64,000 nucleotides of DNA from Tomocerus qinae (Eukaryota > Arthropoda > Collembola > Entomobryomorpha > Tomoceridae), in NCBI GenBank assembly GCA_020055645.1, contig CM034546.1, forward strand, positions 1,426,001-1,490,000, written 5' to 3'. The translations under genes and the position numbers were made by a program. Each line of letters opens with the position of its first letter. The first letter of the stretch is position 1. The notes beneath the pieces were generated by a model that saw only the letters and a list, made by a program, of their open reading frames with translations, did not search any database and was not told where the DNA came from. Shown piece after piece: positions 1 to 64,000 of this stretch.

Positions 1-14
1 TTAAATTTTATTTA

Positions 15-1749
15 CTTTTACTGAATCTTCCAATGCTGAAGACATTTCCACGGCAAGTTTTTCAAAATAAACATTACCTGACCCAAACTTAGATTTTGTT
101 ACAGGATCACTTATTCCTAAACTCAGTAATTGCTGTCTAAATGTAATGGTGTCGTCATCGGAAATACTCCCTTGTTTTTCCTATATTTAAATTTAAAATT
201 TATTACATCAACCTCACTGTTGAAATTCGCGAAAAATTGGCAATGATGTTTTATTACCTTCATTTTATTCGCTATCGATTCTGCCAACTGAATCATAGGT
301 TTAGCCATATCTATTAATGAATTTATGTCTTGAAAAGCTTCCGATATATTTTTCTCTGTGTCTCGAGCATCCTTTTCTAATTGCCTCTCAATGCCGACGA
401 TTCCAGCACGAAAATGACCACTTGCATTAGGAAGCAAAGGTCTCTGCCACTTTTTGTCATTCAGAACTTTTTCCAAATCACTAAAAAATTCGTCCATTCC
501 CCCAGACGTGAAACACAATTTCAAGTGAGAGTTATCAGAAGGATAGAATGGACTCCTCATCCTAATAAATAAAAAAACAAATTATAACCGAAACAATAAA
601 AAATGAAAAGAGTATGTTTAAAATTAACAAAATTAGGTACTCGACTCCTCCGGAGGCTTTATCCACATGTAGAACAATTTTTGGAGATTTTCCATGAAAC
701 TGGAAATGGCTTTTTGATTTTTCTTTTTCACATAAAACGACCTGCTTCAATTCAAGAGCCAATTGCATGTCATTATTGTCCCATAAAATACGCATATTTG
801 ACAATGTTGCTTTTCCGGTTTCTTTTGCAATCTGAAAACAAGTACGAATCAAAATATTACAAAAAGTACAAAAGAAATTAAGATTTAATCAATATTTAGT
901 CAATATAAATCTAATCAGTGGCTGAATTTAGGCAGCGGTACCTCGTTGCCGGTGTTGCCGTTGTTGCCGGTGTTGCCGGTACACATTGTTGCCAAATAAC
1001 TTTCTTACCGGCGACACCGGCGACACCGGCAACACCGGTGACACCGGCAACAACGGCGACACCGGCAACAACGGCGACACATTCCACATGCCCATCTGAT
1101 TGCCTTTATCACTTATAGTTTAATATATAATTGAATTAGCGGTCCATATATTCCGGATATAACAAACATGAAACATAACATAAATGAAATAAACAAATTC
1201 GATAGTTATCATTATGAGTAAAAAATTATTATGTTATGTTCGTTATATTCAAATCTGATAGAATGTCAATTTTCCCCAGATCCCTCCTTATTTGTTTAAT
1301 TCATTTAGGTTAGGTTTATTCTATCCGCATTATATGGACGGCTAGATCTATATTAATTTATTATATATTATACTACATAATATAAGTCATAAAGGCAATC
1401 AGATGGGTATGTGGAATGTGTTGCCGGTGTCGCCGGTGTTGCCGGTGTCGCCGTTAAGAAAGTTATTTGGCAACAATGTGTACCGGCAACACCGGCAACA
1501 ACGGCAACACCGGCAACGAGGTACCGCTGCCTAAATTCAGCCTAATCAGTAATGCTACAATTTAACTAGATGCCTTTATTTTTCAACATAAAATGTTCAA
1601 AAAATGGATTCAATATTTTTATTGGTGAAATCAGTAAATGAACTTACTTTGCACTTATCTTCTCCATTATAAAATCGAATTCCTTCCTGAACTCTAATAA
1701 ATGTTTCTCCAGGTTTAGCTGTAGGTGAACTATAGTTAAATAATTCCAT
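15..1749 (-). CDS. vps36: Vps36, ESCRT-II subunit (5' part, runs off left edge)
   Basis: Vps36 is the ESCRT-II subunit that binds ubiquitin and phosphoinositides through an N-terminal GLUE domain and helps sort cargo at endosomes. Four exons fit in phase on the minus strand: 1749-1648 (start MELFNYSS), 831-641, 561-258 and 180 to about 15. Exons 1-3 give a GLUE-like domain (residues 1 to about 120), including SPKIVLHVD and the stretch HLKLCFTSGGMDEF. A helical linker follows with AGIVGIERQLE and NISEAFQDINSLI, then the start of the winged-helix part (EKQGSISDDDTITF). The last donor, near position 15 or 21, is uncertain and later exons lie outside the window. Intron 1 holds the foldback element at 920-1542. 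The gene is head-to-head with the acyltransferase gene. The identification rests on recognised family motifs, not on a search. Confidence 0.85.
920..1542. mobile_element. Foldback/MITE with GCCGGTGTT-type subrepeats, 8-bp TSD
   Basis: The ends are near-perfect inverted repeats of about 200 bp, beginning GGCTGAATTTAGGCAGCGG and ending with its complement. Each arm contains short tandem units of the type ACCGGCAAC/ACCGGCGAC. It is flanked by a perfect 8-bp duplication TAATCAGT (912-919 and 1543-1550), as expected for hAT or P-type transposition. There is no transposase ORF; open frames inside it are products of the repeat. It lies in intron 1 of vps36. A second, more decayed copy is at about 11590-12241. 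Confidence 0.9.
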
Positions 1750-2286
1750 ACCGTTCGTTTAGTTTTGTATTTGACTTATGTTAAATGAAAAATTCTTTAC
1801 AGTTGACAATATCCACAAATTCCCGGTCACGGAGTGGGAATGGAAGTCAAATAAAATTAATTCAATATTCCCGGGTGGAATAATGAAAAATGACAACCCA
1901 ACTTTTAGTCAGTAGTCAGTAAGATATAATAACCGTTGCCGAATTGGACGAGAAACTAGCAGACTATTATCAAAGTTCATAAAAATTCCCAGAGATCAAT
2001 GAAAAAATGCGGTTGCTGAAGGAAAAGTTATCATTCCACATTCCACACTATCCACACGCAATTTTCGACTAAAAACACGCATGTGTATACATGGAAACTT
2101 GCATGCTGTAAATCAATGTACGAAAAAAAGTTCTTCAAAATCTAACCAGTAAGTGAAATACATATTAGCAGCTCAAAAGTGATTTTTAGCTAATTACAAA
2201 AACGTTTTTTAAAATTAATTATTCAGTCGTACTACTAGTGTTGAGTAAAATCATTTTTTTATTGATAATTTTATCGGTTTGTTAAA
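1750..2286. promoter_or_regulatory. Divergent promoter region between vps36 and the acyltransferase gene
   Basis: This is 537 bp between two start codons that point away from each other. It must contain both 5' UTRs and probably both promoters. I see AT-rich sequence and a short direct repeat of ATTCCACA near 2034-2046, but no convincing TATA box or other named motif. Confidence 0.5.
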
Positions 2287-5200
2287 ATGACTGTTAAGAA
2301 TTTAGAAATGTGGAAAAAAATAATTCGATTTCCATTCGCTGTAATATTTTCTGTATCAATTGTGAATTTCAATTTTTTCATTATTCTTCCAGTATTTTCC
2401 ACAGTGTTCTTAGTATATAAGTACATAATTATTTTATTAGCAAAGTGCTTCCGGCCAGATTATTCAAAAATGCTTTCAATACAAGATAGAATGATGGCTA
2501 AAGAAAATTTTTACAAGGAGGTAGATTTATATCAGTCTGCCAAATGGTATTTCGAAGGAAAACTTGACTTTGAAGAATTTTTAAGATTGTTTGAAGAACG
2601 TGTACTCAGGAAGACACTTCCTAATGGGAAGTTGATGTTTCCAGAACTTCAATCTTCCATCGAACCTTTCATGGGTTACTTTTTCTACAAGAAAGATAAA
2701 AACTTTGATTTAAAAAATCACATAGAGGTTTATAAAGACAACTCGTCGAATTTTGTTGTCAATCGGAAGAAATTGGAGAAAATAGTTCAATCATTTACCA
2801 ACAGAATATATACAATGAAAAGAAGTCCGTGGGGAGTTCTAATTATCAACAATGTCAAATTGGACGAAGAAGATGGAAAGGAATATACTGTCGTCATTAC
2901 CAGAAATCATCACTGCATTGGTAAATTGCAATCTATTTATCAATCCATTATTATACTCGGACACTTGCTAATTACAAATTTACATGTATGTTAACATAAT
3001 TATCAGATTTTTATTTCACTATTTTGAAATCATGTCATTATTAAGTAGCTGCCGCTATTTTAAAGGAATGACCAAAATCTGTCCTTCCGTAACACAATTG
3101 TAAGGGTAGCAGGGCAACTTGAGCATACACTTTGTGTGCGTAATACTTAGGATTAGAGTATAGCCCGTATTTATTTACCAAAATTCTTCAAAATTTCCAA
3201 AAAGTGGCGGAATGTGACTATCTGGAACTTGTGGCTCCGAAATATTAAAAAAATGTAACACGTTTTGAATTATAGCTTTAGCGGGAAAGCATGATTGTCC
3301 GCCAACGCTCTAATTCAAAAGTAATTAGAAATTACAAATTTTGCTGAACAACAAGTTCGAGGTGTTCACCATCCGCCACTTTTTGGAAATTTTGAGGGAA
3401 ATTTGGTAAGTAAGCACGGGATATCTTTACTCTACATAAGCATAAAGTGGGGCATGCGCATGGGATTCTTTCATTATTCTTGAATAAATGTTTGTATCTA
3501 TGTCCGTAATATTTTGTAATTAATGAGTAAGGGTAATATTTTGTAATTAATGAGCAAGGGTAATATTTTGTAATTAATGAGCAAGGACTAGGCTATCAGT
3601 AGAGTCCAATCAACGGTCTATGATATTCGGGCCAATGCGCAGTCGCTAGAAATTTACTGATTTCAACATTTTCTAGCACAATTTATGTGCTAGGATTCAA
3701 CTAGTATTATCTAATCCTAATTAATACACACACACACAGTGTATGCTCAAGTTGGCCAACTATTAGTCACTCTTAAAAGAATGAGATAATCCGTTTGAGC
3801 TTTTTGTGTGTAATCTAGGGGTCAAAAGGAAGATCAAGTTTGAAAATGGGTGAAATCAAAAACCACCGCCATCAGGGGGATTGGTTTATAGACTAAAAAT
3901 AACTAAAAAAATTTGCAGCAATCTGTAATACTATTTGTTATTGGAAAACATTATTCACCAAAGGCGGCCTATAACTAGTTCTAGTTCTAACATAATTGAA
4001 TGAGCTGGTGACGCCCACTAAAAGGCGATTTACAATTTACAATCCTTCCTTACGTTTCTGGCGTATCTGTTTTTGATTTATAGGCGATGCTTATGCTGGG
4101 CTTGTTACTTTCTGGAAATCATTATATCAGCAAGAATTGACACAATTTGGGGGAAGAAAAGGAAATGGCGGGAAACCAAATCTATTTCGAATTATTTCAT
4201 CCTTTTTTGGAGCAGCTTTTGATTTTTATTGGATTGTAACAAAGTTTGCCTTTGATTATATCTACAATCCAAATAGGCTCTACGATGAAAACGACTGGCA
4301 CTCAAGAAAGACGGGTACAGAGAACATTCACACAAATTTTCCTCCAATTCAGACATCGTTAGTGAAAGAGATCTCTTCCAAATGTAAAATCAGTATAACT
4401 ACCGTCCTGATGGCAATTATCACGGGGGGATTTCGGAGAATGATGGAGGCCAATGGATTGAAAACCCCAAACCAAATACGAATTGCTTATTCACTTCCTC
4501 TGCCTAATCATCCTGATCGGCTCACTACTTTATCGTAAGAATGAAAAAACTATTAAGCAGGGATCGGAAAAGCAAAAAATTATTTCTGAAGGGTGTCATT
4601 AACCCAATTCAGCCCTGATTAAATAACTTTCATACAGTGTGCACATAAATGATCAGGGATCTGAAAGTTTTAATTAAAATGTGTAATTATCTTCCGCAAC
4701 TTTTAGGTCGATCACTGTCTTTGATTTTAATTTGGACCATCCAGTAGAGGGGAAACGACTTGAAGTTAACGAAAAACGTTTAAAGAAGGGGACGAGATGG
4801 TCGATTTTATTTGCACTTCCTTTCATGTCATTTTTCTTGGATCCCTGGCCTCTGGCCTGGAAATGGAACTTCTCAACCAAATCCTATGCATTTTCATCCA
4901 GCTCCTTTTTTGCCAATGCTGCAATCCCGACACCAATCTCGGGAGAAGTGGAATTTTTAGGATGCCGTCTAGCTCGGATTTATGGCGGCTCCGAACAATC
5001 TGCTTCCAAGACGAATGCGAGTAAGATTATCTAACTAAATTTCATTTTTATTAGAGAATTCGATGAAATATTTTCGGTGATATTTAGAAAGCATTCAAAA
5101 AATAATACACCTAATAAATTTATGGAACTGAATTCAATTTTAATCTTTCAGCAACGGTGGTCGTTGTGGTGAAATACAAAGAAGGGTTCTTTATAGATTA

Positions 5201-5309
5201 CGCCATACAACGTCACCTTTTAAAGAACGAAGACCACATTTACGAAATTGAAAGCTACGTTTTAGAAGAATTAGCTCATCTCAGAAAGCGTTTATTAGGA
5301 ACAGAGTAA
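2287..5309 (+). CDS. Wax-ester synthase / diacylglycerol O-acyltransferase (WS/DGAT-like)
   Basis: Proteins of this family join a fatty acyl-CoA to an alcohol or diacylglycerol, making wax esters or triacylglycerol at membranes. Four exons join in phase: 2287-2920, 4084-4534, 4707-5020 and 5152-5309, giving 518 residues, typical of the family. Residues about 15-55 form hydrophobic membrane segments. The acyltransferase motif HHxxxDG is rebuilt across intron 1 as HHCIGDA (His208, His209, Asp213), with Ala for the final Gly. The third exon has the hydrophobic SIL..ALPFMSFFLDPWPLAWKW region and a PTPISGEVEF segment like the C-terminal half of plant and bacterial WSD proteins. Intron 1 carries the inverted-repeat element at 3115-3754. 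A likely poly(A) signal is at 5369. A role in surface lipids is inference; the substrate cannot be read from the sequence. Confidence 0.82.
3115..3754. mobile_element. Inverted-repeat element in intron 1 of the acyltransferase gene
   Basis: The termini share the inverted 16-mer CAACTTGAGCATACAC (start 3115; complement ends 3754). Just inside is a second, imperfect hairpin with arms of about 80 bp (about 3156-3232 against 3350-3433), containing TTCCAAAAAGTGGCGGA and its complement. A 27-bp tandem array (3505-3587) lies between. No coding sequence and no clear target duplication were found. Confidence 0.65.
3505..3587. repeat. 27-bp tandem repeat, three copies
   Basis: The unit contains GTAATATTTTGTAATTAATG followed by AGCAAGG (or AGTAAGG) and is repeated three times with one or two differences. 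It lies inside the 3115-3754 element. Confidence 0.85.
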
Positions 5310-6489
5310 AAATCTCCTAAACCAGCAGGCATTGAAAATAATAATGATCCTGGCCCTGCCAATCCTGAAATAAAAATCACCATTCTATGAATAATCTCTT
5401 CAATCTAGAAGACTGCAAAATTAAGGCATTTACAACCTAAAAAATTCGAAATGCAAGTTACAACAATTTTAAGGGGTTTGCTAATTTCCAAAAAATGACA
5501 ATTTTTTTTGGATTAGGCGGAGTGAAGACTTACTTTTTTACTACTTTGCATGTTCTTGTTGTTTTTCTTTCCTGCGAACGAAAGACGATTTGACCTCGTA
5601 ATAAGTAAAAGAAACAATAATTTTAATAATAACTTGTGAAGATTTTTTGCATGTGGATGTCTCAATTGCATGTCTCAAATGAATTTATGCTTATTAGCCA
5701 CGTTTACAGTACTTATACGGGAAGTTAATTTAAAAATTATCGGCATCAGAGTTGCATGCTGCTAACCATTTAAACGATTTCTTCTTTCGTTGTGGCACGC
5801 CAAGGCTATGATTCAGACTCAAAATTGGTATTATATTATGTCATTAACATAGCTAGCTATTTTAAAGATTAATATTATTATTAGAGGGGTCACATGCCAT
5901 GAAATAAAGATGTTTTATTTATATGTACATCCGCACAAAAATGTTGTTATTTTGCTTATTTTATAACATGAAACCCAACAAACTCCCCGTCCAGGGAAGA
6001 AGGAAGGAGGCTAAATTGGTTAAATGGCATCAATTATAACAATATAATTGGATTTTCGGGAAATTCACCTTCATGCAATTATTTGCTTCCAAATTTGTTT
6101 TTCGGTAAACCTATATTTACTTACGACTACGATAATAATAGTCCCATCATACCATGGACACAATCAACCTCCTTTTAGAGTGAAATTCTCAGATGATCGA
6201 CAAACCATATTATATGTCATCGTCCATTAAACTTGCACGAGTGAATATCAACCACGATGCCGAATCTAGCTAAATACTTCTAAACTGTACTGGCATGACG
6301 CTATAGGGCTACACAGACACATACAAACTGTTGACGTTCAAATGCTGAATGCAATGTTCAAAGTGTAAATGCTGACTTAAATGTATAAATGCTGACCCAA
6401 ATAAAATTTATCATATTTCCACTCGGTTATATTTGAATCAACATGATTTGTCCCAAATAGAATTTGTCCGAGTATTGAGGTACTAAGGC
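5310..6489. other. Intergenic, no gene seen
   Basis: This holds the 3' UTR of the acyltransferase gene, with AATAAA at 5369-5374, then about 1.1 kb of AT-rich sequence. Short open frames here look random; no RNA gene or repeat was recognised. Confidence 0.5.
5369..5374 (+). promoter_or_regulatory. Poly(A) signal of the acyltransferase gene
   Basis: AATAAA sits 60 nt downstream of the stop codon at 5309, a normal distance for 3' end formation. Confidence 0.55.
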
Positions 6490-6605
6490 CTATCATATGG
6501 TCCAATGCCAAAAACACAGACATATGGATATATAATACAATTAAGCTTCAGATGTAGAATATACCTGTTGAATGACCTTGTAATTTACCATTATGCATGT
6601 ATATG
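6490..6605. repeat. Left part of a dispersed repeat split by a transposon (continues at about 7933-8010)
   Basis: The sequence from about 6505 (CCAATGCCAAAAACACAGAC) to 6605 matches about 15205-15310. The part after the transposon (GATGTTAATAGGCTGGTCAG onward) matches the continuation at about 15319-15390. The copy near 15.3 kb is therefore an uninterrupted version of this repeat. Confidence 0.75.
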
Positions 6606-6950
6606 CTGTAGGCGGAGAGGGAAAGGAGACTGGGAGGGATATAATGTCCCTCTCCGACTAGACTGGGAGAGATAGCTCTGTACCGCTAGCGGTACCGAGC
6701 CATGAGGTTTCCGACTGGGAGGTAATGTCGTAAAGGATTGTTCAGTGCCACAAATATCGCAGAGTTTAGGTTACTCTGACATTTTTTATTCATTGTAATC
6801 ATTATTTTCTATAATATTCATAAATATTAAGTATATTGCACTTGTAATAATAATGTGCAGAAGATCTTTACCTAAATTTAAGTTTTGTTTCATTATGCTA
6901 ATAAAATATTTAAAAACTTTAAATTTTTAACAAACAAAAAATACAGCTCA

Positions 6951-7532
6951 CCTGCTTTATCATGATGGATTGTCATTCTAACAATAAACTGCGAATGTTT
7001 TAATATTTTTTTGTCTTCGAGGGCACACATTAATAATTCTACACCATTCAGTTTTAATCTTGTATTTTTTCTATACTTTGTATTTCTTACAGCTGGAAAC
7101 ACCTGGCATGGATTCTCTTTTTTGTAACTTTATAATATGTGTCGTTCTCAGCAATAATAACTCTTAAGGTGATGACCAAAAAATTTGGAAATGTTTTCCA
7201 AATCATTGGAAATAGTTGGAATTACTTCGCAAAATGATTTGTAGGACGTTTACATAACTGTTAGAGAATTTAGAATGAAGGGGTTGGTTTGTATCCCCTT
7301 TTACTCGATACTATATTTTTCATTATAAGGATTAAAGTTGCTGAGAACGACACATATTCACTAATATATCGTAATTGGTGTCACTTGGGAATTGGTCAGT
7401 TCGTTTATTTTTTTCCAAAAAATCTAAAAGATATTGCGGAAATTTCATTTTGTCTTTATTGAAAAAGCAAATTTGAATAGAATTCACTTTCGTGACTTCC
7501 CACATAACAGCAACCGCTATGTAATTTAGCAT
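6951..7532 (-). pseudogene. Exon-like protein fragment inside transposon, split by nested MITE
   Basis: On the minus strand, an open stretch (7532 to about 7357) encodes ...MKFPQYLLDFLEKNKRTDQF... up to YDILVN. It meets the nested MITE (7354-7138) and resumes as KKENPCQVFPAVRNTKYRKN...RMTIHHDKA. The second part ends at a good splice donor (GCAG/GTGAGC, near 6951). The composition is protein-like and unlike the surrounding repeat. I do not recognise the parent gene; it could be host sequence or part of the autonomous transposon. It is broken by the insertion, so it is not expected to work. Confidence 0.45.
7138..7354. mobile_element. Nested stowaway-like MITE (217 bp, TA target)
   Basis: The ends are the inverted repeat TGTGTCGTTCTCAGCAA with its complement TTGCTGAGAACGACACA. 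It is flanked by TA on both sides (7136-7137 and 7355-7356), as for Tc1/mariner-type elements. It splits the exon-like fragment inside the larger transposon, so it arrived later. Confidence 0.75.
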
Positions 7533-8021
7533 AGCTCTTCATAGTAAATGTTAACCTTGCTGAAAGTGATACTCTACTCGGACACGCTCTTAGAGTAACA
7601 CTACTGCCAACAAACTTAACTCAATCTTGAATTAATAATTTATGATTTAATTATGACTAATACAATAAGTGCAATACCCTTAATATTTATGAATATTATA
7701 GAAAATAATGATTACAATGAATAAAAAATGGAAGAGTAACCTAAACTCTGCGATATTTGTGGCACTTACACACATAGGATCAATCTTTTACGACATATCC
7801 CTCCCAGTCGGAAACCTCATGGCTCGGTACAGCTAGCAGTACAGACCTATCCCTCCCAGCAGTCTAGTCAGAGAGGAACGTTATATCATATCCCTCCCAG
7901 TCTCCTTTCCCTCTCCGCCTACAACATATATAAGTAAGATGTTAATAGGCTGGTCAGGCAGTTATAAAACAAGCATATATAGCAAAAAATGAGATATTCG
8001 TTTCTCTTTTTTTCAAAAATC

Positions 8022-8112
8022 AACGCAGCGTGGGCCACAAGTTTCAGTTATCTGTGATCATGCCCTACAACCTTATAAATTGAAGTTTGCGTGGCCCACG
8101 CTGAGTTGATTA
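8022..8112. repeat. Small hairpin repeat
   Basis: The arms CAACGCAGCGTGGGCCACA (8022 onward) and GCGTGGCCCACGCTGAGTTG (ending about 8108) are inverted, with about 40 bp between. Probably a tiny MITE. Confidence 0.6.
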
Positions 8113-8129
8113 ACTATATTGGTTTAAAA

Positions 8130-8340
8130 ACTTACAAAAAAAACGTGGAGAAGGTGGAGACAACGTGAAGCTGATAAAACATTCTTTTATTTTTGGGGAA
8201 GGGGAATGGGTGGAATCTACGTGGAGCTGATAAAAACACTTTTTTTGGGGGGGAGTGGGATAGGTGGAGAGGTGAAGCTGATAAAAAATAATTTTTTTGT
8301 TCTAGGAAGTGGAAAGGGTGGGGAGGTGGAGACGTCATGA
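8130..8340. repeat. Degenerate tandem repeat, about 60-bp unit
   Basis: Three to four diverged units share GGTGGA...ACGTGAAGCTGATAAAA followed by a T-run and a G-rich stretch. The minus-strand open frame across it is a product of the repeat. Confidence 0.7.
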
Positions 8341-8490
8341 AAACTATTTATGATTGGCTAGGTGGATATGTTGGCTAGGAGTTAATGGAAAATATTCCTT
8401 TTTTGGTTTTTCAAACAATTGCTACTGTGACGAATTCACGAGTCGCCAAAGGGCTGGTAGGTTAGTATTTGATGCAGTTTAGTTTTATTA

Positions 8491-8720
8491 ACTGGTACTT
8501 CAGATTCGGCTTCGGCTAGCTGGTAGCTCGAAATCGGCTAGCTGATACCTTGGCTTCGGCTAGCTGGTACCTCGGCTTCGGCTAGCTGATACCTTGGCTT
8601 CGGCTAGCTGATACCTTGGCTTCGGCTAGCTGGTACTTCGGCTTCGGCTAGCTGGACCTTCGGCTTCAGGTATCATTCTTCGACTTCGACTATCTGCACC
8701 TTTGGATTCGGCTAGCTGGA
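8491..8720. repeat. 22-bp minisatellite (GGCTTCGGCTAGCTGGTACC type)
   Basis: About ten head-to-tail units of GGCTTCGGCTAGCTG(G/A)TACCT with small changes, decaying at both ends. There are no spacers, so it is not a CRISPR array. Confidence 0.9.
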
Positions 8721-9039
8721 TTTACCCGGCCCTGGTAAATATGTGAGACCGTGAAAACATTCTCGATGTACTTGATAATGTGATTATCTGAATGTATGGC
8801 TAAACCATGCGATTTAGTACTGTACATTCAGATAATATCCACTCTTCTGTGCTTTGAAATTTCTGCTCGTTTCCAGAGTAGTTGGGCCTTGGGCCTAGTT
8901 GGCGCACCAGACTTCACATACCTCACGAACTTACCTCATGGATGGATACACTTATAATATGTTATCCGCAATAAATTTGATAACCAGCTGATACCAATAG
9001 ATAGTTTTCGTTTTAAAAGATTTATTTCGAAGCCATATT

Positions 9040-9555
9040 ACTTGTTCTGGTAAATCCGAACCTTTTCGAGTAAATTCGAATATTTTCGAGTAAATTCGAA
9101 TATTTTCAAGTAAATTCGAACCTTTTCGAGTTAATTCTTTCGAATTCCAATTCAACAATCTTATTTATTCGAAAACATTCGAATTTCTCCGAAAAAATTC
9201 GAATTTATCCGAAACCATTCGAATTTATCCGAAACCATTTTATCCGAATACGTTCGTATTTATCCAAAAACATTCGAATTTATCCGAATACGTTCGTATT
9301 TATCCAAAAACATTCGAATTTATCCGAATACGTTCGTATTTATCCGAAATCATCGAATTTATTCGAAATAATTTGAATTTATTCGGAAACATTTGAATTT
9401 GTTCGGAAACATTTGAATTTGTTCGGAAACATTTGAATTTGTTCGGAAACATTTGAATTTATTCGGAAACATTTGAATTTGTTCGGAAACATTTGAATTT
9501 ATTCGGAAACATTTGAATTTATTCGGAAACATTTGAATTTGTTCGAAAATGAAAG
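9040..9555. repeat. 21-bp minisatellite rich in TTCGAA/TTCGGAA motifs
   Basis: Many units of the form AACATTTGAATTTGTTCGGA or AACATTCGAATTTATCCGA. They are most regular at 9370-9545 and more diverged to the left. The minus-strand 89-codon frame (repeating QMFPNKFKCF) is a result of the 21-bp period. Confidence 0.9.
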
Positions 9556-9688
9556 AATATTGGAAACACATTGATTGATGAGAGGGATGTGGATGTGGTA
9601 TAAGTATGTGAGGTGATGTGTCAAACAAGGTGGTCCATCGCTATATGGCAAATTTGCCATCTAGCAATACAGGCAGCAGGAAAATTTT

Positions 9689-9821
9689 TTTTAGATTAAG
9701 TGAAGTGAACCCCGATCGTCCTGAGCTAGGGATCCGATCGGTACTCGATAATCGATGTACAGCAAAACTCAGAGCAGTTCATCGCGCGAAATACGAAATT
9801 CGACAAAGATTACGGAAAGGT
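9689..9821 (+). other. Possible orphan exon (unrecognised)
   Basis: After a T-rich acceptor-like tract ending in AG (about 9691), an open frame encodes LSEVNPDRPELGIRSVLDN and then RAVHRAKYEIRQRLRKG, ending at a GGAAAG/GTAATG donor. The composition is more protein-like than the surrounding repeats. I do not recognise the family and see no partner exons, so it may be a gene fragment or chance. Confidence 0.2.
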
Positions 9822-9964
9822 AATGACAATTTAAATTTATTTTAACCTTTTTAACCCTGAAATCTCAACCTTCACACAACCGGTCATTAATTGTTTCATA
9901 ACCATACGTTTATTTATATCTTACATGTCCTTGGTTGCTGATCCTGGTGCTCTAAGGTGTTATA

Positions 9965-12900
9965 ATGGCTTCTGTTATTCCAAAACTTGTATTGCAAAAG
10001 AAAATTGCTGCTACAATCTGCTTCAATTCATTCCGGTTTTATTCTTCAGCAGGTGTGACAAATGTTGAAACTCAACTATCAAAATGTAACCTACTAATAA
10101 AATATAGAAATAGTAATTACCTCCTTAAATGATTAAGTTACACAAACCCGAGAATATTTTCAATATTCATTTCCACTCTTCTTTCCCTTCAGAGGTATTT
10201 GATCAGGGTACAAAATTTACCACTTTTTAGGCTTTTTTACCATCACAGTGGTAAAAATGCACTTAATGGTAAAAATGCATTTAATGGTAAAAATGGTAAA
10301 TTTTAGTGATCCATTTGACATATTAGGACAGATACGCAAGATTTACTAAAATATAAGTTTTAAAACTTTATTTTCTATGAAACATTTCAAATTAGCCCCT
10401 TAATTAATCAAATTAATCCTATTCATTTGGTTGTTCCCCGAAGGTTATAAAAAATGTTACTAAAACCAAGATTGCATTTGGTATCGCCAATTTAAAATTG
10501 ATATGAATGCGCCAATTTAATTGTAATTACTCTCTCAATCGGCAAATAAGGGCGATTAGTGTCCCCATCGGTTGAATCCAACTCTGATTGAATGGACACT
10601 TATCAATTTGTGACAACCATCACCAGCTGCTAAGCTATTTCATACTTTGGCACCCAATTTTATTCAAAATTTAAACACGAAATTTAAATGAATCTATTTT
10701 TTACCAATTTTACCAATTTATACCACTTACCACTAGTTTTCAGCAGGTGGTATTTAACGTTAAATACCATTAAAAACCACTTACCACTGGTAAGTGGTAA
10801 ATGGTATTTTGTACACTGTATTTGATATTTAAGTGATTAACAAGTTTCTGTTTCGTCATCCGTTAAGAATATAATGGAAAAGGGCAAATGCAAATACAAA
10901 CTTTGACACTTTTCCAAATTTCAATTTAGTCCACGGGCGATTGTAATTAAGGTTTCTCACAACTGTTTAAGGAGGCGCAGTGGTGGTAGGCTTTCCATGT
11001 GTTTTCCTACTCAAGGAAATTATGGATAAGTCACCTAAGTTTCAATCTGGGGATAGTTAGTCTCAAAATTTAGACTGAAAGACCCTGGAGGGTCACAAGT
11101 TTCAGACATGTTATGATTTTGACTTTTGACCTACAAAGGTCACAGTGGCCATTCTATCAAAAAGTTTTTTAATATTTTTGGCGGGATAGGTTTATAATTT
11201 TTTTTTTAAATAACTAAAAGACTTTTTGAACAAAACGGAAACTTGTGACCCTCCAGGACCCTGTACGAATATTAGGTAAAACAATCAAGATTGAAAACCG
11301 AAACGCTTTTGAATTTTCTTTGATTTCCTAGAAAAGTAAAATTTGAATGTTTTTTTACTCAAACTCAACGTAAATTCATCGAGTTCATGCAAAATTCCGC
11401 TAGATATCTCGACGGAGGGGTGCGCCCTTTCACATATCATTTTCGCATAAAAATTGTCACTCAGAGGTGCGCAAAAGTTAACGTTGGCGAGCCTCGCTAT
11501 ATTCTAGGTTGAGACTCGGGCCGTAAAATCCCGTCTCTATTTTGACTGCAATGTACTGAGTTTCAATGACCGGCCACCAATTGTGGGTAACCTCTATTGC
11601 AGGTGCACATTGTTGCCAAATCATTTTTTACCGGCGAAAACGGCAACATCGGAAACACCCGCAACACAGGATACACAAGCAACACCCCCATCTGATAGCC
11701 TTTATCACTTTTAGTATATATAACAAGTAGCCCCCATATATCTGACTAAATTTCGAAAGGTAGGCATCCAGCGTAACCATGCGTATTGGATACTGTGGGT
11801 GTGGCCAAGCACGTACACAGAAGAGGCTATAGGGTCCCCCTACCTGCTCAGCTCAGTTTTTACCATAACTATTTGTTGCGACCCCCCTTACCCAAATTCC
11901 TGGATACGCGCCTGAGCTAGCCCTACCACACATAGTTACAAACATATATAGGCAGGTAAATATATTACTGATATCTAAAATGGTGATTATAATATAGAAA
12001 ATGCTATTATAATAAATTAAAATATAGAACTAGCGGTCCTTATAATACGGATATAAAGCTATAATAAAAGAAACAAATTCAACAGTTATCTATAAAAATT
12101 ATTAAGTTAGGTCCGTCTTATTCAAAACTGGCGGGATGTCAACTTTCCACAGATCCCCTCCTTAATTGCCGGTAAAAAATGATTTGGCAACATTGTGTAC
12201 CGGCAACACCAGCAACGAGGTACCGCTGCCTAAATTCAGCCATAATTTTATTATTTCAATTTCCCGGGTTACAGTATTATGTCACCACCGCAGCATCGAC
12301 TGACCGAACTAATTTGTAATTTTAATTTCTCACTATTACAGCTTTACTCAGTTAACATTATAATATAGATTTATTCTTTGTTTTGTTTAGCTTCACAGAG
12401 AGAATATGTTCTTACCGAAAAAATTGGGTCCAAGAAGAACGTAGGACTGATAACTTTGAATCGACCAAAAGCCTTAAATGCTCTTTGCGATGGACTCATG
12501 AAGGATTTGAGCGATGCCATTGATGAATTTGAAAATGATAATGAAATCGCCACTTTACTGTTAACTGGAAAAGGACGAGCATTTGCTGCTGGTAATGAAA
12601 AAAATAACTTCGCGTTTAAAAGTTAAATGTTTTTTTTTGGATTGGACATAACGGTGCGCAAATTTCTAAGTCCCACAGCACCACTATATCTCGGAATATT
12701 TAGACGTGACCCCCCAATGTTTCATCGGATCTTTATCGGACATGACCTGAAGGTCACGTTTCCACCCTCCCCACACCCGACGGGGGTATGGGGCAAAATG
12801 ACATTCCACCGGTTTTACACCTAAAATTGGTCATTATGTTTATTTCATTTAGTTTAGGTTAGGTTAGGTTAGGGGGTGGGGGTGGTGGAAACGTGACCTT

Positions 12901-13861
12901 CAGGTCATGTCCGATAAACATCCGATTAAACATTGGGGGGTCACGTCTAAATATTCCGAGATATAGTGGTGCTGTGGGACTTAGAAATTTGCGCACCGTT
13001 ATGTCCAATCCCACCTTTTTTTGAAGTTAAAAGTTTTTATTGGAATTTAATACACAGGGGCTGACATTAAAGAAATGCAGAATAAAACATTTGCTGAAGT
13101 TTACGGAGGGAATTTTCTTTCTCATTGGCTTCGGATTACCAAATGTCGAAAACCTGTGCTCGCTGCTGTTAATGGATATGCGGTATCAACTTTTTGATAA
13201 TTAAATTTACTGATTTTTGTTAAATGCTAGTTTTAAAATGTAAAATTTTATTCAATACTTGTATTTATTTGTAATTTTTAAAAATATTGTTTAAATTAGC
13301 TTGGAGGTGGTTGTGAGTTGGCGATGATGTGTGACATTATCTACGCATCGGAAAATGCCAAATTTGGACAGCCAGAAATCATATTGGGGACGATTCCTGG
13401 GGCAGGAGGTACTCAACGACTGACCCGAGCTGTTGGCAAATCAAAGTCTATGGAGATTAACCTTACGGGTAATCAGTTCTCTGCTGAGGAAGCTGAACGT
13501 ATGGGACTGGTGAGTAAAGTTGTACCTGCTGATCAGCTGATTCCGGAAACTCTTAAAATTGCTGAGAAAATAGGCGAGAATTCTAAACTTATTGTTTCAA
13601 TGGCCAAAGAAGCAGTCAACAAAGGTTTGTAATTATTCTTGAACATCTCTCGTTTGCATAAATAAATAGTTTGCATTGAAAGTATTTCTATTTAATTAAA
13701 TGTGATATAATTATGCACTAATTGCAGCATATGAACTGTCTCTACAAGAAGGCCTCCATTTGGAACGCCGTATTTTCCACTCGACGTTTGCAACCAAAGA
13801 TAGAATTGAAGGCATGTCTGCGTTTGTGGAGAAACGACCCCCGAAATTCCAAGACGAATAA
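9965..13861 (+). CDS. Echs1: Mitochondrial short-chain enoyl-CoA hydratase (ECHS1 type)
   Basis: This enzyme hydrates 2-trans-enoyl-CoA to 3-hydroxyacyl-CoA in mitochondrial beta-oxidation and valine breakdown. Five exons join in phase: 9965-10052, 12391-12591, 13058-13182, 13300-13624 and 13728-13861, giving exactly 290 residues, the usual length. Exon 1 encodes a basic, Ser/Arg-containing presequence ([13 protein letters not shown]...FRFYSSA), a mitochondrial import signal. The crotonase fold follows: [11 protein letters not shown], the oxyanion-hole segment AFAAGADIKEM, the [13 protein letters not shown] region, and the catalytic segment with two glutamates ([19 protein letters not shown]). 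The C-terminus is [12 protein letters not shown]. Intron 1 (2.3 kb) contains three inverted-repeat elements and intron 2 one. Identity is very secure. Confidence 0.97.
10204..10818. mobile_element. hAT-like MITE, 615 bp, 8-bp TSD
   Basis: The termini CAGGGTACAAAAT and ATTTTGTACACTG are inverted. A perfect 8-bp duplication TATTTGAT flanks it (10196-10203 and 10819-10826). Subterminal GGTAAAAATG and GGTAAGTGGTAAATGG repeats are present; there is no transposase. It lies in Echs1 intron 1. A related fragment (TTTACCACTTTTTTGG...) lies near 58970-59030. Confidence 0.9.
11080..11272. mobile_element. Small inverted-repeat element
   Basis: The arms AGACCCTGGAGGGTCACAAG and CTTGTGACCCTCCAGGACCC are inverted, with about 140 bp of AT-rich sequence between. 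Non-coding, in Echs1 intron 1. Confidence 0.65.
11590..12241. mobile_element. Second, decayed copy of the 920-1542 foldback family, with nested insert
   Basis: The right end matches the first copy (CCGGCAACACC...GGTACCGCTGCCTAAATTCAGCC). The left arm is recognisable from TGCACATTGTTGCCAAAT but its terminus is lost. The interior shares AACAAATTC...AGTTATC and CTTTCCACAGATCCCCTCC with copy 1. An extra block at about 11755-11935, ending CCAAATTCCTGGATACGCG, is absent from copy 1 and looks like a later insertion. Confidence 0.8.
12631..13017. mobile_element. Inverted-repeat MITE with TTAGG tract, Echs1 intron 2
   Basis: Arms of about 135 bp are nearly perfect complements, starting GGATTGGACATAACGGTGCG and ending CGCACCGTTATGTCCAATCC. 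They contain ACGTGACC...AACATTGGGGGG-type sequence and the GACCTGAAGGTC palindrome. The loop holds four TTAGG/TTAGG-like units (about 12850-12873) followed by a G-run. The flanks are T-runs, so the target duplication is unclear. Confidence 0.85.
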
Positions 13862-15170
13862 ATCCGAAGGATTTCCAGCCAGAGTTACATGACGAGTTAG
13901 ATGTTTATATATTGCTTTAATGAAAAATCTCTATATTTAAACATGTCGTTCAGTATCGATGCGTTTATCAATGCTTACTAGGTATCCATGTCTAAGTTTC
14001 AATTTCAAACAATCCAAACTGAACGGTTAGAGTTGTATAATGCAGCTAGTATAAACATAAACAAAAATTACATTGTCAGTGTGCCATTTGCCAAAGTTTA
14101 CCCAATCAATAGCGATAAATAAATGTTTCTTAACTCTACAGACAGACAATCAACAATAGCAAAATTTATTTTGATTTTTCCTTTTCACAGCTCACCCATT
14201 TAACCCCGTCTTGGCGTAAAAATTTTATTTACTATGTAATTATATTTCTCGTTTACGTTAATTTATATTACTACTAGCACAATTATTTAATTTAACCTCT
14301 ATTAAGATCGCTAAAATGTCAGAAAACAAGGCAAAATGGAAACAGTGATTTTTTACGTAGCTAATTTTGTTAATCTCTAAAAACATTGTAATAATATAGG
14401 TACTACTTATTTTTAAGCCACATCAGTTTTAAATGATGGACATATTCAAGTACTTTCGTAAAACGGATGGTTACAAAATAGTTATTAAAATGCTTATTTA
14501 TTTTCGGTTCAGTTTCCTTACCTTACATGCTCTAAAAGATAGCATATCAGAAATGTTTTTGATGACCGGTCTAACCATCTTTTTATACTAACTATACAAT
14601 TCACAATGTACAGTTGCTACTATGCTACCGACTACATAAATATGAAATATGAATATTTTTTGTGAGTTTAGAAATAATGTTAAATATTATTACAAATAGG
14701 TAATGTTCACTAAAGTGTAAAATTAATATTTTGTTTAATATTATCTATAAATAGTTAAAATCGACAGTTTACACTTCCGTTTTAAACCATATTAATTAAA
14801 TAATTAACATCGGGACAATCACAAAACTTTGTTTTTAATAGATTTATTTAGCGTGGCAATAACTTAATTTAGAAAATTGAAACTGATAGCAAATGTCCTT
14901 GCCCAAAAGGATTTTATTCAATTTTTCAGTACAAAAGTCTCATCTTGTTCTATGTTTGTATTACATGTATAAATAAATAGGTACCAAGAAATTAGCTTAA
15001 TAGCAAAACAGCAGTAGTAGCAATATAATGTCTATATCGTATCAAACAGGCAGTTTGTAGACACGAAATTCGTATATACTCAAGTTCATGGTTTCGGTTG
15101 TCTTATTATGTCTGTCTATATACACAAAACTTTCTGTCCGTCTTTGAGTCAAGGTTTGTTATAGTCCTGG
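13862..15170. other. Intergenic, 3' region of Echs1
   Basis: The Echs1 3' UTR probably ends after AATAAA at 14118-14123. Beyond this is about 1 kb of AT-rich sequence in which I see no gene, RNA or repeat. Confidence 0.5.
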
Positions 15171-15400
15171 TCTAAAAGTACTAGATTTATCTTGCATTGC
15201 CTTTTTCCAATGCTAAACACAGACAAACGGATACATAATACAATTAAAGCTTCAGGTATAGAATATATCTGTTGAATGACCTTGTAATTCACCATTATAT
15301 GCTTGTATATCAGTATGATGTTAATAGGCTGGTCAGGCAGTTATAAGAAATAAGCATTGCAAGAAAATGAGTCATGAATGTGTTTCTCTTTCATACATGT
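15171..15400. repeat. Dispersed repeat, uninterrupted copy (empty site for the 6606-7932 transposon)
   Basis: It matches the flanks of the 6606-7932 element on both sides: AATATATCTGTTGAATGACCT on the left and GATGTTAATAGGCTGGTCAG on the right, joined without the transposon at TTGTATATCAGTATG. From 15400 to 16150 I see no further feature. Confidence 0.75.
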
Positions 15401-16152
15401 AATACCTTTGTATGCAGTACTTCAGTCAAGATTAAGATGATATCTACAAATAACTCATCAAAACTAGTGTACGTAACGTACTTTATCTAACCCAAGGAAT
15501 TAAGTCAGTAGTCGCCCATGTGACATAGCATCCTTTAAAATATACTGGAAAATATGTTTGAGAAACGTTTTGATACGGTTTCCTTGTTCAGCTAATGTAA
15601 GAGCCGATTTATAACAAGCCTAAGCCTACTTCTTTCAGCTCCCTGCAACATCCACGTGATATTTTACGACGAGTACGGGTACCTACTCATTCTGCTTCAC
15701 AAAATTGCATGCATTTCCTTCCAAGTAAAGATGCCTAGAAAGCAACGCTTTGAGAATTAACGTATTCATTCTCTGGATCACTTTGTGATAGGAAGGTAAG
15801 ACATTCAATAGTAATAATTCATTCCAAATAGCATTGTTATCTTTACGATAAGTCTAACTTCCGGCTATGATTTGTTGAAATTCTAGGTAGACAGTTCGAT
15901 GACTGATATGGCATGATAAGCTGATATCCTTGGGCGTTTTACCTCAACTTGTGCATAAATCTAAATGCACATCTGTATAAGTCAACCGACAGGATTGTGA
16001 TATAGTTGGTACAAAATATCCCTAAAAATACTTTTTGTAATTAGCAATTGTTGTCATCCCCGTTTTGAGGTTCCTGATTTCTGATAATAATTTTACAATA
16101 CCAAATATAATTGTCCAGTTCGCGTTTTAGAAAATTGATAGTTTTCTGCATT

Positions 16153-17224
16153 ATGGGTCAAGGTAAGATTTTGTCGCTATTTCTAATTCATTATGCACAG
16201 ATCAGACCGATTTGTGGAATTTAAGAAAATTTGGCATGTCTTATCACTTGTCAACAATATTTATTTTTAGACAGTCAACTGTGTCACTTGCTGATATTTT
16301 TGTAATAATATATAATCTTTTTTAATTATTTTGATTAGAGTTTCTAACTCGAATTCAAAATTCTTATCCGTGCCTATATACATATTATTGGTTAATTAAT
16401 ATTTATTGTATAAATAGTTCTTTAGTTTTGGAACATGATTTTGTTTTAACATTTTTTGTGTATTTGTGTTTTAGGTGCATCATCGTTAAGTAATCTTGCT
16501 TACAAGATTGGCTACCACTTCAATAATCCGGATTTATTGAAGGAAGCAGACAGAAATTATTTGAAACTAGACACGTACCATATATACATGCAGGTATATA
16601 GAGAATATTATATTCAATTTTCAATTTATAGTAATATATAAATAATAAATAAATAAATAAATTTTTAATTTTTCTGATTTCCGATATACTTTGATGAAAG
16701 AAAAGTTGTTGTTCTATAGTAAACAGACTATATGAAAGTCTCGAAAAATCCCTGACCATTTTAGGAAATTTAAAGCAATACGAATAGTCTGGAATGGGTT
16801 TATGGAAATTAATTGTTGACTATTGAGCAGTAACTCACGACAGTCTGAGGGTGAATGACAGCAATTTAAAAAATTACCAGCGACTGGAGCATCTTGGGGA
16901 CAGTGTCATCCAACTTGTGATCACAGAATATTTGTTCCAAAGTCGTCCTAAAGCTAGTGAAGGGGACTTGAGCAGGATGAGGGCAGATATGGTCAACGGG
17001 GTCAAACAGCAACAAATTGCACAGAAGTTGGAACTACATCAATTTATTCAAATGGCACCAGGAGTACAGCAGTTCACTAGATACGACAAGTTTGTTGAAG
17101 CTTTAATTGGCGCTGTCTATGTCGATGCTGGATACGGAGGCAGAGGCTATGAGGAAGCCAAAAAGGTCATTTACCGATTGTGGGAACTTGAAGTACCTTC
17201 TGCTTCCTCTTGCGTATTAATGTA
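16153..17224 (+). CDS. Stand-alone RNase III-domain protein with predicted lipid anchors at both ends
   Basis: A single bacterial-type RNase III domain, lacking the dsRNA-binding domain of the bacterial enzyme and the extra domains of Dicer or Drosha. Exon 1 (16153-16162) encodes MGQ plus one base. Exon 2 starts at 16475 and continues ASSLSNLAYKIGYHFNNPDLLKEA. The last exon starts near 16831-16850 and ends 17224. Signature: YQRLEHLGDSVIQ, EGDLSRMRADMV and FVEALIGAVYVDAG. Compared with E. coli RNase III, Glu38, Asp45, Glu65 and Glu117 have counterparts, but the Asp114 position (E minus 3) is Lys, with Asp one residue further away. The start MGQGASS fits an N-myristoylation signal, and the C-terminus CVLM fits a farnesylated CaaX box. 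The exon 2/3 junction is unresolved; see findings. mRpL44 was considered and is less likely. Confidence 0.7.
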
Positions 17225-17951
17225 GATCAAGAATCAATCTTACTTTTCTGTCATTCGTGTTCTTTATTTCCAATTATGTAAAAAAAAAACTATTCGTTAA
17301 TCTTTTCTACTATATATTATGCTTATGTTTTTGCAATGCTTTGGTAGTTTTAAAAGTATAATTATGTAAATATTTGAATCTGTTAAAACGTTTGAATTGA
17401 ATCGTGAACAAAAGTAATGCGAAAGTAATGCGATAAAGCACTGATTTTGAAACAACTAAATTATAACCTACTCTTATTTTGATATACTTACTACTAGGAT
17501 ACTATAACGAAGATTTATGATTCATGTTTTGATTTGTAGTTGTATTTTATATATTTAAGATGATTAGTATTTAGATGCATTCAACGGGACGAAATGGCGT
17601 ATTATTATCTGATTTATACAATAGCCGATGAGATTGGATGAGTTATCCAACATGAAATACTATATGTACTGTGAACTGAATATTTATGTTAATGCTAGGA
17701 CGCTATATTTATGACTTTTTAAAAATTATTCAGGGTTGAAATTCATTCTCATATTTTTAATTATTTTCTAATTATAAAATAATTTTTGTTAATGCCATTT
17801 GATTGTGTTACATCGGTAATGCTTTATTTCGTTGCGATATATTAATTTTAGTAGGAGTAAAAATAAGTAATACAATCACAGAAGGGAATATAATAAAGCT
17901 TCAGCATTAACTAATATAGGTTTACTAAGTTGGTAAGTCAGTCTGTCTATG
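17225..17951. other. Intergenic between convergent genes
   Basis: AT-rich sequence between two tail-to-tail genes. TTTATT at 17823-17828 is a plausible poly(A) signal (AATAAA on the minus strand) for the SDR gene. Nothing else seen. Confidence 0.5.
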
Positions 17952-19547
17952 TCACCATTCTGAAGGGAAATAATCCTTGAAAAATATTCCAAAAGATGTA
18001 TCACCATTATTGATCGTTTGGAAAAGGGGATCGAGTATCCTTGCAGCTGCATCTATAGAATCTATTGGTGGTTCAAAAAGTTCTGCTGAATCTTTTGCAC
18101 GTTTGTATTTCAAAGGAGTCGGATCTTCGTCAGTGACCCACCCTGTATCTACAGCATTAAGTAACAATCCGAACTGCCTATAATACGGGGCAGATGTCCT
18201 AACTAGCATATTGAGGGATGCTTTGGCACAATTCGTGTGTGGGTGTTTGGTAGTTTTGAAACGGTTAAATTTTCCTTCCATGGCCGACACGAGAATAATA
18301 GATACAAAATTAGAAGGGTCGTCGATTTTTGCAGACTTTTTCAGAAGTGGAGTCAGTTTACTAAGAATAATAAAGGGAGCTATAGAATTGACTAAATTGA
18401 CTTCTATTAACTCGACAGTGTCGACTTGGTCTGCTTCCAACGTCCAGGAATTATTTGGGCGGAGATCAACTTGCTGGTAGTCTTCATCGTAACACCCGGG
18501 CGGAAAATGTTTATTTATTTCAGTCAGAGCTTCGTGGTATCGATGGTCTTGTGGATGAATCCTCATTTGTGACGCTTCTACAGATTTGGGGACGAAATTC
18601 GCTGTCGACAACAGCAATGCACTGTTACTATGAGTGCTATCAACAATCGCGTTTGCCTGACCATCCCAAGAATGAATTAGTGACGACGGACTTTGAATTT
18701 TAATTTCTTCTTCGAATAAATGGCTATAAAATGCCACTGGACGACGAACGGTTTGAGCCGCATTCTGAATCAGGATGTCAAGTCTGTCATATTTTGTGGA
18801 AATATACCGGCAGAATTCTTCAACGTGGCGAATGAATCGGAGGTCAAGTGCGTAAATATGCAATCTGTCTTTCCAAACCTGGAAATCGGATTCGCTGGAA
18901 AATCTTTTTGCTGCATTGGCTGGAAATCTTGTCGTCGTAATTACAAATGCCCCACAACGTAACAATTTCAAAACTACTTCGTACCCGATTTTTATTCGCC
19001 CTCCTGTTACCAGCGCCACTTTACCTTTAAGATTTCCAGACTGTGATCGTTTCTTGTAATTGAGATCCGCACATTTTCTGCATAATCGATTGTAAAAATG
19101 ATGCATATCTGAGAATTTTATTTTGCAAATGTAACATTTATCTTTGAGTTTTTCAGACTCGTCAATTAGCTTAGTACTCTCGCCCATTATTGAATTCATC
19201 TCCGGAGTTTTTCCAGACGATTCAAATACCCTTTTCCATTTTATATCATTTTCCCTTCGTAACTGCCTAATGCCAAAAGTTTTCTTCTTTTTCTCAACCG
19301 TACATTCTGCTTCGACTTTTGATGCCCTTTTGAAAAGTTTCTTATTTATATGATTTCTATTCAAGAAAGAAATGGCTGCCATTCTAAGTCGATTGAAAAC
19401 ATTTTCAATGGGTTTCTTATCTTTAGATTGACACGGATGGAGATGTGGATATTTTATCATTGCTTCTGTTATCAGATTCATCACATTGATTGCTTTCTCC
19501 ACCTCCGCGGAAGAAAGTCCTACCTGTTTCTCCAGAATCTCCATCAT
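17952..19547 (-). CDS. Zinc-ribbon plus short-chain dehydrogenase/reductase (SDR) fusion protein
   Basis: An unbroken 531-codon frame. Residues 1-135 are basic and charged, of unknown function. A C4 zinc-binding motif follows: CYIC (138-141) and CRKC (156-159), then ADLNYKKR. Residues about 172-531 are an SDR domain with a Rossmann motif TGGRIKIG (181-188), DL near 235 and NAA (262-264). The catalytic region has Ser421 (VSAMEGKF), but the residue four before the conserved Lys442 is Thr438 where classical SDRs have Tyr (HTNCAKASLNML). Loss of that Tyr suggests altered or absent classical redox chemistry. The protein is therefore probably an NAD(P)-binding protein of uncertain substrate. An acceptor-like TTTAG before the start (about 19567) suggests a 5' non-coding exon. 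The antisense frames are shadows. Confidence 0.85.
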   Translation of the reverse strand: MMEILEKQVGLSSAEVEKAINVMNLITEAMIKYPHLHPCQSKDKKPIENVFNRLRMAAISFLNRNHINKKLFKRASKVEAECTVEKKKKTFGIRQLRRENDIKWKRVFESSGKTPEMNSIMGESTKLIDESEKLKDKCYICKIKFSDMHHFYNRLCRKCADLNYKKRSQSGNLKGKVALVTGGRIKIGYEVVLKLLRCGAFVITTTRFPANAAKRFSSESDFQVWKDRLHIYALDLRFIRHVEEFCRYISTKYDRLDILIQNAAQTVRRPVAFYSHLFEEEIKIQSPSSLIHSWDGQANAIVDSTHSNSALLLSTANFVPKSVEASQMRIHPQDHRYHEALTEINKHFPPGCYDEDYQQVDLRPNNSWTLEADQVDTVELIEVNLVNSIAPFIILSKLTPLLKKSAKIDDPSNFVSIILVSAMEGKFNRFKTTKHPHTNCAKASLNMLVRTSAPYYRQFGLLLNAVDTGWVTDEDPTPLKYKRAKDSAELFEPPIDSIDAAARILDPLFQTINNGDTSFGIFFKDYFPSEW

Positions 19548-22500
19548 TTTTCCATTCGTTGTTTCTAAACGGAAATATATTGGAATAATATATTATTATA
19601 CTTTTACATGACATATTAACCATCAACCATACTTCAAAATCAACGGAGTAAATCTAGTGCATATTGTCTCAACTTGCAAGAAACTTGTTCCTTCAGCAAA
19701 CGAGTGGATATATATACTATCTTCCGTTAAAAATTAAATCATTTTATTGCAATTAATTCAAAATTGTATTACAAATTACAAATACACTATACGCAAAAAG
19801 TAAACACTTTTTTTAAAAAAAAACTTCTTTCTGAGTTTTAAGATAGAGCAATAATCAACAATGTCATTCTATTCCTTTCAAATTTGCATTACATCTTTGT
19901 TGGATTTCGGTAGGGAATGAAACAAGATGAGACAAAACAAATTAAAGACGTAAACTCGCAATTTTAAATGTTCAGTTTAAATTGTAAAGATCTGGTATCT
20001 ACTTTAATCAGAGCATAAAGTCGGCATTTCTAAAATAAACAGCAAACACTGTATTAGACAGGTAAAGAAATGACTTCATAGTTCATAGTTCATGTTTATT
20101 CAAGTGCCACTTAATCAGTTACAAACAAATTAATGAGTGCCTCCGTTTTCCACAAGTTAGCACCGAAGACAAGTTATCTATTTAATAATTGTCTTAGTCC
20201 CATAACAAGCTGAGTCGTTACCGTTACAGAATTGCAGAAGTTACAAAAAGTTACTTAATGGCATTAATTTTAATTTATTGTATTTAACTAACTTGGACCT
20301 TGGACGCTTATGGGCTTACAATGAGTTTAACAGAAAAGGATGTTATAAAAATAATTTAGAAAACTCTTTAGAACTAAGTATTAAAAAACTAGTATGAATA
20401 CCATTGTCAATTGTTTACTCGTGTAAAAATATGAATTAAATATCCGAATAATCTTACCAGTCATTGTTCCGGGTGGGTTACTTATAGCCATCACTACAAA
20501 ATATATTGTCGACTTTTATTGCGAAAAATTACATGTCTACTATAAAGAGTATTTTTTTCTCTTGTCCTACACAAGTTGAAGATCAATAATTGTTCACCTT
20601 TGCTTGCATTTGCACAACAAACTGCGAATTGCCACTTTCACCTTGAATCTCCACAACAAACTGCGAATAAGCGAGCAGATGATATTATTTATAACAAAAA
20701 ACTTATATGGTAAGACTAGGTTCAGCATTTGTAAACGTTGTGATACCTATAGATTCTGCTGAGTCAAACGTTTTTGTATGTACACGTTGAATAAGCGGAC
20801 TACCTAGAATAAGTCCGCAAATTCTGCATAACAGATACTGCTATCTAATAACACGTATTGCCAATCTCACCTTTCTGTTCCTTTTGGTACCGATTGTTTT
20901 CTATTGTGAAAGGTGACAAGAGCAACGAGTATCATTGCATCAGATTTTAAATTGTATTAACATGTGTATCAATGTATACTTATCTATCACGTTTAATTTC
21001 TGACGTAAATCACATATTTATTCATGAAGGATGATAGAAGGTAAATGAAAATGAAAAGTTAATAATAATTTCATTCTCTGCAGAAAAGTAAAAAATTATT
21101 AGGCAAAATAGGAGGAGTTTGGAAGACATGAAATGATTAGTGTATGCAACTTTTGAGTAAAAGTAAAAATATTCATACTTTATAGCAAGTTAGTCATCAG
21201 ATCAAGCTATATCAACGGCATTTCATGGTTAAAATTAAGTATAACATCATATTTAATACATTATAACAATATATTTAATGCATTTTAACATTATATATTT
21301 AATACATTATAACAATATATATTTAATACATTATAACAATATATTTAATGCATTTTAACATTATATATTTAATACATTAACATTATATATTTAATACATT
21401 ACAACATTATATATTATTTAACATATTACAAATAAAATTAATTATTATTACATTCACATATTTACATACACCAAAGAGCTTGGTTTTTGAACTAGATTTG
21501 TGGTTAAAAAATTGTCCGAATATATCTGTAGTAGCATACATTGTCGTAGGTATATAAAGTGGCATGTGCCGGCAATTATTTATGTCATATTATAGCCATT
21601 ACTTTGTGAAATACGACTTGTCTGTGATTACCCCATTACAAGATAACACTTATATATCACGAACTCATAGCCAAACTTAACATTTCAACCAGGCATGAGC
21701 CGAAAGTCTCAGTCGGCACCGGCAGTGTGTGCATGAGACTGTATAATATAGACATCAGTTTAGTATACTACGTATGTTATTTGTTATATGAGTGCATTAG
21801 TTGTAATGGGTTCAAAGAAACATTCAAGGTTATGTCTATTTTAGCACTGCGTTGTTAGTGCATATAGTTTGACACTTAAAAACTACTTTACAAGAAAGTT
21901 ATTTCCCGTCTCATTTACTCCCGGACCGGAGTTTCTACCAATCAGTCATAGGAAAATAAATTGTTTTCCTCCAGATTCTTTTATGTGTTTAACTTGCTAA
22001 TAAAATCCAAGTGCTTACAGCTTGCACAACTACTTATTTAACTAATACTTTAATTGTAGTTCACTCACATAGTACGTTTATATACATACTGTAGTTTACT
22101 TTCTGCAAGTACACAAAAGGATATACTCAGTGGTAAACAGAATTTACAGATATGAATAAAATGTCCTGTAACATGAATAGAATGTATTGTATTGAGCTCT
22201 GTATTGAATAGAACCATCATAGCAAGGGACTGAATATCTACACAGGAAAATGTAGGGCATGTGGCAAACAGATGTACAATAATCTCATCCTACTTTAACT
22301 CCCCAGAGACCTCATGGAAATAAACACGCAGGCTGAAACTGCTCTGTAGAAAATCCGACCTTAAATAGTTGGGCATGAGACAGACTCAACTGGAAATGCA
22401 GCAACTCAACTCACTTACCTTTTCAATATCAGAAAAGGCTAGGCTTATATACGAGGTATTACATAATGCATTTTTACAACTTCCTCCTATCAACCGTTTA

Positions 22501-22994
22501 CCCTTTCATTCTCCACAAAGAGTTGTCATTTATATTGAGCCGGGAGAAGAGGAGAAGAGTGTGTGTTATCGTTGGCTAGGAAAATACAACTCTTACTCTT
22601 ACATCTGTGATACGAATCTGCAATTTTAATATATTCTATTAGGAATTTTTTGCATGTTTTATGTAATATTGTCACTGATAGCCACTTTTTACATCAGAAA
22701 TTTGCATTTTGCCAATTCAAGACATCTATACAAAGGTAATTTCAATATTTATTTGATATTTTGTAGTTTGGATAAAGGAAATGATGTATAACAAAATGAA
22801 TAACGGATGCAAAATGCAATCCTATGAATAAATATTGCAACAACTTCTGATCACTAGTCTTGCAATAGTAACAAACATTTCCACCTCATTGTATGTGTAA
22901 TAATTTTCATTTTAAATATTTTAGGGGCAAAGATGCAGATTAAAATGTGATGAACTACCTACAACACTTTTGTGCAATAATGAGTTCCTGAATG
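19548..22994. other. Gene-poor stretch
   Basis: AT-rich sequence with no supportable gene. Two copies of CACAACAAACTGCGAAT lie near 20615 and 20652. An AT minisatellite is listed separately (21243-21430). An 86-codon frame at 22369-22629 has no recognisable features. Confidence 0.5.
21243..21430. repeat. AT-rich tandem repeat (TATTTAATACATTATAACA type)
   Basis: About eight units of 20-26 bp with the core TTTAATACATTATAACAA or TTTAATGCATTTTAACAT. Confidence 0.85.
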
Positions 22995-23270
22995 ATATCG
23001 TCTGCCTAATATTACAACGTAACAAGTCATTTCATCATGACTGCTACAAAGTAACAAACCATTTCATCATGACTGCCACAAAGTAACAAACCATTTTATC
23101 ATGACTGCGACAAAGTAACAAACCAATGTATCAGGAGTTAGGTTTGTTACATTGTCGCAGCCATGATAAAATGGTTTGTTACTTTGTCTCAGCCATGATA
23201 AAATGGTTTGCTACTTTGTGGCAGTCATGATGAAATGGCTTGTTACGTTGTAATATTAGGCAGACGATAT
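22995..23270. mobile_element. Perfect-ended foldback element built of 36-bp subrepeats
   Basis: It starts ATATCGTCTGCCTAATATTA and ends with the complement. Each arm of about 130 bp consists of three to four copies of a unit containing AAAGTAACAAACCATTT and CATGACTGC. The loop is only about 15-20 bp near 23132. No protein is encoded; the transcript would form a long hairpin. Confidence 0.9.
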
Positions 23271-24025
23271 ATTACATATTACCAGAAGTCAAATATATCA
23301 ATAAAACATGACAGAAGATATGAATGAATAATAGTGCAGCAAAATAAATTATTTTTGGTTGCACAAAGCGTATAATGTACTTGTAATAATGAGGGAAATT
23401 AGGGTTTAGTTTTTATTTTTTGAGAAAGCGGCTGTTAATTGATGTAGGCAGGTTAATAGTTAAAAGTGACAAAGTTTGACTCTCGCTGAGTTGAAGTGTA
23501 GTTTGCTGCTGAATTAGGGCTATATACAATGAATTGCCTTTTATGCTAGTAAATCCTAATCTTTCTTTGATACTACAACTACTGTACACATTCCAAGTTA
23601 ACTTGATATCAATGAAACGATTCCATTGTCTGCAATAGGAGTGTGAATAATAATACGCATTGAAAAACAAATTTTCATATTCTCTGAGTGCAGCTCAACA
23701 CCTAAAAAGTCAATGCTCTCATTTCATATCTCTTATCTCAATGTGTTTCTTGTATTTTCAAAGGTTTATTCCTCTCCGGCACTTATTTACTATGCGTTGT
23801 GATATGGCAGTTGGACATCTCTGAGTAGGGATTATGATAACGCAGGCTTATTATTTAAAATCGTATTTATCTATTTATTTTATTTTCACTCTCAAATACT
23901 TATTAAAATACACTTACTTGGTATAAGATTTGATGTAAAGTTATACCATACCATTGCGATTATTAACCAAGTGGTTAAAAAGAACTTACTTATTTTAGTC
24001 ATAGTCGAAGATAAATACCTAGATA
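23271..24025. other. Intergenic, no gene seen
   Basis: An 85-codon minus-strand frame (23670-23413) shows no motif or splice context. Nothing else recognised. Confidence 0.4.
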
Positions 24026-25236
24026 TATGTTGCAGGCGGAGAGGGAAAGGTTACTGGGAGGGATATAATATCCCTCTCCGACTAGGCAGGGAGAGATAGC
24101 TCTGTACCGCTAGCGGTACCGAGCCATGAGGTTTCCGACTGGGAGGGATAGGTTGTAAAGTATTGATATGAATGATTCTATGTGTATAAGTGCCACAAAT
24201 GTCGCAGATTTTAGGTTACTCTTATATTTATTCATTGTTATCATTATTTTCTATAATATTCATAAATATTAAGTAATATTGCACTTTTTGAATCAGTCAT
24301 AATAAAATCATAAATTATTATTTATTGTGATTAAGTCAAGATTGACAGTCAAATAGTTAAGTATGTTACGCTGCTATAATTATTAACAATTGATATTTTT
24401 TCCAAAGCCAGGAGTACAATTATCTAAATTTTTGCAAGAACGGCTGCTGCCGTTGTAGCATTTAGTACCACAGTGTATATCATTCTTTTTACAGGGACAT
24501 TTGGTTGGATCAAATACTGATCCAACAAACTTACCATGTAAAGTTCTCCAAAGACTAGAAAATGGTAATCTTAAACTACAATGTGCCAAGGGGATCATTG
24601 AATGTATGGTAAGTGAAATAAATATCGGTCGATAGACCGCTGAAATCGACACAACTGGATGGCCGGAGGCACCTATGAAGTACATAACTGCATTGCGATC
24701 TGTAACATCGTACACATCTCAATCTATTTGCAAGTGTAAGGGTAACTGTCAAAGTAAAAAATGTTCCTGTAAAAAGAATGATATACACTGTGGTACTAAA
24801 TGCTACAACGGCAGCAGCCGTTCTTGCAAAAATTTAGATAATTGTACTCCTGGCTTTGGAAAAAATATCAATTATTAATAATTATAGAAGCGTAACATAC
24901 TTAACTATTTGACTGTCAATCTTGACTTAATCACAATAAATAATAATTTATGATTTTATTATGACTGATTCAAAAAGTGCAATATTACTTAATATTTATG
25001 AATATTATAGAAAATAATGATAACAATGAATAAATATAAGAGTAACCTAAAATCTGCGACATTTGTGGCACTTATACACATAGAATCACTCATATCAATC
25101 CTTTACGACATATCCCTCCCAGTCGGAAACCTCATGGCTCGGTACCGCTAGCGGTACAGAGCTATCTCTCCCTGCCTAGTCGGAGAGGGATATTATATCC
25201 CTCCCAGTAACCTTTCCCTCTCCGCCTACAACATAT
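24026..25236. mobile_element. Foldback transposon with CXC-domain coding tails in both arms
   Basis: It has the same termini as the 6606-7932 element (GCAGGCGGAGAGGGAAAGG...). Here the arms extend inward to about 470 bp each and are nearly identical complements. Both arms encode the same cysteine-rich tail (KKNDIHCGTKCYNGSSRSCKN), once on each strand (24383 onward minus, up to 24878 plus). The spacing C.C...C...C.C......C...C......C resembles the tesmin/TSO1-like CXC motif found at the C-terminus of some integrase/transposase proteins. It therefore looks like an inverted duplication of the 3' end of an autonomous transposon. No full transposase is present. Confidence 0.85.
24675..24878 (+). 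pseudogene. CXC-domain (TSO1-like) transposase tail remnant
   Basis: The frame ends in SICKCKGNCQSKKCSCKKND, then HCGTKCYNGSSRSC and NLDNCTPGFGKNINY. The Cys pattern fits a zinc-binding CXC motif. It is a 3' fragment without an upstream catalytic domain, and an inverted near-copy lies at 24383-24500. It is unlikely to be a functional gene. Confidence 0.5.
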
Positions 25237-26691
25237 ATATTATATTGTATAGGTACCACACGATATATAGTCGTTTAGTCGTTGTTGATTTTAATCCTCT
25301 AATTACCACAATGATAGATCAAAAAACTAATAATTTTTCCTGAAACATTTCAATAAACAAATAATTTGACTGCTTATGTCTTGTCTTTTACACAAGTCAA
25401 CATTTTATTTCCGACGAAGATGTACATTTCCCAAGGAAGTCATCCAAGCAAATCGAAAGTACAAAGAACAAAAAGAATGTTTTCCTTTTTTCTCCTTTTG
25501 CAAAAAAGAAATTTACAAAAATGTTTAACGAACGTTTTATTTTTTACTTTTTAAGTTTATGAAAAATAATTAGTAATTAATAAGTAATTAATTAAAAATT
25601 CAAATTTGACTATCCGATATTCTTAGATTAGTATTTTATTGATTTAAAATAATTATTTTACACTCTCAATCTCAAAAGGTCATATTCCATTGGCTTGCAA
25701 ACGTCTGTCTACTAGTTTTAAATTTGCTACTACTACATGCATACCTAATTAGGAAAAAAATGCCAATCGTGTAAGACATAATTGTTTCATAAAAATTTGC
25801 TTTCCCGTTTCTCTTATTCTTTTTTGCTTCCTGGTGTAAATCAAACTTTGTATAGCAGACAAAATGTATTAGGTCTGTCACTGTCAATGTCAACTATCGA
25901 TTGTAATAATTATACTAGGGCATTCGTTTAGAAACTCCCGTTTGAATATTCAAACTACGTAAATACATGCAAAAAGAGAAACTATATAGAATGTTCTATG
26001 TACAAAATAAGTTGTATAAATCTGACGTGGTAGTCCATTGCGTGATATCCTTTCATGAGTTTCATGGCCTATGGTGCACCGTGAAAGTCGTGCTAGTTGC
26101 CGCATTTGTAACATGCCGAAAGTTTTTAAATGAATGTTTAAATAAACGTAGCCAAAAGGCAAAGCTACACAATTACAGATAATATCTAGCACGTTTTGTG
26201 TTCTATTTTGGTAATAATTAAGATTGGGTAATAATAATTAAAAGTAAAAGTCTGATAAATTTGTAGAATAGTCAGAAAACATTTTTAGTTTGTATTTCGG
26301 CTATTTACATTTGGTTAAAAATGGGATGACATAATCCCATTTATGGTCAAAGGGTCTGCCAGTTGTAAGTTAAGGTTGGCAGAATAGATTGATACAATTG
26401 CGGATTTCTCAATGACGTTGAATATCCCTGTTGATATGGTTTGATAAACCCGGAAATTTTTCATAAATATATCCACGTGTCGGAACTATTTAGGCCTTTT
26501 CGGTATCTACAAAACCATCTGTTTATTTTGCTTTGTCTCCGAGGACAACTTGACCAATAAGTCCTTCACTGGTTAGGAAGAAGTAGGAATGACGCCATTC
26601 GCTATTCCTTGTCTTTGACATTAAGCCTGGTTTCACTGTCACCTTTATTATTATTATAATTTACACTACTTAGACACTCCACACTAGAAAA
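25237..26691. other. Intergenic, no gene seen
   Basis: AT-rich. Short opposing frames near 25950-26190 overlap each other and have no motif. No repeat family recognised. Confidence 0.4.
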
Positions 26692-27189
26692 ATGGATTTC
26701 AAAAGATTTGAGGCTTTATTTTCTGCAGTTTTGGTTTTGTCAATTCTTAAATCCACCAACGGCATCCTGAAACTGTCATTTTACAGAAATTGTGATTTCA
26801 ATTTAATAACATTTCCGAATTCTAAATGGCAAACGAAATTTATGTTGTCCAATCAAAATGAGCAGCCATGGACGGTGGCAACCTATCACTATAATCTAAA
26901 TGCCTTTGGCAGAGATCACCACAATCCACGAGATTTGTCCAACAATTTGTGTAGCATTAACATTCTTATGGAGCCAGTCATCCCAGTTGGATATATACTA
27001 TTTAGGTTTTTTGGAAAAGAAGTCAATCGACTGACATCGAAGTTCATAATTGTCTACGAATGGAAGAAAGCTAAAGCTAAACATCTACGATGGCAATCCA
27101 CTCTCAGGAATGAGTTATCAAGTTCACTTATTGTCTTGTATATCGAAGATGAGACTCGTCATTCTTTAGAAAGAATGGCTTTAACGTAA
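26692..27189 (+). pseudogene. Truncated ionotropic-receptor-like gene (N-terminal third only)
   Basis: It encodes 165 residues that align with residues 1 to about 160 of the intact receptor at 37381-39381. Shared features include the signal peptide (LVLSILKSTNG), LSFYRNCDFNL, LLSNQN/MLSNQN.QPWTVA, PRDLSNNLC and FGKEVNR. It stops at ERMALT where the paralogue continues into MTGHLYKQ, and no ligand-gated channel segments follow. It is most simply a 3'-deleted paralogue. A short secreted ligand-binding-like product cannot be excluded because the remaining frame is open. Confidence 0.75.
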
Positions 27190-27611
27190 ATTTCATGCCG
27201 TGACTAAGATATTCTCCAGGAGGAATGTAAATCTCTACTGTCTTAACAGTTGCTTAAATTTTAATTTAAAACTCCAAAAACCATAAGAAGATAGTACTTA
27301 CAATATATAATAAATAATAATATATGCAAAAGTTCATTATTTATATTATTGCTTATTTTTATTAGTAATGTCGTTTTCTTGATTTTTTTCCTATAATTTG
27401 AAATTAAAAATTTTTGTAGAGTTTTCATAACGGCTATAGATTGTAATTGTACATGCTATTAACAATTCATGAGAGGTATATCAATTTAAAGCAAAACTAA
27501 CAACGGTGTTATCAAATTTTACATCCTAAGTTTTATTCATAATTATTTACATACAACATCAAATTGATAACTTATTTGTGGCTCTGAAATCATAATTTAA
27601 ACTGATTATAC
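27190..27611. other. Spacer, convergent 3' ends
   Basis: AT-rich. TTTATT at 27532-27537 is a likely poly(A) signal for the minus-strand receptor. The missing 3' part of the truncated IR is not visible here. Confidence 0.5.
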
Positions 27612-28993
27612 TTAGGCTGTATGAAGCTTGGGAATTTTGACGGATAGCATCATGTTTAATGTATACGTCGTCACAATATACAAGAAAGTGAAAGTTGTCG
27701 ACTTCTTCATGATGAAAAATGGCCCCATTGCCAATCGCATTGTTCTGCAGCTTTTTACGGCTCGTCGGATGATAGGATTGATTGCTCTTTTACGTTCCTG
27801 AATAAATTCTAGGGAATGGGTGTTTACGGATGCCAAAGCTGGAATGGAAATCGTCTCTATGATGATGACCATAATGGCCATTAATGGTGCAACGACATAG
27901 ACACGAAATGGAATGATATGGTACATTTTAACAGTGACGAAACTAACTAAGATAGATAAAAGAGCACCAACGAACAGAATTGTAGGACCAAAAGGGTACA
28001 CTACCAAATAATTTACATCCAGATTGATGATTTTTAAGGCTCGGTAAATGTGCAACGAAGTTAGGGGACGTTTTTGAAAATAGGCCTTTGTTTTACAATA
28101 AAGAATATTCTTTGATGGCCGTGCCGTAATTAACTGTAACCAAAAGACAACAACCACGGCATAAATTATAGCACAGTAAAGAATCAATAAAACAGGAAAC
28201 CATAAATGCATGACAATTAGTGCTGTAATGGGTACGGCCACCAGTATGGCTATCGGTGATTGAAAACCTAAAAGTTGAAATAAATAAATAACGGGACTGA
28301 ATGGAATTGTGGCGAATTGGAGGGATACAAGGAAGGACGTTGTCATCCCCATGACAGTCAGCAGTTTTAATAAAATCTGCAAAATCCGATATTCTTGGAA
28401 GGTCCAAGACTCCAAACGACAAAACTTCTCTAAAATCAAAAATTTAATGATAAAAAATTACATAGGTAAGTTTCATAATATCAACAAACATTATAAAAAG
28501 GGTTTTGACTATACTGAAACAGATCTGAATTAATTTACATGAATTGCCATATAAGTAGCAAATGGCCTGAACTTGCTACTTTCCTTATAACCATTTTGTC
28601 ACGTTTTATAACTTTAATATAATAATTACCGAAAAGAATCATATCCAATCGAAATAAACTGTTGACCGTAGCGCAGAAATGACTCCTTTTTGTAAATAAA
28701 ATAATGTTGAAGAATTGAGACAAAGATAGTATTAGCACTGTTATTATGAAAAAAACAATTTGCTCGACTGAAAGAAACGGAGTGAATATTTGCATTAATA
28801 GAGTTCCTGATAGAAGTATATTGAAGAGAACACCAACTGTGAAAATTATAGCGCGAAATAAAAAGCCTCTTTTACTTTTATTTTCTGTTAAAGTTTTAGT
28901 CTTTGAAGACCAATTAAATATCGAAGCATGAAATTTGTGGCTGAAAATATGGAAAAAACTATCAACAGACTGACCCAAATATTTTGATGCCAT
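27612..28993 (-). CDS. Seven-transmembrane chemoreceptor, gustatory-receptor-like
   Basis: Two exons join in phase: 28993-28630 (364 nt) and 28429-27612 (818 nt), giving 393 residues, a typical insect-type GR length. Hydropathy by eye gives about seven membrane helices: AIIFTVGVLFNILLSG and VFFIITVLILSLSQFF in exon 1, and LLTVMGMTTSFLVS, VAVPITALIVMHLWF, VFWLQL, LFVGALLSILVSFV and VAPLMAIMVIIIE in exon 2. The C-terminus (FTFLYIVTTYTLNMML) resembles the last GR helix, where a TY pair is common. GRs are ligand-gated cation channels of sensory neurons with an intracellular N-terminus. The subfamily and ligand cannot be read. It sits between two IR-like copies. Confidence 0.7.
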
Positions 28994-30130
28994 TTTGCAA
29001 ACTAAATATAGCTATATTGCAAGCTATATATACGACCTGCTTGGATTCGTAGACAGTCAATATATTGCTTAATTATTAACGGGCAATATAAGTAATGTTG
29101 TTTTGGAGTAGATTTAAAAGTAAACACATGGCCAAAGTTTTAAGTTAAATGTAATATAGGCAGGGACATTCGGACATTGTATTTGCTTTTAGAATTAATG
29201 GGTAGAAGGTAGAATGTAGTTTTGAGTATAGTATCTATATAGTATGCTATGGGTAGATAATAAATGCGAACATTAAATAGGTGGACATAATGTATATTAA
29301 TTTTGTTATAAAGCAATCCTAGAGAGTATCCCTATATTATAACGGCCGTCTGAAATAAAGCAATAAATTTACCTACTTACCTCCTACCTGATTATCTATT
29401 CATTAATCTAACTTTTAATCCATTTTGGTTTAAACAGTTTTTATCTTCCAAATTAAGCTAAAATTTAGTGCCAGAAAAGGCTATCGCTCCCAATTTTATC
29501 CACGTCGGAATAACTACCTAATTTATATTACAACCTCTTCCGTTATGATTTTCGAGGGTAAATCAAAAAATAATTTTTAGCACTCGATGCACCGCAAATA
29601 AAATTTTTAGCCGATTTGATAAAAATAAGAATATCAAGTGCTCATGAGTATTGCTTATTGTGGTAGGGTTAACCGAAATACAAAACCCGGTTATGTAATA
29701 CATATTATTACACAAAACAATGAACTACAGTCTGTGTTACTATTAACTAATTTCGAAATTAAACTGAAAAATTTTGACAAGGAAATCTTTTGAAATTTAG
29801 AAACAATACTTGTGCACAAGTATTGTCACTAGTACCAGGCCACAATTGTGGCTTGCATGGTATAACCTATAACTGTATTATCTGTAATGTCATGCCTATG
29901 TATATAGTTAATACGTCTATCTTAAAAAATACAGTAGTTAGGTTATGTCGGCAATAACTGAATGTTTATATGTATACTGTCTTTGTGGACTCATAAGCAA
30001 TCAGTGTAAAAGCAGAAAACGAGTTGGGAGAAAGCTTGTGTTTAAGGAATGGAAGGAGAAAATAAGTAAAGGTTCAAAGGTTTTCATACAAAACACAAAC
30101 TCATATAGAGCTCTACATTTAGTCCGAAAC
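28994..30130. other. Intergenic upstream of receptor gene
   Basis: No recognised gene. A 66-codon frame at 29945-30145 (VGRKLVFKEWKEKISKGSKV...) runs into the transposon at 30131. It could be an exon cut by that insertion, but there is no homologue I can name. Confidence 0.35.
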
Positions 30131-31012
30131 GGTGTCCGGATATAAGTGCCAAAATAAAAGTGCCAATTGGCACTTTTATTTTGGCACGATGTCCATAAGT
30201 GTCAATTTCAAAAGTGCCAAAAACTTAAGTGTCAAAGCATTTAATGCCAAAATTCCAAAAGTTTACGTTGGATGATCTATGCTAAAATATTTATGCTTTT
30301 CTAGCAATTCTTGTAGGTCATAGTAAATGGAAGACTAACGAACTTAGATCAATCAAGACTAGTGTAATTTGAATACGCTGATATGTAAACGATAAGCAGT
30401 TAAGCTAAAGTCCTAGCTAAGGGAACAAATATCTTCCATTTATTTCTTTCAATTGCTATTTGTCATTTCCCTTGGCCACAGTAGTTTAAAAGAAACACCT
30501 GCACCGGTACTCCAATATAAAAAATTAGTTGTTAAAAACTAAGATATTGGAAACGTGTACGTACAAGAAGATGTACTAAGAACAACAAATTCCTTGGAAG
30601 GTTGGCATCATGGTTTTAATTATAGAGGGGATAAACAGCATCCATCAATTTCGATGTTGTTGTCCCATTTCTAAAGCGAAAAAAGCAACAGTTGGCTTAT
30701 GATCCTTTACTTTTAACAGCGGAATGGCACCACCTCAAAAGAAAAAGTACAGAGAGCTTGATGAAAAGATTTCTTTTCAGGTTGCACAGTATTTCACAAA
30801 ACCTAATATCGATTATTTAGATGAAAGGCTTAAACTTACATACGATTATAATTTACAGCGTAATACCCTTGTACATAACATGAGACTTAACAACGACTAA
30901 TTAAACTTGTATTGGCATTTAATTTCATTGGCACTTTTGTTTTTGGCACTTCTCAAAATCTCTGAAAAAAATAATTGGCACATTTGACCGTTGGCACATA
31001 TATCCGGGAACC
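30131..31012. mobile_element. 'GTGCCAA' DNA element, copy A (882 bp)
   Basis: The ends GGTGTCCGGATATAAGTGCCA and TGGCACATATATCCGGGAACC are inverted. Subterminal regions repeat GTGCCAA many times in both orientations. The flanks GTCCGAAAC (30122-30130) and GTCGGAAAC (31013-31021) form a 9-bp duplication with one mismatch, which would fit a Mutator-like element. It contains a 58-codon ORF (30724-30900). Copy B is at 31300-32039. Confidence 0.8.
30724..30900 (+). pseudogene. Small ORF inside 'GTGCCAA' element
   Basis: 58 codons starting MAPPQKKKYRELDEKISFQ and ending RNTLVHNMRLNND. It is probably a remnant of a transposon protein. In copy B only the last part (YDYNLQRNTLVHN, near 31860) remains and the start is deleted. 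The family is not recognised. Confidence 0.4.
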
Positions 31013-31299
31013 GTCGGAAACAGCCAGTTTGTTTCGAAGATAGGAATAAGATATTTAATGAATATCCATTTCATATTATTGAGTATATACTGATTTTAAG
31101 ACGTGATATGGCATGAGTATTCAAATCCACTCCACCTTTGAGTAGATAAAATACCTAATAGAAATAGAAATGTGTTTTTAGCCCACTATCTATATAAAGT
31201 AATACTTTGTAAAAACAAAACAAGTTAAAAGAAAGATTGCAAAAAGAGTAAAAGTTCCAGGAATTGTCATATATAGAACCCAATTTCTTAAGCTCAGAG

Positions 31300-32039
31300 G
31301 GTGTCCGGATATAAATGCCAAAATAAAAGTGCCAATTAGTACTCTCGATGTCCATAAGTGTCAATTTTTAAAGTGCCAAAAACTTAAGTGCCAAAGCCTT
31401 TACTGTCAGAACCCCAAACGTTTGCATTGGGTGATTTGTGCTAAAATATTTATAGTTTCTAGTAATTCTATTTGTAGTTCATGGTAAAACCAAGATTTGT
31501 GAACTTTAGGCCGATCTAAGACTTGTGTTATTGAATACGGTGAAATGTAAATGATAAGCAGATAAGCTAAAGTCCTAGCTTAGGGAACACATATGTTCCA
31601 TTTATTTCTTTCAGTTGCTGTTTGTCATTAGCCATGGCCCCAGGAGTTGAAAAAAAAACACCTGCACGGGTATTCTTATATAAAATAATTGTGTTGCTAA
31701 ATCCATAAAATTTGGAGAAGCTGGATGTAGTGGCATCGAAAATTTATAATCAGGAAATATAAAATATAAAAGCTGATATGTCCTGACTAAGGTACAGTAC
31801 TGAAAAGATACAACGAAAATTTTGGGGTAATTTGAAATCGATTCCACAATCTAAAAAACTATACTGTACGATTATAATTTACAGCGTAATACCCTTGTAC
31901 ATAACATTAAACTTACATGAGATGACTGATTAAGCTTGTTTTTATTTAATTTCATTTGCACTTTTGTTTATGGCACTTCTCAAAACCCCTGATAAAAATA
32001 ATTGGCACATTTGACCGTTGGCACATATATCCGGGAACC
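31300..32039. mobile_element. 'GTGCCAA' DNA element, copy B (740 bp)
   Basis: It has the same termini as copy A and similar sequence throughout, with internal deletions. The flanks GCTCAGAG and GCTCACAA are only a partial duplication. Only 287 bp separate it from copy A. Confidence 0.8.
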
Positions 32040-32340
32040 GCTCACAAATCTCTACACATTAGAAAAAGGTAAGTTTCAATTACAGATAAGAATAAGACAT
32101 TTATATAATGAATATCCACTTTACATTGTTGAATACGCCAATATAAAGTATAAAGTAATTGTGAAAGGACTTATTCTTTGTTCACGATGGCAATAAAAAT
32201 ACCTGAAGAAATTTTCTTTGAATTTACTGCTAAGGAAAATTTGCCATAACATAATATGATCATTTATTTGCTTGTAGTGTACCAATTTGAATTTTATGAA
32301 AATTAATCTAAAATTCTGTCATATTTGAGTAGAATCGGTT

Positions 32341-32728
32341 TGTTAAAGTAAATAATATGTTATAGGTACGTATTGACCAAGAAATACTAGTGTAAGAATG
32401 TTGCTGAATGAGCAACCTACTATTCTGTTATTATTAAGTATGTAAGTACCTATATTGTTATGATTGGAATTAGCTTAGTTGACACTTACTATTGCATTAG
32501 AGTTTATTACTTTTATTGGTGACTAATGCCGACAAATATCTATGCTAAGAATTCCTGTTCACCTTCGTACTAGAAATTGTTTTGATCTTTGTTATTGATT
32601 CTCTTTAGTATAAATACCTGTAAACTTGAGTTAATAAACCAGACTTTATTTGAGCTTCCTCTTGAACTCATCTAAATATCTCTACCTTTCTTTATGCCCA
32701 CTTGGCAAGCCGAACCCTTCATCCTTTA
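32341..32728 (+). repeat. Left LTR of copia-like element
   Basis: 388 bp, starting TGTTAAAGTA and ending ATCCTTTA. It contains a TATA-like TAGTATAAATACC (about 32606) and AATAAA (about 32632), a normal LTR promoter/poly(A) layout. Confidence 0.9.
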
Positions 32729-32876
32729 CGCCATCAGCACGAAAAGCTCTACGGTCAGCAATATTAAAATTTCTGACAAACCACACCGAGCTACGTTTTC
32801 AGAAAACACCGGACAACTTTTCTGAACCATTAGGGGAGGACGGTTAAGGATCATCCCGCAGCAGTCCAAGAAGAAG

Positions 32877-35114
32877 ATGCAGCCGAAAGAAAAAGACGAC
32901 CAATCCCTGGAGGCCGGTAGAGACATATGGGTCGTAAATTTTGAATGCCATCGTCATGTCTGCAATAACAAGTCTCTATTCATCGAGGGAACGGAGAAGC
33001 CCACATCAACCATACTAACTCTTAAGGAGGGGACCCAAGTAAATTCTACATTGGCAGGGGACGTCTGTTTGCTGGCACTTGGACCGGAGAAGTTTGAACA
33101 ACGGATTCTCCGAGAGGTACAGTACATCCCATGGTCACTAAATTACATTTCGAAGACGGCATTAAATTATCATGGATACAGCCTAAATTGCGAAGACAAG
33201 AAAATCAAGTTTTTGACGCAGAAAGGGGTAACAGCGTTTCAGGCGACAAATAACAACCGAGGACTAGCGGTTGTTGCAGCACGGAACATGCGAGAGGCCA
33301 CTCGCAATCGTTGGCACGAGAGGCTCGGACACCAGAAATATGGACTAATCAAGATGGCCCTGGAGAGGAAAGCAGTATATCTGGAGTCAGATCACGCCCT
33401 GGAGGAGGAGTTCCACTGCCAGATTTGTGTCCAGAGGAGCCGCCAACTAACTCTGCCGGAAGAAGATACACAGCATCACTACCTGGAAGAAGGGAGCCTG
33501 TATGCAGAGGTGCTGACCACAGACGTAATAAGCAGAAACGGAGAATTCCATGCCCTATTCATCCGAGAGGGGAGTACTAATTACATCGAAGTGAGGTTCC
33601 TGGCGACAAGAAAAATTAAGAAAATCATTGAACAACTCACCACAGCCGTAGAAAAATGCCTGACAGTAAGAGGGAAGAAGATAAACCGTGTAGTGACGAC
33701 ATTTACTATCAACGACGATACCTGGGATACTTTCGTTGCGGGAAAAGAGATCAAGTACGCCAGTGGAAGCAAGCCGGACAGAGTGATGACCAACTCTGTA
33801 CTACGAATGGCTTGGAGCATGCTAACAGAAGCAGGGATTAATGAAAAATTCTGGACGGACGCAATCAAACACGCCGTATACCTGCACAATGGGACCATCC
33901 CGTTCGGGGGAAGCGTTAGGACCCCCGTGGACCGTAGAACCGGACACACAGTAAACATCTCTCAATTGAAAATATTCGGCAGCGAGGTCCAGATGTGCAA
34001 ACGGGATAATAGAGGACGACTAACAGGGACATTCATCCAGGGGATCTATTTGGGGACACAAGATCGGAAAAATATCGTATGGGACAACGGAGACAAGCAA
34101 GTGGTTCTGGCGAAACACATTTACAGCTACGAGAGCAAAATCATCCCGTACCAGACCCCAAACAAAAACAATCGGGCGTTTCCTACCTTCAGAGAGTGGA
34201 TGCGGATCACCGAAAAACCAGGTTCGAATAAAAATTCTAAGAAATTAACTAACATGTATGACTTGCTGCTAGAGGGAATAAGCAGTAAACCAGGACCAGC
34301 AACTGAGGTTGCCAAAGAGGCTCTTAAGGAAGCAGTCCCGCGGAAGAAGAAAGTCAAGGCAAGTGTCGGAGCAGCTGTTAGACCTCCACAGGGAGTGGAC
34401 GACCGTGCGGTAGCAGGCAGGACAAGTGTCGGAGCAGCTGTTAGACCTCCACAGGAAGTGGATGACTGGCGAGCAGGAGCAGCCAAAACCGGGGACAAAG
34501 GCAAGAGCAGCGTTGCAGGGAGCAGCGGTTCAGATATGGACATCCTGGATATTTCATCAGAGCAGCCATCGCTCTGGAGTGAAGAAGCGGAAGAACACTG
34601 GGAAAAACTACATGGCATCCGGAATAGCAATCAAGGAGGAAAAGATAAAAAGAACAAGAAGAAAGAGGACCGGGTTCGTCCTCCGCCCACTGAGTCGAAG
34701 ACTACCAAACCGATCAAGAAAGAATTAGAAGAGATTACCTCTACCCTGAATAAAACGCGTGTCGACCAACCTAAGAAGCGATCCAGAAATAGGTCCAGGT
34801 ACAACAAGACCAACCCTGCAGGCATGACAGGAAAGGATTTTCTAAGCACGGAGGCAGAAGAAGCCGAGGCAGACGACCCAACAACTGAGCCGACTACATC
34901 CATCGAGGAGGAATGTGAAGCAGCGCATGCAGCCGTGAAAGAGGAGAGACGGCATTACAAGAAAGAGCTGTTCAAGAAGCTCTTTGGTTTCGATCAACCA
35001 GAATACATGCAGCCACACACAGAAAAGTGTGAAAATGGATATGAAGACAACTTCACCTGGGTCTGCACGTGCTTTCCTTCAGTTAATATTGAAGAACCTT
35101 ATGTACCCTTATAA
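32877..35114 (+). CDS. Copia-type polyprotein fragment with degenerate catalytic sites
   Basis: 745 residues, uninterrupted. Residues about 18-40 align with a copia protease start (WVVNFECHRHVCNNKSLF), but the catalytic D-S/T-G triad is replaced by N-F-E. Residues about 140-190 are a GAG-pre-integrase zinc motif (WHERLGH...CQICVQ). The integrase-like part (about 205-350) keeps the first Asp (TTDVIS) and the C-terminal FWTDAIKHAVYLHN segment. The second Asp region and the third catalytic Glu are not recognisable (KPDRVMTNSVLRMAWSML). Then come an SH3-like/chromodomain-proximal region and a basic, low-complexity tail with a 21-residue repeat (SVGAAVRPPQ.VDD, twice). The ORF is intact although its enzymes appear dead. 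Possible roles, such as packaging or protein-binding, are inference. Confidence 0.85.
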   Translation: MQPKEKDDQSLEAGRDIWVVNFECHRHVCNNKSLFIEGTEKPTSTILTLKEGTQVNSTLAGDVCLLALGPEKFEQRILREVQYIPWSLNYISKTALNYHGYSLNCEDKKIKFLTQKGVTAFQATNNNRGLAVVAARNMREATRNRWHERLGHQKYGLIKMALERKAVYLESDHALEEEFHCQICVQRSRQLTLPEEDTQHHYLEEGSLYAEVLTTDVISRNGEFHALFIREGSTNYIEVRFLATRKIKKIIEQLTTAVEKCLTVRGKKINRVVTTFTINDDTWDTFVAGKEIKYASGSKPDRVMTNSVLRMAWSMLTEAGINEKFWTDAIKHAVYLHNGTIPFGGSVRTPVDRRTGHTVNISQLKIFGSEVQMCKRDNRGRLTGTFIQGIYLGTQDRKNIVWDNGDKQVVLAKHIYSYESKIIPYQTPNKNNRAFPTFREWMRITEKPGSNKNSKKLTNMYDLLLEGISSKPGPATEVAKEALKEAVPRKKKVKASVGAAVRPPQGVDDRAVAGRTSVGAAVRPPQEVDDWRAGAAKTGDKGKSSVAGSSGSDMDILDISSEQPSLWSEEAEEHWEKLHGIRNSNQGGKDKKNKKKEDRVRPPPTESKTTKPIKKELEEITSTLNKTRVDQPKKRSRNRSRYNKTNPAGMTGKDFLSTEAEEAEADDPTTEPTTSIEEECEAAHAAVKEERRHYKKELFKKLFGFDQPEYMQPHTEKCENGYEDNFTWVCTCFPSVNIEEPYVPL
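34357..34483 (+). repeat. 63-bp tandem duplication within the polyprotein ORF
   Basis: Two in-frame copies encode SVGAAVRPPQGVDD and SVGAAVRPPQEVDD. They are nearly identical at the DNA level (AGTGTCGGAGCAGCTGTTAG). Confidence 0.85.
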
Positions 35115-35159
35115 GTAGGTAGATACTTGATACAGGTACTATATACATATTAAGGAGGA

Positions 35160-35547
35160 TGTTAAAGTAAATAATATGTTATAGGTACGTATTGACCAAG
35201 AAATACTAGTGTAAGAATGTTGCTGAATGAGCAACCTACTATTCTGTTATTATTAAGTATGTAAGTACCTATATTGTTATGATTGGAATTAGCTTAGTTG
35301 ACACTTACTATTGCATTAGAGTTTATTACTTTTATTGGTGACTAATGCCGACAAATATCTATGCTAAGAATTCCTGTTCACCTTCGTACTAGAAATTGTT
35401 TTGATCTTTGTTATTGATTCTCTTTAGTATAAATACCTGTAAACTTGAGTTAATAAACCAGACTTTATTTGAGCTTCCTCTTGAACTCATCTAAATATCT
35501 CTACCTTTCTTTATGCCCACTTGGCAAGCCGAACCCTTCATCCTTTA
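35160..35547 (+). repeat. Right LTR of copia-like element
   Basis: 388 bp, apparently identical to the left LTR, and followed by the CGGTT duplication. Confidence 0.9.
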
Positions 35548-36028
35548 CGGTTAGAATCTGTTGTTAAGCGACATTTTGAAAGATACGTATTGTATTCCAA
35601 TTTAGTAGGAAGTAATAAAAATTGATTCATGTTCTTGAATAAATATACTTTTCCTAGTCATTTACCTAGACTCTTAAGATTTTGTGGTTTAAAGAATTAA
35701 CTCGTCCAACGTGAAGTAACGTAAAGTCAAAAGAAATTCAAAAACTGAAGTTTGTATCTTAAACAAAAGACATTGGCTTTCAACTGTCGATCATTATATC
35801 GATTAGATCGATTGCTATAATATAAAGCTTTATTAGTCCTATCTAAAATTATATCACACATAATATGCTTGTACATGGAAAGAATATTCCAAGACAGTTC
35901 AGAAAGCTCGATTCCTGTTCCATGAACATGACGTAGCTTTTGCGTGGCATTCTTTCATTATTCATAGCCTCGTGTACCGTGAAAGTTTTATTTGTTAAGA
36001 AAACAGTTTTTTATGTTGATATATTCAT

Positions 36029-37016
36029 TAGGGCTTGTAAACCCGGTTCTGGACGGTTCTGAAAACCGGGTAAAAACCCGGGTTTCGGGTACCCGGTAAC
36101 CGGGTTTTGTCATTGACCAACCCGGGTTTTCACTAATTAAACACTAAATTCAGATATTAGGTTTTATGCGTGTTTCAAATATTAAAACTGGAAATAATAT
36201 CAAAAAATATATTCTTTTAGTAAGTAGCGCATCGTCAAATTAAATTTCTCATTGTGTGCAACAGAAACGTTTTATATCAGACCTCAACGACTTTGAATTT
36301 TGTTAGATAGCAAAAATTGTAAAATAATCCATTCACTTAATTTTACACTTACAGTTTTTCGAAATTATTTAGGTAACTAATATAAGCGTACCTTAAATTT
36401 GGGCATTCGAAGGCACGCCCACACTTACATTGTCCAGATTGATTAAAAATCTAATGAGTTAGCCATGATAAGTCACTAGGAAAACATATATTATGTTCCA
36501 TTACACCCTATCTTTATATAAACTGACTGAAAATACTGAAATCAAGGTTTCGACTGGGAAATACCACTAACGGGAAGTTTCCCATTTCCCACTGGGAAAT
36601 GTGGGTATCAAAATGGAGTGGGAAATGGGAAGTGTGGGAAATAGTGGGAAATAGAGCCAAAATAGCGCTAAAATTCAAAATTTTTGGCTTTATTTCCCAT
36701 ATTTCCCACTTATTCCCACTATTTCCCATTTACCACAATTTCCCGCATTTCCCGGACGTCCAACAAAGTGGGGTGGGAAATGGGAATATTCGCAACTCTG
36801 ACTGAAATTGATGACTAATGTGACGTCTGAAGTATTTCATAAAAAAAGATTGTGTTTAGTTAAAAAATATCATTCAAAATTTGCGGTGTACATCATAATT
36901 ACACGTAAAAAAATAAACATGTTCAAAACCCGGTTCCGAACCCGGTTCTGAGCCTTCAAAACCCGGTTTTACCCGAAACCCGGGTTTTGAATTTCCGTCC
37001 GGGTTTACAAGCCCTA
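36029..37016. mobile_element. hAT-like MITE with CCCGGTTT subrepeats, 8-bp TSD, nested insert
   Basis: It begins TAGGGCTTGTAAACCCGG and ends with the complement. Perfect 8-bp duplication ATATTCAT (36021-36028 and 37017-37024). Subterminal AACCCGG/CCGGGTTT repeats lie in both arms. An internal block at about 36540-36800 made of TTTCCCA/TGGGAAA repeats in both orientations looks like a second, nested element. No transposase. Confidence 0.92.
36545..36800. repeat. Nested TGGGAAA/TTTCCCA inverted-repeat block
   Basis: Many copies of GGGAAATGGGA and TTTCCCACTT in both directions. They produce overlapping open frames on both strands that should not be taken as genes. Confidence 0.7.
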
Positions 37017-37380
37017 ATATTCATACTACCAAAATGGTAACCTTTTTCCTATGCCTTGGTAATTTTTAGAAAGTGCTGACAAAAATTAAAATAAGATTGA
37101 ATTTGATTGAAGGTGATTGAGGCCAACAATTGTTGCCGGTTAAAATGAACTATCGGGTGAACAATTAAAACAAAACACTGGCAAATGATTGTGTACCATC
37201 CATAAACCCACACAAAGTAACTTTTTAGCGCTTGATGGTGCTTACTGCCGGTGTATTTTGACTTCGTCGCTGTTGACAACTAGACATTGGTTATTACATG
37301 TCTGCTGAGTAAAAATGATGACTTTTTGCCTCTCTCTCACACTTATTAGTTACACATTTAGTTCTGGACAGTAAAACAAA

Positions 37381-39381
37381 ATGAATTTCAAAAGCCTTTA
37401 CAATTTATTCTCTTTAATTTTGGTCTTGTCTGTTCTTAAAGCGACAAACGGCATTCGAAATTTGTCATTTTACAAAAATTGCGATTTCAATTTGGTCATA
37501 TTTAACACATCTGTCTGGGAAACAACGTTTTTATTGTCGAATCAAAATTCACAGCCATGGACGGTGGCTTCATTTGACTACGATCAAAATGTCTTCGGGA
37601 GAGATGATGTAGAACCTCGGGATTTGTCTAACAATTTGTGCAATGTCAACATTCTTATGGAGCCAGATATCTCAATTCCGCTATTAATAAAGGGATTTTT
37701 TGGAAAAGAGGTCAATCGACCGACTTCTTATTTCATAATTGTCTTCGAAAGGAAAAAGTTTGAAATCAACAATCAAGAATGGCAATCAAACCTCAGATTC
37801 GAATTGGTCAGCCCTCTTTTTATATTAGTTGTTGACAATGCGACTCATCATTCGGTGATGACTGGACATTTATACAAACAAAAAAGATTTGTGGCAGATA
37901 TAGAAATAGAGGATGAAGATTGGGAAAGAGTTTGGTACTCTGTAAATGGAAATCTGCATGGCACAAAGGTTGGAGGGATTTCTGTTGGGGTTTCTTTCTA
38001 CCACGCTGCAACATGGCCCCAATGCAAATGGTCCATTTATTTTGTTACGAAAATAAATATAGTATACTGTTACGATACTTTCAGATCTGTGGAAATAATG
38101 GCCGACAGATTAAATTTCACTTTAATTTATGCAAAGCATGAAAACCTTTTAAAGCCGAAACAACTTTCTGGACAAATTTACTTGTCTGGATATTATTACA
38201 AGATTTCTTATTTTTCGTATAAAACTACTTTCATTGAATACCTTGAAGAGACGATTCCATATTACTGCGAGGCCTCTCCGAATTTCCACGACGTTCCTCT
38301 GTCGGTGCTAATACAGAATACATTTGATGAATATTGCTGGCTTCTCATCTTCTCTCTTTTCCCACTGTCATTTTTAGTTTTATCTTTCGGGTCGACGAAT
38401 TCCTCCCCAGCTAAGAAACTAGATTGGATTTGGATCTCCTTGGCAGCTGTTCTTTTAGATCAGGGAGTTGTCTATAACAGAAAAAGGAGTCTGTTCGTGG
38501 TAGTAGCAACCACGGGATTTGCAATCACCACTCTCTATGCAACTTGGATAACTAGCGAAATCATTGCACCCCCAGACAAGAAAATATTTCAGGATTTCAA
38601 GGACCTCGTTGAAAATAACTATAAACTTTTGTGGCAGAGAGAACTTCGAATTGGAGTTGATGACAATAGAACTGAATTGTTCATTAACTATAATATATTG
38701 GAAAAGATGAATTCAAGTGTTTATATTTATGACTGGGAGATAGAAAAGCCGAAGGTTCGAGACCTGAGCGACATCGCTAATAATCTGATGACCAACTATT
38801 CCCTGAAACTATTTTATATTGCTCTCAAACAATTTGGGCAGCATGTCGTGCCAATGATATCAAAAGAAACAGCAACTAGTGGACAATGCACGACCACCAA
38901 AGAAATTGCAGACACAAAGCCTTATTCTTACATATTTTATGGCTGCTACCGTCACAACTTCCAAGCATATTTTCAAAAGATGCAGGAGACAGGATTTCTA
39001 ACTATTTGGAAGGACCAAGAGGAAGATAGAACGTACCTGTCTGCTAAAAAACTCAATTCACAGATGGAATATGACGACAGTCGACCTGTGGGAATCAACT
39101 TAGGAATGAAAATTCATACCATTTTGATTTTATGTGGCTATTTGTTTGTAGAAAATTTTGTGATATTTTATATGGAACTCATTTACGATGAATTCATTCT
39201 TTTTCTCTCCACAACTGTTTCCAAATGTTCTTACCCGTTTCAAATAGCCACAAACAAGCTCAGATATTTAGGCACAAATCTGTACACATTCTGCCAGGAG
39301 AAGATACATTGTCCTAACTGTAAAAGAATATTTGAAAGGATTCGACCAAAATCACTGAGAATTAATGTTGATTCTTACTAA
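37381..39381 (+). CDS. Ionotropic receptor-like (IR) chemoreceptor, intact
   Basis: A single-exon 666-residue protein with the divergent-IR layout. Signal peptide 1-24 (SLILVLSVLKATNG). Extracellular region about 25-310, including LSFYKNCDFNL and NQNSQPWTVAS. First membrane helix near 316-335 (YCWLLIFSLFPLSFLVLSFG). Pore-like segment KLDWIWISLAAVLLDQG. Helix FVVVATTGFAITTLYATW followed by ITSEIIAPPDKKIFQDFKDL, as in the M3/S2 junction of IRs. C-terminal helix near 580 (ILILCGYLFVENFVIFYMEL). IRs are variant glutamate-receptor cation channels of chemosensory neurons, and divergent members are often gustatory. I do not see a conserved glutamate-binding Arg/Asp pair. A truncated copy (26692) and a decayed copy (48865-50796) are nearby. 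Poly(A) signal at 39471-39476. Confidence 0.82.
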   Translation: MNFKSLYNLFSLILVLSVLKATNGIRNLSFYKNCDFNLVIFNTSVWETTFLLSNQNSQPWTVASFDYDQNVFGRDDVEPRDLSNNLCNVNILMEPDISIPLLIKGFFGKEVNRPTSYFIIVFERKKFEINNQEWQSNLRFELVSPLFILVVDNATHHSVMTGHLYKQKRFVADIEIEDEDWERVWYSVNGNLHGTKVGGISVGVSFYHAATWPQCKWSIYFVTKINIVYCYDTFRSVEIMADRLNFTLIYAKHENLLKPKQLSGQIYLSGYYYKISYFSYKTTFIEYLEETIPYYCEASPNFHDVPLSVLIQNTFDEYCWLLIFSLFPLSFLVLSFGSTNSSPAKKLDWIWISLAAVLLDQGVVYNRKRSLFVVVATTGFAITTLYATWITSEIIAPPDKKIFQDFKDLVENNYKLLWQRELRIGVDDNRTELFINYNILEKMNSSVYIYDWEIEKPKVRDLSDIANNLMTNYSLKLFYIALKQFGQHVVPMISKETATSGQCTTTKEIADTKPYSYIFYGCYRHNFQAYFQKMQETGFLTIWKDQEEDRTYLSAKKLNSQMEYDDSRPVGINLGMKIHTILILCGYLFVENFVIFYMELIYDEFILFLSTTVSKCSYPFQIATNKLRYLGTNLYTFCQEKIHCPNCKRIFERIRPKSLRINVDSY

Positions 39382-40624
39382 AAATAGAATCAGTCAGAGC
39401 TTTACTTCGAATCCGCCAGTTTATACATTATCTTAAACTTACAGGTAATCAAATTACAAGAGTTGAATGCAATAAATTACATGTATGCAATAACATTTTT
39501 AATATTTGCTCATTTGCATATTTTTCATATTTAATTATAACCTGATTATCCGTACAATTTTGAATCTAACTGTTTCAGTTTCATAGTATCTTATTCTTTA
39601 TTCAAAGACAAAACATTATAATCGGTAGGTCAATATTAAAACGGATGTTTTTGAAATAAAGTAAACAATATTATTGGCTTCAATTTCGACTCTCCAACAT
39701 TTATTAATTTTGACGTGGCATGTATTTCGTGAGTGACATCGACTTAGATAATTGTGTGAACCATTACAATCATTCATAAATCTTGTTTGTTGCTTCTCAT
39801 TTATTGCAATAATTTTATTCTATAAAAAGGGAAATAGGTTTGCAAAGAGTTCAGAAAAATTTAAAGGTTATAGTTTAAAAAAATTAATGGTGGTAAATTA
39901 AATATAACAGATTTAGTACGAAGTACAACCAACGAAACTCAAAAATATTATTCATTTAAGATGTGGTCGGGCATGAGTATTCAAATCCACTCCACCTTAG
40001 AGTAGGTAAATTATTCGACATTCTTTCTCACTACATATACGTGGGATTTACCGCTGAGGACAACTCCATTTAAATCCATTTATTGATTCGACTTAGAAGG
40101 ATAGTGGTCATTGCCACACTCTATACTGGTGAGCTCCATTTGTAGAGTACAATATTCAAACAGTTGATTTTAAACATAACAGGAAAATAAAAACAACCGT
40201 ATTGAAACAATGGCCTATTTATTATTATTTATTAACTGAGCTTTTTCAAAAAGTAGAATATTTTAACAGGTACTCGAAATACATCTAAAATTCTTCTCAA
40301 AATTCCGAATCTATTTGGAAAAACGATTCTACAGCAACATTAACCAGAAACGAAAATATTTTTGTTGACACAAGAGTAAATAAGTTATACTTTCAGCTCT
40401 GGCATGAAATTGACCCAATCCAATCCAACCCGAATTACTGTGTCTGTCTTATATATATAAATACAGTATATTCAAAACCCACTCCGTCCAACAATTACTC
40501 ATCCCTATGATAATGACAAATGCGGCCTAAATTCGTATTCCCCGATGCAAGTAGTCACACAATTATTATGCATAAAAATACATTAAAAATAAAGTGATTC
40601 GCAGAATATTTTGCTTCAAAATTT
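39382..40624. other. Intergenic
   Basis: AT-rich. The motif GGCATGAGTATTCAAATCCACTCCACCT (near 39972) also occurs near 31111, so a short dispersed repeat is present. No gene seen. Confidence 0.45.
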
Positions 40625-41278
40625 ATGCATGCACGTATCCGGGAATTTATTCTTGTAAAGGATATATCTTCAGAAGATACCCGATCAAGTTTCTGGACTA
40701 GTATTCTTCGTATTTGCTTTGAAGAACACAATAGCGTTATCAGAATGTTCGTCAATGAAATGATAGAACGTGACAGGGAATTGCTCGCTAATTTAAGATC
40801 CCTTTACTGCTCTTATTATTACAAGTACAAGAATAGGGACACTGATATGATTAAAAAGTTCTCAAAACTTGATTTAAATATACAATTCTTTTATCCTGTT
40901 ATGACCTACAAAAGCTGCTTACAAGTAGCAGAAAACGAGAAAAGATATGGGTTATTAGAGCTTTACCTCAACTTGTTCGGCATTCACCCAAACGATTACG
41001 ACATTTTGTTTTCAAAGTTGTTTGAAGATCCGAAATTTAACATAAGGATTCGTACATTTTTGGCGTTTTTTAGGAGCTTCAAGCAATGCATTGCAAACAA
41101 TTTTTATCAGTCATACAATGAACATACTTTCAAAGAAAAGTTCGTAAACCGATACATTAGACAGTATAGGAATGATGAACATTTACAAGCCAAGGCTAAT
41201 AGATGGTGGAGCGAAATAAATAATGCTATAAAGGTGGATATTCTCATCTCGCTAATGAGTTTCTGTTTGCTATAAATC
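40625..41278 (+). CDS. Hypothetical protein, 216 aa, intronless
   Basis: An open frame from MHARIREFILVKD to LISLMSFCLL, rich in charged and aromatic residues and probably all-helical. No domain recognised. Shortly before its stop, a second frame (+1) continues as YSHLANEFLFAINQYDEEIL to PVTE (stop near 41363) with a coherent acidic tail. The true C-terminus may therefore be in that frame after a frameshift or short intron near 41230. It lies between IR and GR genes, but nothing links it to them. The first ATG in the frame was taken as the start. Confidence 0.4.
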
Positions 41279-41363
41279 AATATGATGAAGAGATTTTGTT
41301 TCAAGATATAGATTGCACTAAAACTGAAGATGAAGATTCTCGGATCTGTCCCGTTACAGAGTA

Positions 41364-42538
41364 GTCAGAGTGAATAGTAGGTTATAATTCATTTTAGCCA
41401 GCCGACGAATGTCAGCTCTTCCTAAAATTCGTTTACAGTAATTTTACTGTTTTATAATTATATATCAATATCACCTAAATATATAATGTCAACTTTAAAA
41501 AAATATCCTCGGCGTTTGTCTGATTTCTTTGAACTTAGAGCAATAATACATACTTAAGTTTAAAAAATGTTAATTTTATTACTCTTGAGTTTTTGTTTAT
41601 TCTAATAATCAAAATTACTACCTACTTTATGTCTCTAGGTACTACAGTTCTTATGTTATAGTTATAATGATATAATTGTCCATAATGCCTACACGAGTTA
41701 ATCTAAACGGAAATAATAAATGAGAATGATTGTTAACAAATATTAATCTATTTTATTGAAACGCACAAACTGGTTTTTAATATATCGCATAGTAGCAAAC
41801 TGGTTTAAAGCCAGTAAATTATACATGTTCAGCTCTAATTTTGTAGTATAAAAGCTATCTTGTTCAGCTCTCAGCACTAAGTCGACCTTCATGATTTGAA
41901 TATTAATAATTATGTATGTCACCACTCATATACTCTAAGTCTAACTCAGTCTGGTTGTTCTATTCTAGTTATATTTAATTTGTCACTTATTTTATTTGTA
42001 CAATAAAACTGATCCAATTTGAGGAGAGGCAGTAATTCGCAACTGTGCTCCCAAATTTCAACTATAGAAAAGCTAGTTAAGTGTGGGATTATGCCATTTG
42101 TCTGAAAGAACGTTTTTGGTGAGACATTTATAAATTGTAGATATGTCATTCATAAGGAATAAAGAAAGTGATAACTAATGTGCACATATTAGCTCCAATT
42201 TTACATATTTTTGTAATGGAATTATGTTTGCTGTTGATACTATATGTGTCAATGACCCATTATTATTATTATTATTGCTCTGAATTTACTTAAATTAAGT
42301 ACATAATAGTATCAAGAAATTGAAAATATAATTATCTGTCAAATTTAATGGATGTGGGCAAGTTCAAATGACATTTATTGGCATATCTCAATTTTTCGTG
42401 CATTATCATTAACAAATTAGAAAAAAATAGTTGATACTTTGCAAACATCCTAAACAACAGTATTTCAGTAGTTTTTCTTAAAAATAAACATTTTCTCTAC
42501 TTATCATTGCTAAGATCAAAGAATTCTCATCTTAAATT
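41364..42538. other. Intergenic
   Basis: AT-rich with a short (ATT)n tract at about 42260-42278. No gene recognised. Confidence 0.45.
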
Positions 42539-44644
42539 ATGTTCTTAATAGCCCAGAAAAGACTTCCAATTATATTGGACTCTTTACTATCTACTTGTTC
42601 TTGTTCAGTCAATATTGACGGGGAGGAAAATCAAGATCCATTTTACCAAAGTTTCAAACCAATTTTATATTTTGGTAAATTAACAGGCGCACTTCCCATC
42701 AGTGGCATAAGAGCTGTTAATTCCAATCAACTCAAATTCAGGTTTCCATTTTTTAAAGCGCTAATGTTTTTAAATTTTCAAATTTCCAATATATTTAACT
42801 GTAGCAATACATAATCTAATAGTATAATTATTATAATATTTTGATATGCTTCTGTGAACAGATGGAAAAGCTTTTCTTCCTTATATTCAATTGTGTTTCT
42901 AATGTTCACGTTATTATATTTGATTCTTCAAATCTACGAATGCGCTACTAGTGAATCTCCAGGATCAGTTAAAGAAATAGCTATAACAGCACAAACGATC
43001 GTAGTCATTTTAATGACACTCTTCATGTGAGTTTCTTTTAATCCTTTTCTTTATTATATTTTTAAAAGATGTACTAAAAACGTTCTTAAACATTATTTCT
43101 TACACCAGAATGCATTAGGGTTACAATTAAAATCTTAATACTCATCAAATCTTATTTTCAAAATTATTTTCGATATTTTACAAATGTTTCTATTACTTTA
43201 CAGATATTCCTACCTGCTTTTTAAAAGTGCATCTTTTATTAACTTGCTTCAAAATTGGAAAACTACCTGCGACAAACTACTTTTTCAAGAGGTGGATAAA
43301 AATCTTAGTCGCCACATAATCTGTATCAGTGCTGCTGTTTGGCTTTGGGCAATTCTTGAAAACTTACTGTATGATTTCACGGCAATATTAAACGGGGGAA
43401 GAAGTAAGTCAAGAGACGTTAAGCACTAATTAATATTTTAATTTTCGTTAATAATATATTGGTTGAAGTAAGGCACTGGTTGCTCATTTTTAAAATGAAA
43501 TACACTGGGTATACCACGGCCCGCTTTCGAGGGACATAACCTAACCTAATTAAAACAATAACATTGATAGGTATTTGTGCAACTACTTCACTGCCTTACT
43601 TCAACCAATCTATTTATTTATTTGAATCTAGCCGTGGGTGTTGACTCATCGTTTGTGAAAAAGTACTTTTACGGTGGATTCTTGAGCGATACGGGATTAA
43701 AATATCTTTTCTCATATAATCCTATGATTACTGTCATTATGTTCTTCTATGATAAATGTCGCATTTATTCATGGAACTTCATGGATATTCTCATTATTAC
43801 ACTCAGCCGAGCTTTATCATATAAATTCAAAGTATTGACAATGCATATCAAATCGCAAATTAAAACTTGGGATGAAGAAACACAAAACTTTTCCGGTATA
43901 TTTTTCTTGTTTTTGTAATTAATATCATGATCATAATAAAATAATTAAAAAACTCTGCCTGGGTTTTTGCAGAAAATGTGCTGTTTGTAGAAATTCGAAG
44001 GGAATTCTTAATATTGTGTAAATTAGTGTCTGATGTACAAAAGTTTCTCTCGCCTATTGTTTTCGTATCCTACTGCGTTAATGTATACCGCATTTCCGTT
44101 CATGTGAGCATTATTTTCCAATTATGCTTTTTAGATTGAATTAATTATGTTATACTTATTTTGCACATCTTTATTAAACAAATAATTAATATACTAGCTC
44201 TTCCACTGGGTCACCACACCGGAGAAAGGCACTTATATTGAAAGCGTCTACACATTTGTGTCCTTCCTGCAATTTCTTGCACGATGTTTAATGGTTACGT
44301 ATTATGGGGGAGAAATACATTCTTGTGCAATGCAAGTTGTGAAAAATTTGCAACTGTGCCCAGATTCAAAATACACCGTTATGGTTTCTGAAATTAATTT
44401 TTTCCAACTTTTTAAATTTTAATCTAATTGAATTTATATTTTGCAATCTAATCAATGATTGTAATATAACATTATTTAGATTGAAAGACTGGAAAGAATG
44501 ATGCAACTAAATCCAGTAGGTCTCACTGGGTTGAATATCTTTTTCGTCAAACGGAAGTTCCTGGTCTCGATAGTTAATTTCATATTCACTTTTGAAATTG
44601 TCTTACTACAAACTAGTGCATCAGTAGGTCAAAAAGGAAACTAA
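42539..44644 (+). CDS. Gustatory receptor (seven exons, 437 aa)
   Basis: Seven exons join in phase: 42539-42741, 42862-43026, 43204-43403, 43632-43895, 43973-44103, 44198-44383 and 44480-44644. The N-terminus has FYQSFKPILYFGKLTGALPI, like the first cytosolic/helix-1 segment of insect GRs (sugar- and Gr43a-like receptors have a similar LP(I/V)SGI). Helices are visible in exons 2 (FLMFTLLYLILQIYE), 3, 4 (MITVIMFFYD), 5 (PIVFVSYCVNVYRI) and 6. The last exon carries the GR hallmark region GLTGLNIFFVKRKFLVSIVN followed by a final helix ending LLQT. Length and exon structure fit the family. Ligand unknown. Intron 3 carries a small hairpin element. Confidence 0.8.
43459..43608. mobile_element. Small hairpin MITE (TTGGTTGAAGTAAGGCA ends), GR intron 3
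   Basis: The ends TTGGTTGAAGTAAGGCACTG and its imperfect complement CTGCCTTACTTCAACCAA define 150 bp. A 62-bp minimal relative is at 51850-51911. Confidence 0.75.
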
Positions 44645-46220
44645 AATTTTACACCACTCCTAGTTCAAAAATTTAGCAATTACCATTTTCCTCCTATAAT
44701 ATTCTCATCTTCCTTTAGAAAAATTACGTATTGAAAATCTTCATTGACAAACTAAAACAATATACAATATTCGCAAATCGCGAGACCTAAAATTTACATT
44801 AAAATTTCCGTTAGTAAGATTTGAACTTTTTGGCACAGAAATAAATAACAAAAATGTGCATCGAAAAGTGCACATTTGTTGCATGCATTTATTACTAGGA
44901 CAATTCCTTCAAAAAAGTGTATGATTTGCAATCATTGTAGACTACATCATGCAGCAGTCAGTATCCATCAGAACATTACAGAATATTCCAGAGAAAAGAT
45001 TTATAAGTAATAGCGTGACTATGTGACTCACATATATAAAACAGCAGAATTCACAAGCACAAAAACCGTAGTGGGCCAAACAATATTTGATGTCATGTGA
45101 ATTGATAAGGCTAGATATGGAATGGCGTAATTATGCTTATACCTAAGTAGATGGTTTATAAGTTGAAGTAATTAAGGTATATACGTTTAGGTAGATATAG
45201 ATAATAATATTACATAATTACATCATTATGCTGTTAATAAAAACAACGAACTGCAAGTCATTCATTGCCACTGTCACGACTGAAACTGGAGAAAAAAGGT
45301 TTCTATTTAACCCATACTAAATAGACCGTCTGTATTGAACTACTATTGTGATAGATTAATGAAATATGAGGTTATGAGTAATTTAGTTTTGATTATCAGG
45401 ATCTACCAAAATTTTTAAAGCATCAAAAATTTTGTTTAAAATTTTGATATTGAGTAGAAAAATGATATTGAACGTCTTTTTTCAATTTATTTCAATAATA
45501 ATTTCACCTTCCTCAATCAAACGCTTTGTTACATTTATTTTATGAGTTTCTCATTTTATAAACGCTTCCTATTTTCAAACTTTGTTTTACAGATATATCT
45601 GATTGAAATTGGATTAATTTACGAAGTATACATAACTTTGATTTAAACCGGGTTTTGGGAACACTCGTTGAAGGAAAGTAAAAACACTGTAAACTATAAG
45701 TGTTTGTTCGATATTTCATACTATTACATAACCTGTAATAAGTATATTACATTTTTGGTCAAGATTCAAGGTAATGGCAAACAAAATGCAACTGTCTGTC
45801 TGTTTTGTGATGATACATATATAACAGTCTTCTATAAAGCATGCATATGCATATAAAACTTCTAAAGGATAATAATTATGAGGGAAATATACCTAGGTAG
45901 ATATGGGTACTCAACTCACGGAAGCCGGACGGTTCGAGTGAATGGTGCTTGAGAATATGTGTTATTATTATTCATAAACTGTAATTTAATTTGTGCTTAT
46001 ATGTTACGGCATGATTATTCTACTATAGTGTGTTGAAGTACATTATGGTTAGGGGCTATGGCTATGTGTATATATCATTATCCTACTTTTTACCTGGAGG
46101 GTTTAAGTGTTTTTTTCCTGTGTATAAAATCTACAGACGCAAATAATTTCCAGACACTTTGTTGCATTCTACAGCGTCTGATAAGTCGTTCCTAAAGTTT
46201 TAAATATTCTACCTTTTAAC
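44645..46220. other. Intergenic between GR and GST genes
   Basis: The GR 3' end probably uses AATAAA near 44840. The remaining 1.3 kb is AT-rich and without recognised features. Confidence 0.45.
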
Positions 46221-47606
46221 ATGTCGCAGTACAAATTAATTTATTTTGACGTCCGTGGGGCTGCAGAGCCAATTCGACAAATATTCGCCTACGCCGGTGA
46301 ATCTTTCGAAGATGTGCGAATTCCTCATACTGAATGGACACCTGAAAAGAAAGGAGGTTCGTCCGTTTCGATTTTCCTACTAAAATATTATCTTTGATTA
46401 CTTATTGCTTACAGTGTTGCATTTTGCATTAAAAACTACTTGAAGAGAGATAGTATTTTGTAGGCAAGCATTAAACAACTTAATAAGTGGCGGAGAGGCT
46501 CATCGTTTCCTAAATCTGAGAATAATTTTCCTCTAAAATGGCTTAAAGTCGAAAAAAAACAGTTTGATGTTTTTAACATAATTATTTTTGTGCCCCTTGA
46601 CCAAATTTCTGGATACTTGCCTGTTTATAGGTATAAGATATGACTTAGCATGCTCATTCATTTTATGTCATTCGTGTTAATAATCCATTGTGTTTATACT
46701 TTAAATACCGAAACCTGACAAAGTTACAATTTACACAAAAGAAATATGTTCAGTGTAAAATAAATACTTTTATAGCATTCATGACAATTAAACTACAACT
46801 AATTACTATGATATCACATTTTTATAGAACTCCAGTTGCCATGGGGTCAAGTTCCTGTTTTGGAAGTCGACGGAGTGAAAATGGCCCAGTCCTTTGCTAT
46901 AATGAGATATTTAGCCAAAAAGTTTAAGCTGGCTGGGAAGAATGAATCCGAAGAATATCGATGTGATGAAATAGTTGAAGCCGTCAGAGATGTTGCTTTA
47001 AGTAAAGGGCCATTTAATATTTTAATAACTTTATTATCATAGAAAAAATGTCATTATCAATGATCCCATTATTTTCAATTTATTGCCTATATCATTACAA
47101 TATATTTCACTGATTAGTCTTTTTTGCTTAGATTAATTTTTCTTTTGCGCTTATCATTATGAGATAACAGGAGTACGATAAATGTCACCAATTTAAATTG
47201 CGCTTAACTGAACTGAATATCTAAATACAATTTGGATAGATGATATTTATGCATTACGTTATATAATTTGAATTGCTTTTCAGAGGTGCAGCCGATGTTT
47301 AGAGTGATATTTGCCAAGGACACAGAAAAAATTGCAGAATTAAAGAAGACGTTTCTTGAAGTCGACGCCCCAGTTATGTTGAAGAGGTTCAACGATGTGT
47401 TAGAGAAAGGAGGAAAAACTTGGTTCGTTGGAGACAGTCTTACATACGCCGATATCGTTTTCGCTAACATGATCAATGGATACGATAGCCTTCTTAGTGT
47501 TCAACTGGAAAAGGACTTTCCGGCAATCGCGAAACACAGGAAAGCGGTGGAAGAGGAGCCCAAGTTGAAACAATGGATTGAGAACCGACCCAAGACTATG
47601 TTCTAA
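46221..47606 (+). CDS. Glutathione S-transferase, sigma class
   Basis: It conjugates glutathione to electrophiles; sigma GSTs also detoxify lipid peroxidation products, and some make prostaglandin D2. Three exons join in phase: 46221-46356, 46828-47001 and 47284-47606, giving 210 residues. The N-terminal thioredoxin-like domain has Tyr8 (YKLIYFDVRGAAEPIR), the usual sigma catalytic residue. It also has cis-Pro in PWGQVPVLEVDG and the glutathione-binding QSFAIMRYLAKK. The all-helical C-terminal domain has KTWFVGDSLTYADIVFANM, the N-capping/hydrophobic-staple region. Intron 1 contains a dispersed motif (CCAAATTTCTGGATACTTG, about 46600). Poly(A) signal AATAAA at 47666-47671. It lies among chemoreceptor genes; a role in odorant clearance would be speculation. 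Confidence 0.93.
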
Positions 47607-48864
47607 ATAGTATTACTTCCTTGTAACATGTAAAACTGTCCTTATTAAAATTCGGATACTATGTAAATAAATTATCAATTAAAATTCCTTCAATTTGAAC
47701 ATTTTATTTCAAACACCTTCACGATTACAACACTTTAATTAACTTATAAACAAACAAACAGAAATTAAATTATACTTAATTTCTTATTTGCTCTAGTTTG
47801 TAAGGACCTTAAAAAGTTGTCAAAGGTCATGTTTGTGAAAATTGGAATGTCTAATGCGCAGGCTATTTATGGTACTAAGGCATTGCACATTTGAATAAGT
47901 ATTGGCGTTCTTGAGCACAATGCTATGCCACTGGCTAGATCTAATTCTTTCCGTTTTACTATTTCAAACAATATCTGTCTCAACTATATCACCAGTTGTT
48001 CCAATCATTCTCACATATTAGGTAGGTCGGATAAGATCAAATTTAACAGAGAAATATGTTCGGTTTATTGTGTTGTTGTTCAACATATTGTATGTATACA
48101 GCTTTGGCTACAACGATTTTGATTAAAGTATTCCAAATTTCTCAACTTTTTGTTTCTTACTTTTTTCTACGTGAAATTAGAATAATCAACAATGTCAACA
48201 TTTAATGCTCAAAATTATACAATAAATGGTCTTAGATATGTTTCTAAGGTCTGTAATAAAATGCCAAAGATAAGTATACAGGCACAGATAGTATAGTCGA
48301 GTGCTCTGAACAGACTACGTCAACCAATTTTAGTCGTCTGTTCAAAGGCGCCTTTAAAATATTTTATATTTACGAACGGATTGATGAATACACAGATAAA
48401 AATCTTGTCTCTTAGGCCATCAATATCTATGCTAAAACTATATTTCCAGTTCATTTCTGATCTTCATAAAATATCTGTTCTTTAATTACCGTATTTTCCG
48501 AATTAGTTGACCAGGGTCAACCATTGTTTCAACCATGCCATGCACGCGAAAAATAAATAGTTGACCCCGAGGGGTCAACTATAACGAACAGGATCAATTA
48601 TTGTTTTAAATCAAATATTAAATTTATTTGTAGTCACTGCTTTTTATCAGGTGGCAATATATTGTTATATTGTAGGTTTTGAAGGAAAATGATAAAAAGT
48701 GTTATCTTACAGTGCACTATGGAATTCCGTATGAGAGGAATGATTACCCAGAGACTGAACCACCCAAGTTAGTATCTGTTAAAATTTTCCTAGTAATGGT
48801 AACTTCATAAACGATATTCACAATTTCTACAAAATATAGTTAATTGTATATATAACTTCAATTT
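47607..48864. other. Intergenic with one exon-like fragment
   Basis: Mostly featureless. At about 48677-48768, after an acceptor-like TTGTAG, a frame encodes VLKENDKKCYLTVHYGIPYE and then RNDYPETEPPK. It looks protein-like but has no partner exon and no family I recognise. A short palindrome (AGTTGACCCCGAGGGGTCAACT) is at about 48569-48590. Confidence 0.3.
47666..47671 (+). promoter_or_regulatory. Poly(A) signal of the GST gene
   Basis: AATAAA 60 nt after the stop codon. Confidence 0.55.
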
Positions 48865-50796
48865 TTAAAGAGTTCCTAAATATTTCTTTATTTTTATTTT
48901 TTTAATTATGGAGTACAAGCATTGGTAAATATTTTGAGTAAAAAATGGAGATAATATATTATGACTAAGCATTTCCAAATAGAAAGACACGAAAAGTTCT
49001 AGAAGGAAATAGCCACACAATATAAAAGTCGTGTGAATTTTCATTCGCAAGTTGATACCCACGGGTCTACTGTTTGAATACCTCATTTGTTAATAGAGCT
49101 GTTTATTTGACAGATGTTGTTTATACTTATATTGTTCCCTCAGATTGGCTAAAAGTCCTTCCTCCAGCGCCCGTTGTAAATATGCATGGACATTATGACG
49201 GTAACAGCTATAAATTGTATAAGAAAATGGGAGAGTTTCTGCAACCTCCTTGGTTGTCATACATTGTCCAAATGTTGATAATGATTTTGGTATATTGGGC
49301 ACAAAATATTGTCCATCTAGTTTATTTGTGACATCAAATAATTTAATAGAATAGTTAGTAAGCAGGTCCAAAGAATTTTGATAAATATCTCCGTCAGCCT
49401 TAGTTGGTTTTTTCAATTACCAATCATAGATATAAACGCTTGAATTCATCTTTTCCATCATACTTCTTAAATAAGCGATTCTTCTCGGTACTCTGATCCA
49501 GTTTAATTCAACTGTCCTTTTGCCGCAATAACCTGTACTTATTTTCGACGAGTTCCTTGAAATCGTTGAATATTATCTTGTCTGGGGGTGTAATGATTTC
49601 GCTAGTAATCCAAGTTGCATAGAGAGTAGTGATTGCGAATCCCGTGGTTGCTATTACCACGAACAGACTCCTTTTTCTGTAATAAACAACTCCCTGGTCT
49701 ACAAGAACAGCTGCCAAGGAAATCAAAATCCATCCTAATTTCTTGGAGGGGTAGAAAGTCGTCCCGAAAGATAAAACTAGAAATGAGAATGGGAAAAGAG
49801 AGAAGATGAGCAGCCAGCAATATTCATCAAATGTATTCTGAATCAACACCGACAGAAGGAGGGAATGGAAATTCGGGGATGGTTCGCATCAGTAGGGAAT
49901 AATTTCTTCAAAGAATTCAATAAATGTCTTAGTCGACCAATATTGAGTGTAGGTTGCCACATAATATCCCAAAGTATTAATGCGACCACAAAGTTTTCTC
50001 ATTTGAAAATTCTAGCATGTTTTGCATAAACTGCAATAAAATTTAATTTGTCAGCCATTCCTTCCACAGCTCTGAATGTAGTGTAGCAAAGTCCATGACC
50101 TATACTCAAAGCAGTGTAAACAGGATTTTTACACTCTGGCAGTTCAGTAGCGTAGTAGAAGGGAAACATGGCATAAATTCCTCCAATTCGGATGCCATGC
50201 AGATGTCCATTCAGAGAGTAACAAACTCTTTCCCAATCTTTATCTTCAATTTTTGTAACTGCAACGAATGTTCTTCGTTTGTAGAGATGTCCAGTCTTAA
50301 CCGGGTGATTAGCCTCATCATCAATAAGCAGAACAAACAACGGGCTGGATAACTCTATTCTGAGACTCGCCTGCCAGTCTCGATGATATGTATTCAGCTT
50401 CTTCCTTTCCTGCACAATTATAAATGTAGAAGATAAACGATTGATTTCTATTCCAAAAAACTAAATAAACTAAATATACTATTGTCTGGTTCCATAAGAA
50501 TATTGACACTGCAAACATTGTTGGATAAATCCCTTGGGTTACTTTAATGTCGAACTAGATCTACTCCGCTACTGTCGATGAAACAGATTTATGTCGTAGT
50601 TGAATGAAGCCACTGTCCATGGCTGTGAGTTTTGATTAGACAACAAAACCCTCGTTTCCCAGTAAGAATTTGGAAACGCTATCAAGTTAAAATCGCAATT
50701 TCTGTAAAATGACAAATTTTGAATGCCAATGGTGGTCTTAAGAACAGATAACACCAAAAATAAAGAAAATAGAGTAGAAAATATTAGTAAGTTCAT
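48865..50796 (-). pseudogene. Decayed ionotropic-receptor-like gene
   Basis: The minus strand contains, in order, five fragments homologous to the intact receptor at 37381: 50796-50569 (signal peptide to QPWTVAS), 50415-49999 (middle), 49849-49508 (channel helices, IRNTFDEYCWLL-like to TPPDKIIF), 49416-49090 and 49086-48865 (last helix). They are separated by frameshifts and stops, so no single product is possible. All parts are collinear with the paralogue. It is a pseudogene by multiple independent lesions, not an intron-containing gene, because the intact copy has no introns. Confidence 0.9.
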
Positions 50797-51849
50797 TCTT
50801 GAGTCTCCAGTTTACAATAAGTAGAGTACAAAAAGTGAATGGGAAGTGAATTAAAGTGGAATACCCTCGCCTAGCCATGCCTAATGAAGGACGACCTTCA
50901 TTATCAAGTTGTCTGCAGTAAAAAAATTCAAAACATACTTATTCTTAAAATACCGTGTAGCGGAAAAAAACTATTGCACCTGTCTGTTTTATAGAGACAT
51001 TTCAATTATTCAATTATTCATAAATTTTTTTCAGTACTGTGTGGTTAGTGTAGGGATTCTACTCTTCTCTCATTTTTCATTTCCCCTCCTGTTCTTTTCA
51101 GAATAAATTGGAAAACTACAACATTCTTCTGTATGGTGATTGATTATCACTATGAACGACTGTAGAGTATACAATTTTTTGCCAGTTTACTCTGAAGAGA
51201 AGAGGAGGGATCTTAAATTAAAGCACGTTGTAGATTATTATTAAGTGATTAGATAAGTGTAGATTATTAAGTGGTAAATTTTGTTATCTACAGTAGATAA
51301 GATGATTTAAAAAAATTAGACCCCGACGTTTGATCCACTTATTATGAAGTAATAAGAATAGACTACAAGAAGTCTTGATTACTCTGTGATGAGTTACTCT
51401 GACTCACTATTATGCATACTATCAAGTGTTATTCTCTTTTATCCGACGGAGACAAATCAACTGCTTCCCCTCACTCATTTTCGTATTATTGGTCTTGTAA
51501 TTAATTAACTCCAAAGGCTGAATATCCAAAACTACTTGAATCTTGGTCCCAGTATAACAGACCACTGAGACAGGAATGGTACTCAGGAATAATAAGGTCA
51601 ATTCGAAAAAAAGTCCCATATAAAAGCTCAAACTCTCTTATGGGACATAAATTACAATCAAAAACATTCGATTTTCTAATTGATGGCTATATTGTCAATT
51701 AAGGCTAACTTGACCTCAAAAATGGCCATTGTCAATTAATGGCAGTTTGTATAATGGTGGTTCAGAGTACCGTAGATCCTTAGCCAAGGGATCATGGTGG
51801 GCGACCGGAGTAAGTTGCCAATGCCCACATTTCAATTTAAAAACAAAAG
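50797..51849. other. Intergenic
   Basis: A 69-codon minus-strand frame at 51631-51422 begins with a signal-peptide-like segment (LFFELTLLFLSTIPVSVVCY). It has no other support and may be chance. Confidence 0.3.
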
Positions 51850-51911
51850 TTGGTTGAAGTAAGGCAGTGGTTGCACAAGTACTTATCACAACCACTCTCT
51901 TACTTCAACCC
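51850..51911. mobile_element. 62-bp minimal hairpin element
   Basis: TTGGTTGAAGTAAGGCAGTGG faces CCACTCTCTTACTTCAACC with about 20 bp between. It is the same end sequence as the 150-bp element at 43459-43608. Confidence 0.7.
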
Positions 51912-52957
51912 AAAAAGTTGATTCGGTCTTAGTAAGGCGAAGTTTTGGAATAATTTTTGACTCTCTGTTAATGTTAAATCTCTGCCCCTGGCCCACTTAA
52001 GTAGAAACCGTGATAAGGTCCATTGGAATTAATATAAAACATCTATGCATCTGAATTACATTCTACTTAAATTGTACAATACTGCCCCGGAATACACAGC
52101 TTTATTTCTAACAGAGCCTGGGCCCTGTGACCGCCTAGTTAATAATAAATATCAATACCATAATACCAAGAATATACGTTCTCACAATCCCAGGATAACA
52201 CAGACATGTATTAGAGACAACACCTACTTATGTTACTTATTGGCAGGTCAGGTCACCGATTATGAGAAACCTCTATTGTCAGTAAAATCTGCTCTGATTA
52301 TTTTCTCAACTACGTTGACTATGAAAATTACTGTAAAACACTAAGAATATTTCTGTAAACTATATATTCCATAGGAAGATCAGATAGCTTTAAAATACGT
52401 TCGTTTACATCTTGTTCAGAGATGCGTAAAAAAGAGAAACTTAAAATATATAAACTCTCCATTCTTGAAGGAGAGTCGTCTGGAGTGACATTGTGCTTAA
52501 TTATACCAATCATCTTGGGTGTACAGGTCTGTCTAGTGATTTAAACAGTCGCTTCTCAGGCTGAGGTCTGGAGTCCGGAGCTGGGAGAAGCTGTCATTGC
52601 CGTATATTCGTTATTAGCATTGATTTGCCTATCTTAGTGACAATATGATTATCTATCAATGCCCTGTCTGTAGTGTATGGATTGTTCCATAGATATAATA
52701 AAGAGAGATAGGCAATTGAAATCGTGACGTCAAATTTCATTTCTTTCTCGATCCTTGATTTATCCTAACAAACAGTTTTCGTCTATTGGTTAAGAGCTGC
52801 CTTTGGAAGTCGCGGAGAGGGAAGGATGAACAATGCATTGGCTGGTATACGGAGTGCAATTCACCCCCAGCAGGTTTGTTGTCATTGCGGCAGGCTTCTG
52901 CAATGCATTATTCATTCGTTCCCTCCACTCTTTCTTACAACCAGTAAGTGAAAAGTA
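51912..52957. other. Intergenic
   Basis: Two short frames (52045-52344 plus, 52513-52328 minus) lack recognisable motifs. No RNA gene seen. Confidence 0.35.
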
Positions 52958-53240
52958 TTGGTAAGGATATGTCAGCGAGAAATGAGACAACTGCATGAAA
53001 ATTGGAATAACACAGGCAGATACAGCATTGCCATTCTATGTTTTTTGTATTTGATTGTTCTGTTGGTCTGTATACGTGCTACGAGTTCTATCTACCACAA
53101 GTCTGGACATTGGGATGCACATGAGGTGATAAGGTGGATTGAAGTAGACTGCCATACAAGGAACAAGAGGAACACCACCTTAGGCTTCTATACGTCTCCG
53201 AATTATATCTCTCATCCGCAGCTCCTTGCTGTTGCTACAA
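52958..53240 (+). other. Possible first coding exon of an unknown membrane protein
   Basis: The open frame begins near 52958. It encodes a short cytosolic segment, one strong membrane helix (SIAILCFLYLIVLLVCI) and a luminal-like region (YHKSGHWDAHEVIRWIEVDC), ending at a good donor (CTACAAG/GTACGC, 53240). The track beyond runs into a MITE, so the frame end at 53311 is not real. No downstream exon was found and the family is not recognised. Confidence 0.25.
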
Positions 53241-53268
53241 GGTACGCACCCCTTGTTGTCCTAAAATA

Positions 53269-53656
53269 CACCTGGGGAACTTTTGAGCATCTGCACCTGC
53301 TCAGAAGTTAAAAGCAACTTTTGAGCACCCAAGCAGCATTTGGCACAGGTGGGCACTTTATAAGCCATCCGACACTATTTTCGCCTTTTTTCTAACCTAA
53401 CCTAATTAAAATTAACATAATAAATGTTTGGTTGTTTCAATTTTATTAGGTTAGGTCAAAAAAGAGGCAAATAGTGACTGGTTTTGAAAATACTTAGAAA
53501 TTTGTTGCCTGATTTTTGCACTGGGGAAAAAATTTCCGGTTACTGCGTCCCGTTTGCAGCAACCCAACCATGAAATGTATACGTTATTTGTAAATCTTCT
53601 GGCATGGCCTGGCATTCATGGCATATCCTGCATGGGTGCTCAAAAGTTCCACAGGT
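53269..53656. mobile_element. hAT-like MITE, 388 bp, 8-bp TSD
   Basis: The ends CACCTGGGGAACTTTTGAGCA and TGCTCAAAAGTTCCACAGGT are inverted. Perfect 8-bp duplication CTAAAATA (53261-53268 and 53657-53664). The interior includes a smaller hairpin with CTAACCTAACCTAATT and AATTTTATTAGGTTAGG. Confidence 0.88.
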
Positions 53657-53664
53657 CTAAAATA

Positions 53665-54690
53665 CCAAATAGATAGTGCTATATTAAGTTAAACATGCAC
53701 ATATATGCAATATATATAAATATAATATTATATAAAGTATACCTACCACAGTCATAATTTATCAATGATAAAATATACTTTCTATTTAAAATAAGTTATA
53801 ATGTTAAAATAGTAGCCGGACTCAGATGGTGGCCGAATGTCAGTGTCCGGGTTCGTTTGTTGGAGGCGGTATCATAAATAGTGGTAATTGGTATTTTAAT
53901 TAATTAATTGAAATTAGCTAATTACTTATTAATTGGTGAACCATTTTTGCCGTTATAAAAAACGAAGTTTTAAAGAGAAAGAGAGATAAATCCAAAAAAG
54001 ACATATAATGGCAAGGTTTCAAATAATGGTGGATTAATTAATTAATTAAGGCTCAATTAATACCCAGAGATCGCGAAAATTCTTTACAATAACTCTAGTT
54101 ACAAGTTATGTATAATTATTTGTTCCAATTACGATAGTTCAGCTACAGGGTTTTATACATAATTTCCCCTGGTCGGACTATTAAATTATCCTTTACAATG
54201 ACATCAATAACTATAAACGATTTCCTTTGTAATATATTTTGTCCAAATGTGGACGTGCTTGCAATATTTGCAATTCTAGTTCAGTATCCTATAGTCAAAA
54301 TTACTGGGTAATTCCGCTGAATACACTTGCTTTTAACCAGATATCGTTACATGTAAGAACACATGTGAACAGTTTTACCTATCTAAATGCTTAGGTAAAT
54401 TCCATTTAATTATTGTAATAGTAAATGAGTATTTGGGAAAATGTTGTAATCCCAGGGACGTCTCATTTATCAGTGGAGGTAATTCTTTAAGAACATAAAC
54501 TACAACAATTTATTACTCGTGTGAAAACTTGAATAGCAAATTCTACCTTCATTGACGTATTTACTCTTAGATCTGCACTCGTTTTTGTGCATGGTAAATG
54601 GAAAATTTTAATCCACATTTATTGCGAAACTTTAAACTACCTTTTGATGTCAAACTATTGTAATCCATTACAAAACATAGTATGAAACAA
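53665..54690. other. Intergenic
   Basis: AT-rich with TTAATTAATTAA-type tracts; no gene or named repeat. Confidence 0.45.
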
Positions 54691-54700
54691 GATTGATGAT

Positions 54701-54992
54701 GCCATACGGGATTTTACAAAGTGCAGACACAGCATAGCACTTACAGGGCCTTTCATAAACCATCCCTCATTATCGCGTATTGTTACACTGTAGTAAACTG
54801 TTGCACTGTTGGTTACCCATGCCATACACTTCCTTCCAATACGTTTTAATTTGCCTTTTTCCAAAGAGCACGGTTATCAGGAGGCAACTATGTAATAGTC
54901 TAACAGTACATATTGAATGATGATTTATGAAAGACCCTGGAAGTGCTATGCTGTTTAGCTGTCTGCACTGTGTAAAATCCCATTCCATACAT
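54701..54992. repeat. Inverted repeat, arms about 65 bp
   Basis: The left arm (54701-54765, GGGATTTTACAAAGTGCAGAC, then AGCATAGCACTTACAGGG) is complementary to 54923-54992. Between and beyond them a direct repeat with CCATACACTTCC/CCATACATTTCC and ACGTTTTAATTTG occurs twice. Minus-strand open frames here derive from this structure. Confidence 0.65.
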
Positions 54993-55386
54993 TTCCTCAC
55001 AAAACGTTTTAATTTGTAGTTATTTACAATGAATTTATGTATAGCAATTGGCTCCATTTACTCTATAATTTACATTTAATAAAAGCAAAATAGGTAAGAA
55101 AGCAAAAAGGACTGCCTTTTTAAAACGGTATAACATTCTGTGAAAGGAATACCTTTTTTACTCCAATTTCACATAGAAATGGCATGTGAAGGGAATCAAG
55201 CAATTAATTTCAAATCAAGATTGTTCTGGAATTATTAGGTTCCTACAACCATTTTCAATGTCCATAAAAGACGAACCCGAAAGGTAAAATGATTTCATTT
55301 GTAGTTCTTGGTCTAGAGCTCTGCTTTGCATACAACGTATCAATATAAATTTTTGCATTTCAATAATATCTGCAGATGCCGGTATT

Positions 55387-58300
55387 ATGTGGGGTAAGTG
55401 AAATAAAGTGAATTTATTTTCCTTGTGATATCTTTGCTAGCATATATTCACTAAAATATCAAGTAACGTATAGTTGCAATTAATTTAGTATTTCCACTTT
55501 TTCTGAATTTCAAATTCACAGGACCTTCTGTTTCTGTCATTTGCAAATGACATTCAGAAAACAGAAAACTAATCCGCTTAAAATAAAATGTAACATTTGT
55601 TGTAAATTTGTACAGGAAAAAGGAAATTTGCTTGGATTACTGCAGCCGTAGATGAGGAAACGGCTCTGCAGGCAATTGTGCTGGCGAAATCACTCTCTAG
55701 AGTCGTCACGGAAGCCGACAAGATAATTTTGGTATCTGAAGATGTTCCTGATCGTTTTTGGTGTGTTATTTCTAATCGAACAACGGGACATTAAAAAAAA
55801 TTTTGTCTCATTCATAATGATTGGAAATTATAATTACTTATATCAATTACTACAGAAGAGTCGATAACATTTTGAATTTCCTGGAAGATTGTAATGATAT
55901 CCAATAATTTAATATCTTCTTTCCAGTGCAATCCTGGTCAAGTTTTTCGACGCCCTCGTTTCAATCGAATTGAAACTTGAAATATCGAAACTTCCGAAAC
56001 CAGAATTGCTTATCACTCACGCCTGGAATGTGACCGGATATGCCAAATGCGTCGTTCTCCGCCCCAATAAAGTAGTAAGTACAATAAAGCATAATTACCC
56101 TGAATGGTGGACCATCTTGGGTCCATTTTCAGCTTCGTAGATTCGTAGTCATACTCAATTACTCAGCCATGCACTAGGATGTTATCATTAAAGTAAAATA
56201 AAACATTGGCTTTCAAACAATGTTTGGTAGACTCATCGGTAAATTCGCTTTACGGTTATTCTAATTAACAGGATACTGGAGTAAAATAACAGCGTGTAAT
56301 TTAAAATTTCAAACAGTAGTAAATGCAGGCCAAAGTTTTGAAAGACGAATATTATTACTGACTTATAAGTACTTCTTGATTGCTATTCGTTTCATGTAGG
56401 TCGTTAAAAATTGTGACGAACTATTTGATACGGAAAACAGCTTTTCAACAGTAAAGATTGGGGAATCTGAAAAGCAGATTGATGCGACGGTCATGGTTAT
56501 TGAGCCTGGATTTGAACATTTCAGAAGCATCAAAAAATTGGCCATGGATCAACAATTCAGTTCTAGTAAGTGTACTAGGGAATCCAAAGCCGGTTTTACA
56601 CCGGTTTTAAAACCGGTGAAAAACCGAATTTTTCAAAACCGGAAACCGGTTTTCATTTTCTGAAAACCGGTGTTGATAGAAGATTTTTAACTATATCTGA
56701 TATGCAGTTAAAATGGCAATAAAGCCTGAAAATTCAAAAAACCGAAATTGAGATACAATTATAAAGTCACATAAATTATATAAAATAGTAAAACGTTTAT
56801 TAATAATAACATGAAAATCCTTAATGTTTGGATACGTGCAATTATGTAGACTCCAGTAAAGTAAAACACAATAAACTAGTATTTACAATAACAGTAATGT
56901 AATAGAAGGGCAATCACCAGCAGTTCCGTTTAGAGTTTTTTACTTTAGAGTAACGCAATACAAAAATGTCAGTAAAGATTTTCTATCCTCGATATATTTT
57001 TTGAAATAAAATAAAATTTGTTAATTAGATTGAATCATTTTAAATCAATTTTCTCTAATTTTCAAAAATTTAGAAAGCATAAAAATATGAGAAAAATTTA
57101 TTTGCTTCAATGACGCTGCATTCTATGATGGGATATTCTATGATTGCATTGATTACCTTTGAGAATTATCGAAAACTGGATATGAGTTGGAAAAAACTTA
57201 CTACATGGATTTAAGTAAAAACTCTCAGCGTTTTTGGAGTGGCCAATAATTTTAGTACATAAATTTACAACATTTAAATTATTTATTTTGAGAATGACTC
57301 GATAGAATTGGTTTTGTATAAGGGTCCCCTCCAATTGCAATACATTTAGTAACATAACTACTTTTGAGATTTACATCTCATTTAAAAATTAAAATTAAAT
57401 TAAAATGTTAAGCAAAAGTTAAAATTCCACTTGATGAAATTGTGTTCTGTCTGTATTTGTCTGCAAACACATTAATTTGGTAGTATTAGCATTGAATTTT
57501 AAAAAATAAATTTTCGGTTTTTAAAACCGGTGAAAAACCGGTTTTAAAAGTTCAAAAACCCGAAAACCGGTTTTAAAATTTGGGTCCGGTTTTGGATTCC
57601 CTAAAGTGTACCCTTTTGCACATATTTTTAATAGACACGACTCGGGCATTTTATTTACGGCCTCTAAGTCAGTATTTAAATCAATAACACGTAGGAACTT
57701 AACTATTTCCTATTTGACTTAGTTTCGGAGATATTGGATGTCCACTTTTGCCAAACTAAAATGGGGAAACTGGAAAATGTATATAATTTGAATGTTGAGA
57801 GTCAGACTTTGAAGAATACGTAAGTAAATATCTTCTATTTGTGTCTGCATCGGCATCAAGCACGTATCCCATTTTTGACATTATTTTTGATTGTGCTCCC
57901 TAGACCAAATTTCTGGATTTGTCCCTGACCTGCATTGCGTATTAACTCGCAATTTACACTAAGATAGTGAAAAAATTGAAGAATACCAAAGACCAAAGAT
58001 AGCTTCATTCATATATGATTTGAAAGTCAATGATACCACAGTCACAATAGGTTCTTGGTGCATTTTGGTGTTTCACTATTATTTCTTTAATTAATTTTTT
58101 GCACTAACTCGGGCATACAAGTCTGTACAGTAAACTATTGTGGTTGGCATGAAATATTTAGCTTTTTAGTAACGCATTATTTGAATTAGTATCTGTATGA
58201 GTAACAAATGTGTAGTATGTAAATATTTAGTGAGTCAGAATGATATAAATGAACGGAGTTTTGAAACTCTGTTCTGCTAGTTTTGGCGCAAGCAAGATAA

Positions 58301-61300
58301 CGTTATTACTTATTACAGTTAGGAAATAAATCTGGCTGTAAATATATTATCTGTGCAAATTAAACTACTTATGTCTACCTAATATTTTTGTTGTACGTTT
58401 TCAGGCAATTACCGGACATCAAAATTTTCTCTGGCTTAGAAAAATTTTGGCCACAAAACCCAGAAGCATTACATGACATTTTTCAGGTAATATTTGAGTA
58501 TCTCTATAGAAAATATTATAACCACAACATAGATTTAAAGTACCTATACCAATCCTTCTATATATGTACTACCTATGTCTTGTTGGTACTGTCCAAAAGC
58601 AAAAAACGTGCATGTCCGGCAGGTACCCCAGTGCCGCCCCGCCCCGACGGGCGGCCCCAGGTGGCATCTCTTGGTGCCCCCCTTAAATTCCCAGAAAAAT
58701 ACAATTATTTTGTCAAAAAAAGTTAAAAAATCCAAAAAATTAAAGGTCTTTATTTTACCCATATATTTTTTTGGCCCCCCTTGGTCAAATTCCTGTATAC
58801 GTGCTTGATCTACACAAACAATAAACCGAAACATTGAAATTTTCTAAAATGTAATAATGTGAATTGAAATGTAATAATAATTGTGCTGCTGTAATTTGGA
58901 TTAATGTGTTGGATTACAGCCAAAGCAATACCAAAACTCAAATAAAGTCGCAACATATTACGTGTCCTAAATTTACCACTTTTTTGGTTTTTTTACCATT
59001 CCCGTCACAGTGGTATTTTTACACATGTATGTGAGCCTATAAATTTGCAATTTTGCCACTTATTATTTTTTAAGCGTACACTGATATGGTCACTGAAAAA
59101 TTGTCATTAAGTCAAAAACATTGTAACTCAACTTGCACCTTTTTTGTCATTTTGAATTTCAATCTCGAGCATCGGAGCATGTTATTATGGTAAGTCATCG
59201 AAATACAATTTGCTTTATTTATCTTGCCCACAAAACTTAGGTATTACGTATACACTACAACTGTTATATTGCAATTAATGTTTTCAATAATGTACCCCAA
59301 CCCATACATTCAGGTGCTACATTTAGTGCATGGAGGTATGCGTTGGGGTACATTCTTGAAAACATTAATTATTTTAATGTGTACATCGAATCACTGAAGT
59401 TCTTCTCTGCTAATTACAATATTGGTAGGCTGACCGTAATTTGACTAAAGAAAACGGGTCTCTATACAGTACAGTATTCATAAATCGATTTCGGAGGGAG
59501 CAATGTCATTAATATGTCCATGGCATCATTGCGTGCATTTTAACGCATGACTAAATTAAAGTAAAACTTTTAACTAAGCCATGTGACTTTTTACCGAAAA
59601 TGGTCAATAATTTAGCCTACCTTACACTTCACAAATAATCGTTCGAAGCGCAAAAAATTTTCTTAAAAAGGAAAGGATGGTCAGCCTACATAATGGGACA
59701 ATGTTCCATATATTCATATTCGGGTTCATAAAAAATTCAGATGGTGCCTATAAACATTAAAATGTTATGGTAATAAAAGGATTTACCTTTTCAATGTTAT
59801 AGAAAGCACTTTAAAAACTGATTTTCAAACCTGTGTGTACTTATAGGGAGCTTACAATTTGTGGCTATTATGGAGGCAACAGACTCAAGAACAATTAGAA
59901 AGCCTGATGCTGGAAAACAACGGTTTGAACATCGAGTCAACTATCCATTATAAAGAATCTATAGCCATCATTGGACATAGTTGCCGATTTCCAGGCGCCA
60001 ACAACATTGATGAATTTTGGGAACTCATAAAAAGTGGAGGTGATGGAATCCGATCGGTACCCGTTGAACGACTTTCCGAAAATCAACTCAATGATACCAG
60101 ATTTACAGAATCAAAAGCTGGATTCCTTAAATGCCCGATTGATGAGTTCGATGCCAAGTTTTTCGGTATCAGTCCTCGAGAGGCGGCTTTTATGGATCCA
60201 CAGCAGAGGCTTCTCGCTGAAGTGGCTTGGGAAGCATTGGAAAATGCGGCAATCGATCCACATTCTTTGAAAGGGAGTAACACGGGAGTATTTACTGGAG
60301 TGTGGACACACGACTACGAAAGAGTGATTGCCGAAAACTCAACTGCACAAGATTTTCACCATGTGATCCTTGGAAACGCCTTTTCTGCAACATCCGCGAG
60401 AGTTTCTTACTTCTTGGGTCTCAATGGACCGAATGTGGCTACAGAGAGCGGCTGTTCCTCTTCGATGGTGGCTCTTCACCTGGCTTGCGACAGTCTCAGG
60501 AAAAGAGAAACCAATTTGGGTCTTGTGTTGGGTTCCAACCTAATTATCATTCCATTACCACTCGGGGAGATTCCAATTCTGGCCAAAGATGGTCACTGTA
60601 AAACTTTCGATGAATCGGCGGATGGGTTTGGCCGAGCAGAAGGAGTAGCCGCAATTGTTTTGAAAAGATTGCCAGATGCAATTAAAAATGGTGACAGGAT
60701 TATGGGTATTATTAGAGGGACAGCAGTGAGTAACGAAGGAACATCTTCCAATTTCGGAACTCCGAGTAAACTCTGTCAGCAAATTGCTATAAATCATGCT
60801 TTGAATAATGCACGAGTCAAGCCAGGAGATGTTGATTATGTAGAGGCCCATGGAACTGGAACCCCCATTGGGGATCCCATTGAATTCGCCGCCATTTCCG
60901 CCGGCTACACTGGAGAAAGAGAGAAATCACTTTTTATTGGGTCGGTCAAGACAAATATAGGTCATACTGAATCAGCAGCTGGGTTAGCTGGGCTAATGAA
61001 AGTTATTCTGGCGATGGAGCATGAGGAGATTCCTCCTCATAGGAATTTCACTAAATTAAATCCTAGTATTGACTTGGACGTTGTTCCAGCTATTATTCCT
61101 CTTGAACCTACACCATGGTTGAAAAACTCTGAAAGGACTCGAATTGCTGGTGTGAGTTCATTTGGGATTAGTGGGACCAATGTCCACGTAATTGTAGAAG
61201 AGCCTCCATGTAATATAAAAACACGGCCTGTAGAACTAAATACTCTTAAGTCTGAAAAATCTCATCATATTTTAACTCTGTCTGCAAAATCAGAAAATGC

Positions 61301-64000
61301 TCTCAAAGATTTGAGTAATCTTTACGCCAAATATTTGAACCACAACCCATCCGTTAAGATCACTGACCTCACTCACACCTGTAATACAGGACGGGCACAT
61401 CACAAGCACCGTCTAGCAGTTACTGGAAAATCAGTGGCCGATTTTCAGAAAGCTTTAGAAAGTGATATGCATATTCCACCTACACTTAATGATAAACCTA
61501 AAGTGGCCTTTCTGTTCACTGGACAAGGTTCGCAATATGCAGGAATGGCGAAGTCTCTTTTTCAGTCCAATTATATGTTTAATCAAGCATTCACAGAGTG
61601 TGACAATATTATTAAAAGTAATACAGGCATTTCATTGAAAGATGCTTTGTGGAACGACTCAGTTGATAATTTATTAGATCAAACAGTTTGTAGCCAACTT
61701 TCAATTTTTTCTGTAGAGTACGGTCTTTTGAAATTGTGGGAAAGTGTAGGAATTTTTCCCGATGTCGTTCTAGGTCATAGTGTCGGAGAATTTGCTGCTG
61801 CGGTAGCTAATGGGATACTTAGTCTAGAAGACGCTTTAGCTTTGCTTACCGAACGAAGTAGATTAATTCAGAGTCTTCCACCAGGTGGCATGATTGCTGT
61901 TCGTTCACCGAAGGCAAATGTGTCTAAATTAATTTCTGAATTTTTAAATGTTCATTCGGATATGTGGTTGGATATTGCTGTTATCAATTCCGAAGAAGAA
62001 GTTGTAGTAGCTGGCAACAAAAATTCAATTGAAACTTTTAAAACATTTTGTGAAAATAATGAAGTGAAGATACAAGTTCTCGCAGCTTCCCATGCTTTCC
62101 ACTCTCGAGATATGGATAAAATTGGGAAAGAATTTGGAGAATTTTCTAGTAAATTGTCCTACAAGTCTCCAAAATGGCATTACGTATCAGGGACTACAGG
62201 CAACTGTCTGTCAAGCAATGAGATGCAGGATGGAAGTTATTGGGTTAGACATGCAAGGGAATCAGTCAATTTTCTAAAGGGAATGTCAACGCTTGGAGAT
62301 CTTGGTTGCAATATTTTTATAGAAATTGGAGCACACCCTGTACTGTTGGCATTAGGAATGAACAACTTAAATGCTTCTGGAAACCAACTGTGGATTCCTT
62401 CTTTAAGACGAAATAAGGACGACTGGGAAACTATTATGAGTAGCATGGGAATATTGTACACGAACGGGTTAGATATTAATTGGGAATCCTTAGACAAATC
62501 TTTGCGCAGGAAAAAGTTGCAGTTGCCCCTATATCCATTTCAGAGGCAAAAATATTGGGCAGATATGTGTGGAGATATTAGTGAAAAAATAATTCATCCT
62601 CTTCTTGGAAAGAAGGTTTCAGTTGCTGACGTATCCCATTATGTTTACGAACACATTTGGGGTTTAAACGATCTGCAATTTATAAAAGATCACCAAGTTG
62701 CTCATATCATTGTTTTACCAGGTGCAGGGTTTTTAGAAATGATTTTAGCAACAGGAAAGGATATTCTCCTAAAAAATAATGAAAACGATTCTGGTTTGCT
62801 AACGGTAAAAGATTTTGTAGTGGAATCTCCACTGGAGCTGGAGGAAGGAAAGAAATATAAAATTCAAGTAGTTGCCTCTCCCATTGAAAATAAGACTGAT
62901 ACGTTTCATGTCAAAATCTATATGTTCAGGAAACTGAATGGTTATAATGACGAAAAGGGTTGGAAACGATATTCAAGTGCATGTGTTTCTCTATCGGAGT
63001 CTATAAGTGTGTCTTCCGAAGAAAGTTGCAGCAATGTTGCTGAAACAAACAACGAAATGAAACTTGAGAGTAACTATTTTCAAGAAGATATAACTACTGT
63101 AAAAAGTCGGTGTCCAACCGAACAGGATTCCAAAGAGTTTTATAAGATGGCCCCGGAGATTGGAATATTTTTTGGCGAGAACTTTCAAAGCATAGAATCA
63201 GTTTGGGTTGGAGAGAATGAAGCTGTGGCTTTAATTCCCATTCCGACAAAGGCAGGCAATTTAGCTAATTATGTTTTTCATCCAATAATTTTAGATGCCA
63301 TGATACAATTATTCGGTTTGAGCATTGGAACGGATAACGTAGACCTTTATTTGCCTGTTGCTATTGATAAAGTATTTTTTGTAAATGATTCAGCCACAGA
63401 AAGTCTTTTCGCCCATGCAAAATGGTCGGAAAAAATATCTTTGGGAACCGTTGCTTTGTACAATGAGAAAAACGTTTTGCTTGCAGTGATGGTGGGAATT
63501 CGGTTGATGAAGACATCTGTTAGTTCTTTTTTGAATGTTATCAATGCCCACAAGAACATGTTGCCCGGAATGTACCAGGAAGTGTGGAGACAGCGAGTAG
63601 GGCCAGTACAGGCTCGAATAGATGTTAAGAAAATTGTAGATGCAAAAGATGCCATAGAGCCACTTACTGTTAGTATGGAACAGCATATGAATATGTTTGA
63701 GTTGGAATGTTCCAAAAAGGGAGCAGAGGCCGTGAAATTGTTAATCCAGAAAATGTTAAAACAGAATGGATTTGCCCCTGAAGTGGGAGTTGTTTATTGC
63801 ATAGAGGAGTTTCTCCAAAACTACTTGATTCATCCCGAACATCGTCTATTTGTGAAACGATTGTTCGAAATATTATGTGAAGAGGGTTTCGGTGTAGAAA
63901 TCAACGACGAATCTGGCTTTATGGATGGCTGGAAATGTGTTAAGGAATTTCCTTCACTTGAAGCAATTGAAAAGAGGATGTCAGAGATTGATGATTTCTT
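55387..64000 (+). CDS. Glycogenin-like (GT8) domain fused to type I polyketide synthase (KS-AT-DH-...; runs off right edge)
   Basis: Seven exons join in phase: 55387-55393 (start MWG), 55616-55760, 55927-56074, 56400-56565, 57723-57819, 58405-58486 and 59847 to beyond 64000; 1,599 residues are visible. Residues about 6-245 match glycogenin/GT8 (KFAWITAAVDEETALQAIVL; YAKCVVLRP; CDELFD; FWPQNPEAL; NLWLLWRQQ) but lack DxD (Arg96-Pro-Asn98). KS about 252-663: Cys418 (ESGCSSSM), His550 (EAHGTGTP), His588 (KTNIGHTES). AT about 770-1070: Ser860 in GHSVGEF and HAFH, the malonyl-type motif. DH about 1133-1440: His1164 (DHQVAHIIVLP) and Asp1365 (LDAMIQ). Residues about 1490-1599 resemble the helical lead-in to PKS methyltransferase domains (HPEHRLFVKRLFEILCEEGF). 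Later domains (MT, ER, KR, ACP) must lie outside. The product is unknown. Confidence 0.88.
56576..57603. mobile_element. hAT-like MITE with CCGGTTTT subrepeats in PKS-gene intron, 8-bp TSD
   Basis: It begins TAGGGAATCCAAAGCCGG and ends CCGGTTTTGGATTCCCTA. Perfect 8-bp duplication AAGTGTAC (56568-56575 and 57604-57611). Arms carry repeated AAAACCGG/CCGGTTTT. No transposase. It begins only 10 bp past the splice donor of the fourth exon, and its target duplication overlaps donor bases +3 to +10. Confidence 0.92.
58600..58810. repeat. GC-rich dispersed-repeat fragment in PKS-gene intron 6
   Basis: A local GC-rich patch (CGCCCCGCCCCGACGGGCGG) stands out from the AT-rich intron. It ends in CCCCCTTGGTCAAATTCCTG, a motif with relatives near 11885, 46600 and 57897. 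Probably the end of a transposon family. Confidence 0.55.
59272..59370. repeat. Hairpin with GGGGTACATT arms in PKS-gene intron 6
   Basis: AATTAATGTTTTCAATAATG plus TACCCCAACCCATAC is complementary to GTATGCGTTGGGGTACATTC plus TTGAAAACATTAATT, with about 28 bp between. Probably a small MITE. Confidence 0.7.

Follow-up and report, generated by a model that had tools for sequence, protein, structure and literature searches.

The genome of the springtail Tomocerus qinae contains a gene predicted to carry a glycogenin-like (GT8) domain at the front of a type I polyketide synthase (PKS), and the analysis described here confirms this fusion at the level of gene prediction. The gene lies in a 64,000-nucleotide stretch (C1:1426001-1490000 of the 334-Mb genome), which was analysed as a whole and is referred to below as the window. 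To account for the fused gene and its many relatives, we think it reasonably probable that a glycogenin copy and a bacterial-type PKS merged, that the dead front domain was kept as a structural N-terminal platform, and that the combination was then multiplied.

Gene model and domain content

Seven exons were rebuilt from the sequence, and the joined frame runs without a stop over 1599 residues within the window (Table 1). All six introns are of the form GT...AG, with phases 1, 2, 0, 1, 2 and 0. A sequence-only reading of this DNA had claimed six small glycogenin-type exons with these phases; they are reproduced here in an open frame, and the front ~215 residues of the product are glycogenin-like, with residues 8-197 matching human glycogenin-1 at E=3.1e-11. 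The same reading had placed the fusion to a type I PKS within one exon, which the gene model supports, and had suggested extending the gene past position 64000. The exon does continue, as far as C1:1494876 (window-equivalent 68876), and adds MT, ER, KR, ACP and reductase domains. Exon 7 is a single 9.03-kb exon that extends beyond the window; it starts with ~36 residues of helix and linker, followed inside the window by KS, AT and DH, and its full encoded order is KS-AT-DH-MT-ER-KR-ACP-reductase. Together with exons 1-6, the whole of exon 7 gives a predicted protein of 3224 residues.

Table 1. Predicted features of the fused gene, in window positions
Feature	Position	Strand	Basis or boundary
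Exon 1 (ATG TGG G, start codon)	55387..55393	+	Intron 1 phase 1 in codon 3
Exon 2, glycogenin-like GT8, residues 3-51	55616..55760	+	Similarity; intron 2 phase 2
Exon 3, GT8; DxD position reads RPN	55927..56074	+	Intron 3 phase 0
Exon 4, GT8 (VVKNCDELFD...)	56400..56565	+	Intron 4 phase 1, codon aligned with codon 161
Exon 5, GT8; autoglucosylation site without tyrosine	57723..57819	+	Intron 5 phase 2, codon aligned with codon 203
Exon 6, GT8 (...DIKIFSGL...HDIFQ)	58405..58486	+	Intron 6 phase 0, as intact glycogenin after THLQ
Exon 7, first part: GT8 last helix (GAYNLWLLWRQQ) and short linker to KS	59847..59954	+	Paralogues, intact glycogenin
Ketosynthase (KS), Cys/His/His motifs	59955..61049	+	PF00109, PF02801
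Acyltransferase (AT), HAFH motif	61509..62462	+	PF00698
Dehydratase (DH)	62595..63509	+	PF21089, PF14765
Start of DH-to-methyltransferase region	63510..64000	+	Exon 7 continues: MT, ER, KR, ACP, thioester-reductase-type domain

The features of a type I PKS are found in one chain, including a KS with its Cys-His-His residues, an AT and an ACP (PF00109, PF02801, PF00698 and PF00550), with motifs at residues 415, 548, 585, 858 and 2738. Domain matches further indicate a highly reducing set in one module, consisting of DH, ER, KR and a C-methyltransferase; judging from this content, the enzyme should make methyl-branched, largely reduced chains that are released by reduction. The usual KR motif is YxxxN. 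Here, all seven copies read (L084 and L127-L132) have GQSNHAxAN (HxxxN), and His is also found in two of four KR motif matches at bacterial loci. The best PDB match of the KS-AT part is bacterial CurL, with 739 bits, and the best chain named as a fatty acid synthase (FAS) scores 292 bits. Identity of the KS to bacterial relatives is 42-49% (80 of 382 kept). When these 80 bacterial KS loci, with up to 4 kb of upstream sequence, were searched with four GT8 queries, there was no match at E<=0.01.

Several other features can be seen in the window. A 546-aa open frame at 17952-19592 (-) contains a short-chain dehydrogenase domain (PF00106, E=3.7e-12) after ~190 residues without a Pfam match, and a Copia-like Pol fragment lies at 32826-35111 (+), with matches to Pol_BBD, gag_pre-integrs and SH3_retrovirus, the last two below the Pfam cut-off. 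Exon-like pieces at 13300-13629, 16827-17222 and 47244-47603 (+) belong to enoyl-CoA hydratase, ribonuclease III and glutathione S-transferase. The open frames at 37375-39378 (+), 26674-27189 (+) and 50569-50811 (-) have a common start like NLSFYRNCDFNL; viewed by eye, they resemble divergent chemoreceptors, and the one at 37375-39378 has no Pfam match.

Relation of the front domain to glycogenin

When PDB sequences are listed up to E=10 for the window domain, 19 of the 20 are glycogenins and the remaining one is another GT8 protein (E=0.084). The Pfam GT8 profile does not match the domain at E<=1, an NCBIfam search returned no identification, and a scan of viral contigs returned no relative. 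Taken individually, exons 2, 3 and 4 score better against human glycogenin than their own shuffles, of which 0, 0 and 1 in 2000 reach the same score; with exons 5, 6 and the seam, 1203, 473 and 1834 in 2000 do, and these parts are not distinguished from their shuffles. A spliced alignment of the window to human glycogenin scores 175, compared with 44-73 in seven control stretches or strands. Introns 2 and 3 are reproduced in this alignment, as is the donor of intron 4; the phase-2 intron 2 is aligned with codon 48 of the human protein, and after exon 4 other exons are chosen. Since exons 5, 6 and the seam are not recognised against human glycogenin, the 3' half of the model is carried by relatives in the same genome. 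Exons 5 and 6 are matched again by the domain search in the paralogue at C1:2219830-2222189. In a first pairwise comparison, LPDIKIF of the window had been equated with human LPAFKVF; this was rejected, as DIKIFS falls opposite the residues preceding human His212 once paralogues and the intact glycogenin are included in the alignment.

A single intact glycogenin turned up in this genome, starting from C1:83795026. Its introns lie at codon 48 (phase 2), after residue 106 (phase 0), at codon 161 (phase 1) and at codon 203 (phase 2). By our own reading of the sequence, a further phase-0 intron of ~6 kb follows THLQ, and the next exon, near 83805760 onward, starts ELLQAWWDIFKGDVHHKL. An automatic alignment put the last intron at codon 240 instead; that position was set aside, as the exon reads on to THLQ with the donor behind it. 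Window codons 156, 188 and 215 fall under intron codons of the intact glycogenin in the multiple alignment, and codons 51 and 100 fall under 48 and 106 in the spliced alignment. In sum, each of introns 2-6 in the fused gene has an aligned counterpart of identical phase in the intact glycogenin; intron 3, for example, matches the one after residue 106. The claim that exon 7 opens with the last helix of the domain also held up: GAYNLWLLWRQQ aligns without gaps both with ELLQAWWDIFKGDVHHKL, the start of exon 7 of the intact glycogenin, and with AIHHLWLTIFSEDVHPTL, the start of the matching stretch in paralogue P9795, where the intron before AIHHLWLTIFSEDVHPTL is at the same codon and phase.

For intron 1, the comparison was made with human GYG1. 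Two papers list the human variants c.143+3G>C, with p.Asp3Glufs*4, and c.7G>C, the latter in the table column of one patient (PMC13258228, PMC7046021). On these variants, intron 1 interrupts codon 3, in a phase deduced from the frameshift, and intron 2 follows base 143; both human introns agree with the fused gene. Positions of human GYG1 introns 3 and 4 were not found in print, and the intron comparison therefore rests on the intact glycogenin instead. It follows from the introns shared with that gene that the PKS front domain descends from an animal glycogenin gene.

The same introns can be followed in 15 paralogues read by spliced alignment (11 plus 4, two of the 4 through exon 4 alone). 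Use of the window protein as the guide biases these alignments to its own exon boundaries, but GT and AG were required of every intron. At the codon and phase of the window, the codon 3 intron (phase 1) is present in four paralogues (P2219, P7410, P12498 and P640), the codon 51 intron in 12 of 14 (with an odd additional split in one of them) and the codon 100 intron in 13 of 15, with none there in P114564 and P9795. The codon 156 intron is found in 10 of 13, that at codon 188 in 8 of 13, with two more at most 3 codons away, and that at codon 215 in 7 of 13, with four more in phase 0 at most 6 codons away (209, 214, 219 and 219). Exon choice near exons 5-7 is uncertain in the divergent loci P6176, P7496, P9795, P39567 and P114564. 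A short extra intron in P114564, P7496 and P9795 is probably false, and P2219 and P4124 have an odd split at exon 2/3.

A related matter is whether the PKS could have a start of its own. Exon 7 of the window carries an in-frame Met ahead of the KS core, at exon residue 21. In 9 of 14 loci, the interval from the last predicted acceptor to the KS core lacks an in-frame Met, but in three of these 9 a probably false last intron shortens the interval. Seven loci (the window and six paralogues) have their last predicted intron at codon 215; of these, four have no Met in the interval (P2219, P65815, P7410 and P4124) and three have one (the window, P2235 and P128107). In the four without Met, any AUG ahead of the KS core has to be supplied by the exons before exon 7.

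Copies across the genome, lost residues and selection

Searching the genome with the window domain gave at least 152 matches, of which 150 were listed (150 of 229 candidates scored), and searching with the window KS gave at least 102 matches at at least 100 loci (100 of 189 candidates scored). With the first domain search, 75 of 100 KS loci have a same-strand match within 30 kb upstream. With two more queries added, a same-strand glycogenin-like match is found upstream of 84 of the 100 within 15 kb, and of 87 within 30 kb. By KS identity, the 84 consist of 30 of the 31 loci at >=83%, 43 of the 47 at 66-82% and 11 of the 22 below. The corresponding control counts are 0 with the strand flipped, 14 for same-strand matches downstream, and on average 0.4 (maximum 4) over 300 circular shifts; a chance neighbourhood of glycogenin-like matches and KS was rejected on these grounds.

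A PF00109 search supplied 29 further KS matches (123 of 163 candidates scored), and in this extended set 94 of 129 KS matches are preceded by a glycogenin-like match. Taken from the other side, 190 of 200 glycogenin-like matches precede a KS (rows for the intact glycogenin excluded). The order glycogenin-KS on the same strand recurs on C1, C2, C4 and C5, and the fusion arrangement is detected at about 85-95 loci, some of them fragments. Open frames of >=2800 codons are present at 51 of the 100 KS loci and at 26 of the 31 in the closest class. No glycogenin-like match was detected within 15 kb at 16 of the 100 KS loci (13 within 30 kb), so the domain is either dispensable for some PKSs here or too divergent to see.

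Some loci were set apart as observations in their own right. At C1:599404 (-) and C5:17186981 (+), the nearest glycogenin-like matches are 17-27 kb upstream of the KS, through long introns or by chance. Separate KS groups with matches ~7.6 kb apart lie at C1:34004020-34019998 (+), C1:35263003-35286506 (-) and C100:3304-11683; these groups, with an open frame of up to 3769 aa, have no glycogenin-like match within 15 kb upstream. The Pfam search gave three GT8 matches, L081-L083.

The identities of KS and exon 2 are correlated across 71 loci, with a Spearman coefficient of 0.77; in the subset of 42 loci whose KS identity is below 83%, there is no such correlation (0.19, P=0.23). In a protein tree built from 14 fused domains and two glycogenins, one branch (100 of 100) sets the glycogenins apart, with the deep forks unsettled. 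Since the tree separates glycogenins from fused domains, one fusion would be enough, though it is not proven.

For the active site, we looked at ten residues of human glycogenin that we take to be catalytic or ligand-binding, with the acceptor tyrosine numbered Y195. In the alignment, the intact glycogenin of the same genome keeps 10 of 10. Both Asp of the DxD, kept in the intact glycogenin, are kept in 0 of 16 fused copies and one in 4 of 16, with R-P-N in the window. D125 and N133 are each found in 0 of 16, and D160, Y195 and Q164 each in 0 of the 14 copies with the region. All 14 have a gap in the Q164 column, and two have one in place of the absent acceptor tyrosine. The single survivors are an Asp in the D163 column (6 of 14), His212 (1 of 14) and a Lys in the K218 column (2 of 14); as some site residues survive singly, the domain may retain residual ligand binding. 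In human glycogenin-1, Asp102His alone is reported to abolish autoglucosylation (PMC5203857). With the DxD pair, the UDP-glucose/metal residues and the acceptor tyrosine lost, the front domain very likely neither transfers nor receives glucose. A self-glucosylating priming role, raised in the sequence-only reading, is thus disfavoured, and an active glycogen primer in front of the PKS was rejected for the same loss of catalytic residues.

The domain appears to be constrained nevertheless. Pairwise dN/dS is 0.15-0.42 in exons 2-4 (36 non-independent pairs sharing nine copies, with dS >1 in 12), 0.22-0.69 in exons 5-6 and the seam (10 pairs) and 0.07-0.10 in the whole KS (3 pairs); in the three pairs measured for both, the value for exons 2-4 is about three to four times that for KS. 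Exons 5-6 and the seam are fast-evolving, the window and P128107 being 30% identical there. On these ratios, exons 2-4 are under purifying selection, and frame-keeping alone would not give such values. Part of the reduction below 1 may come from a mere need for a soluble in-frame leader.

Possible roles and comparison with known systems

The explanation that we favour would run as follows. A copy of the animal glycogenin gene and an intronless, bacterial-type reducing PKS would have become one gene, with the PKS frame occupying the exon that begins with the last helix of glycogenin and replacing what came after it. In the predicted gene anatomy, the PKS thereby has an animal start codon and spliced 5' exons, and presumably it would also have captured a promoter. 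The front domain would have lost catalysis yet still fold, and would serve the dimeric megasynthase as an N-terminal platform, by clamping the dimer, aiding folding or offering a partner a surface to dock on. The fusion would then have spread to its present number of loci. Given the purifying selection, we infer that the domain is still folded and working as a structural platform. Glycogenin is a dimer, and PKSs are dimeric through KS; thus, the likeliest job would be that of a dimer or docking platform. More tentatively, and with somewhat less confidence than in the merger itself, the domain might define a new class of PKS accessory domain: a host enzyme turned pseudoenzyme on a horizontally acquired megasynthase, the platform of a family of ~85-95 loci, controlling assembly, location (e.g. 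glycogen particles) or partner choice.

The most serious alternative, although an unlikely one, is that the glycogenin part merely supplies a promoter, a start codon and a splice context, its frame being kept since a stop would kill the PKS. Such a passive leader would fit the disappearance of most catalytic residues, the excess of dN/dS in exons 2-4 over KS in the three pairs and the high variability of exons 5-6 and the seam. However, the amino acids of exons 2-4 are themselves selected, with dN/dS below one half in all 36 pairs, and even copies that share only 21-31% identity with the intact glycogenin still have a KNCDELF-type motif or variants of it.

It is considerably less probable that the domain represents an altered module for loading, starter binding or carbohydrate binding, which would bind a ligand without catalysis. 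Loading parts are often found directly before KS, which is where this domain lies, the sequence core of the fold is kept, and single active-site residues survive in some copies; against this, DxD, D125, D160, Y195 and Q164 are lost as sets, and no Pfam carrier or acyl-binding family was found in the domain. Two neighbouring genes, or an assembly or splicing artefact, could be imagined from the unrecognisable exons 5, 6 and seam (compared with human glycogenin) and the Met in exon 7 of the window, but we regard this as highly improbable, given the same order and strand on four contigs, the recurring intron phases, the four of seven codon-215 loci without an in-frame Met before the KS core, and the phase-0 intron that precedes the same helix in the intact glycogenin.

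As read here, this one genome shows how an intronless gene for a giant enzyme can become part of an animal gene via a last-helix exon, use the host start codon and splicing, and then multiply. The dozens of predicted pseudo-glycosyltransferase domains form a natural set for asking what a dead enzyme domain does on a PKS, and the PKSs themselves are candidate enzymes for branched reduced lipids in an animal. We know of no link between springtail cuticular lipids and these PKS genes. Those lipids are described as unusual (PMC10825826).

Within the titles and abstract openings of the open-licence literature searched, no glycogenin-PKS fusion was found. Another springtail, Folsomia candida, likewise has many type I PKS genes in an animal genome: 30 type I PKS clusters are reported for it, with most biosynthetic-cluster genes also scored as horizontally acquired (PMC5490193). 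One F. candida PKS is discussed in a paper on the animal FAS-like PKSs (AFPKs; PMC10764717). In the text of these sources, ‘glycogenin’ occurs 0 times in the former and words beginning with ‘glyco’ 0 times in the latter. AFPKs are also multidomain KS enzymes of arthropods, and according to the same source they form a clade with animal FAS (PMC10764717); here, compared by bit score against PDB chains, the KS is not nearer to animal FAS than to bacterial PKS (292 bits for the FAS chain versus 739 for CurL).

The closest known systems are therefore those of the two halves. The bacterial-type type I reducing PKSs (KS-AT-DH-MT-ER-KR-ACP-R), with CurL the nearest in the PDB, have the same domain content and KS and AT motifs; the Tomocerus PKS differs in its location in an animal genome, where it is preceded by six small exons and a putative pseudo-glycogenin. 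Glycogenin itself (GT8, GYG1) has its catalytic-domain sequence and introns in common with the fused domain, which differs in the loss of the DxD pair, D125, D160, the acceptor Tyr and Q164, and in the replacement of the C-terminal part by the PKS.
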